Source: Thelephora terrestris (lineage: Eukaryota; Basidiomycota; Agaricomycetes; Thelephorales; Thelephoraceae). Taken from it: a stretch of 64,000 nt of DNA. This document shows positions 1 to 64,000 of this stretch, piece by piece (the stretch's first letter is position 1; each line of letters opens with the position of its first letter). The stretch covers positions 124,001 to 188,000 of the forward strand of contig WIUZ02000009.1 of assembly GCA_015956445.1 (NCBI GenBank), in the 5' to 3' direction. The translations under genes and the position numbers were made by a program. The notes below the pieces were generated by a model. The model saw only the letters and a list, made by a program, of their open reading frames with translations, did not search any database and had not been told where the DNA came from.

Positions 1-319
1 TCGTTAGCCCAGGTTACCAACGGTATCTTCCCAGAGCTGGCATCCCTCAAATCATCCTCGCACAATGGTTTGACCTCTACGACATGGCGGTCCGCGCAGA
101 GTACGTTGGTATAGGGATATACGATACGGTAACCAAAGCGTCGCGATATCGATGCTGTAGAGTTCGGAGCTGCGATCTCTCGATTACTCTCCAAGTGAGG
201 AAGCGGGAAAGTTTGCGCGAGAGGCGAGAGAGATTGGGGAACTGTGTAAGGCGGCTCCTGGGAAGAAAGGTGTGGCCGCTAAGATTCTGGAGTTGGCTGA
301 GGATGAGAACCTTCAGTGA
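1..319 (+). pseudogene. 3' end of a UDP-glycosyltransferase-like gene, damaged and cut by the window edge
   Basis: The first 319 bases encode the C-terminal end of a fungal UDP-glycosyltransferase (GT1/GT28 type). One frame reads RAGIPQIILAQWFDLYDMAV followed by RAEYVGIGIY, the typical sugar-nucleotide-binding end of this family. Another frame then gives DAVEFGAAIS..., AREAREIGELCKAAPG and a terminal KILELAEDENLQ before TGA at 317-319. The change of frame between these blocks, near 125-190, indicates at least one frameshift. I infer a pseudogene, although an unusual intron cannot be excluded. These enzymes transfer sugars from UDP-sugars to lipids, sterols or secondary metabolites. The start lies outside the window. 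Confidence 0.6.
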
Positions 320-640
320 GACCGCACATATTCATGAATTTGACGTGTTTGGACCAATCCTCAATAAACTCCCTGCCGAGAGCTTCACCAGCGATGACTA
401 CTGTCTCCAGGGTTGGGTAGTTTCAAAGAGGAACGACGGCGAGAATGCTCAGAGTGCAGTGGACGACATCAATCTGAAGGGCCTGAACAGCCCTTCCGAT
501 ACCACTGAGTACGAGCTCCTTGCATCCGGCGAAAGATAGGGCACTGGAAAAGCTTCTTATAGCACCTGTCTTCGCAGTTCTGCTAGGCGGAGCCGAGTTG
601 CAGCTCATTGTCTTGTGGGAGACACTGTCCAAAACATCGC
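320..640 (-). pseudogene. adenylation (AMP-binding, NRPS-like) domain fragment
   Basis: Read on the minus strand, this stretch shows a piece of an AMP-binding/adenylation domain. Visible pieces are LQIDVVHCTLSILAVVPL, then NYPTLETVVIAGEALG, then WSKHVKFMNMCGLTE. These correspond to the DV-H-TPS core, the LETVVIAGE core and the YGPTE core of A-domains, here degraded to CGLTE. A stop codon separates VPL from NYP and the flanks do not continue the domain, so this is a relic. A-domains activate amino or aryl acids as acyl-adenylates in NRPS and reductase-type enzymes. With the glycosyltransferase end beside it and a Zn2Cys6 fragment downstream, it hints at a former secondary-metabolite locus. That last point is inference. 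Confidence 0.55.
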
Positions 641-2960
641 TAATGGCGCAAAGGCGGTGTGGTATTCATTCAAAGCCAGTGGCAGGTTCGGAAACAACCG
701 ACGAAAAGCTGTCCAAGGCTAGGTGGTAATGAATTGACGGTATGGTTGGGAGCAGTGGGCCGATGTTATGGATTTAGACGCAAGCACCGTTCAACGAAGA
801 TCGCTGTCTGCGACTTCCTCCTCGGAGACTACCTTCAGATCGTCAATACTACCTTCTTCCAATCAGTTTCTACCTCTGGGTTCTTTGGGTTGTGCTGACG
901 TTCTTCCGACTCCTGCAAGTCTCTTGTTCAAAAAGTCGGCGTCAGGCAGACGGGTCGTTCGTGTCTTGGATCAGGGTTCACCAACCATTTCCCACCCCCC
1001 TGCTGCATCCGAAAATGAAATATTCAGCGAGGTACTGTGTTATATCTTGATGTCTGCCATGCGCCAGCTCAAGTTATTCCACCACACAGGTCCACCAGTC
1101 ACTCTGCCTAGTACATCGCTTTTTCTGACTTTCGCTCAGACTCTACTATATCTCTTGCCTTCTAGAGCTGATATAGGCACATCTGTAGTATCACAATAGC
1201 TGTAACACATGTATTGCGTCTCCAATTGGACATTATTTTGTAAGAGGAGCGATCGTGGGAATCCTCGGACTACAACATAAGAATTTTTTCAACAACATAT
1301 TGCTCCTCCCTTCGTCCTTCCCCATCGGTGCCGCGCAGAGTCAGGAAGCTGAGTGCCATGCTCCATCCCATTCCCCAGCGGTGTTTACTGGTTGCCAATT
1401 TGCCACGATGTTGAGTTTGGCCTTGCCGGGGCGGGGTGGGGTCAAGAGATTGGTGCGTAATCCGAGTGTCTCATATCTGGGTTCACCTGTTCTTCCCCCA
1501 AGATCGACAAGGAGTATTCCATGCATCGAAAGAACAGCTCCTCTTTTTGAAGTTGGCGCAAGGGTTCAAGGTTGCTCGATTCCAAGCCAGTGCAGTTCCT
1601 GATGGGTGTGCGAGCGATTTGTCAGTTGAGTATCTTTTCGTTATCTTGCGATTGACCAAGTGCACCTCACTGTAGATAGTGTTGACCCCCTTGACCACCA
1701 CCCCGTCCGAAAATCCATCATGCACAAAACTCTTCCTGTGCAAACCAATAAGCTCTGGCGTCGAGAGTTTCATCAACACCAAGGCTCATTGATTTGCACA
1801 GGCAGAATACTCCTCCATCCTCCCCATTGGCGCAATGGGGCTGCGTTCCTCTCTTCCTCTTGTTTTCCAGCAACATCTGGCGAAGCAGATTGACCGCGAT
1901 GACAAGTTTGACCTCTCGAAGCAATCGGGGGTATCTGTTCCAGCTTCCTGAAGCCATCCTCAAGTTCGTCCCATTCCTTCTCGACCAACATTGATGTACT
2001 GATTCGCAAATCCATTTTACAGTTCATGACGAGGCCCTCCCGTTGACGTCTCTGTCCAGGATCTGGCTCGCAGTCCCTCGGCGTGGCGGGGTTGGACCTG
2101 AAGGCAGTTTTTTTCTTTCATTTGTTCCATCTACACGTACCTACAACATGTTTGTATCTATGCTGGAACATAAATCTGGAACGAACGTCATAACATACAT
2201 TGTATCCACGCCACTCCCTGTACTCACGAACACCCCGTTCTCAACCTCTGCCTCGAGTACTTGAAACATCGCCTGCCGTTCCCCCAATTAATCCCGAAGA
2301 GAGGGATAGGGTGATATGTTCGGATGACAGCTCTCAGATTGGCGCTTACGGGGCGGTGAAGTAGACGGATGAACTGCCAAGTGACAAGTCCCAGAGGCGA
2401 GTTTACAGCTATCCCGTTGTCCTGCTGGACTCTCATATTGTGTTTACAGGTACTCGCGGAGGTTTACCAAGGTCCCCGACACCCACCGACACAACCGAAA
2501 TGCTGTCTGACGGCTGTGAACGTGTGGAACAGGGGAAATAAATAAGTCCAATCCAATTCTCGTACTCAAGGCGCGCCTCAACCTTCAGGAACCCGCACTC
2601 CTTAGAATATATCTACCAAGGGGCCACGGGGAGGGCGCCTACTATGAGACAGATGGAACTTTGCATTGAAGACCTCAAAAAAGATTCTGAGGCCATCTGC
2701 GCTGTTTGCAAAGAGGTGGAAGCCTCCAAAGTTGGAGGGACTTCGTCTCCACCAACCCTAAAGAAGTACTAGATCCAACACTCCCCTCTCACGCAGACCG
2801 CGTGCTCGCGGAGAAGAGGTGGAGGAGTGACGTGCGGCTGAGATTCACCGCAGCGAAAGAGGGAACACACGGAAGCTGAGTTGAGGATATGGTTGGACCG
2901 AAAGGGATTAGGAAAGTGGGATTGCTTGGGGAGGAACGTGCCAAACCCAAAAACGATAGG
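641..2960. other. no recognisable gene
   Basis: About 2.3 kb with only short unrelated open frames on both strands. I recognise no domain, RNA gene or repeat. The composition is host-like and the stretch probably consists of decayed coding sequence. Confidence 0.5.
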
Positions 2961-2964
2961 GCTT

Positions 2965-3395
2965 TCAGAGAAAAGGGAGAGGATGTTTTCGTCGAGGTAT
3001 ATGACTGCACTCTGGTGGGCGGTGGGATAGCTTCAAGGGTTTTTCACGAAGATCCTGACTTACATGGTCTACGTTGAGTCTCCGAAGTTCCGCTTCTCGA
3101 ACCTGGGATTCAAGAGACACAACCTCTTGTTGCGGTTCTTGACCACTTTTCTCCTCGCTATATTGACACAGAGAACCTTTCTCTTTGCAGCGAGAGCATG
3201 TGGGTTTCACGCCATCGCATTTCTGTATTACGCCCAAATAAGTTTTGGCGTGATCTCAATCATATTGAAGAAAAATACAGACTGTTCGGCGATATCTGGG
3301 TGCATGCGTCAGCGATCAGGCACCACACTCCTTTGGAAGCGTACGCACCTGCATGGCAAGCAAGCCTTGCCTCTAGGAAGTGGATGGGGATCCAT
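2965..3395 (-). pseudogene. Zn2Cys6 transcription-factor fragment
   Basis: Minus strand. A possible first exon starts at the ATG at 3395 and reads MDPHPLPRGKACLPCR, ending at a GTGCGT donor. After a likely intron comes KCDGVKPTCSRC followed by KEKGSLCQYSEE, then a QVREAELRRLNVD helix. Together these give the six-cysteine pattern of the fungal Zn(II)2Cys6 binuclear cluster with its linker. The two pieces do not join in phase at the splice sites I can see, and the basic RxRKxK segment is missing. No middle homology domain follows. I read it as a broken regulator gene; an intact gene with a missed micro-exon is the alternative. Confidence 0.5.
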
Positions 3396-3904
3396 GGTTA
3401 TTTCTGAGAGTAGGGGGATGGGGAATCTGGCATCGAAACACTTCTCCTTTATATGATTCCTTCTGTTAGCCGTTGTCACCACTGACACAGACCCCAAAAC
3501 AGTGAAGGGACGTATATGTTGTGCCCCTTAGCTTTCCAGGCCGCACCAGCCATGTTAGGAATCGGGAAGCTGACGGACACACAGTATGATCTCAATTCAG
3601 CCTCAGATGATTGGACTCAGCAAACATGGATCAGAGCAAGTCGACAACCCACTCGTTCCTGTGAGGTGACGAACCGGAGGTGAAGGTGTGCCCTTTTCCA
3701 AGGCCATCTGAGACTCGGCAGAAGTGGAGAAAAACCTGTCAGTCAACGATGCTCGCGCACCAGACTGTGACTGGCATGACATCCTTCCCATGGGGTTGTC
3801 CAAGAGTTGGGGCCGGTGGGACTGGAGCAAAGGGATCCGGATTTTCTATGGCCAAGGATCTTGCCTTCTTTTTTGTAAGGCGGGTGGTGACTACAGTGGG
3901 CGTT

Positions 3905-4255
3905 GCAGTAAAGAGTGACAGCTAGTGACGGTGAGTTACACTGGGTGATGGACCAGAATTATTCCTTTAAAAGCATCGAGTGAGGGAAAGTGATGGCAAG
4001 TAATGGCAAGTGACAGTGAGCGATGAGGAGAGAATCTACATTTCTCTCTCACTCGCTGTCACCCATGATCACCGATCAACACCGTGACAAGCAGTGACTG
4101 ACAGTGATGACCATCACCCATGCCCACCCCTTGTCACTTTCTATCACTTGTTTCCACTGGCAGTCACTAGTGATCATGAGTGGTCATCGATGAACACTCA
4201 TGATCATGTGCGCTCACTCATGAACACACATGACCACTGGTGATTGCTATGTTTT
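3905..4255. repeat. GTGA/TCAC degenerate simple-sequence block with palindromes
   Basis: The left part is dominated by GTGA and AGTGA words, the right part by TCAC, CACTCA and TGATCA words. An imperfect stem pairs 4010-4033 with 4043-4062 around a roughly 10-base loop. A perfect 12-bp inverted pair (TGATCATGAGTG / CACTCATGATCA) lies at 4171-4182 and 4195-4206. There is no coding frame. The block ends just before the first open frame of the retroelement. Confidence 0.6.
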
Positions 4256-4950
4256 TCATTTTTTCTTGATTATTTGTCCAGCCAAACCATTCATACTTCG
4301 GTCTTCTCAACACGACATCGGGCCTCACGCTGCAACCGATAAAGGCGACCAAGGCCTCTCCCAACGCTGTCGTTGACGAGCACCTCACGTGGGAGCAAAT
4401 CATGACAGCTCGACACATGCTGATCACGACCGCCAACCGTGTCGGCTGGGACCAGAAGCTGACGGTTTCCCTTGCCGAGCTTTACATAGGTCTCGAAGGT
4501 CTAAAAGCCACCGGGACGAACCCCAGAGCTCTCATCTTGTATCACGCCGTTGCGCGCAAGTTATGGCATGAAGCACTCAGAGGACGTGGAAAACCGTTCA
4601 ACGTCAGCCGCATCAACAATGATCTGCTTGTCCTACTCGAAAATCAGGTCCGCGATAGTGATCACGAGGACATGAGAAAGATTGCAATGGAGGCCCAGAA
4701 ACAGATGTACGAACTGCAGAGACAGGTAAGCAACAGTTCGAAAATCGTTAGACATCCCACTGACTGTCAACCTTCCCCCCCCCCATTACACGCCCCACCC
4801 TCGTCTGCTTCTTCCACGCTACGCTTCTGCTTCGCTACGCTACGCTACCCTCTCGTGACCTCCCCCTCAACCCCGTGCGACTCCCGTGACCCCTCGGCAC
4901 TCATCGTCTCTACACCCAGCAGATGGCAACGCTATCTCGCAAGGAGATGA

Positions 4951-7317
4951 TTGACACGCAGTCGGGTCACAGGGATAGGGGAAGGCCGAGGAGACGCGAT
5001 CGAGGCGCGGGTAGACCCAGATCGTCCAGATCAAGGTCCCCGAGGGACAAGTCCCCCAACCGTTGGTTTTGATGGACCAGCGCGGCGGACCAGACGGCGC
5101 ACACCTTCCCCGCCTGTCCAATCTGCCTCAGCAGAAAGAAACATACACTACGAACCTGCCGAGTCACGCTACTTTGGGACGGTAAAAACAAAACCGTTTG
5201 CTCCAGAGCGGAAGATGGCCGCATCATCGACGGCAAGGGGCGCATTCTCTGCAGCAACTGGAGCCAGCTCGTCGGATGCCGCGAGAAATCATCCGGTCAC
5301 ATCCACGAGTGCTCTGGCTGCGGTGAAAAATCGCACGGAGCCCAGGATTGCGATCGCGCACAGAAGGCTTTATCCGCTGACTCCTCTCATCGCTGACCGC
5401 TGGGACCTCGAACTACGAAACACATGTCTGCATACGAAATACCCACAGATCTTCGAGTACATATCTCACGGCGCACACGCCGGCATTCCACAGTTACTCC
5501 ACTCCTACACCCCCTTTAATAAACAGTCTACTGAAACTCTGCATGAAGCCTTTAACAATATGATCCAAGTCGAGTTCGACAAGGGGAGATACATAGGCCC
5601 CTTTACGCGAGGCGACCTTGAGGCAGAAATAGGCCCCTTCCAATCTTCGCCCTTGTCGCTGGTCCCCAAAGCGGGCAAACCAGGCAAATTCCGCTTAATA
5701 CAGAACCTATCACACCCGCACAACAACCACCCCACTCCTTCCATCAACGCCTTCCTAGACTCTGATCAATTCCCCTGCACATGGGGCACATTCAGGACGA
5801 TGTGCACACTGATCAGGAATCTCCCGCCTGGCGCACAAGCCGCAACCAGGGACATAGCAGAGGCCTACAGAATAATCCCTCTCCATGAGAACCAGTGGCC
5901 CGGGGTAGTCGTACGCGTGTCGAACGACCCAGAACTCTTCGCGCTAAACACCAGCAATAGCTTTGGCTGCGCAACCGCGGGAGGACTATTCGGTCTCTTT
6001 GGAGACGCTCTCGCGGACCTACTTCGCGCGAAAGGAATTGGCCCAATCCTAAAATGGGTCGACGATTTCATCTTCATAAGAATTCCCAAGGAAACCATCG
6101 AAGGTTACAACGATCAAAGGGCTCTCCACAGGATAACTCTGGCACGCAATGGAGGGCAGATCCGGACCGGAGGGCGCCTGTGGTTTAAAGGAGACGTTCT
6201 CCCGGAAACAGGCGCGGAACACTTTGCGGAAGGTCTGGACTTCCCACTGCGACACATCCGTGATCATGAGGATCAGGGACATATTTTCCCCTACGGTTTC
6301 AACGAAATAAACGAGATCACCACGCCGCTCGGAGTACCCTGGGAGCTATCAAAAGACGCCAAATTCAGCAAAATTGTAATCTTTGCAGGCTTCGCATGGG
6401 ACCTAGAGAAGAAAAGGGTGTCGCTACCTGAATCCAAGAAGGAAAAATATACACAGGCGATGCTGGCTTGGAAACAGCGTACAACTCACACCTTAGAAGA
6501 CACAAGGAAGTTGTACGGTAAACTACTCTATGTCTGTCATATTGTCCCGCAAGGTCGAGCGTACCTAACAGTCTTCGAAAAAATGATGGCTTCCTTCCAT
6601 GAGCGTCCATTCACGCCGCGCCACCCACCCAAAAATCTCAACGAAGACTTGCGCTGGTGGCACGAAATTTTCTCACGCCCTTCCCTTTCGCGCGAAATCC
6701 CAGGAAACCGACACATCACAGACGTCCATGGCCACTCAGATGCCAGTTCAAATACTGGCCTCAGCGTTGTGCTCGGTAACAAGTGGAGAGCGTGGAGACT
6801 CCTTCCAGGATGGAAAGAACAAGGACGAGACATCGGGTGGGCAGAAGCAGTTGCAATGGAACTCCTCGTCAGAATCATTCTCCAGCATCAGCCTCTCGCA
6901 GGTGTCAAGATTTATGGGGACAACAACGGGGTTGTTGAAGGATGGTGGTCTGGCAGAAGCAGGAACGCCGAAACCAACCGTGTCTTCAAACGAATTCACC
7001 TGCTACTGGAAAAACGCGACACAGTCCTTATCACCAGATACGTCAACACCACGCGGAACCCAGCCGACGGTCCATCGAGAGGAATCTACCCCCCAGAAAA
7101 CCTCCTCCTTCCCTGCATCTCACTCCTGAAAGATCTCGAACCTTTTGTCATTGACTTCGACGCTCCCCTCCAACCCTGCGAACATGCTACTCCTCAACGC
7201 GTTCCTCCAGAACCAAAGTTCTCTATTTCCCACTCAGAACGGATCAGGAGGCAACAAGCGAATCACATCGCCGATGAACAGTCAGACGCCCCAGCGCAAA
7301 CGTTCTCGTTTGATTGA
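4951..7317 (+). CDS. RT-RNase H polyprotein of the DIRS-like element
   Basis: A 788-residue open frame. The N-terminal roughly 150 residues are low complexity. The reverse transcriptase follows, with SLVPKAGKPGKFRLIQNLSH as the template-grip region, the RDIAEAYRIIPL block, NSFGCATAGG and the catalytic KWVDDF motif. The last third holds an RNase H domain with HGHSDASSNTGLSVVLG, WAEAVAMELL and a YGDNNGV block, then NPADGPSRG. The final tail overlaps the beginning of the recombinase region in another frame, as is common in this order. The stated start is the first in-frame ATG; the true translation start may lie further upstream. Confidence 0.75.
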   Translation: MTRSRVTGIGEGRGDAIEARVDPDRPDQGPRGTSPPTVGFDGPARRTRRRTPSPPVQSASAERNIHYEPAESRYFGTVKTKPFAPERKMAASSTARGAFSAATGASSSDAARNHPVTSTSALAAVKNRTEPRIAIAHRRLYPLTPLIADRWDLELRNTCLHTKYPQIFEYISHGAHAGIPQLLHSYTPFNKQSTETLHEAFNNMIQVEFDKGRYIGPFTRGDLEAEIGPFQSSPLSLVPKAGKPGKFRLIQNLSHPHNNHPTPSINAFLDSDQFPCTWGTFRTMCTLIRNLPPGAQAATRDIAEAYRIIPLHENQWPGVVVRVSNDPELFALNTSNSFGCATAGGLFGLFGDALADLLRAKGIGPILKWVDDFIFIRIPKETIEGYNDQRALHRITLARNGGQIRTGGRLWFKGDVLPETGAEHFAEGLDFPLRHIRDHEDQGHIFPYGFNEINEITTPLGVPWELSKDAKFSKIVIFAGFAWDLEKKRVSLPESKKEKYTQAMLAWKQRTTHTLEDTRKLYGKLLYVCHIVPQGRAYLTVFEKMMASFHERPFTPRHPPKNLNEDLRWWHEIFSRPSLSREIPGNRHITDVHGHSDASSNTGLSVVLGNKWRAWRLLPGWKEQGRDIGWAEAVAMELLVRIILQHQPLAGVKIYGDNNGVVEGWWSGRSRNAETNRVFKRIHLLLEKRDTVLITRYVNTTRNPADGPSRGIYPPENLLLPCISLLKDLEPFVIDFDAPLQPCEHATPQRVPPEPKFSISHSERIRRQQANHIADEQSDAPAQTFSFD

Positions 7318-7602
7318 AACTCTTAGCAGCACACTCTCCTCGCAGGATTCAGCTACAGCACAGAAAAACCCAAGGACCATCTCAATACCCTCCCACCAAC
7401 GACCTGAAGATTGCATGGTCCAAGATCGTCTTCGCAGATGGCTCCCCAAGAACCCTCGCAACACCTTGGACCTCAATGGCCACCCAATGAACCTCAACGA
7501 CCAAGACCTGGAAAAAATTAAGGTCGTCCTTGAAGACGCCTTCGCTCCCACCACACGAGCCACCTATGGAACGGGTTTGGGGCGTTCCACGACTACTGCA
7601 AC

Positions 7603-8505
7603 TTGAGAGGCATAGAAGAAGACCACCGCTCACCAGTCAACCCCACAGTCCTTGCAAGCTTCATAGCGGACTGCATCGGAACCTACGGCGGTTCCACGAT
7701 CAAAAACTACGTCTACGGGATTCGCGCATGGCACATCGTCCACGGAATCAAATGGGACTTGAACACCAACGAACTCGAGGCCCTCTTCAAAGCCGGCAAC
7801 AAGCTTTCCCCAAAAGAATCACGGAAAAAGGAGAAAGAACCGTGGACAATGGAAATTCTCACCACTATCTGCACGAGCCTACAAACAGATGATCCCAGAG
7901 ATGCTGCCACACTAGCTTGCCTCACCACCGCATTCTGGGGTACCGCGCGACTTGGCGAAGTCACAGTTCCAAAACTTGACGGCTTTAGACCCGAGTTGCA
8001 TGTCAAAGTTTCCGACGTCAAGCACGACGTCCTCGACAGGAACGGGTGCAAACAGACGGTTATCTTCATCCCGTGGACCAAAGCCTCCAGAGAAAAGGGC
8101 GAGGATATCTTTTGGGCCGAACAGGAAGGCGTTGTCGATCCTAGAAGCGCGCTAGCCAATCACTTGAGGATCAACAATCCTTCCAGTGGAAGTCACCTTT
8201 TCTCCTTCAAACACGAGGGGAGCATGCGTCCGATGACGAAAAATATATTCCTGACCAGGATAAACAAAGTTATCAAGGACAACAACCTCCCGAAGCTGCA
8301 GGGTCATGGAATTCGCATAGGATCCACGGTGGAGTACCTCCTTCGCGGAATTCCTTTCGACATCGTCAAAGCCAAAGGCCGCTGGCAAAGCGACGCCTTC
8401 AAGTGTTACCTTCGCAAACACGCCGAAATCATTGGTCCACACATTCAGAAACAGCCTATCCCGTACGACAACGTCATCCGCTACACCATACCGCCCGTTC
8501 GCTAA
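7603..8505 (+). CDS. tyrosine recombinase region of the DIRS-like element
   Basis: A 300-residue frame with tyrosine recombinase features: an Arg in the TARLGEVTVP box, the HGIRIGSTVEYLLRG box (H-x-x-R) and a C-terminal KGRWQSDAFKCYLRKH block with the candidate nucleophile Tyr. The preceding frame (from about 7382) supplies a DNA-binding N-terminal region. In DIRS elements this enzyme integrates a circular cDNA without target-site duplication. The region ends at a TAA at 8503-8505. Confidence 0.7.
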   Translation: MRGIEEDHRSPVNPTVLASFIADCIGTYGGSTIKNYVYGIRAWHIVHGIKWDLNTNELEALFKAGNKLSPKESRKKEKEPWTMEILTTICTSLQTDDPRDAATLACLTTAFWGTARLGEVTVPKLDGFRPELHVKVSDVKHDVLDRNGCKQTVIFIPWTKASREKGEDIFWAEQEGVVDPRSALANHLRINNPSSGSHLFSFKHEGSMRPMTKNIFLTRINKVIKDNNLPKLQGHGIRIGSTVEYLLRGIPFDIVKAKGRWQSDAFKCYLRKHAEIIGPHIQKQPIPYDNVIRYTIPPVR

Positions 8506-9647
8506 GGTAAGAACAAGAGCCTCATCTCCTAAAAATCCGGGAATCTAGTCAATCTGACTAATGCGTCGACAGAATCTCTCCTGAAGCCCGGGTAACGCAG
8601 CTGCCTCTGATCCCGGATTCCAAATCCCCGAGGCCTGAAAGTCCTTCGGGGCTCTCGCCCGACTCTTCCACTCCTTACCTACGCCTCGCCTGTAACCAGT
8701 CTCCGTGCAAATATATACATATTTCCTCTAGCTACGTCAGAACTTTAGAGTACGCAAAGACATCTTCTGAAGAACAACTCGTAAGGATGCAAGGTTGGAC
8801 TGACATGAGTGTTACAGTGGCTGTGAGAGAAGTGGGATGGATAATACGAAGGACTGCCATCTGCCGAGTCTGTTCAGAGCAGTCCCCCCGCTCTGAATCT
8901 GAGGCTGGATTCCAACCTAGGGGGAAACTCTGCATGGACTAGGCCTTCGACGTGGAAGAAACCGAGCATGCCAACGACGTTCAGAACTAGAAGGCTGTCC
9001 CTCCGTTCTTTTCGGAATGATCAACTTTCTCCTGTGACTCCGCCCGCACACCGCCCCGAACATACGGAAGCTGTTGGGATACGTGGGTTCCACACCGAGG
9101 GACGCTCAGCCTCTTCGCAAGTGCCTCGAAAATCTGGGTTTGATTAAAGCAGTTAGCGACGACGTGCCAGACGAGCCCTCGGCTCTGGTTCTCTGGCTGG
9201 TGGCGGCGCATTGATTGGAATATACCGAAACTGATCCCGGTGGTTGGGAGCAGCCGGAGGCGGCCACTGCAGAGGTCTTCAGAGCCATCCCCGTATGGAT
9301 CCAAGGCTGTAAGTTGGAGTAATTCGTGGAGTGATCAAAGAGCTGCCCTCGTACGCGAATGGTGTTGCTGGTCCCAGTGGGGTTCCCGAGAGTAAACACA
9401 CGTGTTTCAGTTCCTAGTCCCCTCTCGGACTACTGTGGGTGTGCGAGGGCGCAGAGGACGGAGTCTATAGAACCCGTTCATTTTGTACGCGGTCAGGCTG
9501 GCTCGCTGAATTGACAGCCAAGATTGCTGACGTCATTTCTGAGGTCGGTGATCGTCACCCTCGATCGAGGCTAGGTAAGTATCATACGGAACGCAGCTCC
9601 ATGACCGCTCCGAACCCCTCGTCTTCACTACCCTCGTCTGTCGCGCC
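8506..9647. other. no gene recognised
   Basis: About 1.1 kb between the retroelement and the HAM1-like gene. The first 200 bases are GC-rich with a CCCCGA/TCGGGG hairpin around 8628-8660 and may belong to the element's 3' end. The rest has no convincing frame or RNA gene. The last roughly 200 bases should contain the promoter of the next gene. Confidence 0.4.
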
Positions 9648-12378
9648 ATGGGTTCCTGTTCTTCCTGCTGTAAGAGCGACGAGTCACCGGAGAGAGAGCC
9701 TCTGCTACCCAAATCTGGACCTCAAAACCGCGAGGAAGCCGCAGCGCGGTACAGAGACAAGGTCGCGGATATTGCAGGGGCTCTACAAGCTGGTCGTCTG
9801 CCCTCCCAGGCCCAAATAGACCACGCTTGCCGTAGCGTTTTGAACTCGGATCTCCTAAAAGTTGAGAGCACAAACGCACATGTACCACCTTCGCTCAAAA
9901 AAGAACTGGTCGCTATCGTGGACGATGTCAAAGAGGTTCTTGCCGCAATGCTTGAGGTTGGAGAGGAGAAAAACGGTTTGCCAGCCTCGCTTTCACATTC
10001 TGAATGGCTCTAACAGAAGACTATAGCCGACGACAAGTTGCAGGAATTGTTGTATATGAGTAGGCAGGTTTCGGTTGAGTCCGCCAAAGCTTCCATGACC
10101 ATCGACGTCGTCGGTGGTTCGAGTTCTGCGCCCCAGGAATTCCAAGAGGCCGGTAAGAGTTTATTCGTTCCCTTCCTATTCCTACTATAGAACGCTTATC
10201 TCGGTTCACAGTCGAGCATTTACCCTCTGCTCCCGAGGCGCAAGAGGACATCGCAGAACTCGTAGAAGCCGTCAGGAACGTCGCTCAATTGACGATATTC
10301 TCCTCGACCTTTCGATACATCCTGAGGGATATCTTCATCTCTACAAGGGCTATCCTTGCTCGGAGTGTTGCAGCCGTGGGTGAAGCAGCCGCCGAGGTAC
10401 AAATCACTGCGAACACGGTGGAACCTCTCATCGATCCGGAAAACGAGTTGTCCATCACACTTGATCAGCAACTATCGACTGTACTCGGAGAAGCTGCGGC
10501 AAACACTGCTCAGGTTATCAATTTGGTTGGGGAGGAGGTCACCGAACAAGCCAAGACCATTGTGATAAACAGGATCCAAGAGGCAGGTGCAGTACTATCT
10601 ACCATGAGTCTCAACTAATACTGCCGCATATACAGACGATGATTCGAGCCCACTCTTCACAGAAGTATAAAAGGGCTCTTCGGACGATCCTCAACTTGCT
10701 GCAGAAATACAGCGAGCGGGTCTCAGAAGTTGCTTCGGTGGCTGCCGCGGATGTTTCTGGTGGAGAGAAAGCTGAAATCAAAGTCGAGCCTCAGGTTTCG
10801 ACAGACGAATCGCTCTCGATCGTTCTTGCGCACGCGAAGGCTCTTCTCGAAAGGGTCGCTTCAGGCCGTTCTCTCGACCCTCTCATTCAAACAATTCACG
10901 CGTGCGTTCAGGACTTCGTCAGTTCCTTGGCCGATTCCGGTCTCACGGAGTATTTCGCTGACTTGGGAAACTGGGTTGACAAATCCCTGAACGACCCCGA
11001 ATACTCTGCCTCTCGTGTAGGCCGTCAGATGATCGATGAACTCTACGATAGAGGTCACACGTTGTTCTCCGAAGAAACGAAGGTTGGACAGGATCTTCGG
11101 TCACTTTTCCGCCTTGCGGAAGACTTCCTCAACGGACTCTCACAAGATCGCGCTACCAACCGGGTTATCCGCGCGATAGATAAACTCTCCACAGATTCTG
11201 CCGTTCTTTTCCAGGAACAGCCCTACCAAGCAGGAAGGGAACTTACGAGAGATTTGTTCTTTTGGCTCCTCCCACGATTTCTCCGCATCATACGCAGTCT
11301 TCCCATGCCTCGAATCGAGCTTGTCAACGATGCCGTTGAAATTGCCCTCGATTCGATCGTTCTCAACTCCCCGACGTCCCTCAGGTCTCTCATGCCCGAT
11401 TCGATTCACATCACGAACCACAATGACCTTCATATCACTCAATACGATGAGCCACACCGCGAGAACTTCGTTCGCATCCGCGTAGAGGGTCTCAGGTTGA
11501 CCATCCGGGACCTGGAATACTACCTACAATACAAGGGGCTCATCGGATACGAGGACGAAGGTCTCGTCAGCATCTTTGCTGGTGATGATCGTGGCCAAGG
11601 CCTCAATTTCGAGGTCGATCTCGAATTCAATTCCGACATTGACCCTGCGAAGGTCGACTACGGGTTCAAAGTCTTGAAGGTTCACACGGCAATATCAGGG
11701 CTTCATTTTTCCATCAACGAGAGCAAACACTGGATTTTCAACAAGGTGTTGCTCCAGCCACTGGCGGGACCCATTGTCCGCAAGACGTTCGAGCGCATCG
11801 CTTCCGGGTACGTCAGGGATGGATTGGAGGCTATCTCGCGGTTCGTTGCCGATGTGGAGCGCGACGCATTGGAAGGAGCCGCTCCCGGGGCCAAACCTGA
11901 TTTCAGTCAATACTGGAGTGCCGCTTTGCGTCGTCTCAGTTACTCAAATCAACCTCTCTCCCCCCACCCCGGCGAATCGCGGGAATACGCACCAAAGGTG
12001 ACTTCGCGCACAGAGGCGACTCTCAGGGGTATTATTCACACCACAGAAACCGAACCCACATCGAACGGTGACGCGGGAGAACCGGAGGTCACCACCATCG
12101 CGGTCGGGGTCGCCCCACAGATCCTACCAGGAAAAGCCGTCACCCCAGCCAATCGGACGGACGTGCTTGCGCAGGAGGGCCGCGATGTTATTGAGGAGGT
12201 TGAAGGTGCTGTCGAGCAGACGAAGAAGATGGCCAACGGCCTTGCCGAGAGCGTCCCGAACGAGTCACAAGCCAGGGACGTCTACGATGCCACAAAAGGA
12301 AGGGCGACTGAGAGGAGGAATGCAGAAGCCGGCGGTCAGGGCGATGGACAGTGGAGGAGCGACGCGTTCGACCTGTGA
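9648..12378 (+). CDS. HAM1: HAM1-like membrane-associated (TULIP/BPI-type) protein
   Basis: A protein of about 855 residues in four exons: 9648-9956 (this first donor is the weakest call), 10017-10152, 10212-10591 and 10636-12378. It begins MGSCSSCC, with Gly2 fit for N-myristoylation and Cys4/7/8 for palmitoylation, suggesting membrane anchoring. Long amphipathic helices follow. The C-terminal half (RIRVEGLRLTIRDLEYYLQY..., LHFSINESKHWIFNKVL, then QPLAGPIVRKTFE) matches the HAM1_N/HAM1_C family, whose fold is related to BPI-like lipid-binding proteins. The last about 100 residues are disordered. In Cryptococcus, Ham1 is a palmitoylated protein that restrains cell fusion; the role here is inferred from the family. 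The start is the only upstream ATG in frame with good context. Confidence 0.7.
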
Positions 12379-12986
12379 TGACCATGATAAGGGTCTGCGT
12401 TGTCTTTAACCAGATCATCTAGTAGGTCCCGAGGCAGGCGTTGGTGTACGAGAATCATGTTTTGAGCCAGGCGAAATTCCAATTTAAGTATCCTATCTAT
12501 TTCGTGTATTTTGTAGTGTACACCTGTAACTTACAAAGTGGAAAACACGACTTTTCCAAAATGTCAAAATGGGAGGTTTCTGTTCGGCTGCTCAGCGCCT
12601 TCCTGCCGCCTACACGATCGGAGGCTTTTCCGTTTCGATGTATGGCCAAGTATTCGGTGTTTCTTACCGGGTTATCCTGGGCGGCGAGGGCCCAGGGGGT
12701 GTGGCCACAGCGGGTGACCGAGTCCAGATATAGGGTTCTGTGACGCAGGAGTTCGGATGTGCCACTTCCCTTCCCTTAGTAACTTTAGCTAGGGGGGCCA
12801 CACTAATGGCTGCACCCCTCGGAGATCCATAGGGGGCAAATATTTTCTGTGACCGGGACACTCAAACACATCGTCCTAGACGTCCCTGCTGTCCTCTCAG
12901 AGCACTTTGAGCAGTGATTCCCTCATTGTTCCCCTTACCCTCACTTTACTAACTCCAACCCCCTTGACACAGTTTTTCCACTGCCA
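12379..12986. other. intergenic, nothing recognised
   Basis: About 600 bases holding the 3' end of the HAM1-like gene and the upstream region of the coiled-coil gene. No frame with a recognisable domain and no clear promoter element. Confidence 0.4.
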
Positions 12987-14315
12987 ATGTTTATGCAATT
13001 GTTCACAATTCCGTATACGTTGACGACCGACCTCGTACGACGGAGTCTCGGTCTATTTGAAAACCATACCGAGGCTCTCAAGCAAACTTCTTCGGATAAC
13101 CAACTCGCCGAGCCTTCCCCAGATATGGGACACAAGCGACAAAACGAGGACATCGGTCACCCCCCAGACGGCAGTTCGAAAAGGGTCAAAAATGAACGAC
13201 ACGAAGGACGTCTCCCAACCAAGGCCGCCGCACACGGACATGGCAGGGAAGACCAATCGGCCACACGTTCGCAGCAGGTCGAACGCCTCAAGGATCTTGA
13301 AAATGACAAGCGCCGACTCTCTGACGCGCATCAGGCCGTCCTCGCAGAACTTCGCGAAACCCACTCAACCTGCGAGAAACAGCAACAAGAGATCAGTTTC
13401 CTCAGGGAGAAACTACGAGAAAGTTCTGCGCTTCTCGATATTCGCAATCAGGAACTGAAGGTCGCGAAGACTTTCTTATCAAAAGAAGACCCCCTCTCCA
13501 CTTCCGACATCGTCCAGTCTGTTCGCGATCTCAACTCCGAAATCATGCAAATCGCAACCCATCTCGCTGACAACCTGGTTCTGGTCCGTAAACATCCAGC
13601 GGGTAATGTTCCAGAGGGACCTTGTAATCCAATTTTTACCGCCCTAATCTGGCCCCGAAGACCCTGGGATGAAGTAGACGAGGGGTCACTCGAATTGGCC
13701 CTACAAGGCTTTTTGGTCATCTGGGTGTCTCTCATTGTCAACGCGTGGGGCTTTGGCGAAGCATCCGGTTGGTGTGACCAAATGTATTCCAAGGTCCGTG
13801 AAACTGGTACGCTGATTTACCGATTCCTCGTGAGATCGTATACAACCCATTCTTTGTCAGAGGAGCCTACTGTCGCCAGCAACTGGCGTGCCCTCACTCG
13901 CCGCACCCTTTTCAACATGGACTTGAGCCGAAGCGACCTTCCTTCCCAGATAGTAAATGGAGCGATCGAGCAATTGGCCTTCCTTCTTTCTTCATGCGGA
14001 GCTGGAGGATTTCCCGAAAACGCTCACAATATTCACAAACATGCCGCCGGAAAGTTGGCGTCGCTTTTTGTTGCTGCTCGAAAGCTCAACAAGGTGGTCG
14101 GCGAAAACGTTGTTTCCGGTGACCTGGTGGTTACTCTCATCAGCGGACGTTGTCCGTTTGATGCTGATTATATGGAAGCACCGTACGCCCGGGGTGGCGC
14201 CAAGCCTGGCCAGGGCTACGTTATCTGCACCACGGATTTGGGACTCTGTGAAAGGAAGGGGACGAAGGCAGAGAAGATATTGTTAAAACCCAAGGTTACA
14301 CTCGATGGCTTTTGA
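12987..14315 (+). CDS. coiled-coil protein of unknown function, intronless
   Basis: A single 442-residue open frame without introns, unusual among its neighbours. Residues about 40-90 are polar and include a basic SSKRVKNERH stretch that could be a nuclear signal. Residues about 90-160 form a heptad-like coiled coil (QVERLKDLENDKRRL..., QQEISFLREKL). A conserved globular part follows with LVRKHPAGNVPEGPCN, WPRRPW and an ending KILLKPKVTLDGF. I know this architecture as a lineage-specific Agaricomycete family without assigned function. A broken copy of its 3' end lies at 18003-18407. No catalytic motif is visible. Confidence 0.7.
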   Translation: MFMQLFTIPYTLTTDLVRRSLGLFENHTEALKQTSSDNQLAEPSPDMGHKRQNEDIGHPPDGSSKRVKNERHEGRLPTKAAAHGHGREDQSATRSQQVERLKDLENDKRRLSDAHQAVLAELRETHSTCEKQQQEISFLREKLRESSALLDIRNQELKVAKTFLSKEDPLSTSDIVQSVRDLNSEIMQIATHLADNLVLVRKHPAGNVPEGPCNPIFTALIWPRRPWDEVDEGSLELALQGFLVIWVSLIVNAWGFGEASGWCDQMYSKVRETGTLIYRFLVRSYTTHSLSEEPTVASNWRALTRRTLFNMDLSRSDLPSQIVNGAIEQLAFLLSSCGAGGFPENAHNIHKHAAGKLASLFVAARKLNKVVGENVVSGDLVVTLISGRCPFDADYMEAPYARGGAKPGQGYVICTTDLGLCERKGTKAEKILLKPKVTLDGF

Positions 14316-14478
14316 TTTATTCTCGCAAAATCATCCATCCCACCGGTCTCTGATTTTATTCATGTACATCACAAGAAATATTCAGACTCGTTTTGATTTT
14401 ATGTTACGGTGGTGCAGCTGAGGAATCGTTCAATCGGAGTGTGAGATCGCTCTATGAAACACGGAATATGGTACAGCT

Positions 14479-16820
14479 TCACATCTCAGCACAGCCTTGA
14501 GTCTCGTCGTAGACGATTTCGGCTTGTCCACTGTCGGTGTTCAGCGCGCTGGACCGAATGTAGCGATAAAAATACTCACCGCTTTTCAACACCATTTTCC
14601 GTCCACACCAACTGAGCTTTCAATTCAGTGAGGCCAAACAAGAGCGCCACCTCATAATCAACTTTATAGTGACTGCCTATAGGATTCTTGACTTTTGGTT
14701 TGGGAACCCTGGAAGTGTCTGCAGAGACGGTGCAGAGATTGAAGAAGGAGGCTGCGCAAGACTAACATCAGGTGATTGGGTGGAATCAAAGATCAATTGA
14801 ATGACCAGGTTCGGAGTCGATCCAGCGGGGATCCTGAGAGCTTCCTTTGTAAGCTTTAATAGTATCGTCAATCTCATCGAGGCACTGTCGCGATGTGGAG
14901 ATGTAACTATAGGCCTTCCGAAACTCTTCTGTTTCGGAAACACGGACACTCTGATATCCCTGTAAGAACGAGATGAGCATAGGCGAGCCTGTAGAACGCA
15001 CTTCATCTAGGATGGTGGAGAACGCCCCCGGTAACCGTTTAGCCCCATCCACCCCGAAGAAGGCCTGAGATGAACGCTCCGCGTGCTGAGGATCGTACGG
15101 ATTGTAATGGACGCACGCCTCGATGCCATATTTGAAACGAGAGACTCGACTCTTCACGATTCCGTCCAAGAAAAACGCAATGGCGCCTTGTGCTACTGCT
15201 TTGCTCCTGTAAACGCGAAGTCAATGGGCGTCAGGATCGGATGGGGAGACGCGCACGTTTGAACGGCGTCAGGTCGGGACAACGAGAGTCCCAAGTCTTC
15301 GAGGCGAGATCGTAGGCGTTGGAAAAGCCATGGGCTCTCACCAAAGCCTCCCACGAGGAGAACGGCCTGGCAAGGGTTTAATGTCGGCTTGGTTGTGCAG
15401 CTGAAAACTCACAGTATCGTTAAGGTTGAGCGAGTTCAAGTGCAACTCAATTGCATCAACTGCTCCGTCGATGCTTTCTTCAAAAAAAGCTGCAACTTCC
15501 GGTCTAGCGTGAACTTGTAAGAAAGTGTCGGTCGTGAAGGAACCGACACAAACCCGGTGAGTTTCATTTTCCCCCTCTGTATGCCGAGAGCGGGGGCTTT
15601 TTCGTCAGGGCTGCCGAACTGGATGCAGCTGACTTCATCGATCGATTTGAAAAGCCTCTTCGTGGACTCGTCAAAACATTGGGTCATGTGGTTGATGATG
15701 TCCTCGGAGCCAAATCGAGAGTGTTTCAAACGGTCTGCTCGGAGGGTCAGAAACCGAATGCCTCTCGGAGTGTTTTCATACCTTTGATAAATTCACGAGC
15801 CTTCCTTGTTACGGTGGTGGCTCCAAGCAAACGACCTGTGGCCTTGCATTACTGGGGAGGGTTAAAAAGCAAAGCAAACGTACACTCAGGGGCGAAAATC
15901 TCCTCGACTCGGAGTGGATTCTGGCTTTCAACGGCGTAACCAGAGATGTCAATGGTTCCCCCACCAGCATCAATAACAATTACGTCCTTCCCAACCTACA
16001 AGGAGTCAATCTAGTCAATCTTCAGCAGGCCAAACTCGATCGGCACCCGAACCTTGATTGCATCTCCTGAAATACCGTTGTTGACACAGAAGTTGAAGCT
16101 AGCTTCCCCCTCTGTGACAAAGCGAACTCGATCGTGTCCCTCAATGGTGTCAGGGATGAGCTTGGCCTTAACGGCTGCCCTTCGCATGTTGACCTGTTCT
16201 ATGCCTCCCCAACCGTTCGGGTGGCTGAGGATGAAAATGATGTCTTCCTTGACCGAGTCCCACACATATTCCCCGAGTGCATGGGATTCCTTGAAGTATG
16301 TCTCGGCGCAAGCAAAGAGGTAGTGCATGAAATCGGCGAAAACATCGACAATAGTGAGCCCGTGGGGCAGCGCAGGTGCGTACCCAGCGGGGAGCTTCTT
16401 GCAAAGAGCCGTGGGAGCTAAGTTAAGCTTCCACCTGTTCTCTGTTAGTATTTGGCGGCGAGAATTCACATCCCGAACACACCAATCAAGCCGAGCCCAC
16501 CCCTCGGCTTCTGCTTGATCGATTGTCCCCGAAAGTGTAGCCTCTGCTCCAAAAGAGCGAGCCTTTCCACTTGAATCATACCACATTGTGGATGGAATCT
16601 TGGAACTTGTCAGAGCTTGGCTAGGGAACCTAAGGAAGTCGCTCAGAGTTGCCCATCATTGCAGAGATTAGGGGGGGGGGGGACAGTACCGCATGACACT
16701 TTTGATTTTTGGGACCTCGCCGGGATCGAGGAGAACATACGAGACTCCAGAGAACGTGGTACCGATATCAAACGCGAGTGCCAGCGAGCGTTTGTCGCCA
16801 GAGTATGCAGGTCGAGCCAT
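14479..16820 (-). CDS. Hsp70-like ATPase (HSPA12 type), copy A
   Basis: Starts at the ATG at 16820. It reads LAFDIGTTFSGVSYVLLDPG, the phosphate-1 loop of the actin-like ATPase fold, and later VIVIDAGGGTIDISGY, the phosphate-2 loop. Introns I can place are 16630-16689 and 15996-16052, with several more downstream. The last uses a GTGAGTA donor and leads to QAEIVYDETQ before TGA at 14479-14481. It matches the divergent HSPA12-like Hsp70 family expanded in mushrooms; it lacks the usual substrate-binding domain and its client is unknown. Intron 1 contains a run of 12 C. The paralogue at 18490-20827 shares all visible exon junctions. Divergent from the BUD4-like 5' remnant. Confidence 0.75.
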
Positions 16821-17124
16821 GTTAGAGAAGAGACGTGTGCTGGAGAAAGGATGGGAGCCTACTAGGGCTCCTTTCTTTCATCGTCTCTCGCTAGCCTAGG
16901 CCTTAAGTGGAACGTTGACGAATATGGAAAGGCGGAGGGGCATCGAGACGAACTCAAATGATCCAAATGACTAGCTTGGCCACAGTTCTCTAAAGGGTCA
17001 GGCTCTTCCGCACATGGATGTTACTGGCTGAGCGAACAAATCCAAAGACAAGTGGGGTGATGGTAAGCACGCGCAATCTGAGAATCTCCGATCATCCCGC
17101 GTGACGCGTTAGGGAGGACGCGAT

Positions 17125-17137
17125 CACGTGACACGTG
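17125..17137. promoter_or_regulatory. double E-box (CACGTG-N-CACGTG), copy 1
   Basis: Two CACGTG palindromes separated by one base lie between the minus-strand Hsp70-like gene and the remnant of the BUD4 5' end. The same pair with the same spacing is kept at 21125-21137. CACGTG is the core site of bHLH regulators such as Cbf1. Regulatory function is inferred from conservation in the duplicate. Confidence 0.5.
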
Positions 17138-17330
17138 CTGGCGAAACGTGGGAATCGGGATTCTGGAAAGTTTGTCCCTCCCGCGGCTGCATCCGAGATC
17201 AACAGCAATTCGAGCACCGACTCCCCTCCGCGATCACTCTCTCGAATTATACCTATGTAGGCGGTGCCCATCTCTGGACACACAACGACCAGTAGCGGTT
17301 CCTAGTCAAGCACAATATCTCCCCTCCTTA
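17138..17330 (+). pseudogene. truncated 5' end of BUD4 left by the duplication
   Basis: This stretch aligns with the upstream region and first codons of BUD4 (21138 to about 21360). Shared blocks include GGCTGCATCCGAGAT, CGACTCCCCTCCGCGATCAC and GTAGGCGGTGCCCATC. The segment holding the BUD4 start codon is missing here and the similarity fades after about 17330. No protein is expected from it. Confidence 0.7.
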
Positions 17331-18002
17331 TCCCAATCCAAACAAAGAAAATCTGTCGATTGGTCAGCGTCTGCAGCCGCTGCAACTGCGAATGCAACCG
17401 TGAATACCCCTAGTCCCTCAAATTTCGATGCTGTTCATCAGTGGGGTCTGGGCTCCCCGCCCCAAGCCGATTAAGTGAACTGCGCATCTTGTGTTCAATG
17501 GCTGTATGGAAGAACCACAACAGGTGGTCATCCACGTGCAACCTCGTGTATTGATTGGAAGTCGAGGACGTTCCAGCGAGCAGAATGTCTCCGTCGGGTC
17601 GTTGGTAGTGCAAGCCTCCGCCAACTGCACCCTTGGAGGATGAATATGATTAGCATACGGCAAAATGGTCGCCGCCTTCTTGTCGAGTCCATGTACCTCC
17701 ATTACTGTTGCCTCCATCGCTGTTTTGGGCCGACAGTGATTAACGCATACACCAAAATCATTACACGAAACAGAGGGTGAAGTTGGACGGCATGGAAGCG
17801 TGGCACTTGAACCTCGTTATGGATTGCCTGCTGCTGCTGCATTCGTACTGGGGCGAATGATCCCGGGTTGTCCATGGACGCCGCTCAAAGAAGGCAATTC
17901 TGCATGGACTGGGCCCCCAATGTGTATAAGGGGTCTGGCGTAGCGCAACGTGAGTGAGGGTTGGGTGGAACAGGGTGTTCTGCTCGGAGGCTCCTCAGCA
18001 TA
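17331..18002. other. junction between the two duplicated segments
   Basis: About 670 bases between the two duplicated units that match neither flanking gene clearly. I see no intact frame. It may be diverged remains of BUD4 and of the middle of the coiled-coil gene, or filler from the duplication event. Confidence 0.4.
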
Positions 18003-18407
18003 GACATGAGCCGAAGCGACTTTCCTTCCCAGATAGTAGATGGAGCGATCGAACACTGAACTGGTCTTCCTGCGTAAGTGGAGGAATTACCAAAACGTTC
18101 ATGGTATTTACCGACCACAAACATGCCGCAGGAAAATTATGATCGCTTGATTTTTGCTACTCGAAAGCTCAACAAAACGGTTGGTGAAAACGCTGTTTTA
18201 GGGGACGTGATGGCTACTATCATCAGTGCCAGGCGTTGCCCGTTTGATGCTGATTAAATGGAGGCACCGTACGCCCGGGGTGGCGTGCAGCCTGGCCATG
18301 GCCAACGTTCCGTTATCTGCACCATGGATTTGGGGCTCTCTGAAAGTAAGGGGGCGAAGGCAGAAAAGATATTGTTAAAACCCAAGGTTACACTCGATGG
18401 CTTTTGA
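18003..18407 (+). pseudogene. broken 3' copy of the coiled-coil gene
   Basis: Aligns with 13920-14315 of the intact gene, beginning at the ATGAGCCGAAGCGAC block and ending with a stretch identical to the intact gene at AAACCCAAGGTTACACTCGA and its TGA. Early in-frame stops and small deletions break the frame. The promoter and the first two thirds of the gene are absent. Confidence 0.8.
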
Positions 18408-18489
18408 TTTTATGTTACGTTGGTGCAGCTGAGGAATCGTTCAATCGGAGTGTGAGATCGTTCTATGAAACACGGAAGATGGTACAGCT

Positions 18490-20827
18490 TCACATCTCAG
18501 CACAGCCTTGAGTCTCGTCGTAGACGATTTCGGCTTGTCCACTGTCGGTGTTCAGCGCGCTGGACCGAGTACAGCGACGAAGACACCCACCGCTTTTCAA
18601 CACCATTTTCCGTCCACACCAATTGAGCTTTCAATTCGGTGAGGCCGAACAAGAGCGCCACCTCGTAATAAACTTCATAGTGACTGCCTCGAGGATTCGT
18701 GATTTTTGGTTTGGGAACCCTGGAAGTGTCTGCAGAGACGGTGCAGAGATTGAAGAAGGACGCTGCGTAGGACGGATATTAGGGGATAGGATGATAATAA
18801 ATGATCGGATGAATGACCAGGTTCGGAGTCAATCCAAGGTGGATCCTGAGAGCTCCCCTTGTAAGCTTTGATTGTATCATCGATTCTGTCGAGGCTCTGC
18901 CGAGATCTCGAAAAGTGACGAAAGGCCTTCCGAAACTCTTCCGTTTCGGAAACACGGACACTCTGATATCCCACTGTAAGAACGAGATGAAAATAGGCGA
19001 GCTTGTAGAACGCACTTCATCTAGGATGGTGGAGAACGCGCCCGGTAATCGTTTAACCCCGTCCGCCATGAAAACGGCCTGGGACCAACGCTCTGCGTGC
19101 TGAGGATCGTACGGGTTGTAACGGACGTTCGTCAAAACGCCATACTTGTAACGAGACACTCGACTCTTCACGATTCCGTCCAAGTAAAAGGCAATAGCGC
19201 CTTGTGCTACAGCTTTGTTCCTGGGAACGCAAAGTTAATGGGCGTTAGGATTGGGTGGGGGAGGCGCACGTTGGAACGTCAGTTCGAGACAATGATAGTC
19301 CTAAACATTCGAGGCGAGATCGAAGTCGCTGGAAAAGCCATGGGCTTTCGCCAAAACCTCCTACGAGAAGTACAGTCTACCAGGGGTTAGAAGTTGACTC
19401 GGTCGCCTTGGCCAAGAACTCACACTATCGTCAGCCTTGAACGAGTCTAAGTGTGACTCGATTGCATGAATCATTCCTTTGATGCTTTCTTCGAAGAAAG
19501 CCGCGACTTCCGTGCTGACGTGAACTGATAAGGAACAGTTCAGCTATGAAAGAAACGGCACGGACCCGGATAATTTCATTTTCCCCCTCTGTATGCCGAG
19601 ACTCGGTTCTGTTTCGAATGGACTTCCAAATTGGATGTAGTTGATGTCATCTGAGGATTTGAAGAGCCTCTTCGTGGTCTCGTCAAAACATTGGGTGATG
19701 TGGCTGACGATGTCCTCAGAGTCAAACCGAGAGTTTTTCAAACGGTCTAATTGGAGCGTCAGAATCCGAGCACCTCTATAAGTGTCCTCATGCCTTTGAT
19801 AAATTCACGAGCCCTCCTCGTTACAGTGGTGGCTCCGAGTAAGCGACCTGTGACCTTGCATTAGTGGGAGAGGGACAAAAGGCGAAGGGAACATACATTC
19901 GGAGGCGAAAATTTCTGCGACCTGAGGGGGATTCTGGTTTTCGACTGTGTAACCGGAGATATCGATCGTTCCTCCACCCGCATCGATAACAATCACGTTC
20001 CTCCCAACCTACAAGCAATCACTAGTCGTTCTTCAGCATACAAACTTGATTGACACCCAAACCTTGATTGCATCCCCTGATATACCGTTATTGGCACAAA
20101 AGTTGAAGCTGGCTTCCCCTTCTGTGACAAACTGAATTCGGTCATGTCCCTCACTGGTGTCAGGGATGAGCTCGGCCTTGACGGCCGCCCTCCGCATGGT
20201 GACCTGTTCGATACCTCCCCAACCATTCGGATGGCTGAGAATGAAAGTTATGTCTTCCTTGACCGAGTCCCACACAGATTCCCCGAATGCGTGGGATTCC
20301 TTGAAGTATGTCTCGGCGCAAGCAAAGAGGTAGTGCATGAAATCGGCGAAAACTTCGACAATGGTGAGCCCGTGGGGCAGCGCGGGCGCGTACCCAGCGG
20401 GAAGCTTCTTGCAAAGAGCCGTAGGAGCTAGGTTGAGCTTCCACCTGGTTTCCATTAGCATTGTGCGGCGAGCTTTCATATTACGAACGTACCAATCGAG
20501 CCGAGTCCACCCCTCAGCTTCTGCTCTATCGACTGTTTGCAAAAGTGTGGATTCCGCTCCAAATGAGCAAGCCTTTCCACTTGAATCATACCATATTGTG
20601 GACGGTATTTTTGAATATGTTTCCAAGAGTTGGCCGGGGAAACTGTGGAGGTTTTCAGAGGAATTGCTCGTTGCGAAAATCAGGGGCGGAGCATACCGCG
20701 TGACATTGTTGATTTTTGGAACTTGACCGGGGTCAAGGAGGACATACGAGACCCCGGAGAACGTTGTCCCGATATCGAATGCTAACACCAGCGAGCGTCT
20801 GTTACCGGAGTATGCAGGTCGAATCAT
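18490..20827 (-). CDS. Hsp70-like ATPase (HSPA12 type), copy B
   Basis: Starts at the ATG at 20827 and reads SLVLAFDIGTTFSGVSYVLL (phosphate-1) and VIVIDAGGGTIDISGY (phosphate-2). The first exon is 20697-20827 (131 nt, the same length as in copy A). The first intron is 20643-20696, a 54-nt GTATGC...CAG intron that is a multiple of three and has no stop, so an unspliced reading would add about 18 residues. The second intron is 20009-20062. Further exons carry the block from MKNSRFDSEDIVSHITQC onward and the C-terminal GYQSVRVSETEEFRK. The last intron has a weaker GTGGGT donor than copy A. An ATP-binding chaperone-like protein of unknown client, paralogous to 14479-16820. Confidence 0.75.
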
Positions 20828-21124
20828 GGTAGAGAAGAGGGTTCTGGAGAAAGGATGAGAGAGGGCTCCTTTCTTTTCATTTCAAGTCTCGTGGTCTCGC
20901 GGTAGCCTAGGCCTTGAGTGGAGCGGTTGACGAATATGGAAAGGCAGAGGGGCATCGAGACGGTCTCAAATGATCCAAACGGCTAGGCCACAGTTCCTCA
21001 AAGGGCGAAGCTCTTCCGCACACGAGTATTGCTGCCTGAGCGAACAAATCCAAAGCCAAGTGGGGCGACAGTAAGCACGCGCGCGATCATCGCCACGACT
21101 CGACGCGTTCAGGAATGACGCGAT

Positions 21125-21137
21125 CACGTGCCACGTG
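21125..21137. promoter_or_regulatory. double E-box (CACGTG-N-CACGTG), copy 2
   Basis: Same paired palindromes as at 17125-17137, here about 95 bases upstream of the BUD4 start codon and about 300 bases upstream of the divergent Hsp70-like gene. The surrounding bases have changed between copies while both six-base cores have not. Confidence 0.5.
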
Positions 21138-21232
21138 TTGGCGAAGCGTGGGAAGTTGAAAGTGTTCGTCCCTTCATCCCTTTCCAGTTCCCGTGGCTGC
21201 ATCCGAGATTAACAGCTCCCGCCGCCGCAACG

Positions 21233-24200
21233 ATGAGCTCGCAATCGCCATCGACTCCCCTCCGCGATCACACACTCTCGAATACGCATGTAGGCGGTGC
21301 CCATCCCTGGACACAGACAACGACCAGCAGCGGTTCCCAGTCGAGCACTATATCTCCCCTTCGTATCGCCAAAAGAGATACCCCAGGTCGCAAGGTTGTA
21401 GCGACAGGACTCGCGCGCAGGTCGTCTTCCAGCTACAACCACGTGAGGAATAACAACCTCGTTTCCAAATCCCCATTCCGCTCTCAGCTACCTGCCTCAG
21501 CCAAACAGGCTGGCTTTCCCCCGCAAACCCAGGTTCCCCGTAAAGTTAGTGGTGAGAAGCGTCCCAGGCCTTCATCTATGAACGACCAGGCGGAAAACGA
21601 ACACCCATTAGGTTTTAAACGAAGACAGTCGAAGGGTTTTCAAGGTCTCTACCAAAAAGAACCCGTTACCAACAGCCCATTTCGTCGTGTTCCTGACCAT
21701 GAACCATCGCCAGAGCCTCCTTTACCTCCCACTCCAAGGATTGACCGCCAGCCCACAGCATCCCCCACACGACCCTCTCTTGTGACCAAGCGCTTCCATG
21801 GTCCGCGTATTGCTGGGTTCAAACTTGGTGGAACCAACCGCGCTCGTCGGAAGACTGTCACTTTTGACGAACGTTGTGATGTCGTTGAGTTTGACCGCGA
21901 AGAGCACGAGTTGGAAGACGAAGAGGAGGACGGCTATCATACGCCTCGTGACGGTGAAGATGATGACCCGGACCGACAAATCGATCCCGACCTAGAAAAC
22001 GCACCAGACCATGACATTGACCACGACAGCGTTGAGCAGGAATTTGGCGGCAGCAACGAAGACACTATCACCGGCCTCATGGACTCTTTGATCCACGACA
22101 ATCAACTTGGCGACGCTCCCCGCACTCCTCCCCACGACTCCAATTTTCCCGATGACCTAGAAACGGAGGACGGGGTTCCACTAGGTCGAACCCACCACGC
22201 AGACCGCCAAGCTGCCTATCACGAGAAGCTTTCCCTTGAGGAACACCCCAACCTCGATATGCCCCCTCCAGAACGCTCCTATATATGGTCCTCCGCGTCC
22301 TCATCCCCTGCGACCCCACCGGTCAACCGTCCGCTCCACTCTACTGCCGTTTCAATGGGTTCTGGCCTTCCACTTGGTCGTACCACACATCTCGAACGTT
22401 CGGCTACTTCTCACAGCCGTGACGAAGTCGACAAGGACGTGCAAATGCTCCCTCCCTCCCCTTCGCCCTCTAAGGTTCCTACTCGAGTAGAGAGCCGTTA
22501 TCAGGAAGGGTTGATTCCGAGCTTCAATCTCCCTGTCACGAGACGAAGATGTGAGTCCGATAACGGATGCCCACTTCGGTGACTAATTTAAACTCTCCCT
22601 AGCGATACCAGGCGCCCTCGATCCTTTTGATGAGTCCCCTATCAAGGAAGACTATCAAGAGTTACCTCCTGTTGATGTCAATATCCTACCAGAACCGGAA
22701 GTGCAGCCAGAACCAGAACCAGCTGTCGATGATGAACCACTGGAGCCACCTCCCCGGTTAGCCGACACGTCATCCACTTCTATTGCTACCCCGTCTGGCT
22801 CCCCGGGGACTGGTTCGCCGGCTCTTCCTTCCACAACTTCACGGCGTACATCTGATGTTGTCCGTTCACATTCGGGTTCCCCTATTTCTCGTTCCACGTC
22901 CCCTTTCTTCGTGAATAAGAACTCGAGTTCAGCTAGCGTTGACTCCGTCACCAGCCTCAGCGGGCGGTCATCCAGGAGTCCAAGAATCAGCAGGGAAGAC
23001 CTTCATCAACGGCTGATTAAGAAACGAAGCATGGACAGCCCACTACGTGAAGTAGTTTCCTCTTACGTAGGCTCCAGGCACACCAACGTCTACGCAGTCG
23101 ACTCAGAACCCGCTGATGAGGTTGAAGGGGAGACTGCCTCCTTCAATGTCAACATGTTTTCTCGCAAGAGCTCCGCGGAACCATCAACGGATGCCAGCGT
23201 GGACGTGGATTTCGGGGAGGTCTCAGAAGACCATGTAGAAAAGAAAGTTCTTGCATCGGTCAGGCAGCGCTCAGAAGAGTCTGCGTTTTCGGAGACTGCC
23301 CGCCAAACCCCAGACCCAATCGAGGCTCTTCTCCCCGGTGATCTCGGTTTCGGCTCGAAAGGAGGGGAGTTGGGCGATATCAGGAGTGCCTTGGATAGGC
23401 TTGTTCGCGACGTCGCTGGCTCTGGCTCTGGGGTTCACAAGCCTCAGGCCTCAACCAAATTTTCAATCGTCCCTGGGAACGTCAAGATTGAGGCAATGAC
23501 CGAAGGTATCCAAGCTGGTACATTCCGAGTCCCCCCCACCCCAACCGACGATGCGTATGATGATACTGACGAAGGCAGAGAAGACGATGACATGGACGAA
23601 CCTGCACCCCTTCCCCCAGTGCCTGGCTCTTCCGTGCACGAGATGAAGCTGGAGGTCTTACATGACCCTACACCACTTTTGGGGACTGGTTTTGGCGATT
23701 TCTCCGCTAGCTTCGGAGAAGGAGAGGGATCTAGTACCTCAGAGCGCCAGCAGACGCCACCTCCACCACCCCCACTGAAAATTGGCATAAAGGAACGAGA
23801 GGAGATGATCAAAGCCAAACGACGGGAAATCAAACGCCTGGAGGAGGAGGAAGAAATGCGGTATGCACCGAAGGCAACCACGCTTACCCCAGGAGGCGGT
23901 CGACAGACCCGAAGGAGGAGCAGGAGTACCGGAGATGCGGAAGAGACCTCGTCGGGAAAGCGGTCCGCCGCTACAGATGCTTTGGGAATGGGTGATCTAG
24001 AGAATGGGGATGATCCGTTATCTGAGAGCATCAACCGTGAGCTTCAGAAATTGGAGATACCTAAGAGACCGGTGAGTCTCTCATTCAAGGCGAAGGATCG
24101 TGGGTTATTGATATGCTCCATAAAGCAAAAGTACCACGTCAGGGAGCGTGAAACAATGATCATTGCGTCGTCGGACGCAGACCAGGTCCACCACATGTCG

Positions 24201-25648
24201 AGCGCCGGAGACCTCAATAGCGGTAAGGCTTGGAGGGCTGTTCGCCGACCGTCTGATATGGTTAGTTCTCGCGATGTTTCCAAATTCACGCCCTCTAAAG
24301 CACTCGTCAGAATGAATACTCGAAGCAGATCAGAGAACTTCGAGCCCAAGAACGGACTGGAAAGGCTCACGGAAAGTTGTTCGTCAAAATCGCGTCTATC
24401 AAGTCCCTTGGTGTCCCATTACCTCATCAGTCTACCTTCGCGAGTTGCACCCTCAACAATGGAATTCACTACGTAACCACCCCAGAGTTCGAACTTGCCG
24501 CGGAGGTCAAGATCGAGCAAGAGTTTGAACTGTACGTGCAATCGATTTGGGGTTTATCCAAAAGCTGATGGAGGGCACCAGGATTGAACACAGCAAGCTC
24601 GAATTTACGCTCAGCTTCAAGGTCAAACGGGATCCGCACATTCTGGATCAGGTGAAGGCAAGCTTACAACCCGTCCGGCAACCTGCACCAATCCCAAGAG
24701 AAGTGACGCCTCCTCCTGCGAAGTCAAGGTTCAACTTCTTTAGCTCACCAAAGAAAACTGCGAAACAATCCCCTCGCGCGTCCCCGGCCCCCGTACCCGT
24801 CTTGCCTCCAAAGATCCAAGAGAACCTGGCGAGGTACCTTAAACCCGATGGAAGCCTCGCTCGAGCGTTCATTGCGTACAAGGACGTCGCTGCTCACTGT
24901 GATACCCGGTTATTCGAGACTACCGTTCCCCTCATTGGTCAAAGGACCGATCTAGAAGGGGCGGGAACAACAATAACGACGTTGCAGGTCGGCGAACTCA
25001 CACTGCAATTGTTCAGATTGCCTCCGCTGCATGGGGTGACACCAACACAGTTGCCACAGAGTCTCGACGAATGTTTACGAGGTTTAAGGCACGTGAGCTG
25101 GCACAAGGTGACTTACTTTGAGGGAACCTTGACACAAAATGGCGGGGACTGTGTGGTATGTGGTTTCTGTGTCATAAGCTGGCGTCCTCGCTGACAGAAA
25201 CATCACGCAGACCTGGAAACGCCGTCACTTCAGGATCATCGGGGCAAACATGGTGGCCTTCAACGACGTGACAAGGAAGGCGATAACGACGATCGATTTG
25301 AAGAAGGCGGTTAGCCTATATGATGATCAAGAGAGGAACATGAAGACGCCTGCGTCCCATGCCTCGTCGAGCAGCTACGATGACGAATTCGACGGCCCGT
25401 GTGGCGTGGAAAGGTCGTTCAAGCTACTCTTCCCGGGCAACCAGAGGATCTCATTCTTCGCCGATACTGAGGCTGACAAGGCGCGGTGGTACGTCCATTC
25501 AAAGACCACCCACCAATTTTTTTACTCAAACGTGTCCTCTAGGCTGGAGATCCTGGGTGCTCTCGTTGGTCGTATCCCCCCCAATCCTCTCTGGGCCGAG
25601 CTCCTCTGGCAGAAGCAACAGGAAAATATTGCGAAGCAACCTGCCTAG
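21233..25648 (+). CDS. BUD4: Bud4/anillin-like protein with C-terminal PH domain
   Basis: A 1364-residue protein in seven exons: 21233-22550, 22603-24071, 24132-24260, 24311-24531, 24582-25155, 25211-25488 and 25543-25648, all in phase. Residues 1 to about 920 are disordered and rich in Ser, Pro, Asp and Glu. A conserved block follows (YHVREREtMIIASSDADQVH, GKAWRAVRRPSDM, KLFVKIASIKSLGVPLP), typical of the anillin-homology region of Bud4/Mid2-type proteins. The last roughly 130 residues are a PH domain (TYFEGTLTQN..., TWKRRHFRIIGANMVAFND, ending with the invariant Trp in DKARWLEILG). Such proteins bind septins and phosphoinositides and organise septation sites. The start at 21233 (MSSQSPSTPLRDH) follows the duplicated E-box promoter; an in-frame ATG at 21128 lies inside the promoter and is less likely. 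Confidence 0.8.
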
Positions 25649-26703
25649 GTGGACTGCCTCTGGGTTCGCACGACCGCATTTTAGTTTGCAACCGACGTCC
25701 CACAACCATGATAGTTATGTTCCAAGTTAGTTCATCCATTCGCCCATGTTGTCCATGCTTTCGACATGCTCGCCTCTCCTCCACGCATCACGATGTATAA
25801 GTAGGGTCTTGGCGTCTTCCCCTTTCTCAGTTCAGCTCACCGTCATCACTTCCCCTCCCTCCCAGCCCCTTATCTTTTCGTTGTTGCCGGTCGACATGTT
25901 TCACCTTACTTCTCTTACTTAAGTATACGCAGTACACTGTCTCTCTCGCTTATCTACTATCTCTATCGCAGCATTTCCCCTCGCAACCAAGCTTGTATCT
26001 TAGCACGGCATAATCAATTTCAACCAAGCCGGTAGCTTCCTGCAGACGAATTGGCTGCCGCTCCAGCAAAATTGTGATTGGGGCATACGCCCTCTCCCAC
26101 CTCCGCTTCCCCAAACTCGCTGAGGCTAGTGAGCCATCGGTATTTGATCCGCCACGCATCGAAATCAGACGCGAACCTGTATTCACCACAAGATACCAAT
26201 GGTATCCAGAGGCGGACTTGCGAGCGGTTGCAGTTATTTACTGGATTCCGGTGCTGCGGCTTACGGAATTATGAAGTTCTTTTAACGTCGGGTTTTCCCG
26301 ATACCACCCTTTGTCCCAGCGCGATGACCCCGGCAACTCGGGCACTTGACGATGGGTTCAGAGCGCAGCCCGTAATCGGTCCTCGGTCCCCCCTTTCCTA
26401 CTCTAGATTTGGGGTCTAGGGCGTTAACCTTCTCCATTTGTCGGAGCTCTTTGAAGGCAAATTGAAAGCGGTGATTTGATGCAATGTCGTTTGTCCGTGT
26501 CCGGTGCATGTTTTGCATGCCACCGTCCATGTTTATCGTGGAGGTTGAGTGGAAGATTGGGATAAGGGGATTGCCCGGCAATCGTGTGAGTGGCCTTGAA
26601 CTGAAGTTACGTTTCACACTTAGGGGGTCCGGGAAAACCTTACAAGCAATACGACGACCTTCCTCGTAGGCGTTCCGACCGCACATGCATTCTGGGTGAG
26701 CTG
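25649..26703. other. intergenic, nothing recognised
   Basis: About 1 kb. The left part is the T- and C-rich 3' region of BUD4. A 134-residue minus-strand frame at 26282-26686 has no recognisable domain and runs up to the next gene's TATA box, so I do not call it. No RNA gene or repeat seen. Confidence 0.4.
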
Positions 26704-26710
26704 TATATAA
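26704..26710 (+). promoter_or_regulatory. TATA box of the secreted-protein gene
   Basis: TATATAA lies 67 bases upstream of the start codon at 26777, in an otherwise GC-rich promoter. This is a usual distance for a fungal TATA element. Confidence 0.6.
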
Positions 26711-26776
26711 ACCTGGTATGTTTTGGTGGTACAGGACTAAAACCCGCCATCACCTTCTACAACGATCAACTTAATC

Positions 26777-27616
26777 ATGCATATGCTCTTCAGAATCTTT
26801 TCTTTTCTTGCCTTCGTTGTGACATATGTCGCGGCGGAAACGCATACCGTCTCCTTTGACAACAGGTTAGCACTCCAGTAGCATCCACGAACCCGAAGAA
26901 ACAATCACTGACATCGAAGTCTGTTCACAAAGGTGCGGACATGGTACTCCCACCTTGATTTACCAGGGTAAAATTGTCTCCACCGGGGAGCCATACGTCT
27001 CGGATGGTACGCTCTCAGGCATCGCGTGAGATTATACCTCGAAACGGAACCCATAACCCCTTTGCTGACTATTCAACGCGCTCTCAGCTATCTCCAAACC
27101 GGTGAGATACTATATCTTCCAGGTTCTGAGCCTTCTCTGATACATCATCTCTAGGATATTGCAATTTTAATGGCGAGAATTGTACTTTGGTCGAGACGAC
27201 CTTGACGAATCCGACGTGCGCTGGCTGTGGTTCCAGTACCGACATCAGTCTGATCCAACCGTAAGCCTCCTGGAACACCCTCGCCTGTACGAGGACCGAT
27301 TGCGTTTTGTGTAGCCACGTTTTCTCCGTTGCTACCGGATTCAAGTATGAAGGAGGTTGCGATGGTTCAGGAGCCAACTGTGAGTGGATCCACGAGTCAC
27401 GAAAGACATACCTGATTCATTTGAATCCCTCTTAACCCAGGTGGCGCCCCTGACTGCACCAGCGCGTTCCGTGAATCAACAGACACTTACGTCCAAGTTG
27501 CATGTAAGCACCGATTTTTTGGGTGTCCCCGGCAGTCAGTTACTGATTTTTTCTTCTTCGGTTTTTCGGTAGGCCAAGAGAACAACGTCAACCTTGTTAT
27601 CACCTTCTGCGCGTAA
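26777..27616 (+). CDS. small secreted cysteine-rich 'glycopeptide' family protein
   Basis: Seven exons in phase: 26777-26865, 26933-27025, 27088-27101, 27155-27260, 27315-27379, 27441-27503 and 27573-27616. The product has about 157 residues. MHMLFRIFSFLAFVVTYVAA is a signal peptide. The mature part starts ETHTVSFDNRCGHGTPTLIY and continues with GENCTLVETTLTNPTCAGCG, a VFSVATGFKYEGGCDG block and ACQENNVNLVITFCA. This is the basidiomycete secreted 'glycopeptide' family, thaumatin-like in its opening; its function is not established. Several Cys pairs indicate disulfide bonding outside the cell. The third exon is only 14 nt. TATATAA at 26704 suggests inducible transcription. Confidence 0.8.
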
Positions 27617-28023
27617 TAACGCCGGACGACGACCAGTAATGCCACGAATAATGAATGATATTGCTTGTGCGCTTTAGTCCCCTATCCACCGCCTCCCGTA
27701 CGATCTCGCGCGTTTAGACGATCCGAAACCGGGGGGGCTCCCACTCTACACTGTAAAAACCATAGCGGCAGAAATTAAGTTGATTTATGTCGCCTTTTGA
27801 AGTTTCAGGCGGGTATCCATTCTCAGTGCCCCACACCGGCTGGGTCTTCCAGTTTGGTTCAGCCGCAGAGCGAATGAATTTGGAGAACATTTCGGTGTTA
27901 ACTTTGAGTGATGCTGTGAATACCACTGCGGGAATCTCCGCGTTTTTTATTACCGATCGGGTGATGCCCTCGGCGCTCGTCGACATCCGGCACTTTCCTC
28001 CTACTAGCCCATCCAGCCACGCC
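27617..28023. other. intergenic, nothing recognised
   Basis: About 400 bases. Overlapping frames occur on both strands (minus 27714-28148, plus from 27787) but neither shows a known domain. The plus frame runs into the first exon of the following F-box gene. Confidence 0.4.
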
Positions 28024-29727
28024 ATGTACTCCCCTATATCCAAGGAGCCCCGCCTGACTGGAGGTCCATTTATACCCCGCCTATGTGCCGTTAAGAGAGG
28101 ACTACAGGACGTTCTTTTAGGGACGAGGTGAGTCGGCCGCATGGGCACAGGGTAAAATCATGTCCGATCCCTAAAATTTGAATCTGCAGCGTTGCGGTTA
28201 CCTTAGACGAGAATGAGGTTGGAGAAATCAACAGATCTCGCGCGTTGTTTGGTGTTCACTGTCGTATTTCAGCTAGTTGCCCTCGACGAAGAGGCCTCGG
28301 AGGTCGTCTTCTTGATCCGAACCATAAGGAACAGACGTGCCCCCATCAACCGTCTCCCTCGCGATGTACTTGCTCTCATCCCGCAGTTCTTTGATGGGCA
28401 AGAGAGAGCGAAAATCGCAATTGTTCTGACCCACGTGTGCCGAGCTTGGAGAGAGGTTTTCATATCGCTTGCCTCGCTTTGGACAGACTTCGACTGTGCG
28501 GACGCCGCGAAAACTCGGTGTTATTTTGACCGCTCGAAGTTGGCCCCCGTCAGCATGCGTCTGAACAGACCAACGGGTTTCTTTCCCAACGATCCATTTC
28601 TAGAGGTTTTCCCCCAACTTATCAGCCGGCTCAAACGTCTGACCGTGAAGACGACGCCGGGTTACCTTCAAGACATTACCCAGCACCTCGTTCACCGGGC
28701 GCCACTTCTCGAGGCCTTGTCGATAAACGCCAGTCATCTTGACACAAGGGCCAGCTCTGCGCTCACGACAGATATCTTTGACGGGGATCTCGCTTCCCTG
28801 CGCGAATTACACCTGTTTTCCGCCACCACCCAGCTATCCTGGAGGAATATGAACAACCTCACGTCGATCTCAATGGTTTATGCGTTGGATCCCGCAGTCT
28901 CCGTCGGTCAGGTCCTCGACTTCCTCGAAAGCGCTCCTCGCCTCCTCACTATCACGCTTCTCTTTTCCGCCTCATTGTCAACGTCGGCTGCTCAAAACGG
29001 ACGACTGGTATCACTCGCACGCCTAACCAGGTTAAGCATCTGCGGGTCGCAAAGACCTTCCATCTTGCTTGACCACCTCATCATCCCTGTCGGTGCGGGA
29101 GTGTTTACAGTTTTGGACTCCCCTGGGCCCAATATCGATGATCACCTTCCCAAGTCTCTCGAGAACCTCAGGAACCTCTCCCATTTCACCAAAATCAGCT
29201 TATTCTATGAATCAGATCCATACACTGAGTGGACATCGATACAATTCACAGGGCCAAACGGAGAAGTCAGAATTACTTCCTCATCCTACACTCCCGACGC
29301 AATGTCTGTGGTACCCCAATCTCTGGCTAGATTTGACACCTCAAAAACCCGGTGTCTGGAGGTCGTTGGCTCCGAATTCACCACGGAGCTTCGTCAGGCA
29401 CTTCTGTCTTTGACAAATCTACGCACCCTTATAATCTCAGAATGCCGCGACATACTCCCCTTCCTTTTTGAAACGGACCCTATGTCTTCGCCAGATACTT
29501 CGATCGTGTGCCCACGATTGAAAGAGCTCACCGTCTCCGTTTACGATGAATGCGATATGGACAGTCTAATAGAAATTGCGGTGGCCAGGGAGTGGGAAGG
29601 AGCACAACTAAATTTTGTTAAGATTTTTAGTTGCGGGGAACCTGTACTGATGGAGAGGGTCGAAGAGCTGCTGGAATACGTCTCACGCGTGGAAATCAAC
29701 ACCAAGGTCGATGAAGAAGAGAATTGA
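28024..29727 (+). CDS. F-box protein with LRR-like body, family I copy 1
   Basis: Three exons: 28024-28127, 28190-28217 and 28273-29727, giving about 529 residues. The F-box is near residues 65-105 (INRLPRDVLALIPQFF, then LTHVCRAWREVFISLASLWT). The rest is the degenerate leucine-rich body common in mushroom F-box proteins. F-box proteins link substrates to Skp1-Cul1 ubiquitin ligases; the substrate here is unknown. The first exons were placed by comparison with the paralogue at 59088-60839, which has the same 104-nt and 28-nt leading exons and the shared motif KEP...LLGTSVA. An internal ATG at 28213 lies across the second donor site and is not the start. Confidence 0.75.
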
Positions 29728-30260
29728 GGATAGTGATGAAGGATGCTGAAAGGACGGGAACCCTGGTAACTGTGCTGGACGCTGCCGCACGACTCCCACC
29801 TTTGTCGGCAGGAAGCTTCTCCCTGAAACTCTGGAGAAATTCCCGTTTGTTATCGTCATCCACCACTTTGTTTTCCCCGCCCTTACCAATTTTCTTGTCT
29901 CGGGTAGGGTGTCGCCTTGGCCAAGGTGCCCTTACTATCGTTCTGCATGCTTCATATTTGACCGCGAGTTTGTTGAAAATAATTGTCAACTGCTAGACAT
30001 AACTCTGCGTACTTGGTTCAAGAAACGTATCTACTGGTTTTTGAAACCATGTCCGGAGAGATTTCGTAGATTGCGCTCCCTGCCCGCCGTGAAAGCATAC
30101 GCAACCATGTGAGGGTTTGCGCGTGTTATGGCAGTATAGGCCATCAATTTATCCGGTACCGAGTGAGTACGTATACACTTACAAGACGGTACATCGATTT
30201 TGTGAGCAGTCTTACCGATGATGCAGAGAGTACAACCAGAGGGGAAAACATAAGGGTATT
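29728..30260. other. intergenic, nothing recognised
   Basis: About 530 bases between convergent gene ends. No convincing frame, RNA gene or repeat. Confidence 0.4.
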
Positions 30261-31330
30261 CTACACGTCTGCGGGGCTGCGTGGCAAAGTGCTCATGAGC
30301 CGAAGGAAAACCATGTAGATAGACATACTGATCCCGGCGACGACAGTGGCGGTGATACGAGCCTCCCTCATCGTGTCGAACCACCCGTCATAAGAAATTA
30401 TGATATACGAACCCGCGCCACGTCCGAGGACGCTTACGTTGCAGTAGCAGTTATTGAGGAAATTCGAGAACTGGAGACAGGATCTATCGTGTTCACCAAG
30501 GCGAGCAAGAGGCAGATCCTGCGGAGGGCTATTGCGATGAAAGCCGTGAAGAATCTGACGATGCTGGATCTTGCCCCACGAGTTTCCGCGATGCGGGCGA
30601 AGATTGTCGAGATGATGGTGAGGACCATGATGATTATCGATAGCGCTCCGTAGAGGAGATATCCCAGAGAACGGCACCCCAAACCGATCGTGGGGGTGAA
30701 GATTACGATTCCCGTGGCGGTGGCGGTTATGCCACTCTGCAAAACGAGGGAGACGATCGAGGCGTTGAACATCGAACTGAGAGCACCTGGGGGGAACGTG
30801 GGGTTCTCTGTGAGCAGAGTGGAGGCGGCTCCAGATATCCGCCTCTTTTTCTATCAAAACCCAGTGAGACAACATCCAGAATCAGACGGTTTCTCGGAAG
30901 ACCCACCTCCTCTCTATCGCTAGCCAGGTTTTCCAAGGCATTCAAAACGCCATCGAAGAGGACGAGATATGGCCTACCGCATGACCCTGGAGTAGTTGAA
31001 CGTCGCCGCGATCCGACGCTCATCCCTATTGAGTGAATCGAGGTCCACGGGGACGAAGAGAGTATGCTTCCCGGGTTTGATTGAGCTCTGTGCGACGGAG
31101 CGATGCAAGGATTCATCATTCGGGTTCGCGCTGATGCTGATGTGGCCATGACCTTGTTGACATTTGAGGTACGTTTGGTATGAAACAGTGGGTTGTTCGC
31201 GAAGAGGCTTAGAAAAAGGGGTTTTGGGGTCTGACGGGCAACAAACGTCGAGTTTGCTTTTCTCGTACCAATGGACGAAGAACGCGTTTGACCACGAGAA
31301 ATGGATACATATGACAAGCAAAAGGAGCAC
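30261..31330 (-). pseudogene. multi-pass membrane protein of a mushroom-specific family, frameshifted
   Basis: Starts at the ATG at 31330 with a hydrophobic leader (MLLLLVICIHFSWSNAFF) and a lumenal region ending ERRIAATFNYSRVMR. The homologous text then continues in other frames: RPYLVLFDGVLNALENLA, then ITATATGIVIFTPTIGLGCR with membrane helices, then LQFSNFLNNCYCNVS and a final helix before TAG at 30261. Three changes of frame are seen, near 30976, 30770 and 30500, and none is explained by a plausible intron. In the mushroom family the motif SPTIGLGCRS and the NCYCN motif occur in one protein. I read this as a recently broken gene. The family's function is unknown. Confidence 0.6.
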
Positions 31331-31637
31331 ATGGACAGCAGGCAGCGGGTAACCCCAATTTTAACGGCTGCGCATAACCTTACGTCCCCTGGACATGCTC
31401 CCCATTACCGTACAGTAAGACAACATCACTACTGTGTGAAGGATTTGGTATGCACGATACACACGTCAAGACAAAAATCAAGGACGTACTGTTTCACTCC
31501 CCCTGGCTGGAGGTACATATGTAAGAGGTACGTCAGTCACCACGCCAAAGGTAGGGTTCTGGAAGTCTTACGTCTTCCTTCCAGGCAAGCTGTGCCGTTA
31601 ACTTGGTCGGGGTACAAAGGAGTATTAACTCGCACTC

Positions 31638-31790
31638 TTGAGTGAAACTCGGGAAGCCAAGTCGGGATACTCCGGGAATACACGACGCCTTCGAGAGGTC
31701 CGCAGAAATATGGGATATAGTTTCGAACTTCCCTGTGCTCGCTTTCTCAGATCCGGTTGCTCCTCAATCTCAACGACCATAGGCCGCGTT
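31638..31790. repeat. 3' flank shared by kinase-like genes K1 and K2, copy 1
   Basis: Matches 37732-37880 in direct orientation (shared GAGTGAAACT, TCCGGGAATAC, ACGACGCC-type blocks and TATAGTTTCGAA). It lies just beyond the 3' end of K1, as the partner does for K2, so the duplication that made these genes included downstream DNA. Confidence 0.7.
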
Positions 31791-31973
31791 GCACACCTGG
31801 TTCGCCATCCATCCACCGTGGCTCCTTTAATGTTCCGGTATAGCGGATTATTGGGACCTGCGAAATTGGTCCAGTGACTTGGGGAAGTGGCCAGACGACA
31901 GGCATCTTCTTACGAAACTCCTGCGGACCCCCCATCAGCGTGCCCTGAAATCGTTTCAACTGCGAGTGTTCAA

Positions 31974-34232
31974 TCAAGAAGATAAAACGGTCACCTTGAG
32001 CAAGGCAGGGATGAAGATATCAAGCTGGAATTCTCCGGTTATTCCCAAGTATTTTTTATTTGAGCGTTGGCGGTGTTCTGAGTTCGAAGGGTCATAATCG
32101 ATGGATCCTAGTGTCCCATAAGTGTGCCGAACAAGACCGAAATATCTGTGAACCTGTCCCATTGTGGGTCTATTGTCAGGTTTGACAGACCAACAACGCT
32201 TCATGAGGTCCCACAACCCGTCCGAGACGCGGTTCCTCTCCTCCGGCCCGTCTGGTCGAGGAGGGCACTGCCTCTTGCTGATCCTCGCGTAAATGACGGC
32301 GGCATCGCGAGTGATGTTGGAGAACGGCACATTCTCCGTTATGCATTCAAGTATCAGCATTGCGAACGAGTATGTATCGGATTGCATCGTTGCGGAGAAA
32401 TCGTTGTTTTCGATGAGCTCTGGGGCTGCATACCTAATAACAGCGGCGGATGGCACTGTCATTGTCGCCGTGTTCTCGTTGCGTTCTTCCATGATCGTTG
32501 CGATTCCGAAGTCACAGATCTGTGGTTCACCCTTATCGGTGTATGGTCAACTGCCGTTTTGTGAGTAGGGTGGAGACGGCGACGTGAACTTTACCTCCTG
32601 AGAGACAAGTATATTGTTCTGCGTGCTTTCAGTCAACAGAGACTGAGGAGAAAACGAGATAAGAAACTCACGCATTTGACTGCGTAGGGTGTCAGATGGA
32701 GGGTAATCATCAAGCCGATGTTTGACTTACCGCTACCATGTATGATACCCTTAGAGTGGAGGTAACTCAGCCCAGCCGCGGAACCACGTAACTAAACGAT
32801 GACAAATGAGGCTCGATACCAACTTAATTCGCTATGGAGCCTACGAGAAGAATTTTATCCGATTGAGGTTTATTCTTGACGTAGCTAAGCAGATTTCCAT
32901 TTTCACGCCACGGGAATACCTAAGGGACCCGAATCTACCCCCGTTTGTTTCTCCACCCACGATTGCTCACTCACCATGAAAAGCCGCTGTGCGCTTTCAA
33001 TTGTCCCTATGCAACCATGAAGGTCATCGGGGGAGGAGCTGGGGAAACGAACAAACCATAGAACGGCAGAATGTTTTGATGACGTAGTCCTGCCCAGCCC
33101 GGAAGCGCATTTTCGAGTTTCTAACGAGAGACATGGACAAGAAGCGGGAAGACAGGCCAGAAAGAATCGAACCTTACGCATTTTCTCTGGCGCCTTGGTC
33201 AATCGAAGTACTTTCAAAATTACCTGAAGAGAGCCTTGTCAGCAAGATGGAGGTGATGAGGCCCAAACTCACTTGCTCTCCACCCACTCCTTCGCCACCT
33301 ATTTGTTCCCCGCCGATCCCTTCCCCGCTACCTTTTTTCCATCGCCCTTTCCAAACTGCACAATGCGGCCCCCCGGAGAAGGGCATGTCCCCTTCTTTCG
33401 TGACTTCTCCGTCCAGTTGCTTGAGAGAGGGCGGTGGGTTTGCTTCAGCCGATTGACTCTCTAGTGGTTCGGGTTCTGCGGTTTGACGTGGCAGCGGTTC
33501 GTGGTTCTAAACCCGGCCGTCCAGCGTCATCATCCACATCATTAATAGACGCAATGAAGGTACCTACCCCATGGTTTCCAGAAGAGGTGGGGGTGGGCTG
33601 GACAACTGGACACTGGGAAATCTATGGGTGACACCACAATTGGAATGAGTTTGGACGGATGCTGTTAGAGGGAACCTTTACAGAGTATGTTATAGACTCG
33701 AACTTGTTAACGAACTCTGTGACACCCGCCTCGATATCCTTTACTTTCACTGGCAAACCTCTCAGTTACGGAGAAGGCCGAGACAATTCGGACTTACTCA
33801 AGCTCTTTGGATAATTATATCTCGACCAGATTGCCAGCTGTTTCTCAACTTCGGCTAGCTCGCTGTCAGTCCAGACGGTCCGTCAGCAGAGGATAGATCG
33901 AAGGGGGACAACCGACAGGCCTTTGGAGATCGTTATAGTTGTATTGTTGCAAAATGAGGGAGCCATCGCTGAGACGATTAATAAGTCTTGTACATAGACC
34001 CACAAGCTCCGAAGTTTCTTTCTGCTGGGGGGACGTGGACCGCATGATCAGCATCTAGAGGGTGGGTGAAAGGGATAGAATGACCTTGGCGACGGATATT
34101 TTCCCACAATGTTTGGTGATCAGTTCCAAGGGCTGCTTGACTAGAAGGATGCGACATCTCAAAAGTTTCACGCTACTTGAAATAATGTAACTCACGCAGA
34201 CTTGCACTCGTCTCCCCTGCTCCTGAGCTCAT
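31974..34232 (-). CDS. kinase-like protein K1 with N-terminal helical domain; predicted pseudokinase
   Basis: Multi-exon gene starting at the ATG at 34232 (MSSGAGETSAS). The N-terminal exons are helical: LKQPLELITKHCGKISVAK, KETSELVGLCTRLINRLSDG, SELAEVEKQLAIWSRYNY and VKDIEAGVTEFVNKFESITY. This pattern resembles the MLKL/Cbl-type helical bundle. The kinase part follows: glycine-rich GGPHCAVWKG, the lysine in VILKVLR, LRHQNILPFYG, LRGSAAGLSYLHSKGIIHGS, a micro-exon giving VKC, NNILVSQE, CDFGIA, YAAPEL and a C-lobe ending DLMKRCW. The catalytic Asp of HRD/HGD is Ser, so phosphotransfer is doubtful. All exons I placed splice in phase, so the gene looks maintained. Paralogues: K2 and K3. Confidence 0.7.
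32672..32679 (-). other. 8-nt micro-exon in the catalytic loop of K1
   Basis: TCAAATGC flanked by an AG acceptor (CTACGCAG) and a GTGAG donor. It completes the codon begun in the previous exon and gives Val-Lys-Cys, producing HGSVKCNNILVSQE. The same exon is present in K2 and K3. Confidence 0.65.
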
Positions 34233-34311
34233 GGTGGGCGATATCAGCGATTGATCTCGATCGAAGCCAAATCGGACGTGATGATTGCACGGGCCGAAAG
34301 CGGGCCTTCAT

Positions 34312-34728
34312 TTACAGCTGGTTGCGTTTCGATAGGCCTATTCCTACAAAATTAGGCCCCGCTTTTTTGTTCACGTTTTGATGGTATTGGAGCTCGGCAT
34401 CCTTGCATGACGCAGATGCGGGGGGTAGACGCGCGATGCCGGACCAATCACACGATGCTGGTTTAGGCCTTACATCATCACTCGCTCCCGTTTTCGTACC
34501 CGTCCCAGGAAAATTCCAGTACTTGCCTGGCATTAATCACTAGCTGCTGACCACCCCAACTACCAAAAACAGAGCGAAAGAGATGAATTTATGACCCGCT
34601 GCAGACCGATGTGAAAACCGGCAGGTGCCATGATGCCGGAGTGCCGGCCCCAATACCATCAAAACGTGAACAAAAAAGCGGGGCCTAATTCTGTAGGAAT
34701 AGGCCTATCGAAACGCAACCAGCTGTAA
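34312..34728. mobile_element. MITE-like inverted-repeat element
   Basis: Terminal inverted repeats of 79 bases, 34312-34390 and 34650-34728, with about one mismatch, starting TTACAGCTGGTTGCG and ending CGCAACCAGCTGTAA. The roughly 260-base interior has no open frame. The size, the long near-perfect termini and the absence of coding sequence fit a non-autonomous DNA transposon. I see no clear target-site duplication, so the superfamily is open. It sits just upstream of K1. Confidence 0.75.
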
Positions 34729-35592
34729 TGACGGCTTTACCAATACCCGCAGCTCGTGCATCACCTCAGTCGTTTTTCTCCCTTACAGAATCCTTCTCTG
34801 TGTACTTCTTAAAATCTCTGCGGGGTTCGATGAAATGGGATTCACCGCCTACGCAATCGGGATCCAGAATAGACCACAGAACTCCGGCCCCACGTACCTT
34901 ACCCGTATAGTATATCCACTCGACAGCGTGGAAACCTCTGAGCGACGGGCTTTGGAGGCACGAGGATAATCGCGTACGATCATAACTGGGTGGACGGCGG
35001 CCACGATTCACCCTAAGTTCTTCAACAGACAACTTCCAAATCTGCTGCCGCCGCTTTCCACCCTTACGCTGGAAACTCCAGTAAGCAGGAACAGTGGGTT
35101 CCCCTCGCGGTCTAAATCATATTGATAGCGGTGTGGTATCGTCGTATCGAATTGGTGTGCCCCCCGGAATAGTTACGGTCTCGTAACGCGGAGGAAACAC
35201 GATAACGATGATGCGGACAACCTAGGTGCGTTCTCAGTTTCGCTACGAGAAGTTTATTCCTCACCATATGAAATATTCAGACGACGTAACATTTTCCTGT
35301 CGGTCTGACGACGCTCTGGTGGTACGCTGCACACGAGAAGGGGAGGAAGAAGATATAACTCGAAACCACAGGGACGAAACCAAGCACGTCAACGGTCATT
35401 CATTCGTTCATCGTTGTATGTATACCAAACACACATAATTTCATCTACTCGGTTAAGAATACAACAAGAAAAGGATCGCAAGGAGGCCGAAAACAAGGGA
35501 ATCATCAAAGCAGACCTACAGGACGACACTGGAGTAAACAAACATCGTGAGGTACGCGAGGAATACCCATAGAGGAATCTCGAAAAAGGTCA
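34729..35592. other. no gene recognised
   Basis: About 860 bases to the right of the MITE-like element with only short frames and no domain, RNA or repeat that I can identify. Confidence 0.4.
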
Positions 35593-36625
35593 TCAACGGT
35601 TTGTTTTCGTCGGCATCATGAGGAGTCCCGTGTGCGACGGTATGCCCTTGTACCCGATCTGAGCATGGTCAGCGGTCATTTTATGAACGTTCGGCAAAAA
35701 ATACATAGGATGCATACAACTTACCCCTAGGTGGTGCATCAAAACGTTGAGCGTTCCGAGGTGGTCGTCGTCGGGAGCCGGAGACAGGCCCAACGACTTT
35801 GCCAAAATCGACACGGAGTTTTCGTCTGCGTTGATGAGTTGACCGAATGTGATAAGCTCGACCCCCTCCGGAAGACTTCCAATCCATGCGACGGGCTCAT
35901 TTGGGTATTGAATACGCAACAGTGAATTTTGCAACCGGGCGTGACTACGGCGCAGGGCGGAGTCAGGGAGTACCACCAAACCAGGTGCTCGGTCGCACTC
36001 ACGATACCTTGGAAGCTTCCTCCAGCTTCCCCGTGTTGACTTCGTTATCCTTGAGGTATTTGATGTAGCGCTCCAGCTGTTTTTTTACCTGCGCACACAC
36101 AAGTTACTTGGGTGACGGAGGCCCCGAGGAAACAGTAAGTTCACTCACCTCCGCTCTAACCCTATCCTGAAGTTTTTGTTCGACGTACTTTCGGACTACC
36201 CCCTCCAATGCATCGCGGTTTTTAGTCCAGAAGCCGGCCTTGAGTTCGGCGATCTGCTCTCGCAGAGGGTCAAAGGCGGTTTTCAGTCCTTCTTTGTGGA
36301 CCTTTGCGCGGGCCCCCAGCTCCTTCACCTACGGATGATCAAGCGTGGTCAGAGACACGGTGAGGAGGGAGGTGAGGTAACGCACGGCCTCGCTTCCCCG
36401 TTGAAGAGGGATCGTATAAGAAACTGAGGTTATTTGCTCTCCGATGAGAGCAAACAGTCTAGAGGCAACCGCGGACATATCCCGCAGTCCCTCCAGATGA
36501 TCTCTGAGCTCTAGGGTGGTCATCGGGTTTACTTTCCCCTGAACCGCTTTCCCGTTCTTGTTTGAGGAGTTTTTCGCGTCGGCGTTCGCGTTCGGGGGTT
36601 GCCTGGGATTATCGGGGCGGAACAT
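35593..36625 (-). pseudogene. helical mushroom protein of unknown function, frameshifted
   Basis: Starts at the ATG at 36625 (MFRPDNPRQPPNANAD). Recognisable segments are TTLELRDHLEGLRDMSAVAS, a long helix (VHKEGLKTAFDPLREQIAEL and VVRKYVEQKLQDRVRAEV), KKQLERYIKYLKDNEVNTGK, SATEHLVWWYSLTPP and EGVELITFGQLINADENSVS. Introns near 36130-36190 and 36329-36424 explain two breaks. The junction before SATEHLVWWY is displaced by five bases, and the frame changes again just after LTPP; neither fits an intron. I infer a decayed copy of a mushroom-specific helical protein family. No enzymatic motif is seen. Confidence 0.5.
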
Positions 36626-37731
36626 CGTGCAAGGGGAAGGGCGAGGGTAGTGGGAAATGCTGGGGAATGCTGTCCTTAGATATACTTCCCCAAAATATAT
36701 AGTCAACCTACGGGTGGCGTCGGGTATTTGATATTCCACCCGGAACTCGCCCTCGTTGCACACAGTCGCTGCGAATTGAAGCCAGGTAATAGGTGGCTTT
36801 ATCTCCGGCGTGACCGAGGGGTGCCCTTCATCTCCATTCAAGGATCCAAAAACTGCAGTCAAGAAAACGATGGGATAGACAATATCATGGGTCTTGTGCA
36901 ACCACGATGCAGCGATCAAGCGCCGACTCGTGCGGAGAACCGTGGCTGGATGAGAAGACAGCAGGCCAGTATCGGGAATAAGACCTACGCAGTAGTAGGC
37001 CTTATTTGCGTTGTAACCAAGGGACGTCACCTGTTTGGGAATCCAGAACACGCTCCGAGGAGATGATAGCGCGACGATCGCATCGTGGGCGACCACGATG
37101 CGACCTTCGAGCGCTGGCTCAGTCAAGGACTGTGGCTGGGTGAGAAAACAACTGGATGTATGGCAAACTAGCATCAAAATAGGTCGAGAGCGTACCTCGT
37201 TGCAAAGTCCGGCATGGCAACAAACGTTCGGACTTTGGGTTTCGCCCTTGCGAAGGGGCTCATCAGAGGGCTTACCCGCTGCCCTAACCCGTCCTCGAGA
37301 TCTTTATGTACTACCCATTTTTGGATGTATCCTAGTGGATTCCACGCAGCGCCTATCTGTCAGCGCGTTGATGCGTTTGACCACAGGAGATGGGTGCAGT
37401 GTGGGGGGTCAGACTCAATCAGGTGGGGCGCTCCCTGCCTCGGCACCTTCTTGACATTGGACCATGTAGGCGTAGCTGACAGTGACGCAACCTACACAGC
37501 CGACTGAATGCCTGCCATAGACAGGACTTTTCATACAAAGATCTGTCGATCCAATCTACCCCACACTTCATTCAGTCGGCCTTCTCCGAAGATAAGGTCG
37601 AAAAACAACAAAGTGCTGTGTCTTGGGTGAGATTGGAACCGAAGACATCGAGTTTGCACCAATACTAGCCGAGGATTCATGTGTTTGGGCGTGGCTCGCC
37701 GGTCAATGCGGCAAAAAAGACAGAGTATCCT
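36626..37731. other. no gene recognised
   Basis: About 1.1 kb. A minus-strand frame reads through 36329-37177 from upstream of the helical pseudogene, but its part above 36625 shows no known domain and is probably upstream sequence. Nothing else supportable. Confidence 0.4.
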
Positions 37732-37880
37732 CGAGTGAAACTTGGGAAGCCTAGGCGGGATAATTACTCCGGGAATACATGACGCCTCCGAGGGGTTCGC
37801 AGTAAACAGTAGATTATAGTTTCGAAATTCCCCGCTGATGCTCCTCGAATGCGATCGATCTCAACGACGATCAGCCGGAA
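37732..37880. repeat. 3' flank shared by kinase-like genes K1 and K2, copy 2
   Basis: Partner of 31638-31790, located about 250 bases beyond the 3' end of K2. The spacing from stop codon to repeat is similar in both copies. Confidence 0.7.
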
Positions 37881-38134
37881 CCCGTTCAGTGACCTGAGCT
37901 AGGCTCGACGCAAGCCCGGATCGGCCGCAGGCCGAAGCTCGCCGAGGGAAGTGGGTTTGGTACGAACCTATGACCTGAGCCAATGAGCCGATGCCATTCC
38001 CAGTAATCTTCCAACGCGGTACAGCTACAGCATATTTATATAGGCAAGACTTCGTTTGGGCTTTAATACGCCCGCGAAAGCTCGTAAAGCTAAACTAAAT
38101 ACCTGCCAATTAAAACGAGAGGTACATCGTTGCG

Positions 38135-40274
38135 TCAAGCCAGGTCCAAGAAAAAACGGTGCACCTCGTCCATCGAAGGCCTCAGTTCAGGCTCAGCGTC
38201 CCAACAACGGTTCATAAGGCCCCACACATCGTCCGGGATACCATCTGGTCGATTTGGGGATTGTTTCTTGCCGATCCTCGAGTGAATGACCGTGGCATCA
38301 CGAGGGATGTCGGAGAAGGGATGAACTTCCGTGATGCATTCGAGTATCAGTAGTGCGAATGAATATGTGTCGGAATATGTCGTTATGTGGGAACCATTGC
38401 GTTCGATGAGCTCAGGGGCCGCATGCCTAATGACAAGTGGCGGCCTATCTAAGGCTAGGTTCTCCAAGTAGTCGTCTCCACAGGCGATCTTTTCCAGTCC
38501 GAAATCACAGATCTGTGGTTCACCCTTGACATTGTACCGTCAACTGTCGTTCTGTGAGCAGAGGCTAGGCATTTACCTCTTGAGAGATGAGGACGTTGTT
38601 CTGTGGGACTTCAGTAAATAGCGGGCCCAGAAGATGCCGTCAAAAACTTACGCATCTGACTGTGTGAGGTGTCAATCAAGCGTGATCGTCAAGTTTCTGC
38701 CAAACTTACCACTCCCGTGTACTAAACCCCTCAAGTGGAGGTGGTTTAACCCAGCTGCAGAACCACGTAACTGAACCGTGTCGAATGAGGCCCAAGTTCC
38801 TCCCGACTCGCTGTAATGCTTACCAGGTGGTGTTTATCTTCTGGGGAGCGTCCCTTGGCGTAGACAAGTAGATTTCCACGGAAACACCTAAGGAAGTTGA
38901 ACCTACCCATGTTTTCTCGCGTAAGATGTTGACCTACCATGTAGAGGCGGTTCCCGATATTCCTCACCGTCCCTACACAACCATAGGAACCTTCGGAGCA
39001 ACAGTATGGGAGAAATACATACCGTAGAATGGCAGGATATTCGGATGACGTAACTCTGCCCAGCTCTCGAGTTCGCTCTCGAGTCTCTGATGAACGAAAG
39101 CGCGTGGGTCAGGAGCGTAGAGAGAGACAGTAAAAATCGAACCTTACGCGCCCTCTCTGCCCTCTCTGCCCTCTCTACTTTCTCTGCCTTATCCCCCCTT
39201 CCTGGCGGCTTGAGTGTCCGAAGTGCTTTCAAGGCCACCTACAGAGAGCCGCATCAGCGGGATAGAAACAGTGAGATTCATACTCACCTTCTTCGTGTCC
39301 TCCTTGCCAATTCCCTCTCCACAGGCCTTCTCCCATACCCCCATCCAAACTTCGCAGTACCTCCCCTCGGCAAATGGAATATCCCCTTGTCTCGTAACTT
39401 CCCCATCCAAACGCTTGACGGGGGGTGGTTGATTGCCTTCGACTGAGCGGCTCTCTGGTGAGCCGTGTTCCGAGGTTTGACGCGGCAGTGGTTCGTAATT
39501 CTGATCGTTGAGCATCATCCCGCATCATCATCCGCGTTGCTGGTGAACACGATGAAGTACGTACACTGCGACTGGGCATGATCAGAGGACTAGCGCCGTT
39601 TACTCCCCCGGGGAAAGCATGCTTCTATTAGCCCTACCGTTGGGCTTGTTCGATACGAGGTTGGTCGAGGTGACCGGGCTCGCGGAGGTCTGCGAAGGCC
39701 ACGAGTACATAACAGGTACTTCCAGCAGGGTCCAGACGAGACTCACAATGGAATTGATATTTCCGATGAACGCTCCGATTCCCGTCTTGATAGTTCCTCC
39801 TTTTACTTGCAGACAAATCAGTTATGGAGAGCAGCATAATCACTCGGACTTACTCCATCTTTTGAACAAACCGTAAGTTGACCACAGTGCCAACTGTCCC
39901 TCGACTTCGATGAGCTTTCTATAAGTTCACGACATCAGCAAAGGATGAGTTGGGAGGGATGCCAGACAGGCCTCTTGAGTTCGTCAAAGTTTGACTGTTC
40001 CAGAGTGAGGGAACGATCGCCGAGGGGCCCTTTCAGAGTTGTGCACAGTCCCTGAAGGTCCAGTGCCTCCTTCTGTATGGAGGACATGAGCCGCACGTCA
40101 GTATCGATGGGACCGCTAGTAAAACAGGTTGACCTTGGCGGTAGATAGTTGGGAGCATTTTGTGATGATCTGGTCCAGGAGTTGTTGAACTGGGAGGATG
40201 GTATATCTTAGGAAGTAACGTTACATGAAACCATGCAACTCACCCGACCGATCTCCTCTTCTTAGTAATTTCAT
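38135..40274 (-). CDS. kinase-like protein K2 with N-terminal helical domain; predicted pseudokinase
   Basis: Starts at the ATG at 40274 (MKLLRRGDRS). The N-terminal helical exons read VQQLLDQIITKCSQLSTAK, EALDLQGLCTTLKGPLGDRS, RKLIEVEGQLALWSTYGLFK and KTGIGAFIGNINSIVSL. The kinase part has a weakened glycine loop (EGRYCEVWMG), the lysine in VALKALR, LRHPNILPFYG, an HGS catalytic loop continued by the micro-exon as VRC, NNVLISQE, CDFG, HAAPEL and HRFFLDLA before TGA at 38135-38137. The catalytic Asp is Ser and the glycine loop lacks its second Gly, so activity is unlikely. The exon after VALK contains a 9-nt tandem repeat. K2 duplicates K1 including its 3' flank. Confidence 0.7.
38652..38659 (-). 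other. 8-nt micro-exon in the catalytic loop of K2
   Basis: TCAGATGC between a CACACAG acceptor and a GTAAG donor, giving Val-Arg-Cys in HGSVRCNNVLISQE. Same position, size and phase as in K1 and K3, with one base changed. Confidence 0.6.
39150..39176. repeat. three tandem GCCCTCTCT units in K2 coding sequence
   Basis: Three exact 9-base units followed by a diverged fourth. On the coding strand they encode Glu-Arg-Ala repeats after the VALK lysine. K1 and K3 lack this expansion. Confidence 0.7.
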
Positions 40275-40414
40275 GTTTGGGTGGTAGACTGGTAATAAAT
40301 CCTTCGACACAGGATCACGCCGTTGGTCTGAGGTGACTATAGTTGATAGTCGGAAACCACGCGGTCGGTGTGAGGCAACTGGCCGCTAGCTCGTTTTCCC
40401 GGAGTCGAACAAAG

Positions 40415-40505
40415 CTTACGCATTGAGGGGTTAAATCATGCGTGATTGTCAAGCCTATGTCAGACTCACCGTTCATATGTACAACACCCTTCGGCGCGGG
40501 AGGCC
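40415..40505 (-). pseudogene. fragment of a fourth kinase-like gene
   Basis: On the minus strand this reads a GTTGTACATATGAACG exon end, a GTGAGT donor and intron text like that of the K-gene intron before the micro-exon. The equivalent motif would be GVVHMN in place of HGN. No other kinase exons surround it, so it is a relic of another tandem copy between K2 and K3. Confidence 0.5.
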
Positions 40506-40753
40506 CAGGTTCCCGAGTCCTGGTTTGCTAGCACGAACTTCAAGCCGAGAGTGTTCTTTCAATATTTATCAAAGTGTCTGCGCGCCGCGATTGCAGCCGT
40601 CATTGGAGACATGCCTCCAAGCCTTTAGTAATCTTCTAATGTAGCGCATCTACTTCATACAGGTAAGGCTCCCATTGAGCTTGACGCAGAGGCGAAGCCC
40701 GAAAAAGCTTGTAATGAACCTTTGCTAATGTAAACCGTAGGTATGCCACCGCG

Positions 40754-42154
40754 TCAAGTCTGCTCCAAGAAAAACCGGTGGATTTCTTCCATCGTGGGCC
40801 TCTGTCCAGGGCTGTAAGACCAACAACGCTCCATGAGGTTCCATAAACCGTCCGAGACCCATTCCCCCCCCTCCAACTCATTCGGCCGAGAGGGAAGCAG
40901 CGGGCCATTGGTGATTCTCGCGTGGACAACCGCAGCGTCGTGGGTGATGTTGAGGAACGGCACTTCTTCCGTGACGCATACGAGTATCAACATCGCGAAT
41001 GAGTATGTGTCGGAAGACACCGTTCGGGTGGAGCAGTTGTCCCTGATGAGCTCCGGGGCCGCATACCGAATCATCTCACCGGACGACGTATTCCTGCTCC
41101 CGTTGGCGTCTTCCACGAGCGCTGCTATTCCAAAGTCACAGAGCTGCGGTTCACCCTTGTCGCTGCGTGGTCAACTCCAGTTCCGCAGGAGAAGGATATC
41201 TGATTTACCTCCTGAGTGATAAGTACATTGCTCTGTGCCCCTGGTCAATAAATGTCAAGCGAATGCCGCCAGAAACTCACGCATTTGACTGCATAGTAAG
41301 ATGTCAAGTCGTGCGGTAACCGTAAAAAGTATGTCAAACTTACCGTTCCCGTGTACATAACCCATCGAGTGGAGGTAACTTAGCCCAGCCGCGGACCCAC
41401 GTAACTGATTCGCGACAAGTGAGACTCGATTCCCCAAGTCACCATGGAGCGTACCAGATGGTGTTTGTCCGGGTGAGGATACTTCTTGACGTATGCGAGT
41501 AGATTTCCTTTTTCACGCCAAGGTGATACCTAAGGGACTCGAATCTACCCCGCGTTTTTCCACCCGCGATTGCCCACTCACCGTGTAAAAGCTTTTACCT
41601 ATATCCGTGACTATTCCTATGCGATCATGAGGATCTTTTGGAGTACAGTTCGGGGAACGAACACACCATAGAACGGCAGGAGGTTTTCGTGATGTAGTTT
41701 TGCCCAGTGGGGAAGAAGCTTATCTTCGAGTCCCTGACAGGATATAAACAAGGACCACAGAGACAACAAGCGGGAATCGAACCTGACGCATCCTCTTTGA
41801 CCGCTTGTTTTCCCAGGGCTTATAGTCTTTCAATGCTACCTGACAAGGGGGGTATATCAGCGGGATAGAAGTGGTGAGATCCAGCCTCACTATTTCGACG
41901 CCTGCTATCTCCCCTACCTCGCCAACTCCATCTGCGCTATCTTTCTCCCCGCCTCCTTTTCCCTGTCGACCTTTCCAGACTGCACCGTGCGGCCCCCCAG
42001 CAAAGGCTATATGTCCATCTCTCGTAACTTCTCCGTTCAAACTTCTGACAGGGGGTTGTTGGTTCCTTTCGACCAAATGGCCGCCTAGCGTCTTGACTTC
42101 CTCGGTTTGACGCGGCGACTGTCCCTGATCCTCGATATCGTCACTCGGGATCAT
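40754..42154 (-). CDS. kinase-like protein K3; predicted pseudokinase without the helical N-terminus
   Basis: Exons run from the ATG at 42154 (MIPSDDIEDQGQSPRQ) through 41890-42154, 41783-41839, 41667-41733, 41582-41616, 41455-41529, 41344-41404, the micro-exon 41281-41288, 41209-41232 and 40754-41155, all in phase. Motifs: glycine loop AGGPHGAVWKG, lysine in VALKDYK, LHHENLLPFYG, LRGSAAGLSYLHSMGYVHGN, VKC, SNVLITQE, CDFGIAAL, YAAPEL and GLWNLMERCW. The catalytic Asp is Asn; the Lys two residues on and the metal-binding Asn are kept. Upstream DNA shows no helical exons like those of K1 and K2, so this copy either lost them or never duplicated them. Confidence 0.75.
41281..41288 (-). other. 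8-nt micro-exon in the catalytic loop of K3
   Basis: TCAAATGC, identical to the K1 micro-exon, between a TATGCAG acceptor and a GTGAG donor. It gives HGNVKCSNVLITQE. The flanking introns are 41289-41343 and 41233-41280. Confidence 0.7.
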
Positions 42155-42650
42155 TGTTCGATCCTCAGTGGGCGCAGTGGAAGTAAGTGCTGGAGCTTAT
42201 CGAGCCGGGTCTGCGAGTGAACGAGAGGTGAGATCGGACACAAGATGTGCTAGTGAGCGAGTTGAGAGCTACAGAGCGAGCGGATAGTCGGGGTTGAGTG
42301 CGCGAAGCGGAAGCGTGGACGCTGAACTACCAGCCGCATATTATATCAAACGAGGACAAAAGACGAACGAAGACAAGATGTGCGTGTCCAGACCATAGAG
42401 ACAAGGGATGTCGAACACAAAGGTGGTGAGAGACCATGCCGGAACAAAGCCCACAAGGCGCGGAAGTAACAAAGCGAAAGTGCTTGCTTGAAGGCGAGCC
42501 GCATAACGTGAGAGCGGATCGGAACGAAGTGGGTCGGTTTATTCCTCCAGCCAGGTGGGGAACCTCCATGAATCCTGCAGTCGGGCTGGCTGACCTTCCA
42601 CTGGGAGACCAACGGATCACACACGTATGGGATAAGTTCGCGACAGACCC
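42155..42650. other. intergenic, nothing recognised
   Basis: About 500 bases upstream of K3. Short frames on both strands without recognisable domains; the promoter of K3 should lie at the left side. Confidence 0.4.
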
Positions 42651-42654
42651 ACTG

Positions 42655-42840
42655 AGAACCTAACCGATTCTTCGATGTGGCCCTCTAGGACGCTGAGGAA
42701 GGGACGGAAGTCCAGTCCCATATCGCAGTGGTAGGTGGTAAACATGATCATGCAGGGGGCCGAAAGGCTTGATTGGCAGTCTCCCGGCTTTGCTCACGAT
42801 ATGCGTAGTGGTGGAGACAAGTCAATCATAGTTATGACAT
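42655..42840 (-). pseudogene. F-box family II 3' fragment with following poly-C tract
   Basis: Aligns with the interior of F-box II-1 (about 43415-43600), sharing GTGGCCCTCTAG, GCTGAGGAAG, CAGTCTCCCGGCT and AATTATGACATAT-type blocks, but without an intact frame. A run of 19 C follows at 42883-42901. An equivalent fragment with a G-rich tract lies in the opposite orientation at 63550-63740, beyond F-box II-3. Confidence 0.7.
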
Positions 42841-43174
42841 ATACAGATGATTTCGCAGCCCATCAAAAATGTGGAAGCGCAACCCCCCCCCCCCCCCCCC
42901 CAGAAACCAGCCTCCTCAAGCAGACCCCGGAGCAGAGCTAAAGATGGAGCAAATCAGCAGTCAGCGTCTTGGCGTGTTGACCTGCAGGGTCACCCTGTAA
43001 AATAGACCGTCGAGGACTAGATTCTCCCCTCTTATTTCCTCTCGCACTGTCTCCAAACAGCTGCTCGGAAAGATGGTATTCCAGTAGCAAAGCACGTATA
43101 TCTATAAATACGCTCAGAAGTGAAATCCGAGAACTATTCACATAGGGGCTTACAGGGATTCAATAGCTGAGACT

Positions 43175-44910
43175 CTAGTATTCATCATCGAGCTCCTCAT
43201 CGAGTTCCTCATAGCAATACTCCACATTGCCGACCCACGGCCTCAGCTCCGCTTCAAACTCTGCAGGCAATCCCCCCGCGCGGACCAGTAGAGATTCGAA
43301 AGGCACTCCAAGCGCGTTCCGTGACCGTGCAAGCCCCAAGACCGTTGCCGTAAACGCTTCATCGGATTCGCACACTGGGTGTAAGATTGTCAGTTTCTTG
43401 ATTGGTGGGAACACAGCCGGTTCTTCAGGGTGGCCCTCTAGAGTGCTGAGGAAGAAATGGGAGTATGGTTGTACATCGCAGCGACAGATGGTCAACTCGT
43501 CCAAGGGGCCAAGAGACTTGAACAGTCTCCCGGCTCCATTCGAAATATGTGTGGTAGGGGTGGTGTCAAGAGAGTCGTAATTATGACATATGGAGACGCG
43601 CTTGATGTTGGCCAATTGGGGGTAATCCAGGATAGTGTTGATGGCCTCGGCGAAGACTTCACGGCGCGCCCGGTTAGTGTCTACGCCCCAAGTTTTGACT
43701 ACGAGACACAATTCGATGACGGTCGCATCAGAAGTCCGAAGGGTTAGCGTGCATGTGACGATGTTGATAGAAAGTGTGAGTTCCTCGACCGGACTTCTTG
43801 TATATTGACGGATGATCGCGTTCCACAAATCAGGAGTGGGGAATATTCCCTCCCAAATCATGGTGTCGATGTTTTCATCAATCTTGAGCGCCATAGACGC
43901 GACGGAAGGGCAGGATAAGTGAGTCGCGATCTCGTAACCGGGGTGGATATAAGTCAAGGTTATGTCGATGTCTTTGACGTTGGGGAGGACGACGACCCTT
44001 TCCTGAGGGATACCATCGAGCGATGTACGTTCCATGACGTTTATCTTCAGCCTTTGAAGCATCGGTGAGGTTTCCAGGAAGTCCAGCAGTTGCAAAGCGC
44101 AGAACGGCTCCCATGGCCGCACTTTATAATCAAACACGACGAGGTTTGGAAAGACAAAATGGCTCAAGGGTGGTGTCCAGGCCGACGTTGTATAGAAGCG
44201 GAAATTCTTCAGATTGACAGCGGTGCTGAAGAGGCGTGTAGATGGGGGGACCATCACTTCGAGATCACTGGGGTGAAGGCCGTGAGGAGCCAGATTGAAC
44301 GTGAGGGTGTCCAGGAGCGGGAAAGGTCCAGGATTGTTATCTATAAATCTTTGGATATCTGCCCACCCATGGTTTGCAAATCCGATATCCCTGATTTGAT
44401 TGGTATGGGGAGAAAGTAGGCTCATGGTGCTGGTGGGAACCTCCCGGTAACCGCTCCGCCCAACGTTCACGACCAACTGGGACCCCTTTGCGCGTCCAAG
44501 AAGAGTTTTCACATAGTCCTCACCCTTGGATAGGACCAGCTCGGACCATAACTCAGCGCGTTGGAGGAAGGTCCTGCGCCAATGGCGACATACAAAACTG
44601 GCACGAAGACGGTCCTTTTGGGAAACGAGATGGGTGGGGATGAGGGAAAGGATGTCGAACGGAAGGCGGTTGATGTGGCTAAACGTGTTCCTCCATTCGC
44701 GAATAGTTGCCAATGTGGCTGAAATGTCGTTTTCGAGCTGAGAGACTTGTTCCAGGGTGATGCTACAAGGGAAGTTAGTGTGTTTGTCGGAGACACCCAG
44801 GACACCAAGACATACAATGGAGAAGATGCTGTATGCTTTAGCTCCTCGTTCAGAGCAAAAGCGAGTTGTAAAATGGACAGGCCCCTTCCGGGATAGGTTC
44901 GTGCGTCCAT
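43175..44910 (-). CDS. F-box protein, family II copy 1
   Basis: Two exons: 44816-44910 (95 nt, MDARTYPGRGLSILQLAFAL...) and 43175-44762, separated by a 53-nt intron, giving about 560 residues. The F-box is INRLPFDILSLIPTHL followed by RASFVCRHWRRTFLQRAELW. The C-terminal body has weak leucine-rich repeats and ends in an acidic EELDEELDDEY tail. It is presumably a substrate adaptor for an SCF ubiquitin ligase; the target is unknown. Copies II-2 (45601-47342), II-3 (61548-63295) and II-4 (63790 onward) share the 95-nt first exon. The long second exon has its own ATG at 44713, but the conserved first exon argues for the upstream start. Confidence 0.8.
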
Positions 44911-45600
44911 TGAGATGAATGGCGTTGGAGAGAGAACGTGCGGTTATTGCACTTGATGACTAAGCGATTGAACGCCGCTTATAGGAGGGGTCGGAAGACC
45001 TGTCGGTCGCAGCATTTCAAGATGCAGTTGCACTACTCAGTGGGACAAGAGGCATCTTGAGGTTCGTCCAATAGACGGGGTGCATATGGGAACGGTGAGT
45101 CTGACATATGTATGAGACTAAGTACACAGCACTATCATTGACAGGAGGGGTTTCAATCGCTTCCAGAAGATCGCCTTTGACCCGTGCGAGCTCAACATCA
45201 GCTTCCCCCAACAAGTTGGCCACCTCTTTGACGAATGACTCCAATGAGCCCACTGGGTCATCAACTTCTGCTTTCCCTGAAACATGTCCTTCTCGAACTG
45301 GCTCAAATTCGAGCCCTCAAGACAACACCTCGGTCTCCTCCTTGGACTCCTTCCGAGACATATGGAAGTGGCTCCAGCATCGACGATGTAACGGTCATAA
45401 AGGGCAAAAACGGGGGCGTGCTTCTTTCCATAATCCAAGTCAGACTATTCTCCCCTCTGATTTCCTCTCGCACTGTCTCCAAACAGCTGCTCGGAAAGAT
45501 GGTAATCCAGTCGCAAAGCACGTATATCTATAAATACGCTCAGAATTGAACTCCGAGAACCATTCACATAGGGGCTTACAGGGATTCAATAGCTGAGACT
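44911..45600. other. spacer between F-box II-1 and II-2, partly duplicated
   Basis: The left roughly 150 bases (up to about 45070) match the upstream flank of II-2 (47380-47500). The right roughly 150 bases (45440-45600) match the downstream flank of II-1 (43020-43174) nearly base for base. The middle has a minus-strand frame (45017-45253, MGSLESFVKEVANLLGEADV...) that is helical but not recognised. Confidence 0.5.
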
Positions 45601-47342
45601 CTAGGATTCATCATAGAGGCCCTCATAGCAATACTCCACATTGCCGACCCACGGCCTCAGCTCCTCTTCAAACTCTCCAGGCAACCTCTCCGCGCGGACC
45701 ATTAGACATTCGAAAGGCACTCCAAGCGCATTCCGTGACCTTGCAAGCCCCAAGACCGTTGCCGTAAACGCTTCATTGGATTGGAACGTCGGGTGTAAGA
45801 TTGTCAGTTTCTTGATTGGAGGGAACACAGTCGGTTCTTCAGGGTGGTCCTCTAGAGTGCTGAGGAAGAAACGGGAGTATGGTTGTACATCGCAGCGATA
45901 GATGGTCAACTCGTCCAAGGGGCCAAGAGACTTGAACAGTCTCCCGGCTTCGTTAGAGATATGTGTGGTGGGGGTGGTGTCAAGACAGTCGTAATTATGA
46001 CATATGGAGACGCGCTTAACGTTGGCCAATTGGGGGTGATCCAGGATAGTGTTAGTGACCTCGGTGAAGACTTCACGGTGCGCCTCGTTACTGTCTGTGC
46101 CGTGAGTTCTGACTACGAGACACAATTCGATGACGGTCGCATCAGAAGTCCGGAGGGTTAGTGTGCATGTGATGATGCCGATAGTGTTTAGTGAGAGCGT
46201 GAGTTCCTCGACCGGACTTCTTGTATATTGACGAATGATCGCATTCCACAAATCAGGAGTGGGGAATATTCCCTCTGAAATCATGGTGTCGATGCCTTCA
46301 TTAATCGTAAGCACCATAGACGCGACGGAAGGGCAAGATATGTAAGTTGCGATCTCGTAACCGGGGTCGATATAAGTCACGGTTACGTCGATGTCTTTGA
46401 CGTTGGGGAGGACAACGACCCTTTCCTGAGGGATACCATGGAGCGATGTACTTTCCATGACGTTTATCTTCAGCCTTTGAAGCATTGGTGAGGTTTCCAG
46501 GAAGTCCAGCAGTTGCAGAGCGCAGAACGGCCCCCATGGCCGGACTGTGAAATCAAATACGACGAGGTTTGGAAAGACAAAATGGCTCAAGGGTGGTGTC
46601 CAGGCCGACGTTGTATAGAAGCGGAAATTCTTCAGATTGACGGCGGTGCTAAAGAGGCGTGTAGAAGGGGGGACCATCACTTCGGAAATACCGAGGTGGC
46701 CTTGAGTAGCCAGATCGAACGTGAGGGTGTCCAGAAGTGGGAAAGGTCCAGGGTTGTTATCTATGAATCTTTGGATGTCTGCCCACCCATGGTATGCAAA
46801 TCCAAATCCGAGATCCCTGATTTGATTGGTATGGGGAGAAAGTAGGCTCATGGTGCTGGTGGGAACCTCCTGGTGACCGCTCCATCCAACGTTCACGACC
46901 AACTGGGACCCCTTGGCGCGTTCGAGAAGAGTTTTCACATAGTCCTCACCCTTGGAGAGGTCCAGCTCGGACCATGACTCGGCGCGTTGAAGGAAGGTCC
47001 TGCGCCAATGGCGGCATACAAAGCTAGCACGAAACCGGTCCTTTTGGGAAGGGAGATGGATGGGGATAAGGGAAAGGATGTCGAACGGAAGGCGGTTGAT
47101 GTGGCTAAACGTGTTCCTCCATTCGCGAATAGTTGTCAATGCGGCCGAAATGTCGTTATCGAGCTGGGAGATTTGATCCAGGGTGATGCTGCAAAGGAAG
47201 TCAGTGTGTAGATAATTCTCGGAGACACCAAAGACACCAAGACATACAATGGAGAAGATGCTGTACGCTTTAGCTCCTCGTTCAGAGCAAAAGCGAGCTG
47301 TAAAATGGACAGGCCCTTTCCGGGATAGGTTCGTGCGTCCAT
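45601..47342 (-). CDS. F-box protein, family II copy 2
   Basis: Exon 1 is 47248-47342 (95 nt) and exon 2 is 45601-47188, with a 59-nt intron. It is close to II-1 throughout but carries its own markers: VTVTYIDPGYEIATYISC, LSLNTIGIITCTLTL and the tail VEYCYEGLYDES, which lacks the double EELD acidic motif. The F-box is INRLPFDILSLIPIHLPSQK followed by ASFVCRHWRRTFLQ. SCF adaptor role inferred from the F-box. Its upstream flank runs into the 3' region of the sesquiterpene synthase relic. Confidence 0.8.
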
Positions 47343-47699
47343 GGAGATGAACGGAGAGAAAATGTGAGGTTATTGCAGCTGCTGACTAAGCGATTGAACG
47401 CCGCTCGGGAGGGGTCGGAAGACCTGTCGGTCGCAGCATTTCAAGGTGCAGTTGCACTATTCAGTGGGAGAAGAGGCGTCTTGAGGTCCGTCCAATAGAC
47501 AAGAGACGTGTCAGCTACACCGGTTCTGTTGTAACAGCAATCCCCTACAGGAAGCGTCTCGGCGTCCTTGGCAAGTCCTCGCGTTTGCAACCAATAAGTT
47601 GTGGTTATGAATTTCACCTCTACAGTCAAGTCGAACAGAACACACAGACAGTACGTCGCCGAAGAAAACAAAGTCGTCACCCTCCACCCTACAGATCTG

Positions 47700-48719
47700 C
47701 TTGATACCGCTAAGAAGTTCGTGATACGATTCAGATTTCCGAGGGCACAACTTCACGATCCTCGTCTTCTTGACATCCTCGCTCGCCTGCCCAAAGTACT
47801 TCTTGCTTGCAAAGCTCCAGTCCAGATATCCGACCACCCAGATCTCGATGGCATCAACGTGCTTGTTCTCTCAATGTCGGGTCGATCTCCGACCAAAACA
47901 TTAATTGGGAAGTTCCGTCTAGCTTCGAGAGGGCGTTAAATGAGGGCAGCGAATCCATCTCCGACGTGGTCTATAGCTTGTTGTAAGGTATACCCCTTCT
48001 GCTTCATCAGGATGGTAATGATGTTGGCGGAAGCGATCTGCTGGGATCGTTCGATATTGAAGCTGTTCAGATCCCATTTATCCAGTTATTTGGATCAAAG
48101 AGCCGAAGGTTATCCGAATGATATAACTCACGTTGTACCAGCAGAAGTTATCCATACCGATTATCGAAATCTCATCGAAGACCGGATGTTCGACCACCTC
48201 ATTGGGGAGATCGATACCAAATAGTACAGGCCCAAAGAGAGCAAAGCATGCGCTGCTCCCTCGGCGCACCTCATGGTAATACTCCATGTCAACGACCTTG
48301 CCGCTTTCATGGTACTCGGCCTCCTTCTGAATATATGTGACGCTCTCTTGATAAAATCGCCGTTGGCAGTTTGGAGTCGCGATTTTCCTAAATCTCTCCA
48401 CAAAGCATCGTGCACGAACGATTATGAATTAAGATAGGAAGTGGCCCCCGGTTGCATACCCGATGAGCATTTTGGTCAGTGGCGATCCATCGTTACAGTC
48501 CGGATCATTCCTCAGAGCCTGAACAAAGAGATGGATCATCTCTCGTGTCCCATCGGAGTCCTGAACATCACTGACTTCATCTAACGCAAGCAAGGCTCTG
48601 ATAAAATCTGTGCAAAGACGGAACGCATCGTGGGAAGGTTGCGGGTAGCAGTGGGAGGCGAAGAGCTCCCCAGAGCTGCTCGGCAGTAGGGAGGTGAAAT
48701 ATCGCAGCTGTTTATTCAA
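47700..48719 (-). pseudogene. sesquiterpene synthase-like gene, probably decayed
   Basis: Minus strand. The first block has RLCTDFIRALLALDEVSDVQ, where DEVSD is the Asp-rich DExxD metal-binding motif. The second has ESVTYIQKEAEYHESGKVVD, YYHEVRR and VVEHPVFDEISIIGMDNFCW. The third has DLNSFNIERSQQIASANIIT, the NSE-type metal motif region. A final block reads GYLDWSFASKKYFGQASEDV. This is the order of a basidiomycete class I sesquiterpene cyclase. The usual N-terminal block (about 48720-48900) is not recognisable, and the boundary before DLNSF ends in GG instead of AG, so splicing there looks broken. I lean to a pseudogene; an alternative acceptor is possible. Confidence 0.6.
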
Positions 48720-49271
48720 TCCCTGGACTCCTTGCCGATGATATCAAAGAGAGGATTCTGGCGGTCTTTGAAGGGGGTACGGCGTAGAGGCCTAGAAGGA
48801 TGAACTTGTCGCCCGACTGAGCCAATTGGTGGAGGGGCCTGAAGGGGGATCCTCGGTGGTGCTCCTTTGTACCGACCTCGAGAAAAACTCCGGGTCACTG
48901 GAGACTAGCGGGATTATCGGGGCACGATGAACCCATTGGAGATCTTCCTTGCTCATCTATCGTTCTAGGAACGGAAGCATTATGGACTCTGGAAGGACAT
49001 TTGTGGATGGAAGACCGTGAGTGATGGGTCCACACAAAGGCGCGCTACTTCAAGCTTCAAGTGTTCCTCACGTTGCAAATAACCACGGGGCTGACTCGCT
49101 CGCGTAACGACCCTACAGTATCCGGTGAGTGCGAGGCTCGGCGGAGGATGAGATCTGAGATCTGAGAGTCGATGAGAGAGGGAGGCGGCCCACACCATCC
49201 GATTCGATCGCCGTTCGCATCCTGCCACCACCGTCAGCTGGCTTGGCCGGAGCCCACCAATTTTCCCTTCG
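48720..49271. other. intergenic, nothing recognised
   Basis: About 550 bases with the lost N-terminal region of the terpene synthase relic on the left and the promoter of the phosducin-like gene on the right. No further gene seen. Confidence 0.4.
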
Positions 49272-50479
49272 ATGGTACTCCCCTTTCACATTGACTTGAA
49301 GCCGTAAATTAACGCATGTCACCCAGGCAGAGCTCGAGGACTTGGTATTGTCGGGTAAACTTTTTAACGGCACAGGATCAGGCACATCTTCACCACGACG
49401 ATCTCCCTCCCCGGACTCCGCGAAATGGCCGAACGACGAATACACTGACAACTATCCCGACGACAACGGCTCACCAAACCGTATCTCATCTACTGCTCAA
49501 TCCAACTCTACCGGTGCTCAGGGTAATGGTGTAGGGGTCGGTATCCCCGGTCGAACGGGAGTCAAGGGCGTCATCCGCGATCGGAATGAAGCCGAGAGGA
49601 GCGCAAGGGACAAGAGGGCCGCTGAGATCAAAGAGCTGAACAAGAGGATGGAGAAGGCCAGTCTCACGGGAATGACGTATCTGGAGGAGAAGGCGCTAGA
49701 GCAGGACGATGATGATGAGGAGCTGGAAGAGCTCAGATTCGCTCGTGTACGTGCTAACGGTCGGACTAGCCATGGTGGAGGTGGCAAGTTTGGCCATCTA
49801 CGGGAGGTTGGCTTGGACGGGTTTTTGAAGGCGGTCGAAGCCGAGGAGCGACACGTCTGGGTCGTCCTGCATCTATATCATCCGGTAAGGTTCAGTGGTA
49901 TACGTTATCCTACCAGGATGAACCCTTGATTGCAGTCGTTGGATCGCTGTGAAGAATTGGACGACACACTGAGCAAACTGGCTCGAGAACACTCTACGAT
50001 AAAGTTTTTGCGAGCCAAGGCATCGGCTGTTGGCTTCACTTCTGGTTCTTCCTCGACTGCACCCAAAAAGACCCCAGTATCTTTATCGACTAAGCGATCG
50101 ATCAAATCTGGAACGGTCCACGAGGAAGACGAAGAAGATCCTTACGGCGAACCCGAGTATAACGAGAAGGGCCACGAAGACGAGGATGAGGAATTCGGCG
50201 TTGACGACGAGGACAACGTTGATACCGATATGCTTCCAACGATGCTTGTTTATCGCGGCGGAGATTTGGTTTACAATTGGGTGAGAGTAGATTGGGAGGC
50301 AGGTAAAGCCGGGGTTGAGGAACTTCTCATCAAGTAAGCACCTCCCACTCCTAAGCTTCGATATTCTCCCGACGCGTTTTGGACCTAGACACCGAGTCTT
50401 GCCGATAACGGCTAGTGATTGCGGGTTACCATCAGACGAGGAGGACTACCTCGAACTCGAGGGGGGAGATTTTTCATAA
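49272..50479 (+). CDS. phosducin-like protein (thioredoxin-fold G-beta-gamma/CCT co-factor)
   Basis: Four exons: 49272-49274, 49327-49884, 49936-50333 and 50389-50479, giving about 349 residues. Exon 1 is the ATG alone; exon 2 continues AELEDLVLSGKLFNG. A helical region (RNEAERSARDKRAAEIKELN) is followed by a thioredoxin-like domain: HLREVGLDGFLKAVEAEERH, WVVLHLYHP, STIKFLRAKAS and DMLPTMLVYRGGDLVYNWVR, with an acidic insert. This order matches the phosducin/PhLP family, which assists folding of G-beta-gamma and other CCT clients. The gene ends SDEEDYLELEGGDFS, the short acidic tail usual for these proteins. No other in-frame ATG precedes the conserved region. Confidence 0.8.
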
Positions 50480-50773
50480 CGGCATCGTTTCATTCACCCC
50501 ATGGACCAATTACCGTGCACGACAGTTTTCCCGGACGCAGGTGCCTCTAGTTATCACTGTGTGTTTTAACGGAAGCACTTGGACACGATGTGCGAATATA
50601 CGCTGTTTACGGGTTAAACTTGGGACCGATGGGCGCTCTCAATCTTTATTTCCACCCTTAAATTCAAGAGACCTCTGGGCTCCGATGTACTCATCCTTCT
50701 CCCTTCAGTTCACTTTCCAGGTTCCTTTGACTAAACTCTCACCAAGAAGACTCCACTTAGAAAACACGAGACG

Positions 50774-51536
50774 ATGCCTCTTCCCGCCCACCTCACTCGC
50801 CCGATCGAAGTGCTGATGATCGATAACTTTGACTCGTTTACCTGGAACCTCTACCAGTCGCTGCGCCTGCTTGACGCTGACGTCGTCGTCATCCGAAACG
50901 ATGCCATCTCCCCCGAGGATTTTCCCGACTTGCGCATCAGGTCGTTGGTGATATCCCCAGGACCGGGACACCCGCAGACGGACGCGGGTATCTCTCAGGC
51001 CGCGATAACGTACTTCGCGGGGAAGCTCCCAATTTTAGGCGTTTGCATGGGTCTTGAGTGTATTGTTGACGCTTTTGGCGGAGAAATCGCGTACGTGGAT
51101 TGTTTTATACCCCTCTGGGCTTGGCGGGCGCAATCCTGACGGGAGCTCTGATTACAGATACGCCGGAGAGATCATCCACGGAAAGTCCTCCCGGGTGCGG
51201 CACGACAACCGGGGATGCTTCAAGGATATCCCTCAGGGAATTCAATCGATTCGTTACCACTCCCTTAGCGCGCAGCCCGACAAGTTCCCCAAGGACTTTG
51301 TTGTCACCTCCGCTACGGAGGGGAGCGACGTCATCATGGGCGTTCGTCACCGCAAGTACACGCTTGAAGCCGTTCAGTATCATCCTGAGAGCGTGCTGTC
51401 GGAGTGTGGTGATGAGCTGTTCGCTAACTTTTTGAAGTTGAGGGGTGGAACTTGGGAGGAGAACCCGGAGTGCAGCGCTGCCGATACGACGCTGCCGCCT
51501 TTTGAGCTCCATCCGGACGTTACTGTAAAGGCGTGA
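50774..51536 (+). CDS. stand-alone glutamine amidotransferase, paralogue of the TRP1 N-terminal domain
   Basis: Two exons, 50774-51090 and 51158-51536, giving 231 residues. It is a class I glutamine amidotransferase of the anthranilate synthase component II type: [24 protein letters not shown], the nucleophile Cys91 in GVCMGLE and the His-Glu pair in QYHPES. It closely resembles the first domain of the neighbouring TRP1, including the intron position after GGEIA, so it is a tandem partial duplication. The gene ends soon after the domain and has no indole-glycerol-phosphate synthase or isomerase part. The catalytic residues are kept, so it may supply ammonia to anthranilate synthase or another partner. 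Which partner is unknown. Confidence 0.8.
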
Positions 51537-51802
51537 GGCGGGTGTGCGTGTGTTTGAGTCAAGTGAGTGGACCGGTGTATCAGTCAATCTCACTCCTAAC
51601 TTCCACGCGTGCGTACCCAGATACGATCTTGTTGACGAGACGACTTGACTAGGCTATACGATACCCTCTGATTAGCGTTATAATTATGTATGGTACTCTG
51701 GTCTGCTTGTAACTACCAAGCTCCCGTAATATCTCCGCGCTCGTTTGCCGTACTTCATGTCATGATGGGTGAAAAGGTTAGCCTGAGATAATCGAAGCCG
51801 CA

Positions 51803-51808
51803 TATATA
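51803..51808 (+). promoter_or_regulatory. TATA-like element of TRP1
   Basis: TATATA lies about 64 bases upstream of the TRP1 start codon in a GC-rich context. Confidence 0.4.
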
Positions 51809-51871
51809 GCACGCATCGGTCACCTTCCGCTTCCATCTCTATCCGCGCCTCAGGGTTCTCTTGCTTGAGTT

Positions 51872-54408
51872 ATGTCTGAACCTACCCCCGAGAAACCTTT
51901 GCCTACACCCACAACCGCTACCGAACAAGATGGAGAGGCTCAAAAACCGTTCCCGGCCGAGCTGACGGTCCCGGTCGAAGTGCTGATGATCGACAACTTC
52001 GATTCGTTCACATACAACCTCTATCAGTACATATCTCTCCTCGGTGTCTCTGTTACGGTCGTGCGCAACGATGCGATTCGCCCTGAAGACTTTCAGAAGC
52101 TCGATATCAAGTATCTGATCATCTCCCCCGGGCCTGGACATCCTTTGACGGATGGGGGGATCTCGCAAGACGCTGTCAAGTATTTCATGGGTCGAGTTCC
52201 TGTGCTTGGCGTTTGTATGGGTCTGGAATGTATGGTCGACGTATTCGGCGGGGAGATCGCGTGAGTGGAATTCGATGACCATACTTCGAGGGGCAGGGCG
52301 CTCACCCCCCAGCGTCCGTTAGCTTCGCAGGAGAGATCATGCACGGAAAAGTCAGCCGTGTGCGGCACGACGGAAGGGGGTGTTTCAAGGATATCCCTCA
52401 AGGCATAAAATCCATCCGATACCATTCGCTCAGCGCGAACGTCGACACTTTCCCCCGCGATCTCGCCATCACCGCGACGACCGAAGAAAGCGGCGTTATC
52501 ATGGGAGTTCGACACAGGAAATATACCCTCGAGGCGGTTCAGTATCACCCGGAATCCATCTTATCGGAGTTCGGAGAAAAGCTGCTCGCCAACTTCCTGG
52601 CGTTACGAAGCGGTACTTGGGACGAGAACCCATCCTTCAGAGTTCAAGACCCGAATCTCCCCCCTTTCGAGGTCGAGATCATAAAAGGTGTCGCCCCCAC
52701 GAAGGAACAGCAGAAGAAAGTTCCCTCCATTCTCGACAAGATCTACACTCAGCGACTCAAAGACGTCGACGTGGCTAAAAGTAGTCCTGGAACTTCCCCT
52801 GGCGACCTCTCTACCTCACTCGAGTTGAACCTGGCCCCTCCCCAGATCGACTTCGTCAAGAGGATGAAAGTTCGCTCTCCAGCTTTGATGGCCGAGATCA
52901 AACGCGCCTCTCCATCGAAGGGACCGATATCCATGTCCACGAACGCCGCACAGCAAGCGCTGAACTACGCGCTTTCGGGAGCCTCTGTCATATCGGTGCT
53001 GACGGAACCTAGTTGGTTCAAAGGATCGTTGTTAGACATGCGTTTGGCTCGCCAGGCGGTTGACTCGCTCACGGATCGGCCTGCGATCCTTCGCAAGGAC
53101 TTCATCTTGGACGAGTACCAGATCTCCGAGGCGAGGTTACACGGAGCGGATACCGTCCTCCTCATCGTTGCTATGCTTCCCCTCAGCCGTCTGCAAGCCC
53201 TTTACGCGTTTTCCCTCTCTCTCGGTATGGAGCCCCTCGTAGAGGTGAATAACGCGAAGGAGATGGAGGTTGCTTTGGGCATCGGAGCCAAGGTCATTGG
53301 GGTCAACAACCGGAACCTTCACTCGTTCGACGTTGATATGGGAACGACGAGCAGGTTGGTGGACATGGTTCGAGAGAGGGACATCATATTGTGCGCGCTT
53401 AGTGGGATCACGGGCCCCGAGGACGTGAGGAAGTATACTGCGCAAGGCGTTCAAGGGATCCTCGTGGGTGAAGCACTCATGCGAGCGGGGAACACGCGCG
53501 AATTTATCCGGGAGCTGCTTGATATACCCGAGACACCATCATCCTCTTCGGCCGCAGCAGATCATCAACCGAACCCACTTGTGAAGGTGTGCGGGATAAG
53601 GACTGAGGAGGAAGCTGTGGGTGCGAGGGATGCTGGAGTAGATTTGTTGGGGCTGATGTTCGTGCCGACGAGTCGCAGGAAGGTGGCGTACGAGGAGGCA
53701 AAGAGGATTTCCTCGAGAATTCGACTGGAACGTTCGTCGCACCCCGACAAGTCCTCGTTGTCACCTGCAACAACCAGTCCCGCAACGAACAATGAGCCTT
53801 GGTTCACCACGCAATCACGGCGCCTTTCGGGCGCCATATCCGCATCTGGCGGAGGACCTTTGTTGGTTGGGGTGTTCCAGGACCAGCCGCTAGAGTTTAT
53901 TCTTCAGGCTGTGGCCGAGGTGCAGCTAGATGTGGTCCAGCTGCATGGGAATGAACCGGTCGAATGGAGCAAGCATATCCCGGTGCCCGTTATCAAGGTT
54001 TTCCACGTCAAAGCAGCAACCTCCACCTCCACCGGCGCGGTCGGGGTAGACCCAGTACTACTGCGGGGGCTGAGACGACCAGGTTTGAACGAGTTCGTGT
54101 TGTTAGACTCGGTACGCGACGGGCCTGGGTCCGATGGGCTCTCGGGAGGCAGCGGCAAGGTTGTTGATCTGGATCTCGCGAAGGCGGTCGTCGAGCTAGG
54201 GGAAATTGATGGCGCTTCCGCTGGGGTGTTCGGGTGGAGAATGCCGATTGTCTTGGCAGGCGGGCTGACACCAGACAACGTGGCGGAAGCGGTTGCTCGG
54301 GTCAGGCCGTGGGCTGTAGACGTGAGCGGGGGGGTCGAAAACGCGGACGGGAGTGGAAAAGATTTAGAAAAGGTCAAGGCGTTCGTGCAAGCTGCTCGTT
54401 TTACTTGA
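51872..54408 (+). CDS. TRP1: trifunctional anthranilate synthase GATase / IGPS / PRAI
   Basis: Two exons, 51872-52260 and 52323-54408, giving 824 residues. The amidotransferase domain is near residues 35-230, with Cys115 in GVCMGLE and QYHPES. Indole-3-glycerol-phosphate synthase follows near 290-550 (LMAEIKRASPSKGPI, LRKDFILDEYQI, GVNNRNLHSFDVD, LVGEALMR). Phosphoribosylanthranilate isomerase ends the protein (VKVCGIRTEEEA, DLLGLMFVP, VQLHGNEPVEW, IVLAGGLTPDNV, WAVDVSGGVE). This domain order is the basidiomycete and euascomycete TRP1 arrangement, covering three tryptophan-synthesis activities in one cytosolic protein. It is usual in length and all hallmark residues are visible. Its first domain is duplicated as a separate gene just upstream. 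Confidence 0.95.
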
Positions 54409-54759
54409 CTTTTCGGTTAGATAAAGGGAAAAGATTATAAGATATGTTTTTGATCATTAATCGAGACATTCCATGGCAACAATTCGGTAGGGGATGTAAC
54501 TGTCATTTGCGGTATGATACTTAACGTGCGCTCACCTTCCCTTTCCCCTCACTTTGTTTTTCCCTTTCACTCCTTGTCTTGTTTTCGCCTTCGTTCATTT
54601 CCCGGGGCAAGAACCCGTTTTCTCTCCTTCATATTCTCCGCCCGCTCTCTCCTTTTACCACACCTGTACCACCATCCGCCTCTTTCTTGCGCCGGCTCGC
54701 AGCGCTATCTCTAATCACCGACCACCGAGGATTCATCACGCTAGAACGGAACAGACTGC

Positions 54760-56819
54760 ATGTCTCTTAAGGCTGAACTAGAAGTATGGGCTTCGGCATT
54801 GGCTGCATATGACGCGGAGAAGTTTGACGAGGCTCTCGACCTTTTCTCGGTGAGTAGTGACCCACGTTCACCGCCTCAAGATATTGACTCGGAGCCACCC
54901 GAAACACAGAGGATCAGCGAGTCGTCAAAGATCCTCACGAACATTGGCCTCATCTACGCCACCGTAGGTGACCACGAGACGGCCGTCAAACACTTCCAAC
55001 TCGCGACCGACGCCGACCAATACCTAGCCGTCGCTTATTTTCAATGCGGCGTCTCCAATTTTTTATTGGAAAGGTATGACCTCGCGCACAAAGATTTCGA
55101 GGACTCGCTATTGTACTTGAGGGGGAACCAGGCGATGTGAGTACTTGTCCCCGACTCTGAGTGGGGAGGTGCCCGCTGCTGCGCGTGCGCTGCTGTGCAT
55201 CGGCACCTTTTTTCAGCCACAGAATGCATTGTCACTGACCTCCGGTTCATTCCTCACAGAAATTACGAACAACTGGGACTCAAATTCAAACTGTATTCGC
55301 CAGAAGTCTTATTCAATAAGGGCCTTTCTCTGATCTACCTTGGCAAATACGATGCCGGGATGGCTGACCTTGCGGAAGCAAGCGCCGGCAAGGTCACAGC
55401 TGAGCATGGGGTTATCGACGAGGCCATTCAAGATCGCGGCGAAGGATACACGGTGTTCAGTATCGTGCGTTGCTTTCTTTCGGGTTATCTTTTCCTAAGA
55501 AGCGGCTTAACCTGTTCTCCGATGATCGTTAGCCCGTCGGCGTGTTGTATCGTCCGTCTGAGAGCAAATTGAGAAACACGAAACAGAAGGACTATCTGGG
55601 AAAGGCTGTGAGTAGGGTCTCAAACGACCGAATCTTTTTCTCCGATCCCATCGCTTACCCTGTGATTTTCTGCATGTGTAGAGATTGGTCGCCAGTGCGG
55701 ATGCGAACGATGCTTACACGACGTTCACCGGTGTGACTCGCCTCAAGCAAGGAGTCACGCCGAAAGGAACATTCATTCCTGAGGATGAAGCCAATTTCGC
55801 AGACTCTGGCGCTCAGTTGAGCCGCAGCGTGACCGTTCCTGCTCCGAGTACGTCATGGGAACTCGATGATCTCTTTTGGAATGTATCTTAACATTAGAGA
55901 TAGGCAACGTGGATCAGATCAATCCTGTGCCTCTGAAGCGGTCGAAGACCACCATCAGCGTCCCAGTCAACCGCAACCAAGGTTTGGGATCTGAGACATC
56001 CCAGCCGACGCCGCCGCCACGAACCAGGCTCAACAGAAGTATGACTGACGCTGGGCAAAATCCTGGTATCCAACAAGACCTTGCTGCTCCAGCGAGGGGA
56101 TTGTCCCTGCGAACACCCCAAGGACGCGTCTCGCCCGAACGGAAGTCACCACCGTCGAGTGAGTTCCTCAGTCATTTGGTCACCCCTCGATTGTTGCTAG
56201 GCCATTAACATGATTCCCCACCCCTTTGGACGCAGGAGAACGAATGACTGAATTTTACGACGATTACATCGATTCTTACAGAGATCAGCCCCAGGGTGCA
56301 CCCATCCGACGGAACAACACTATTGCTACTTGGGCCAGGAACAACGCAAACCCTGAAACCCCCCCTCCTCCGTCGCGTTCGCCGTCCACCCGTCCTCCAC
56401 CTACCTCTTTCTCTGGGGCCAGTGGCGTCCGCCGTCGCGGCACGACCGTGAGTCGTCAGCGCAGCACGGTTCGGAGAAGGAACGTGTATGAAGAAGAGGA
56501 AGAAGGCTATGGTTCCGGAGATTACGAGGACGGGTCAAACTACTCCGAAATATCCAAGATCCGTGTCAAGGTTCGGTTCAAGGATGAAGTTAGGGGATTG
56601 GCACTCACGCCGGATGTGCCGTTTGCCGACTTCATGGGTATGCTGAGCTCAAAGTTCAGTATCCCGGTGCGCAGGTTAGACGTGAAGTTTAAGGACGAGG
56701 ACGGGGGGCAGGTGAGCCTAAAGGATGAAATGGACTACGAGATGGCGTTGGAAACTGCAAAGGAGAACGCCCATGGAAAGGCGGAAGGCAAGCTGGAAGT
56801 TTGGTGCGCCGAGACATGA
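54760..56819 (+). CDS. NOXR: NADPH oxidase regulator NoxR (p67phox-like)
   Basis: Seven exons in phase: 54760-54849, 54910-55136, 55260-55464, 55533-55607, 55682-55847, 55898-56158 and 56236-56819, giving about 535 residues. The N-terminal part is TPR repeats (MSLKAELEVWASALAAYDAE, SSKILTNIGLIYATVGDHET, YLAVAYFQCGVSNFLLERYD, GLKFKLYSPEVLFNKGLSLI). The YTVFSIPVGVLYRPSE activation region follows. A disordered middle leads to a C-terminal PB1 domain (KIRVKVRFKDEVRGLAL..., FKDEDGGQVSLKDEMDYEMA). Fungal NoxR activates NoxA/NoxB with Rac and Cdc24 at hyphal tips. The first intron (60 nt) is a multiple of three without a stop, so it can be mistaken for coding sequence. Confidence 0.9.
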
Positions 56820-58439
56820 TTGAGGCGTACTATCGAGGCAAAGCTCGTCTCTTGCTCGTGACCACCTGAAGGCTGGTGTGGTATAGTTTTGGTGGGGATC
56901 TGGTTTATTCCCTTGGCGCTAGATTTTTCTTGTCTCCCCCGCATATGTTGTTGTTTTTCTAGCGCATGCTTTGCCCTATTCTTATCTCTCTTGTTAATGG
57001 ATCTAATAAATGGTTCCACCCGCGTGTGCGGGATTTGGTTGGGTCGCCTGAGCGGCCCAGCTTTCTAGCTTTGCCCCACCAGCTGATGGTGAGGCAGTTC
57101 AGGATAAAGTTTGATCATCGCAAGTCTATTCATGCGCAGTCGAGGTGACCGGGACCCGTCAATGGCATCGATATAGTTGTTTTTAGAACTCCTGCAGTCT
57201 TGGCTTTTGTTCCCAGGATCCGAGCAGGGGAGCGCCAGAAGTTATGTCGTGTGCTGATCTAGGCACGACGCCAACTAAGAACATGCGTTATGCGCATGCC
57301 CGAATCTGCCGAAGATTCTGGTAGCCATGGAAACCCGAGGGAGGGGCCTCGCGATCGCAACGTGTGGGTTTTGTTCAACTTTGTTCGATGAAAGGCTTTA
57401 CGACCATGTAAGCTCGCCAGGACGAGGAAAGCCTGACGAACTCTGGAATGAACTCGCGTAGTCCCTCTGAACATCGAACGCTGTTTCTCGTTGGAACGTC
57501 ACCATGGAGAAAGCGCAACCGCGAACACCTTACGGCCCTCATGTCGACCGTGTAGCGTCCATTCTTGATGCCACTTACTCACTTTTTGGACTCTCGGACC
57601 CCGGGTGATTACTACGAACTTTTCGGGTAGGATCTGGTATCCAGGATCCAGATTTGGTGATTCGGTCGTATCTTATCGCTTCCAAGGAAGCATTGTCAGA
57701 TAGGGAAACAAGGTTTTCTCCTTCTCAGGTTCCGTGGGGGTTATATCAGACGGGTGCTTTACCCTCGTGGGGTCCTGGACGACCATCTCCTCGTCGATAC
57801 CGAAATTAACTGGGGCGTGCTTGATAACGAGACCTCCGGTTCGCACAGCGTGTTCATACAAAAGAAGTATAGCTGCTTTGCTTTGCTTCGCTTTTGTGGT
57901 CATGCCAACGGGGTGGGACCGGCTGAGATCGAAAGGCTACAAGTTATGTAGCGGTGACGAAGCTTTCTAGGTTCGCGAACAGGCGGAAGGACGGACGCGT
58001 CCCCCCCGTGGTATGCCAATGGGAGCCATGGAAACGTTCGATGTGATCCTAGGAGTCCTCGAGGTCGAATGCACTGGCGTGCGAATATCGTCCTTTCTGA
58101 GAGGACGGCGGCCAATCGATGATCCCTTTCAGCTGGATCCATCCCACTACTTCCATACGCGTCGTGCAAGGAAACAACCCTTGTTGAGAGGCTGGCGGTG
58201 GCGATACTCTCTGAATTTGCGAGGAGGCGGGGAGGGATGTACCCGTGACGGGCGAAGGGAAAGTTGGAAACATCGCCAACTCGTGGGGTCTTCGAAGGCG
58301 AGTGTATGTCGCCTTCTAGTACTACAAACTTGAGACATCCGGACCCGGTGCACCTCCGTCGCAGGACTCCACTCCCAGCCGCTGGATCCGATCGACGTGG
58401 TTGACGATTCAATGATGCTTTTCATCTGGACCCAATCTA
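56820..58439. other. no gene recognised
   Basis: About 1.6 kb. A frame starting at 57503 (MEKAQPRTPYGPHVDRVASI) and further pieces near 57600-57950 look host-like but match no family I can name. Frames on the minus strand (57900-58412) also lack recognisable domains. The stretch may include the decayed N-terminal part of the dynamin-type fragment that follows. Confidence 0.4.
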
Positions 58440-58935
58440 TATGACGGCCATTCTGAACGCAAAGGGATTTTCACTCTCAACGAAGAGGATCTTTATTCCT
58501 ACGAAAGAGAGTTTGTGTCAGCATGTAATACTCCGCTCTCAGGAACCCGGGGCAAGACGGTACTGGATGTGACTGCCCAGTGGTCAATATCATGGGTAGT
58601 GTACGAGGCTACTTTCACGGTGAGGAAGATTGCCAACATGATACCTCAGCTCTCTCCGACACTTGGCCCGCGCTGTAGTTTCTCACAGAAGATTCCTCGA
58701 TAACGTCCCTCTCGCGGTAAACCACGAATTGGTCTACGGCTTGATCCATCCTACTCGCGGCGGACTCCACGACGCTCTCTACAAACGGTTGGGCATCGAC
58801 GGGGCGGGTGCGGATGCTCGGTGTGAAGAGTTTCTTCAGGAGCCTCCGAACGTTCAGATGACTCGTGAGGCTCTGTCGACTCGGCATGATATGTTGAGCA
58901 GGGCAGCTACGGAACTGGAGGAGGCAATTTACTAG
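58440..58935 (+). pseudogene. C-terminal fragment of a dynamin-related GTPase
   Basis: The right part reads PLAVNHELVYGLIHPTRGG, LYKRLGIDGAGADARCEEFL and QEPPNVQMTREALSTRHDML, ending ELEEAIY before TAG at 58933-58935. This is the GTPase effector domain pattern of fungal dynamin-like proteins (PLAIDHELVRG...LYKGLG...LLQEPPNV...RREEL). A weaker upstream piece (GIFTLNEEDLYSYEREFVSA) fits the preceding stalk. I see no GTPase P-loop nearby, so only the end of the gene remains. Confidence 0.55.
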
Positions 58936-59087
58936 ATCACGATGGAAAGCCAGCATTTGATCCTATAGATAAGTATCTCGAGTAAGGAGCCATGGCTAAA
59001 GTCTATGGTTTATCAACGATGTGATACGTCAGGGTAGGGGCCGTCACTGACTCACCAGAATATTATATCATCGGCCAATCATCTTCG

Positions 59088-60839
59088 TCACCAATCATCT
59101 TCGTCACTGTCCTCGTCCTCGTTTTCATCTTCATCTTCATCTTCATCAAAATACTCATCTTCATCTTCAGCGGTAATTTCCACACGCGAGACGTGTTTCT
59201 GTAGCTCTTTCTGTAGCTCTGCAATCGCCTCCGTCGGGACGGGTTCCCCGAAAACAATAACCTCGACCGACTTGAATGGTACTCCTCTCGACGCCCTCCC
59301 CGCCGCAAAGGTTACAATTTCCCCAATATCGAACGCGGGGACGCAATAAACGAATTCCTCCAGTTTCGGGCACGCGACCACTCCGTCTGAGAACAATGCA
59401 AAACCTAGGCCCGGGAGGAAAACTGGTGGGCCAGGGTAGAGAGAGATGATGAGAGTGCGTAGGTTTGCCATGGATCGAATTGCCTGGTAGAGTTCATTGG
59501 CCACGAGGCCAGCGCCCCTGATTTCTAGACATTGGGTGTTCGAGGTGTCAAACCGTGCCAGGTGACGGGTCACCAAATGAGTGGGGCCGGGTCCAGGGTC
59601 TAAAACAAAGCGACCTAGTCCGTTTGGCCCAGCAAACTGCATGCTTGGAGGGAAGTCTGTAAAGTCCAAGCAGACTTTGGTGAAGTTGGAGAGGTTCCTG
59701 AAGTTGGAGAGCGAGCTGGGAAGTAGCTTGTCGATCTGGGGGACAGTTGAGTAGGAATGTATTATCGCCCCTGCACCAACTGGGATCACGAGGTGGTTGA
59801 GTAAGAGCCAAGGTGGCTGTGGCCCGTAAATCTCTAGTGTCTTTAAGTGTGGCAGTGATACCAATCGTCCATCCTGGGTGCCAAACGTTGGGGCTGCAGA
59901 GGTGAGCCTGACTTCTGAGAGGCTGGGAGCGCTTTCGAAGAAGTCGAGAAATTGGCCGAGGGAGAGTGTGGGCTGCTCCACAGAAGTCAGCCCGAACGAC
60001 GTGAGGTTTTTCATATTCCTCCAGGGCAGCTGCGTGCGAACGGACCGGAGATGTAACTCGCGCACGGAGGAGAGGTCCCCATCAAAGAGTGCGCTTGTAA
60101 GCTCGGAAATGATCTCGAGACTGATAGAGGCGTGACCATCAATGAACAAGCTTCTGAGGAGAGGAGCAGGGTGGACGAGGTGTTTGGTAATGTCTTCGAG
60201 GTAATCTGGCGATGTAGTCACATGCAGGTAGCTGAGTCGGCTAAAAACGTGGGGAGCGATGTCGAGGAAGGGGTCGTTGGGGAGCAGGCCTTTTTTCCGT
60301 TCCAGCCGCACGCTGATGGGGGCAGACTTGGAGCGTTCGAGGTAGACGCAAGTCTTTTCGGTGTCCGTGCAGTAGAAATCTGTCCACAGCGAGGCGAGCG
60401 ATACGAAAATCTCCCTCCAAGCCCGACACACGTGAGTTAGCGTGATTGCAGTTCTATCGCTCTCCTCGTCATCCAAGAAATCCGGAATGAGAGCGAGCAC
60501 ATCGCGAGGTAGCCGGTTGATTGGGGCCCGCTTGTTCCGCATGGATCGAATCGAGGAGATGACCTCCGAAGCATCTTGGTCGAGAGTATCTAGCTGTGAT
60601 ATGACAGTAAACACCCAACAAAGAACCTGGTTTATTCATTTGACCAACCTCATCATCATCCAAGGCAGTCGCAACGCTGCGGGTTCGTTTGTTAGCAGTC
60701 GGTCGCGATTCTACCCCGCTCCAGTCTTTGCTCACCTTGTCCCAAGAAGAATATCACGTAGCCCTTTCTTAGCGGCACGTAAGTTATGAGATACCAAAGA
60801 GCCTCTGTTGGGGCTGGGCTCCTTGAGGAGGTTGGACAT
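59088..60839 (-). CDS. F-box protein with LRR-like body, family I copy 2
   Basis: Three exons: 60736-60839 (104 nt), 60649-60676 (28 nt) and 59088-60593, giving about 545 residues. Start MSNLLKEPSPNRGSL; the F-box is INRLPRDVLALIPDFL followed by LTHVCRAWREIFVSLASLWT. The leucine-rich body parallels the gene at 28024-29727, and both leading exons have identical lengths, so the two are paralogues about 30 kb apart on opposite strands. The C-terminus is an extreme acidic run of Asp/Glu encoded by a CATCTT-type repeat on the plus strand. The stop lies within a tandem pair of 16-base units. SCF substrate adaptor by family; substrate unknown. Confidence 0.8.
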
Positions 60840-61136
60840 GATACGGTGTGGATGGATAGCAGTTCACAAGGTGCATGCACCATGATGTCCTTCTTGATCG
60901 CCACGCTTTCCATTCACACCACCCGCGACCGTTGGTTCGATTCGAATAAAATGCCAGACAATGTGGGCACACTCCTCACAGTCTCCCAGATGTCCCCTCA
61001 CAAAAAACCGACCGCTCCTTTTCAAGACTCCAAGAAGGTGCAGGCTCACCTCGAGTCTCAACAAGCCACAAATCCGAACAGAAGGTTACAGTCAGTCATG
61101 AAGCGTCCTCAATTTCCTGCGGGGTCTTGACTTTCT
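60840..61136. other. intergenic, nothing recognised
   Basis: About 300 bases upstream of the minus-strand F-box I-2 gene, presumably containing its promoter. No recognisable gene. Confidence 0.4.
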
Positions 61137-61547
61137 TTGTACAGGAAGGAAGACGTGAAACTTGGAATAGGCGTACTGCGAGCTGGAAGGGTGTCAACTT
61201 TGTTTTCTTCGGCGACGTACTGTCTGTGGGTTGTTCTCCGGGAATTCCATGGATCCGGCTTGACTGTAGAGATGAAATTCATAATCACAAATTACTATAG
61301 TTGCAAACGCGAAGACGCTTCCTATAGGGCATCGCTGCTTGCCGCAGGTATTCACAACAGGACGGTGTAGCTGATACGTCTCTTCTCTATTTCACGGACC
61401 TCAAGATGCCTCTTGTCCCACTGAATAGTGCAACTGCATCTTGAATGCTGCAACCGACAGGTCTTCCGACCCCTCCCGAGCGGCGGTCAATCGCTTAGTC
61501 AGCAGCTGCAATAACCTCACATTTTCTCTCCGACGCCGTTCATCTCC
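61137..61547. repeat. upstream flank of F-box II-3, inverted copy of the II-2 flank
   Basis: On the reverse strand this matches 47343 to about 47700: the GCAGCTGCTGACTAAGCGAT block, CTCGGGAGGGGTCGG, TCAGCTACACCG and the ACAGACAGTACGTCGCCG block near the terpene synthase relic. The flank of II-1 differs at these diagnostic positions. Similarity stops near 61140. Confidence 0.75.
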
Positions 61548-63295
61548 ATGGACGCACGAACCTATCCCGGAAGGGGCCTGTCCCTTTTACAACTCGCCTT
61601 TTCTCTGAACGAGGAGTTAAAGCGCACAGCATCTTCTTCACCGTACGTCTTGGTGTCTTTGGCGTCTCCGAGAATTATCTACACACTAACTTCCTTTGCA
61701 GCATCACCCTGGATCAAGTCTCTCAGCTCGATAACGAAATTTCGGCCGCATTGGCAACTATTCGCGAACGGAGGAACACGTTTAGCCACATCAACCGCCT
61801 TCCGTTCGACATCCTTTCCCTTATCCCCATCCATCTCCCTTCCCAAAAGGACCGGTTTCGTGCCAGCTTCGTATGTCGCCATTGGCGCAGGACCTTCCTC
61901 CAACGCGCTGAGTTATGGTCCGAGCTGGTCCTCTCCAAGGGTGAGGACTATGTGAAAACTCTTCTCGAACGCGCGAAGGGGTCCCAGCTGGTCGTGAACG
62001 TTGGACGGAGCGGTCACCAGAAGGTTCCCACCAGCACCATGAGCCTACTTTCTCCCCATACCAATCAAATCAGAGATCTCGGATTTGCACACCATGGGTG
62101 GGCAGATATTCAAGCATTCATGGATATCAATCCTGGACCTTTCCCGCTCCTGGACACCCTCACGTTCGATCTGGCTATCCAAGGCCGCCTCGGTATTTCC
62201 GGGGTGATGGTCCCCCCATCTACACGCCTCTTCAGCACCGCCGTCAATTTGAAGAATTTCTGCTTCTATACAACGCCGGCCTGGGCACCACCCTTGAGCC
62301 ATTTTGTCTTTCCCAACCTCGTCGTATTTGACTTTACAGTGCGGCCATGGGAGCCGTTCTGCGCTTTGCAACTGCTGGACTTCCTGGAAACCTCACCGAT
62401 GCTTCAAAGGCTGAAGATGAACATCATGGCGAGTATATCGCTCCATGGCATCCCTCAGGAAAGGGTCGTTGTCCTCCCCAACGTCAAAGACATCGACGTA
62501 ACCGTGACTTATATCGACCCCGGTTACGAGATCGCAACTTACATATCTTGCCCTTCCGTCGCGTCTATGGTGCTCACGCTCAAGGAAGGTTCCGACACCA
62601 TGATTTCAGAGGGAATATTCCCCACACCTGATTTGTGGAACACGATCATCCGTCAATATACAAGAAGTCCGGTTGAGGAACTCACGCTCTCACTAAACAC
62701 TATCGACTTTGTCACATGTACGCTAAACCTCCGGACTTCTGATGCGACCGTCATCGAATTGTGTCTCGTAGTCAAAACTTATGGCGAAGACAATAACGAG
62801 GTGCACCACGAAGTCTTCACCGAGGCCACTAACACTATCCTGGATTACCACCAATTGGCCAACGTCAAGCGCGTCTCCATATGTCATAATTACGACTGTC
62901 TTGACACCACCCCTACCACACATATTTCGAACGAAGCCGGGAGACTGTTCAAGTCTCTTGGCCCCTTGGACGAGTTAACCATCTATCGCTGCGATGCACA
63001 ACCATACTCCCGTTTCTTCCTCAGCACTCTAGAGGGCCACCCTGAAGAACCGGCTGTGTTCCCACCAATTAAGAAACTGACAATCTCACACCCAATGTGC
63101 CAATCCGATGAAGCATTTACGGCAACGGTCTTGGGGCTTGCACGGTCACGGAACGCGCTTGGAGTGCCTTTCGAATCTCTACTGGTCCGCGCGGGGGGAT
63201 TGCCTGCAGAGTTTGAAGCGGAGCTGAGGCCGTGGGTCGGCAATGTGGAGTATTGCTATGAGGAGCTCGATGAGGAGCTCGATGATGAATACTAG
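61548..63295 (+). CDS. F-box protein, family II copy 3 (mosaic)
   Basis: Exon 1 is 61548-61642 (95 nt, MDARTYPGRGLSLLQLAF...) and exon 2 is 61702-63295, with a 59-nt intron; about 562 residues. The F-box is INRLPFDILSLIPIHLPSQK followed by FVCRHWRRTFLQRAELW. Up to about residue 455 (VTVTYIDPGYEIATYISC, SLNTI, YRCDAQPYSRFFLSTLE) it follows II-2. From GHPEEPAVFPPIKK to the acidic EELDEELDDEY end it follows II-1. The flanks split the same way. It lies on the opposite strand to both. SCF adaptor function is inferred from the F-box. Confidence 0.8.
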
Positions 63296-63399
63296 AGTCT
63301 CAGCTATTGAATCCCTGTAAGCCCCTATGTGACTAGTTCCCGGAGTTCACTTCTGAGCGTATTTACAGACATCCGTGCTTTGTGACTGGATTACCATCG

Positions 63400-63740
63400 T
63401 TCTGAGAAGCTGTTTAGAGACAGTGCGAGAGGAAATCAAAATTCCTCGACGGTCCACTTTACAGAGTGACCCTACAGGCCAACGCCCCGAGACGCTGACC
63501 GCTAATTTACTGCAGCTTTAGCTCTGCTACGGGGTCGGCTTAAGGAGGGTGTTTTCCAGGGGGTGGGGGGGTTTCACGCTATAATTAAGGCTGCGAAATC
63601 ATGTTGTATACGTCATAATTATGATTGACTTGTCTCCACGCATATCGCGAATGAAGCCGGCTGGATGAGTTTACCACCTACCACTGCGATATGCGACTGT
63701 ACTTCCGTCCCTTCCTCAGCTTGGTCAGCAGATCGCATTT
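63400..63740 (+). pseudogene. downstream flank with F-box II fragment, inverted copy of the II-1 side
   Basis: The left part is an inverted counterpart of 42938-43120 (AGACAGTGCGAGAGGAAAT-type block). A G-rich tract at 63556-63571 corresponds to the C19 run at 42883. The part from 63600 resembles the F-box II interior (CATAATTATGA, GAATGAAGCCGG, CTACCACTGCGATATGCGAC) without an intact frame. Same order of parts as beside II-1, reversed. Confidence 0.65.
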
Positions 63741-63789
63741 CCCAAAAAGGATAATTGCCCGCTTTCGATTGACCCTCTTCATCTCCTCG

Positions 63790-64000
63790 ATGGAAGCACG
63801 AGCTTATCCCGGAAAGGGCCTGTCCCTTTTACAACTTGCCTTTGCTATGAACGAGGAGCTGAAGCGCACGGCGTTCTCTCCGCTGTACGTTGTAAAAGAC
63901 CTTTGGTGCCTTAGGAATGATGCATATTGACTTACTCTATAGCGTCAACCTGGACGAGGTCTCCCAACTCGATAACGACATCTCGGTTGGATTGGCAACT
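63790..64000 (+). CDS. F-box protein, family II copy 4 (5' end only, cut by window edge)
   Basis: Exon 1 is 63790-63884 (95 nt, MEARAYPGKGLSLLQLAFAM). After a 58-nt intron (63885-63942), exon 2 starts LVNLDEVSQLDNDISVGLAT and leaves the window. Exon length, intron position and N-terminal text match the other three family II genes, so a full F-box gene probably continues to the right. Confidence 0.7.

Follow-up and report, generated by a model that had tools for sequence, protein, structure and literature searches.

MLKL has a helix-rich N-terminus followed by a pseudokinase in which the VAIK Lys is kept and the catalytic Asp is lost; structures for comparison are the human 6d74, 2msv and 6lk5 and the mouse-type chain 4btf. 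In fungi, the combination of a helical domain with a kinase or pseudokinase has already been published, and fungal HELL domains are named in a 2025 review as having a similar layout with kinase or pseudokinase domains (PMC12881547). MLKL-like domains are described as abundant in basidiomycetes (PMC9815663). The Agaricomycetes are reported to have expanded or duplicated TKL and FslK kinases (PMC2838846, PMC3937382), and activity is predicted for the FslK members described (PMC3937382).

Positions 31974-42154 of a 64,000-nucleotide stretch of Thelephora terrestris DNA (the window) contained three paralogous kinase-fold genes, K1, K2 and K3, all on the minus strand (Table 1). PK_Tyr_Ser-Thr (PF07714) was the top Pfam family for each. 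The copies differ in state: K1 is open, K2 is frame-damaged, and K3 is without the helical exons. The common 3' flank of K1 and K2 marks the K1-K2 duplication unit. The locus is a birth-and-death cluster of TKL pseudokinases, in which copy turnover is well supported and an MLKL-like action is possible but unproven.

Table 1. Features of the pseudokinase cluster, in window coordinates.
Feature	Position	Strand	Basis
K1, complete gene model, 15 exons, 495 aa	31974..34232	-	phases match, stop-free; Pfam PK_Tyr_Ser-Thr E = 2.8e-38
K1 N-terminal exons 1-5, 109 aa, candidate four-helix bundle (34232-34196, 34140-34085, 34021-33917, 33858-33798, 33749-33682)	33682..34232	-	exon structure and 44% identity with K2
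K1 linker exon, beginning of Pro-rich linker	33568..33621	-	gene model, Pro count
K1 exons for remaining linker and pseudokinase	32139..33506	-	Gly loop, VILK, HGSVKCNN, DFG, APE, CW(X)6RP
8-nt catalytic-loop microexon of K1 (counterparts: K2 38652-38659, K3 41281-41288)	32672..32679	-	AG/GT-flanked
K1 C-terminal tail, 54 aa	31974..32138	-	collinear with ORFs at 14786-15220 and 18779-19234
3' flank of K1, also 3' of K2 (37730-37877)	31637..31786	-	blastn, 74.5% over 157 alignment columns, E = 1e-20
K2 kinase part, HGSVRCNN	38135..39500	-	11 nt missing from exon 38887-38824, out of frame unless intron 38937-38888 is retained; Pfam PK_Tyr_Ser-Thr E = 3.7e-34 (read with one intron retained)
K2 N-terminal exons 1-5, 104 aa	39747..40274	-	in phase with kinase part only if linker exon skipped or replaced
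Fourth-copy remnant: end of catalytic-loop exon, intron, microexon region	40411..40492	-	blastn
K3, pseudokinase only, 9 exons, 330 aa, HGNVKCSN	40754..42154	-	in-phase model; Pfam PK_Tyr_Ser-Thr E = 3e-31

A reading made from the sequence only had described three related pseudokinase-like genes here, and their motifs were found as it gave them. The HxD motif was replaced by HGS in K1 and K2, by HGN in K3 and by HMN in the remnant of a fourth copy, which by eye reads CAT ATG AAC, or His-Met-Asn. The VAIK Lys was kept in all three genes (VILK in K1, VALK in K2 and K3), as were DFG, APE, and the Lys/Arg and Asn of the catalytic loop. K1-K3 are pseudokinases in the sense that the catalytic Asp is lost and the VAIK Lys kept, and all three belong to the TKL kinase group by a TK/TKL-type kinase fold with the CW(X)6RP motif in subdomain X. 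At the position of the alpha-C Glu, K1 has Ala (by alignment with B-Raf), K2 keeps the Glu, and K3 has Lys or Leu according to gap placement; a Pro was present within the alpha-C stretch of both K1 and K3. Because DFG is intact, K1-K3 may bind nucleotide or keep weak activity. The best 60 of 2288 PDB matches of K1 were all B-Raf or C-Raf chains or fusions, and none was MLKL. The PK_Tyr_Ser-Thr fold, the CW(X)6RP motif and lineage-specific duplication are shared with FslK and the other TKL kinases that have expanded in Agaricomycetes (PMC3937382, PMC2838846); compared by description, FslK members are predicted to be active (PMC3937382), whereas K1-K3 are without the catalytic Asp.

Omega over the kinase part (NG86) was 0.30 for K1-K2, 0.40 for K1-K3 and 0.37 for K2-K3. 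The upper bootstrap limits were 0.45, 0.55 and 0.52, respectively, and for each pair 0 of 300 replicates reached 1. In a separate codon alignment K2 is shifted near VALK and includes the retained intron; there, the C-lobe exon alone gave NG86 values of 0.49, 0.35 and 0.48 in the same order. Over the kinase part, dS between K1 and K3 was 0.75. Pairwise omega averages over time preceding any decay, and values of 0.30-0.40 indicate that constraint acted on the pseudokinase during much of its past. The absence of the Asp from K1-K3 and from the remnant, together with omega well below 1, argues for a pseudokinase lineage that is older than the duplications.

The domain order predicted for K1 is a helix-rich N-terminus, a Pro-rich linker, a TKL-type pseudokinase and a 54-residue captured tail. 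Its introns are GT-AG and 48-63 nt long, and the microexon of the catalytic loop is TCAAATGC or TCAGATGC, with AG before and GT after it, in all three copies. The start codon of K1 is preceded, at a distance of 80 bp, by an inverted-repeat element. K1 and K2 had been credited with several N-terminal helix-rich exons, and there are indeed five in each, with identical phases and boundaries. Omega for these exons between K1 and K2 was 0.53 (0.27-0.94); YN00 gave about 1.06 and LWL85 about 0.77. Three of the four putative helices of K1, picked by eye, exceeded shuffles in amphipathicity (p = 0.007, 0.034 and 0.028); putative helix 1 did not (p = 0.22), nor did any of the four in K2 (p = 0.12-0.62).

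The proposed layout of a helical bundle plus pseudokinase stood insofar as helix-rich exons are joined in phase to a pseudokinase in K1, but no statistic supported an identity with MLKL. In Pfam searches at E up to 10, in which HMMER filters discard most matches above about 0.1, the K1 N-terminus had no match to any family, MLKL_N included, and K2 matched only CC149, a chance-level coiled-coil family (0.16). HeLo, Helo_like_N, HELL, SesA, Goodbye and MLKL were all without a match to either N-terminus in these searches; in the MLKL_N control, human MLKL was found at 4.1e-50. The N-terminal domain had no match in NCBIfam, a PDB sequence search with K1 gave one chance-level match (1ygm, E = 0.79), and a PDB search with the K1 and K2 profile gave none. 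Alignment of this profile with human MLKL by hhalign (P = 0.051, score 15.7) was within the shuffle range: of 300 shuffles of MLKL, at least 10 scored higher, and three of five rotated versions equalled 15.7. The MLKL-like brace suggested earlier was not evident at the sequence level. The linkers contain 10 Pro in 49 residues in K1 and six in 31 in K2, their helical moment did not exceed that of shuffles (p = 0.81 for K1 and 0.096 for K2), and the segments quoted in the earlier reading are putative helix 4 of K1 and putative helix 3 of K2. K1 thus resembles MLKL in its domain order, the kept VAIK Lys and the lost Asp, and differs from it in an N-terminus, also that of K2, without a detectable sequence relation, in an intact DFG (in K1-K3), in having RAF kinases as its best PDB relatives, and in its captured tail. 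The MLKL link of the K1 and K2 N-termini is weak, as judged from these comparisons.

The sequence-only reading had also held that all exons it placed splice in phase and that the genes seem to be maintained. In-phase splicing was confirmed for the 15 exons of K1 and for the nine of K3, which are without the front part, but not for K2. Its kinase exon 38887-38824 has 64 nt and the K1 and K3 equivalents 75 nt, and the 11-nt deletion would cause an early stop under normal splicing. When no more than two introns, each of 40-260 nt, were allowed, 41 stop-free, in-phase splice paths were found around the deletion, 15 of them with consensus-like donors. Just one of these 15 preserves the conserved GNLL; the 50-nt intron 38937-38888 is then retained, with a net insert of 13 residues relative to K1. 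The helical exons could be joined to the kinase exons by 74 in-phase paths. Five of these have consensus-like donors; the counterpart of the K1 linker exon is used in none of the five. Bundle exons are absent from K3, whose ATG falls in a segment that aligns with the end of an intron in K1 and K2. Upstream of K3, positions 42653-43100 matched F-box gene regions (blastn). The remnant, which had likewise been taken as a sign of turnover, was recovered by blastn against K2 (E = 6e-7), and portions of it also against K3 (8e-5) and K1 (6e-4).

The tail of K1, which the earlier reading did not mention, derives from a different gene family that has several copies in the window. Its collinearity with the C-terminal part of two ORFs begins at tail residue 4. 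The tail and flank had a local score of 125 against the 15220-14786 ORF, reached by 0 of 2000 shuffles, and of 52 against the 19234-18779 ORF, reached by 1 of 2000. The likeness to the former continues beyond the K1 stop to about 31795, and tblastx of 31842-31795 gave E = 0.003 against 14851-14804 and E = 0.023 against 18863-18816. An Hsp70-like identity, presumed for the family of ORFs located at 14.8-20.9 kb, had no support from Pfam (E up to 10) or from a PDB search with one ORF. When K1-K3 and the N-termini were searched against the rest of the window by tblastn, the matches listed included the K1 tail (E = 0.011) and one low-complexity match to the K2 linker (E = 0.016), and the others listed were at chance level.

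Pfam domains near the cluster were F-box, HAM1, TRP1 domains, PB1 and phosducin, with weak sub-cut-off matches. No NLR family, NACHT or NB-ARC, was found by Pfam among 20 distinct ORF queries (173 ORFs listed). K1 and K2 share with HeLo, HELL and BaMLKL proteins a fungal origin and the pairing of an N-terminal helical domain with a kinase or pseudokinase (PMC9815663; PMC12881547), and differ from them in the missing Pfam matches and in the missing NLR among the ORFs scanned. Outside the window, no homologue was found in a viral collection, where two scans of viral contigs gave 98 and 2 pattern matches and none was confirmed.

The explanation that we favor, tentatively and at slightly less than an even chance, is a birth-and-death TKL pseudokinase cluster in which K1 combines a switch with a helical effector. 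The catalytic Asp would have been lost before the copies split, and the kinase fold would have been retained as a nucleotide- or partner-binding switch. In K1 a flexible Pro-rich linker would tie this switch to a helix-rich domain of about 105 residues, probably a bundle, which would act once the switch flips. Its most likely use would be MLKL/HeLo-like, with the helical domain released, in response to stress or non-self, to a membrane or partner. K2 is decaying, K3 is a 5'-truncated copy for which no role but that of decoy or scaffold would be left, and K1 has run into the tail of a neighboring gene. The exon phases, the motif loss, the pairwise constraint, the damage to K2 and the capture of the tail are seen in the sequence itself; we infer that the proteins are produced and that the K1 domain forms a four-helix bundle that may act on membranes; a role of the cluster in cell death or incompatibility would be a further such step.

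It is a real, though somewhat less probable, possibility that active TKL/FslK kinases of the fungus are bound and directed by the pseudokinases, acting as allosteric partners or decoy substrates, the N-terminal helices serving for dimerization or docking with no membrane or death role. The stronger constraint on the kinase part than on the helical part (omega 0.30-0.40 versus 0.53-1.06 by method) is in keeping with this, as are the preservation of K3 without a helical part (omega 0.40 with K1), the MLKL similarity within the shuffle range and the lack of an evident brace. However, helices plus a pseudokinase are the known MLKL layout, with a similar layout in fungal HELL proteins (PMC12881547), and no partner is known. 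We consider it unlikely that all the copies are non-functional leftovers of a TKL family that had expanded, with Asp loss as part of the decay: the K2 frame damage, the K3 truncation, the remnant, the foreign tail of K1 and the inverted-repeat element upstream of it all fit decay, but K1 and K3 have clean frames, K1-K3 omega is 0.40 at a dS of 0.75, and only the Asp, with the alpha-C Glu in two copies, has been lost from otherwise intact kinase motifs.

Some receptors with HRN are reported to phosphorylate still, and HGN/HGS variants with intact VAIK and DFG might do the same; the VAIK Lys, the catalytic-loop Lys/Arg and Asn, DFG and APE are kept in all three genes. Such residual activity seems very improbable, however, given that the Asp is missing from K1-K3 and the remnant, that the alpha-C Glu is replaced in K1 and K3, and that both have a Pro in the alpha-C stretch. 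There is also a small chance that the cluster is an independently assembled basidiomycete analogue of MLKL, in which a lineage-specific TKL pseudokinase acquired its own helical killer domain from a source other than MLKL or HeLo; the array would then turn over rapidly, with copies that carry the killer domain as executioners and copies without it as decoys.

If the K1 N-terminus is a membrane-acting bundle, as the favored switch-and-effector explanation would have it, K1 would be a basidiomycete-type gene for testing necroptosis-like execution by pseudokinases in fungi, a subject on which the 2025 review calls for work (PMC12881547). Otherwise, the cluster is still a clear example of a kinase family in which loss of the catalytic Asp preceded duplication and was followed by continued constraint.

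Three paralogous minus-strand genes, K1, K2 and K3, encode kinase folds in which the HxD motif is replaced, by HGS in K1 and K2 and by HGN in K3; the remnant of a fourth copy reads HMN. The VAIK lysine, the catalytic-loop lysine or arginine, the asparagine, DFG and APE are retained in K1-K3, and the pseudokinase copies described in the sequence-only reading are real. The best Pfam family was PK_Tyr_Ser-Thr for all three genes, and the best 60 of 2288 PDB matches to K1 were all B-Raf or C-Raf. At the alpha-C glutamate position K1 has alanine in the alignment to B-Raf; in the alignment of the paralogues, K2 has glutamate and K3 has lysine, or leucine if the gap is moved. Because the aspartate is absent from three genes and the remnant, its loss is most simply placed before the duplications.

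In pairwise NG86 comparisons of the kinase part, dN/dS was 0.342/1.121 for K1-K2 (omega bootstrap interval 0.20-0.45), 0.299/0.752 for K1-K3 (0.27-0.55), and 0.414/1.114 for K2-K3 (0.25-0.52). The N-terminal part, helix-rich exons 1-5 of K1 and K2, gave 0.470/0.886 (0.27-0.94), with omega of about 1.06 by YN00 and about 0.77 by LWL85. Third positions were the most changed in all four comparisons. Together these patterns indicate that constraint on the kinase fold continued once the aspartate had been lost and that the helical part is evolving faster, though the omega values are pairwise averages and do not demonstrate present function.

Exons were placed by comparison among the copies, and the phases in K1, K2 and K3 were then checked by script. 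The earlier claim that all exons splice in phase holds throughout K1, whose introns are 48-63 nt, and for K3 without a front part, but is wrong or doubtful for K2. An 8-nt microexon plus one carried base encodes the catalytic-loop Val-Lys-Cys in K1 and K3, and has a counterpart in K2; automatic gene finders may overlook it. Exons 1-5 share their phases between K1 and K2, with 44% residue identity. Unusual donors in the N-terminal part (GTCATT/GTCAAC and GTCGGT/GTCTGG) and in the kinase part (GTTCGA) match in position between the copies compared.

K2 is a damaged gene. Its exon at 38887-38824 is 64 nt, versus 75 nt in K1 and K3, and normal splicing leads to an early stop. There are 41 in-phase paths around this short exon, 15 of them consensus-like; the conserved GNLL stretch is preserved by one of the 15, which retains the 50-nt intron 38937-38888 and so adds 13 residues to the stretch relative to K1. 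From the helical exons to the kinase there are 74 in-phase paths (five consensus-like), and none of the five uses the exon matching the K1 linker exon; the two parts can be joined by a 246-nt skip or through alternative sites, one at 39603 and one at 39564. K3 is a truncated copy: tblastn found no bundle-like sequence 5' of it, its ATG sits in sequence aligned to an intron end of K1 and K2, and its upstream DNA from 42653 onward matches F-box gene regions.

The F-box genes, judged by eye, comprise three near copies, which occupy both strands, and a second type with two members; fragments of such genes extend as far as K3. The F-box genes would fit an Agaricomycete, and the fused GATase-IGPS-PRAI ORF and the short GT-AG introns suggest a fungal source. 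A MITE-like element precedes the K1 ATG by 80 bp; its termini are CAGCTGG adjoining TA, and its 22-nt terminus has no further occurrence in the window even when up to 3 mismatches are allowed. The gene between K1 and K2 encodes a helix-rich protein (MFRPDNPRQ...) with weak Pfam matches alone, all under family cut-offs.

K2 and K3 stop four residues past HRFF and are similar across the stop and further 3' (repeat families D7 and D18). K1 runs on for 54 residues from this point, and its tail and 3' flank are collinear with the C-terminal part of a same-strand ORF family in the window. Tail and flank joined scored 125 against ORF 15220-14786, reached by 0 of 2000 shuffles. Against ORF 19234-18779 the tail scored 52 (1 of 2000 shuffles); the flank in the frame typed did not match (score 20, 1848 of 2000), and in another frame gave a 16-residue tblastx match (E = 0.023). 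K1 and K2 are 74.5% identical over 157 columns further 3', and the fragment therefore probably already lay downstream of the gene when K1 and K2 diverged, a deletion later fusing it to K1. A phase-neutral stretch of 35 nt in K1 (31994-31960), shorter than its other introns, could be an intron, and its splicing would replace the last 6 residues with a 70-residue continuation of the frame. The ORFs look like fungal Hsp70/HSP12A-type proteins; Pfam and PDB gave no support for Hsp70-like identity.

Locations of the genes and other features
Feature	Position	Strand	Remark
K1	34232-31974	minus	15 exons, 495 aa
K3	42154-40754	minus	9 exons, 330 aa
Remnant of fourth copy	40411-40492	minus	
Catalytic-loop microexon, K1	32672-32679	minus	8 nt; conserved in 3/3 copies
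Catalytic-loop microexon, K2	38652-38659	minus	as above
Catalytic-loop microexon, K3	41281-41288	minus	as above
K1 tail source family, ORF group	14786-16655	minus	similar ORFs
K1 tail source family, ORF group	18779-20881	minus	similar ORFs
MITE-like element	34312-34728		about 417 bp
Its inverted repeats	34312-34393 / 34647-34728		82 nt each, 98% complementary
Gene between K1 and K2	35593-36620	minus	
F-box gene	43175-44959		
F-box gene	45601-47385		
F-box gene	61499-63295		
F-box gene	59088-60635		
F-box gene	28207-29727		under Pfam cut-off
TRP1-type GATase-IGPS-PRAI gene	51869-54408		fused ORF at 52279-54408
Partial GATase-like second copy	50735-51536		just 5' of TRP1-type gene (by eye)
Two long ORFs	4951-8505	plus	resemble DIRS-like reverse transcriptase/RNase H and tyrosine recombinase (by eye); no Pfam support

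Exons 1-5 encode four potential helices of about 18-22 residues each, in stretches picked by eye. The helical hydrophobic moment exceeded that of shuffles in three of the four K1 stretches (p 0.007, 0.034 and 0.028; 0.22 for the first) and in none of the four in K2 (p 0.13, 0.62, 0.12 and 0.53). The Pfam library that recovers human MLKL at 4.1e-50 gave no family for the K1 N-terminus and CC149 alone, at 0.16, for that of K2, and a PDB sequence search with the domain found nothing. With hhalign, K1 residues 19-81 aligned to MLKL 13-83 in the expected order (P = 0.051); of 300 shuffles of the MLKL sequence at least 10 scored above the real one, and 3 of 5 rotated versions scored equally. At the sequence level no MLKL-type helical brace was seen in K1 or K2. 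These comparisons neither support nor exclude identity with the MLKL bundle, for which the N-terminal domain is a candidate.

Published work describes MLKL-like domains as plentiful in basidiomycetes, both in NLRs and as lone domains (PMC9815663), an exceptionally high number of TKL kinases in Laccaria (PMC2838846), and expansion of FslK kinases in Agaricomycetes through lineage-specific duplication (PMC3937382). The layout of a helical domain with a (pseudo)kinase has already been published in fungi (PMC12881547); among the titles listed from open-licence PMC text, none concerned a basidiomycete array of helical-bundle pseudokinases. The sequence-only reading was mostly right in its observations, and the cell-death module it proposed is a reasonable idea, as yet unproven. 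The cluster looks like the product of birth-and-death evolution, and one of its genes is plausibly a working one.
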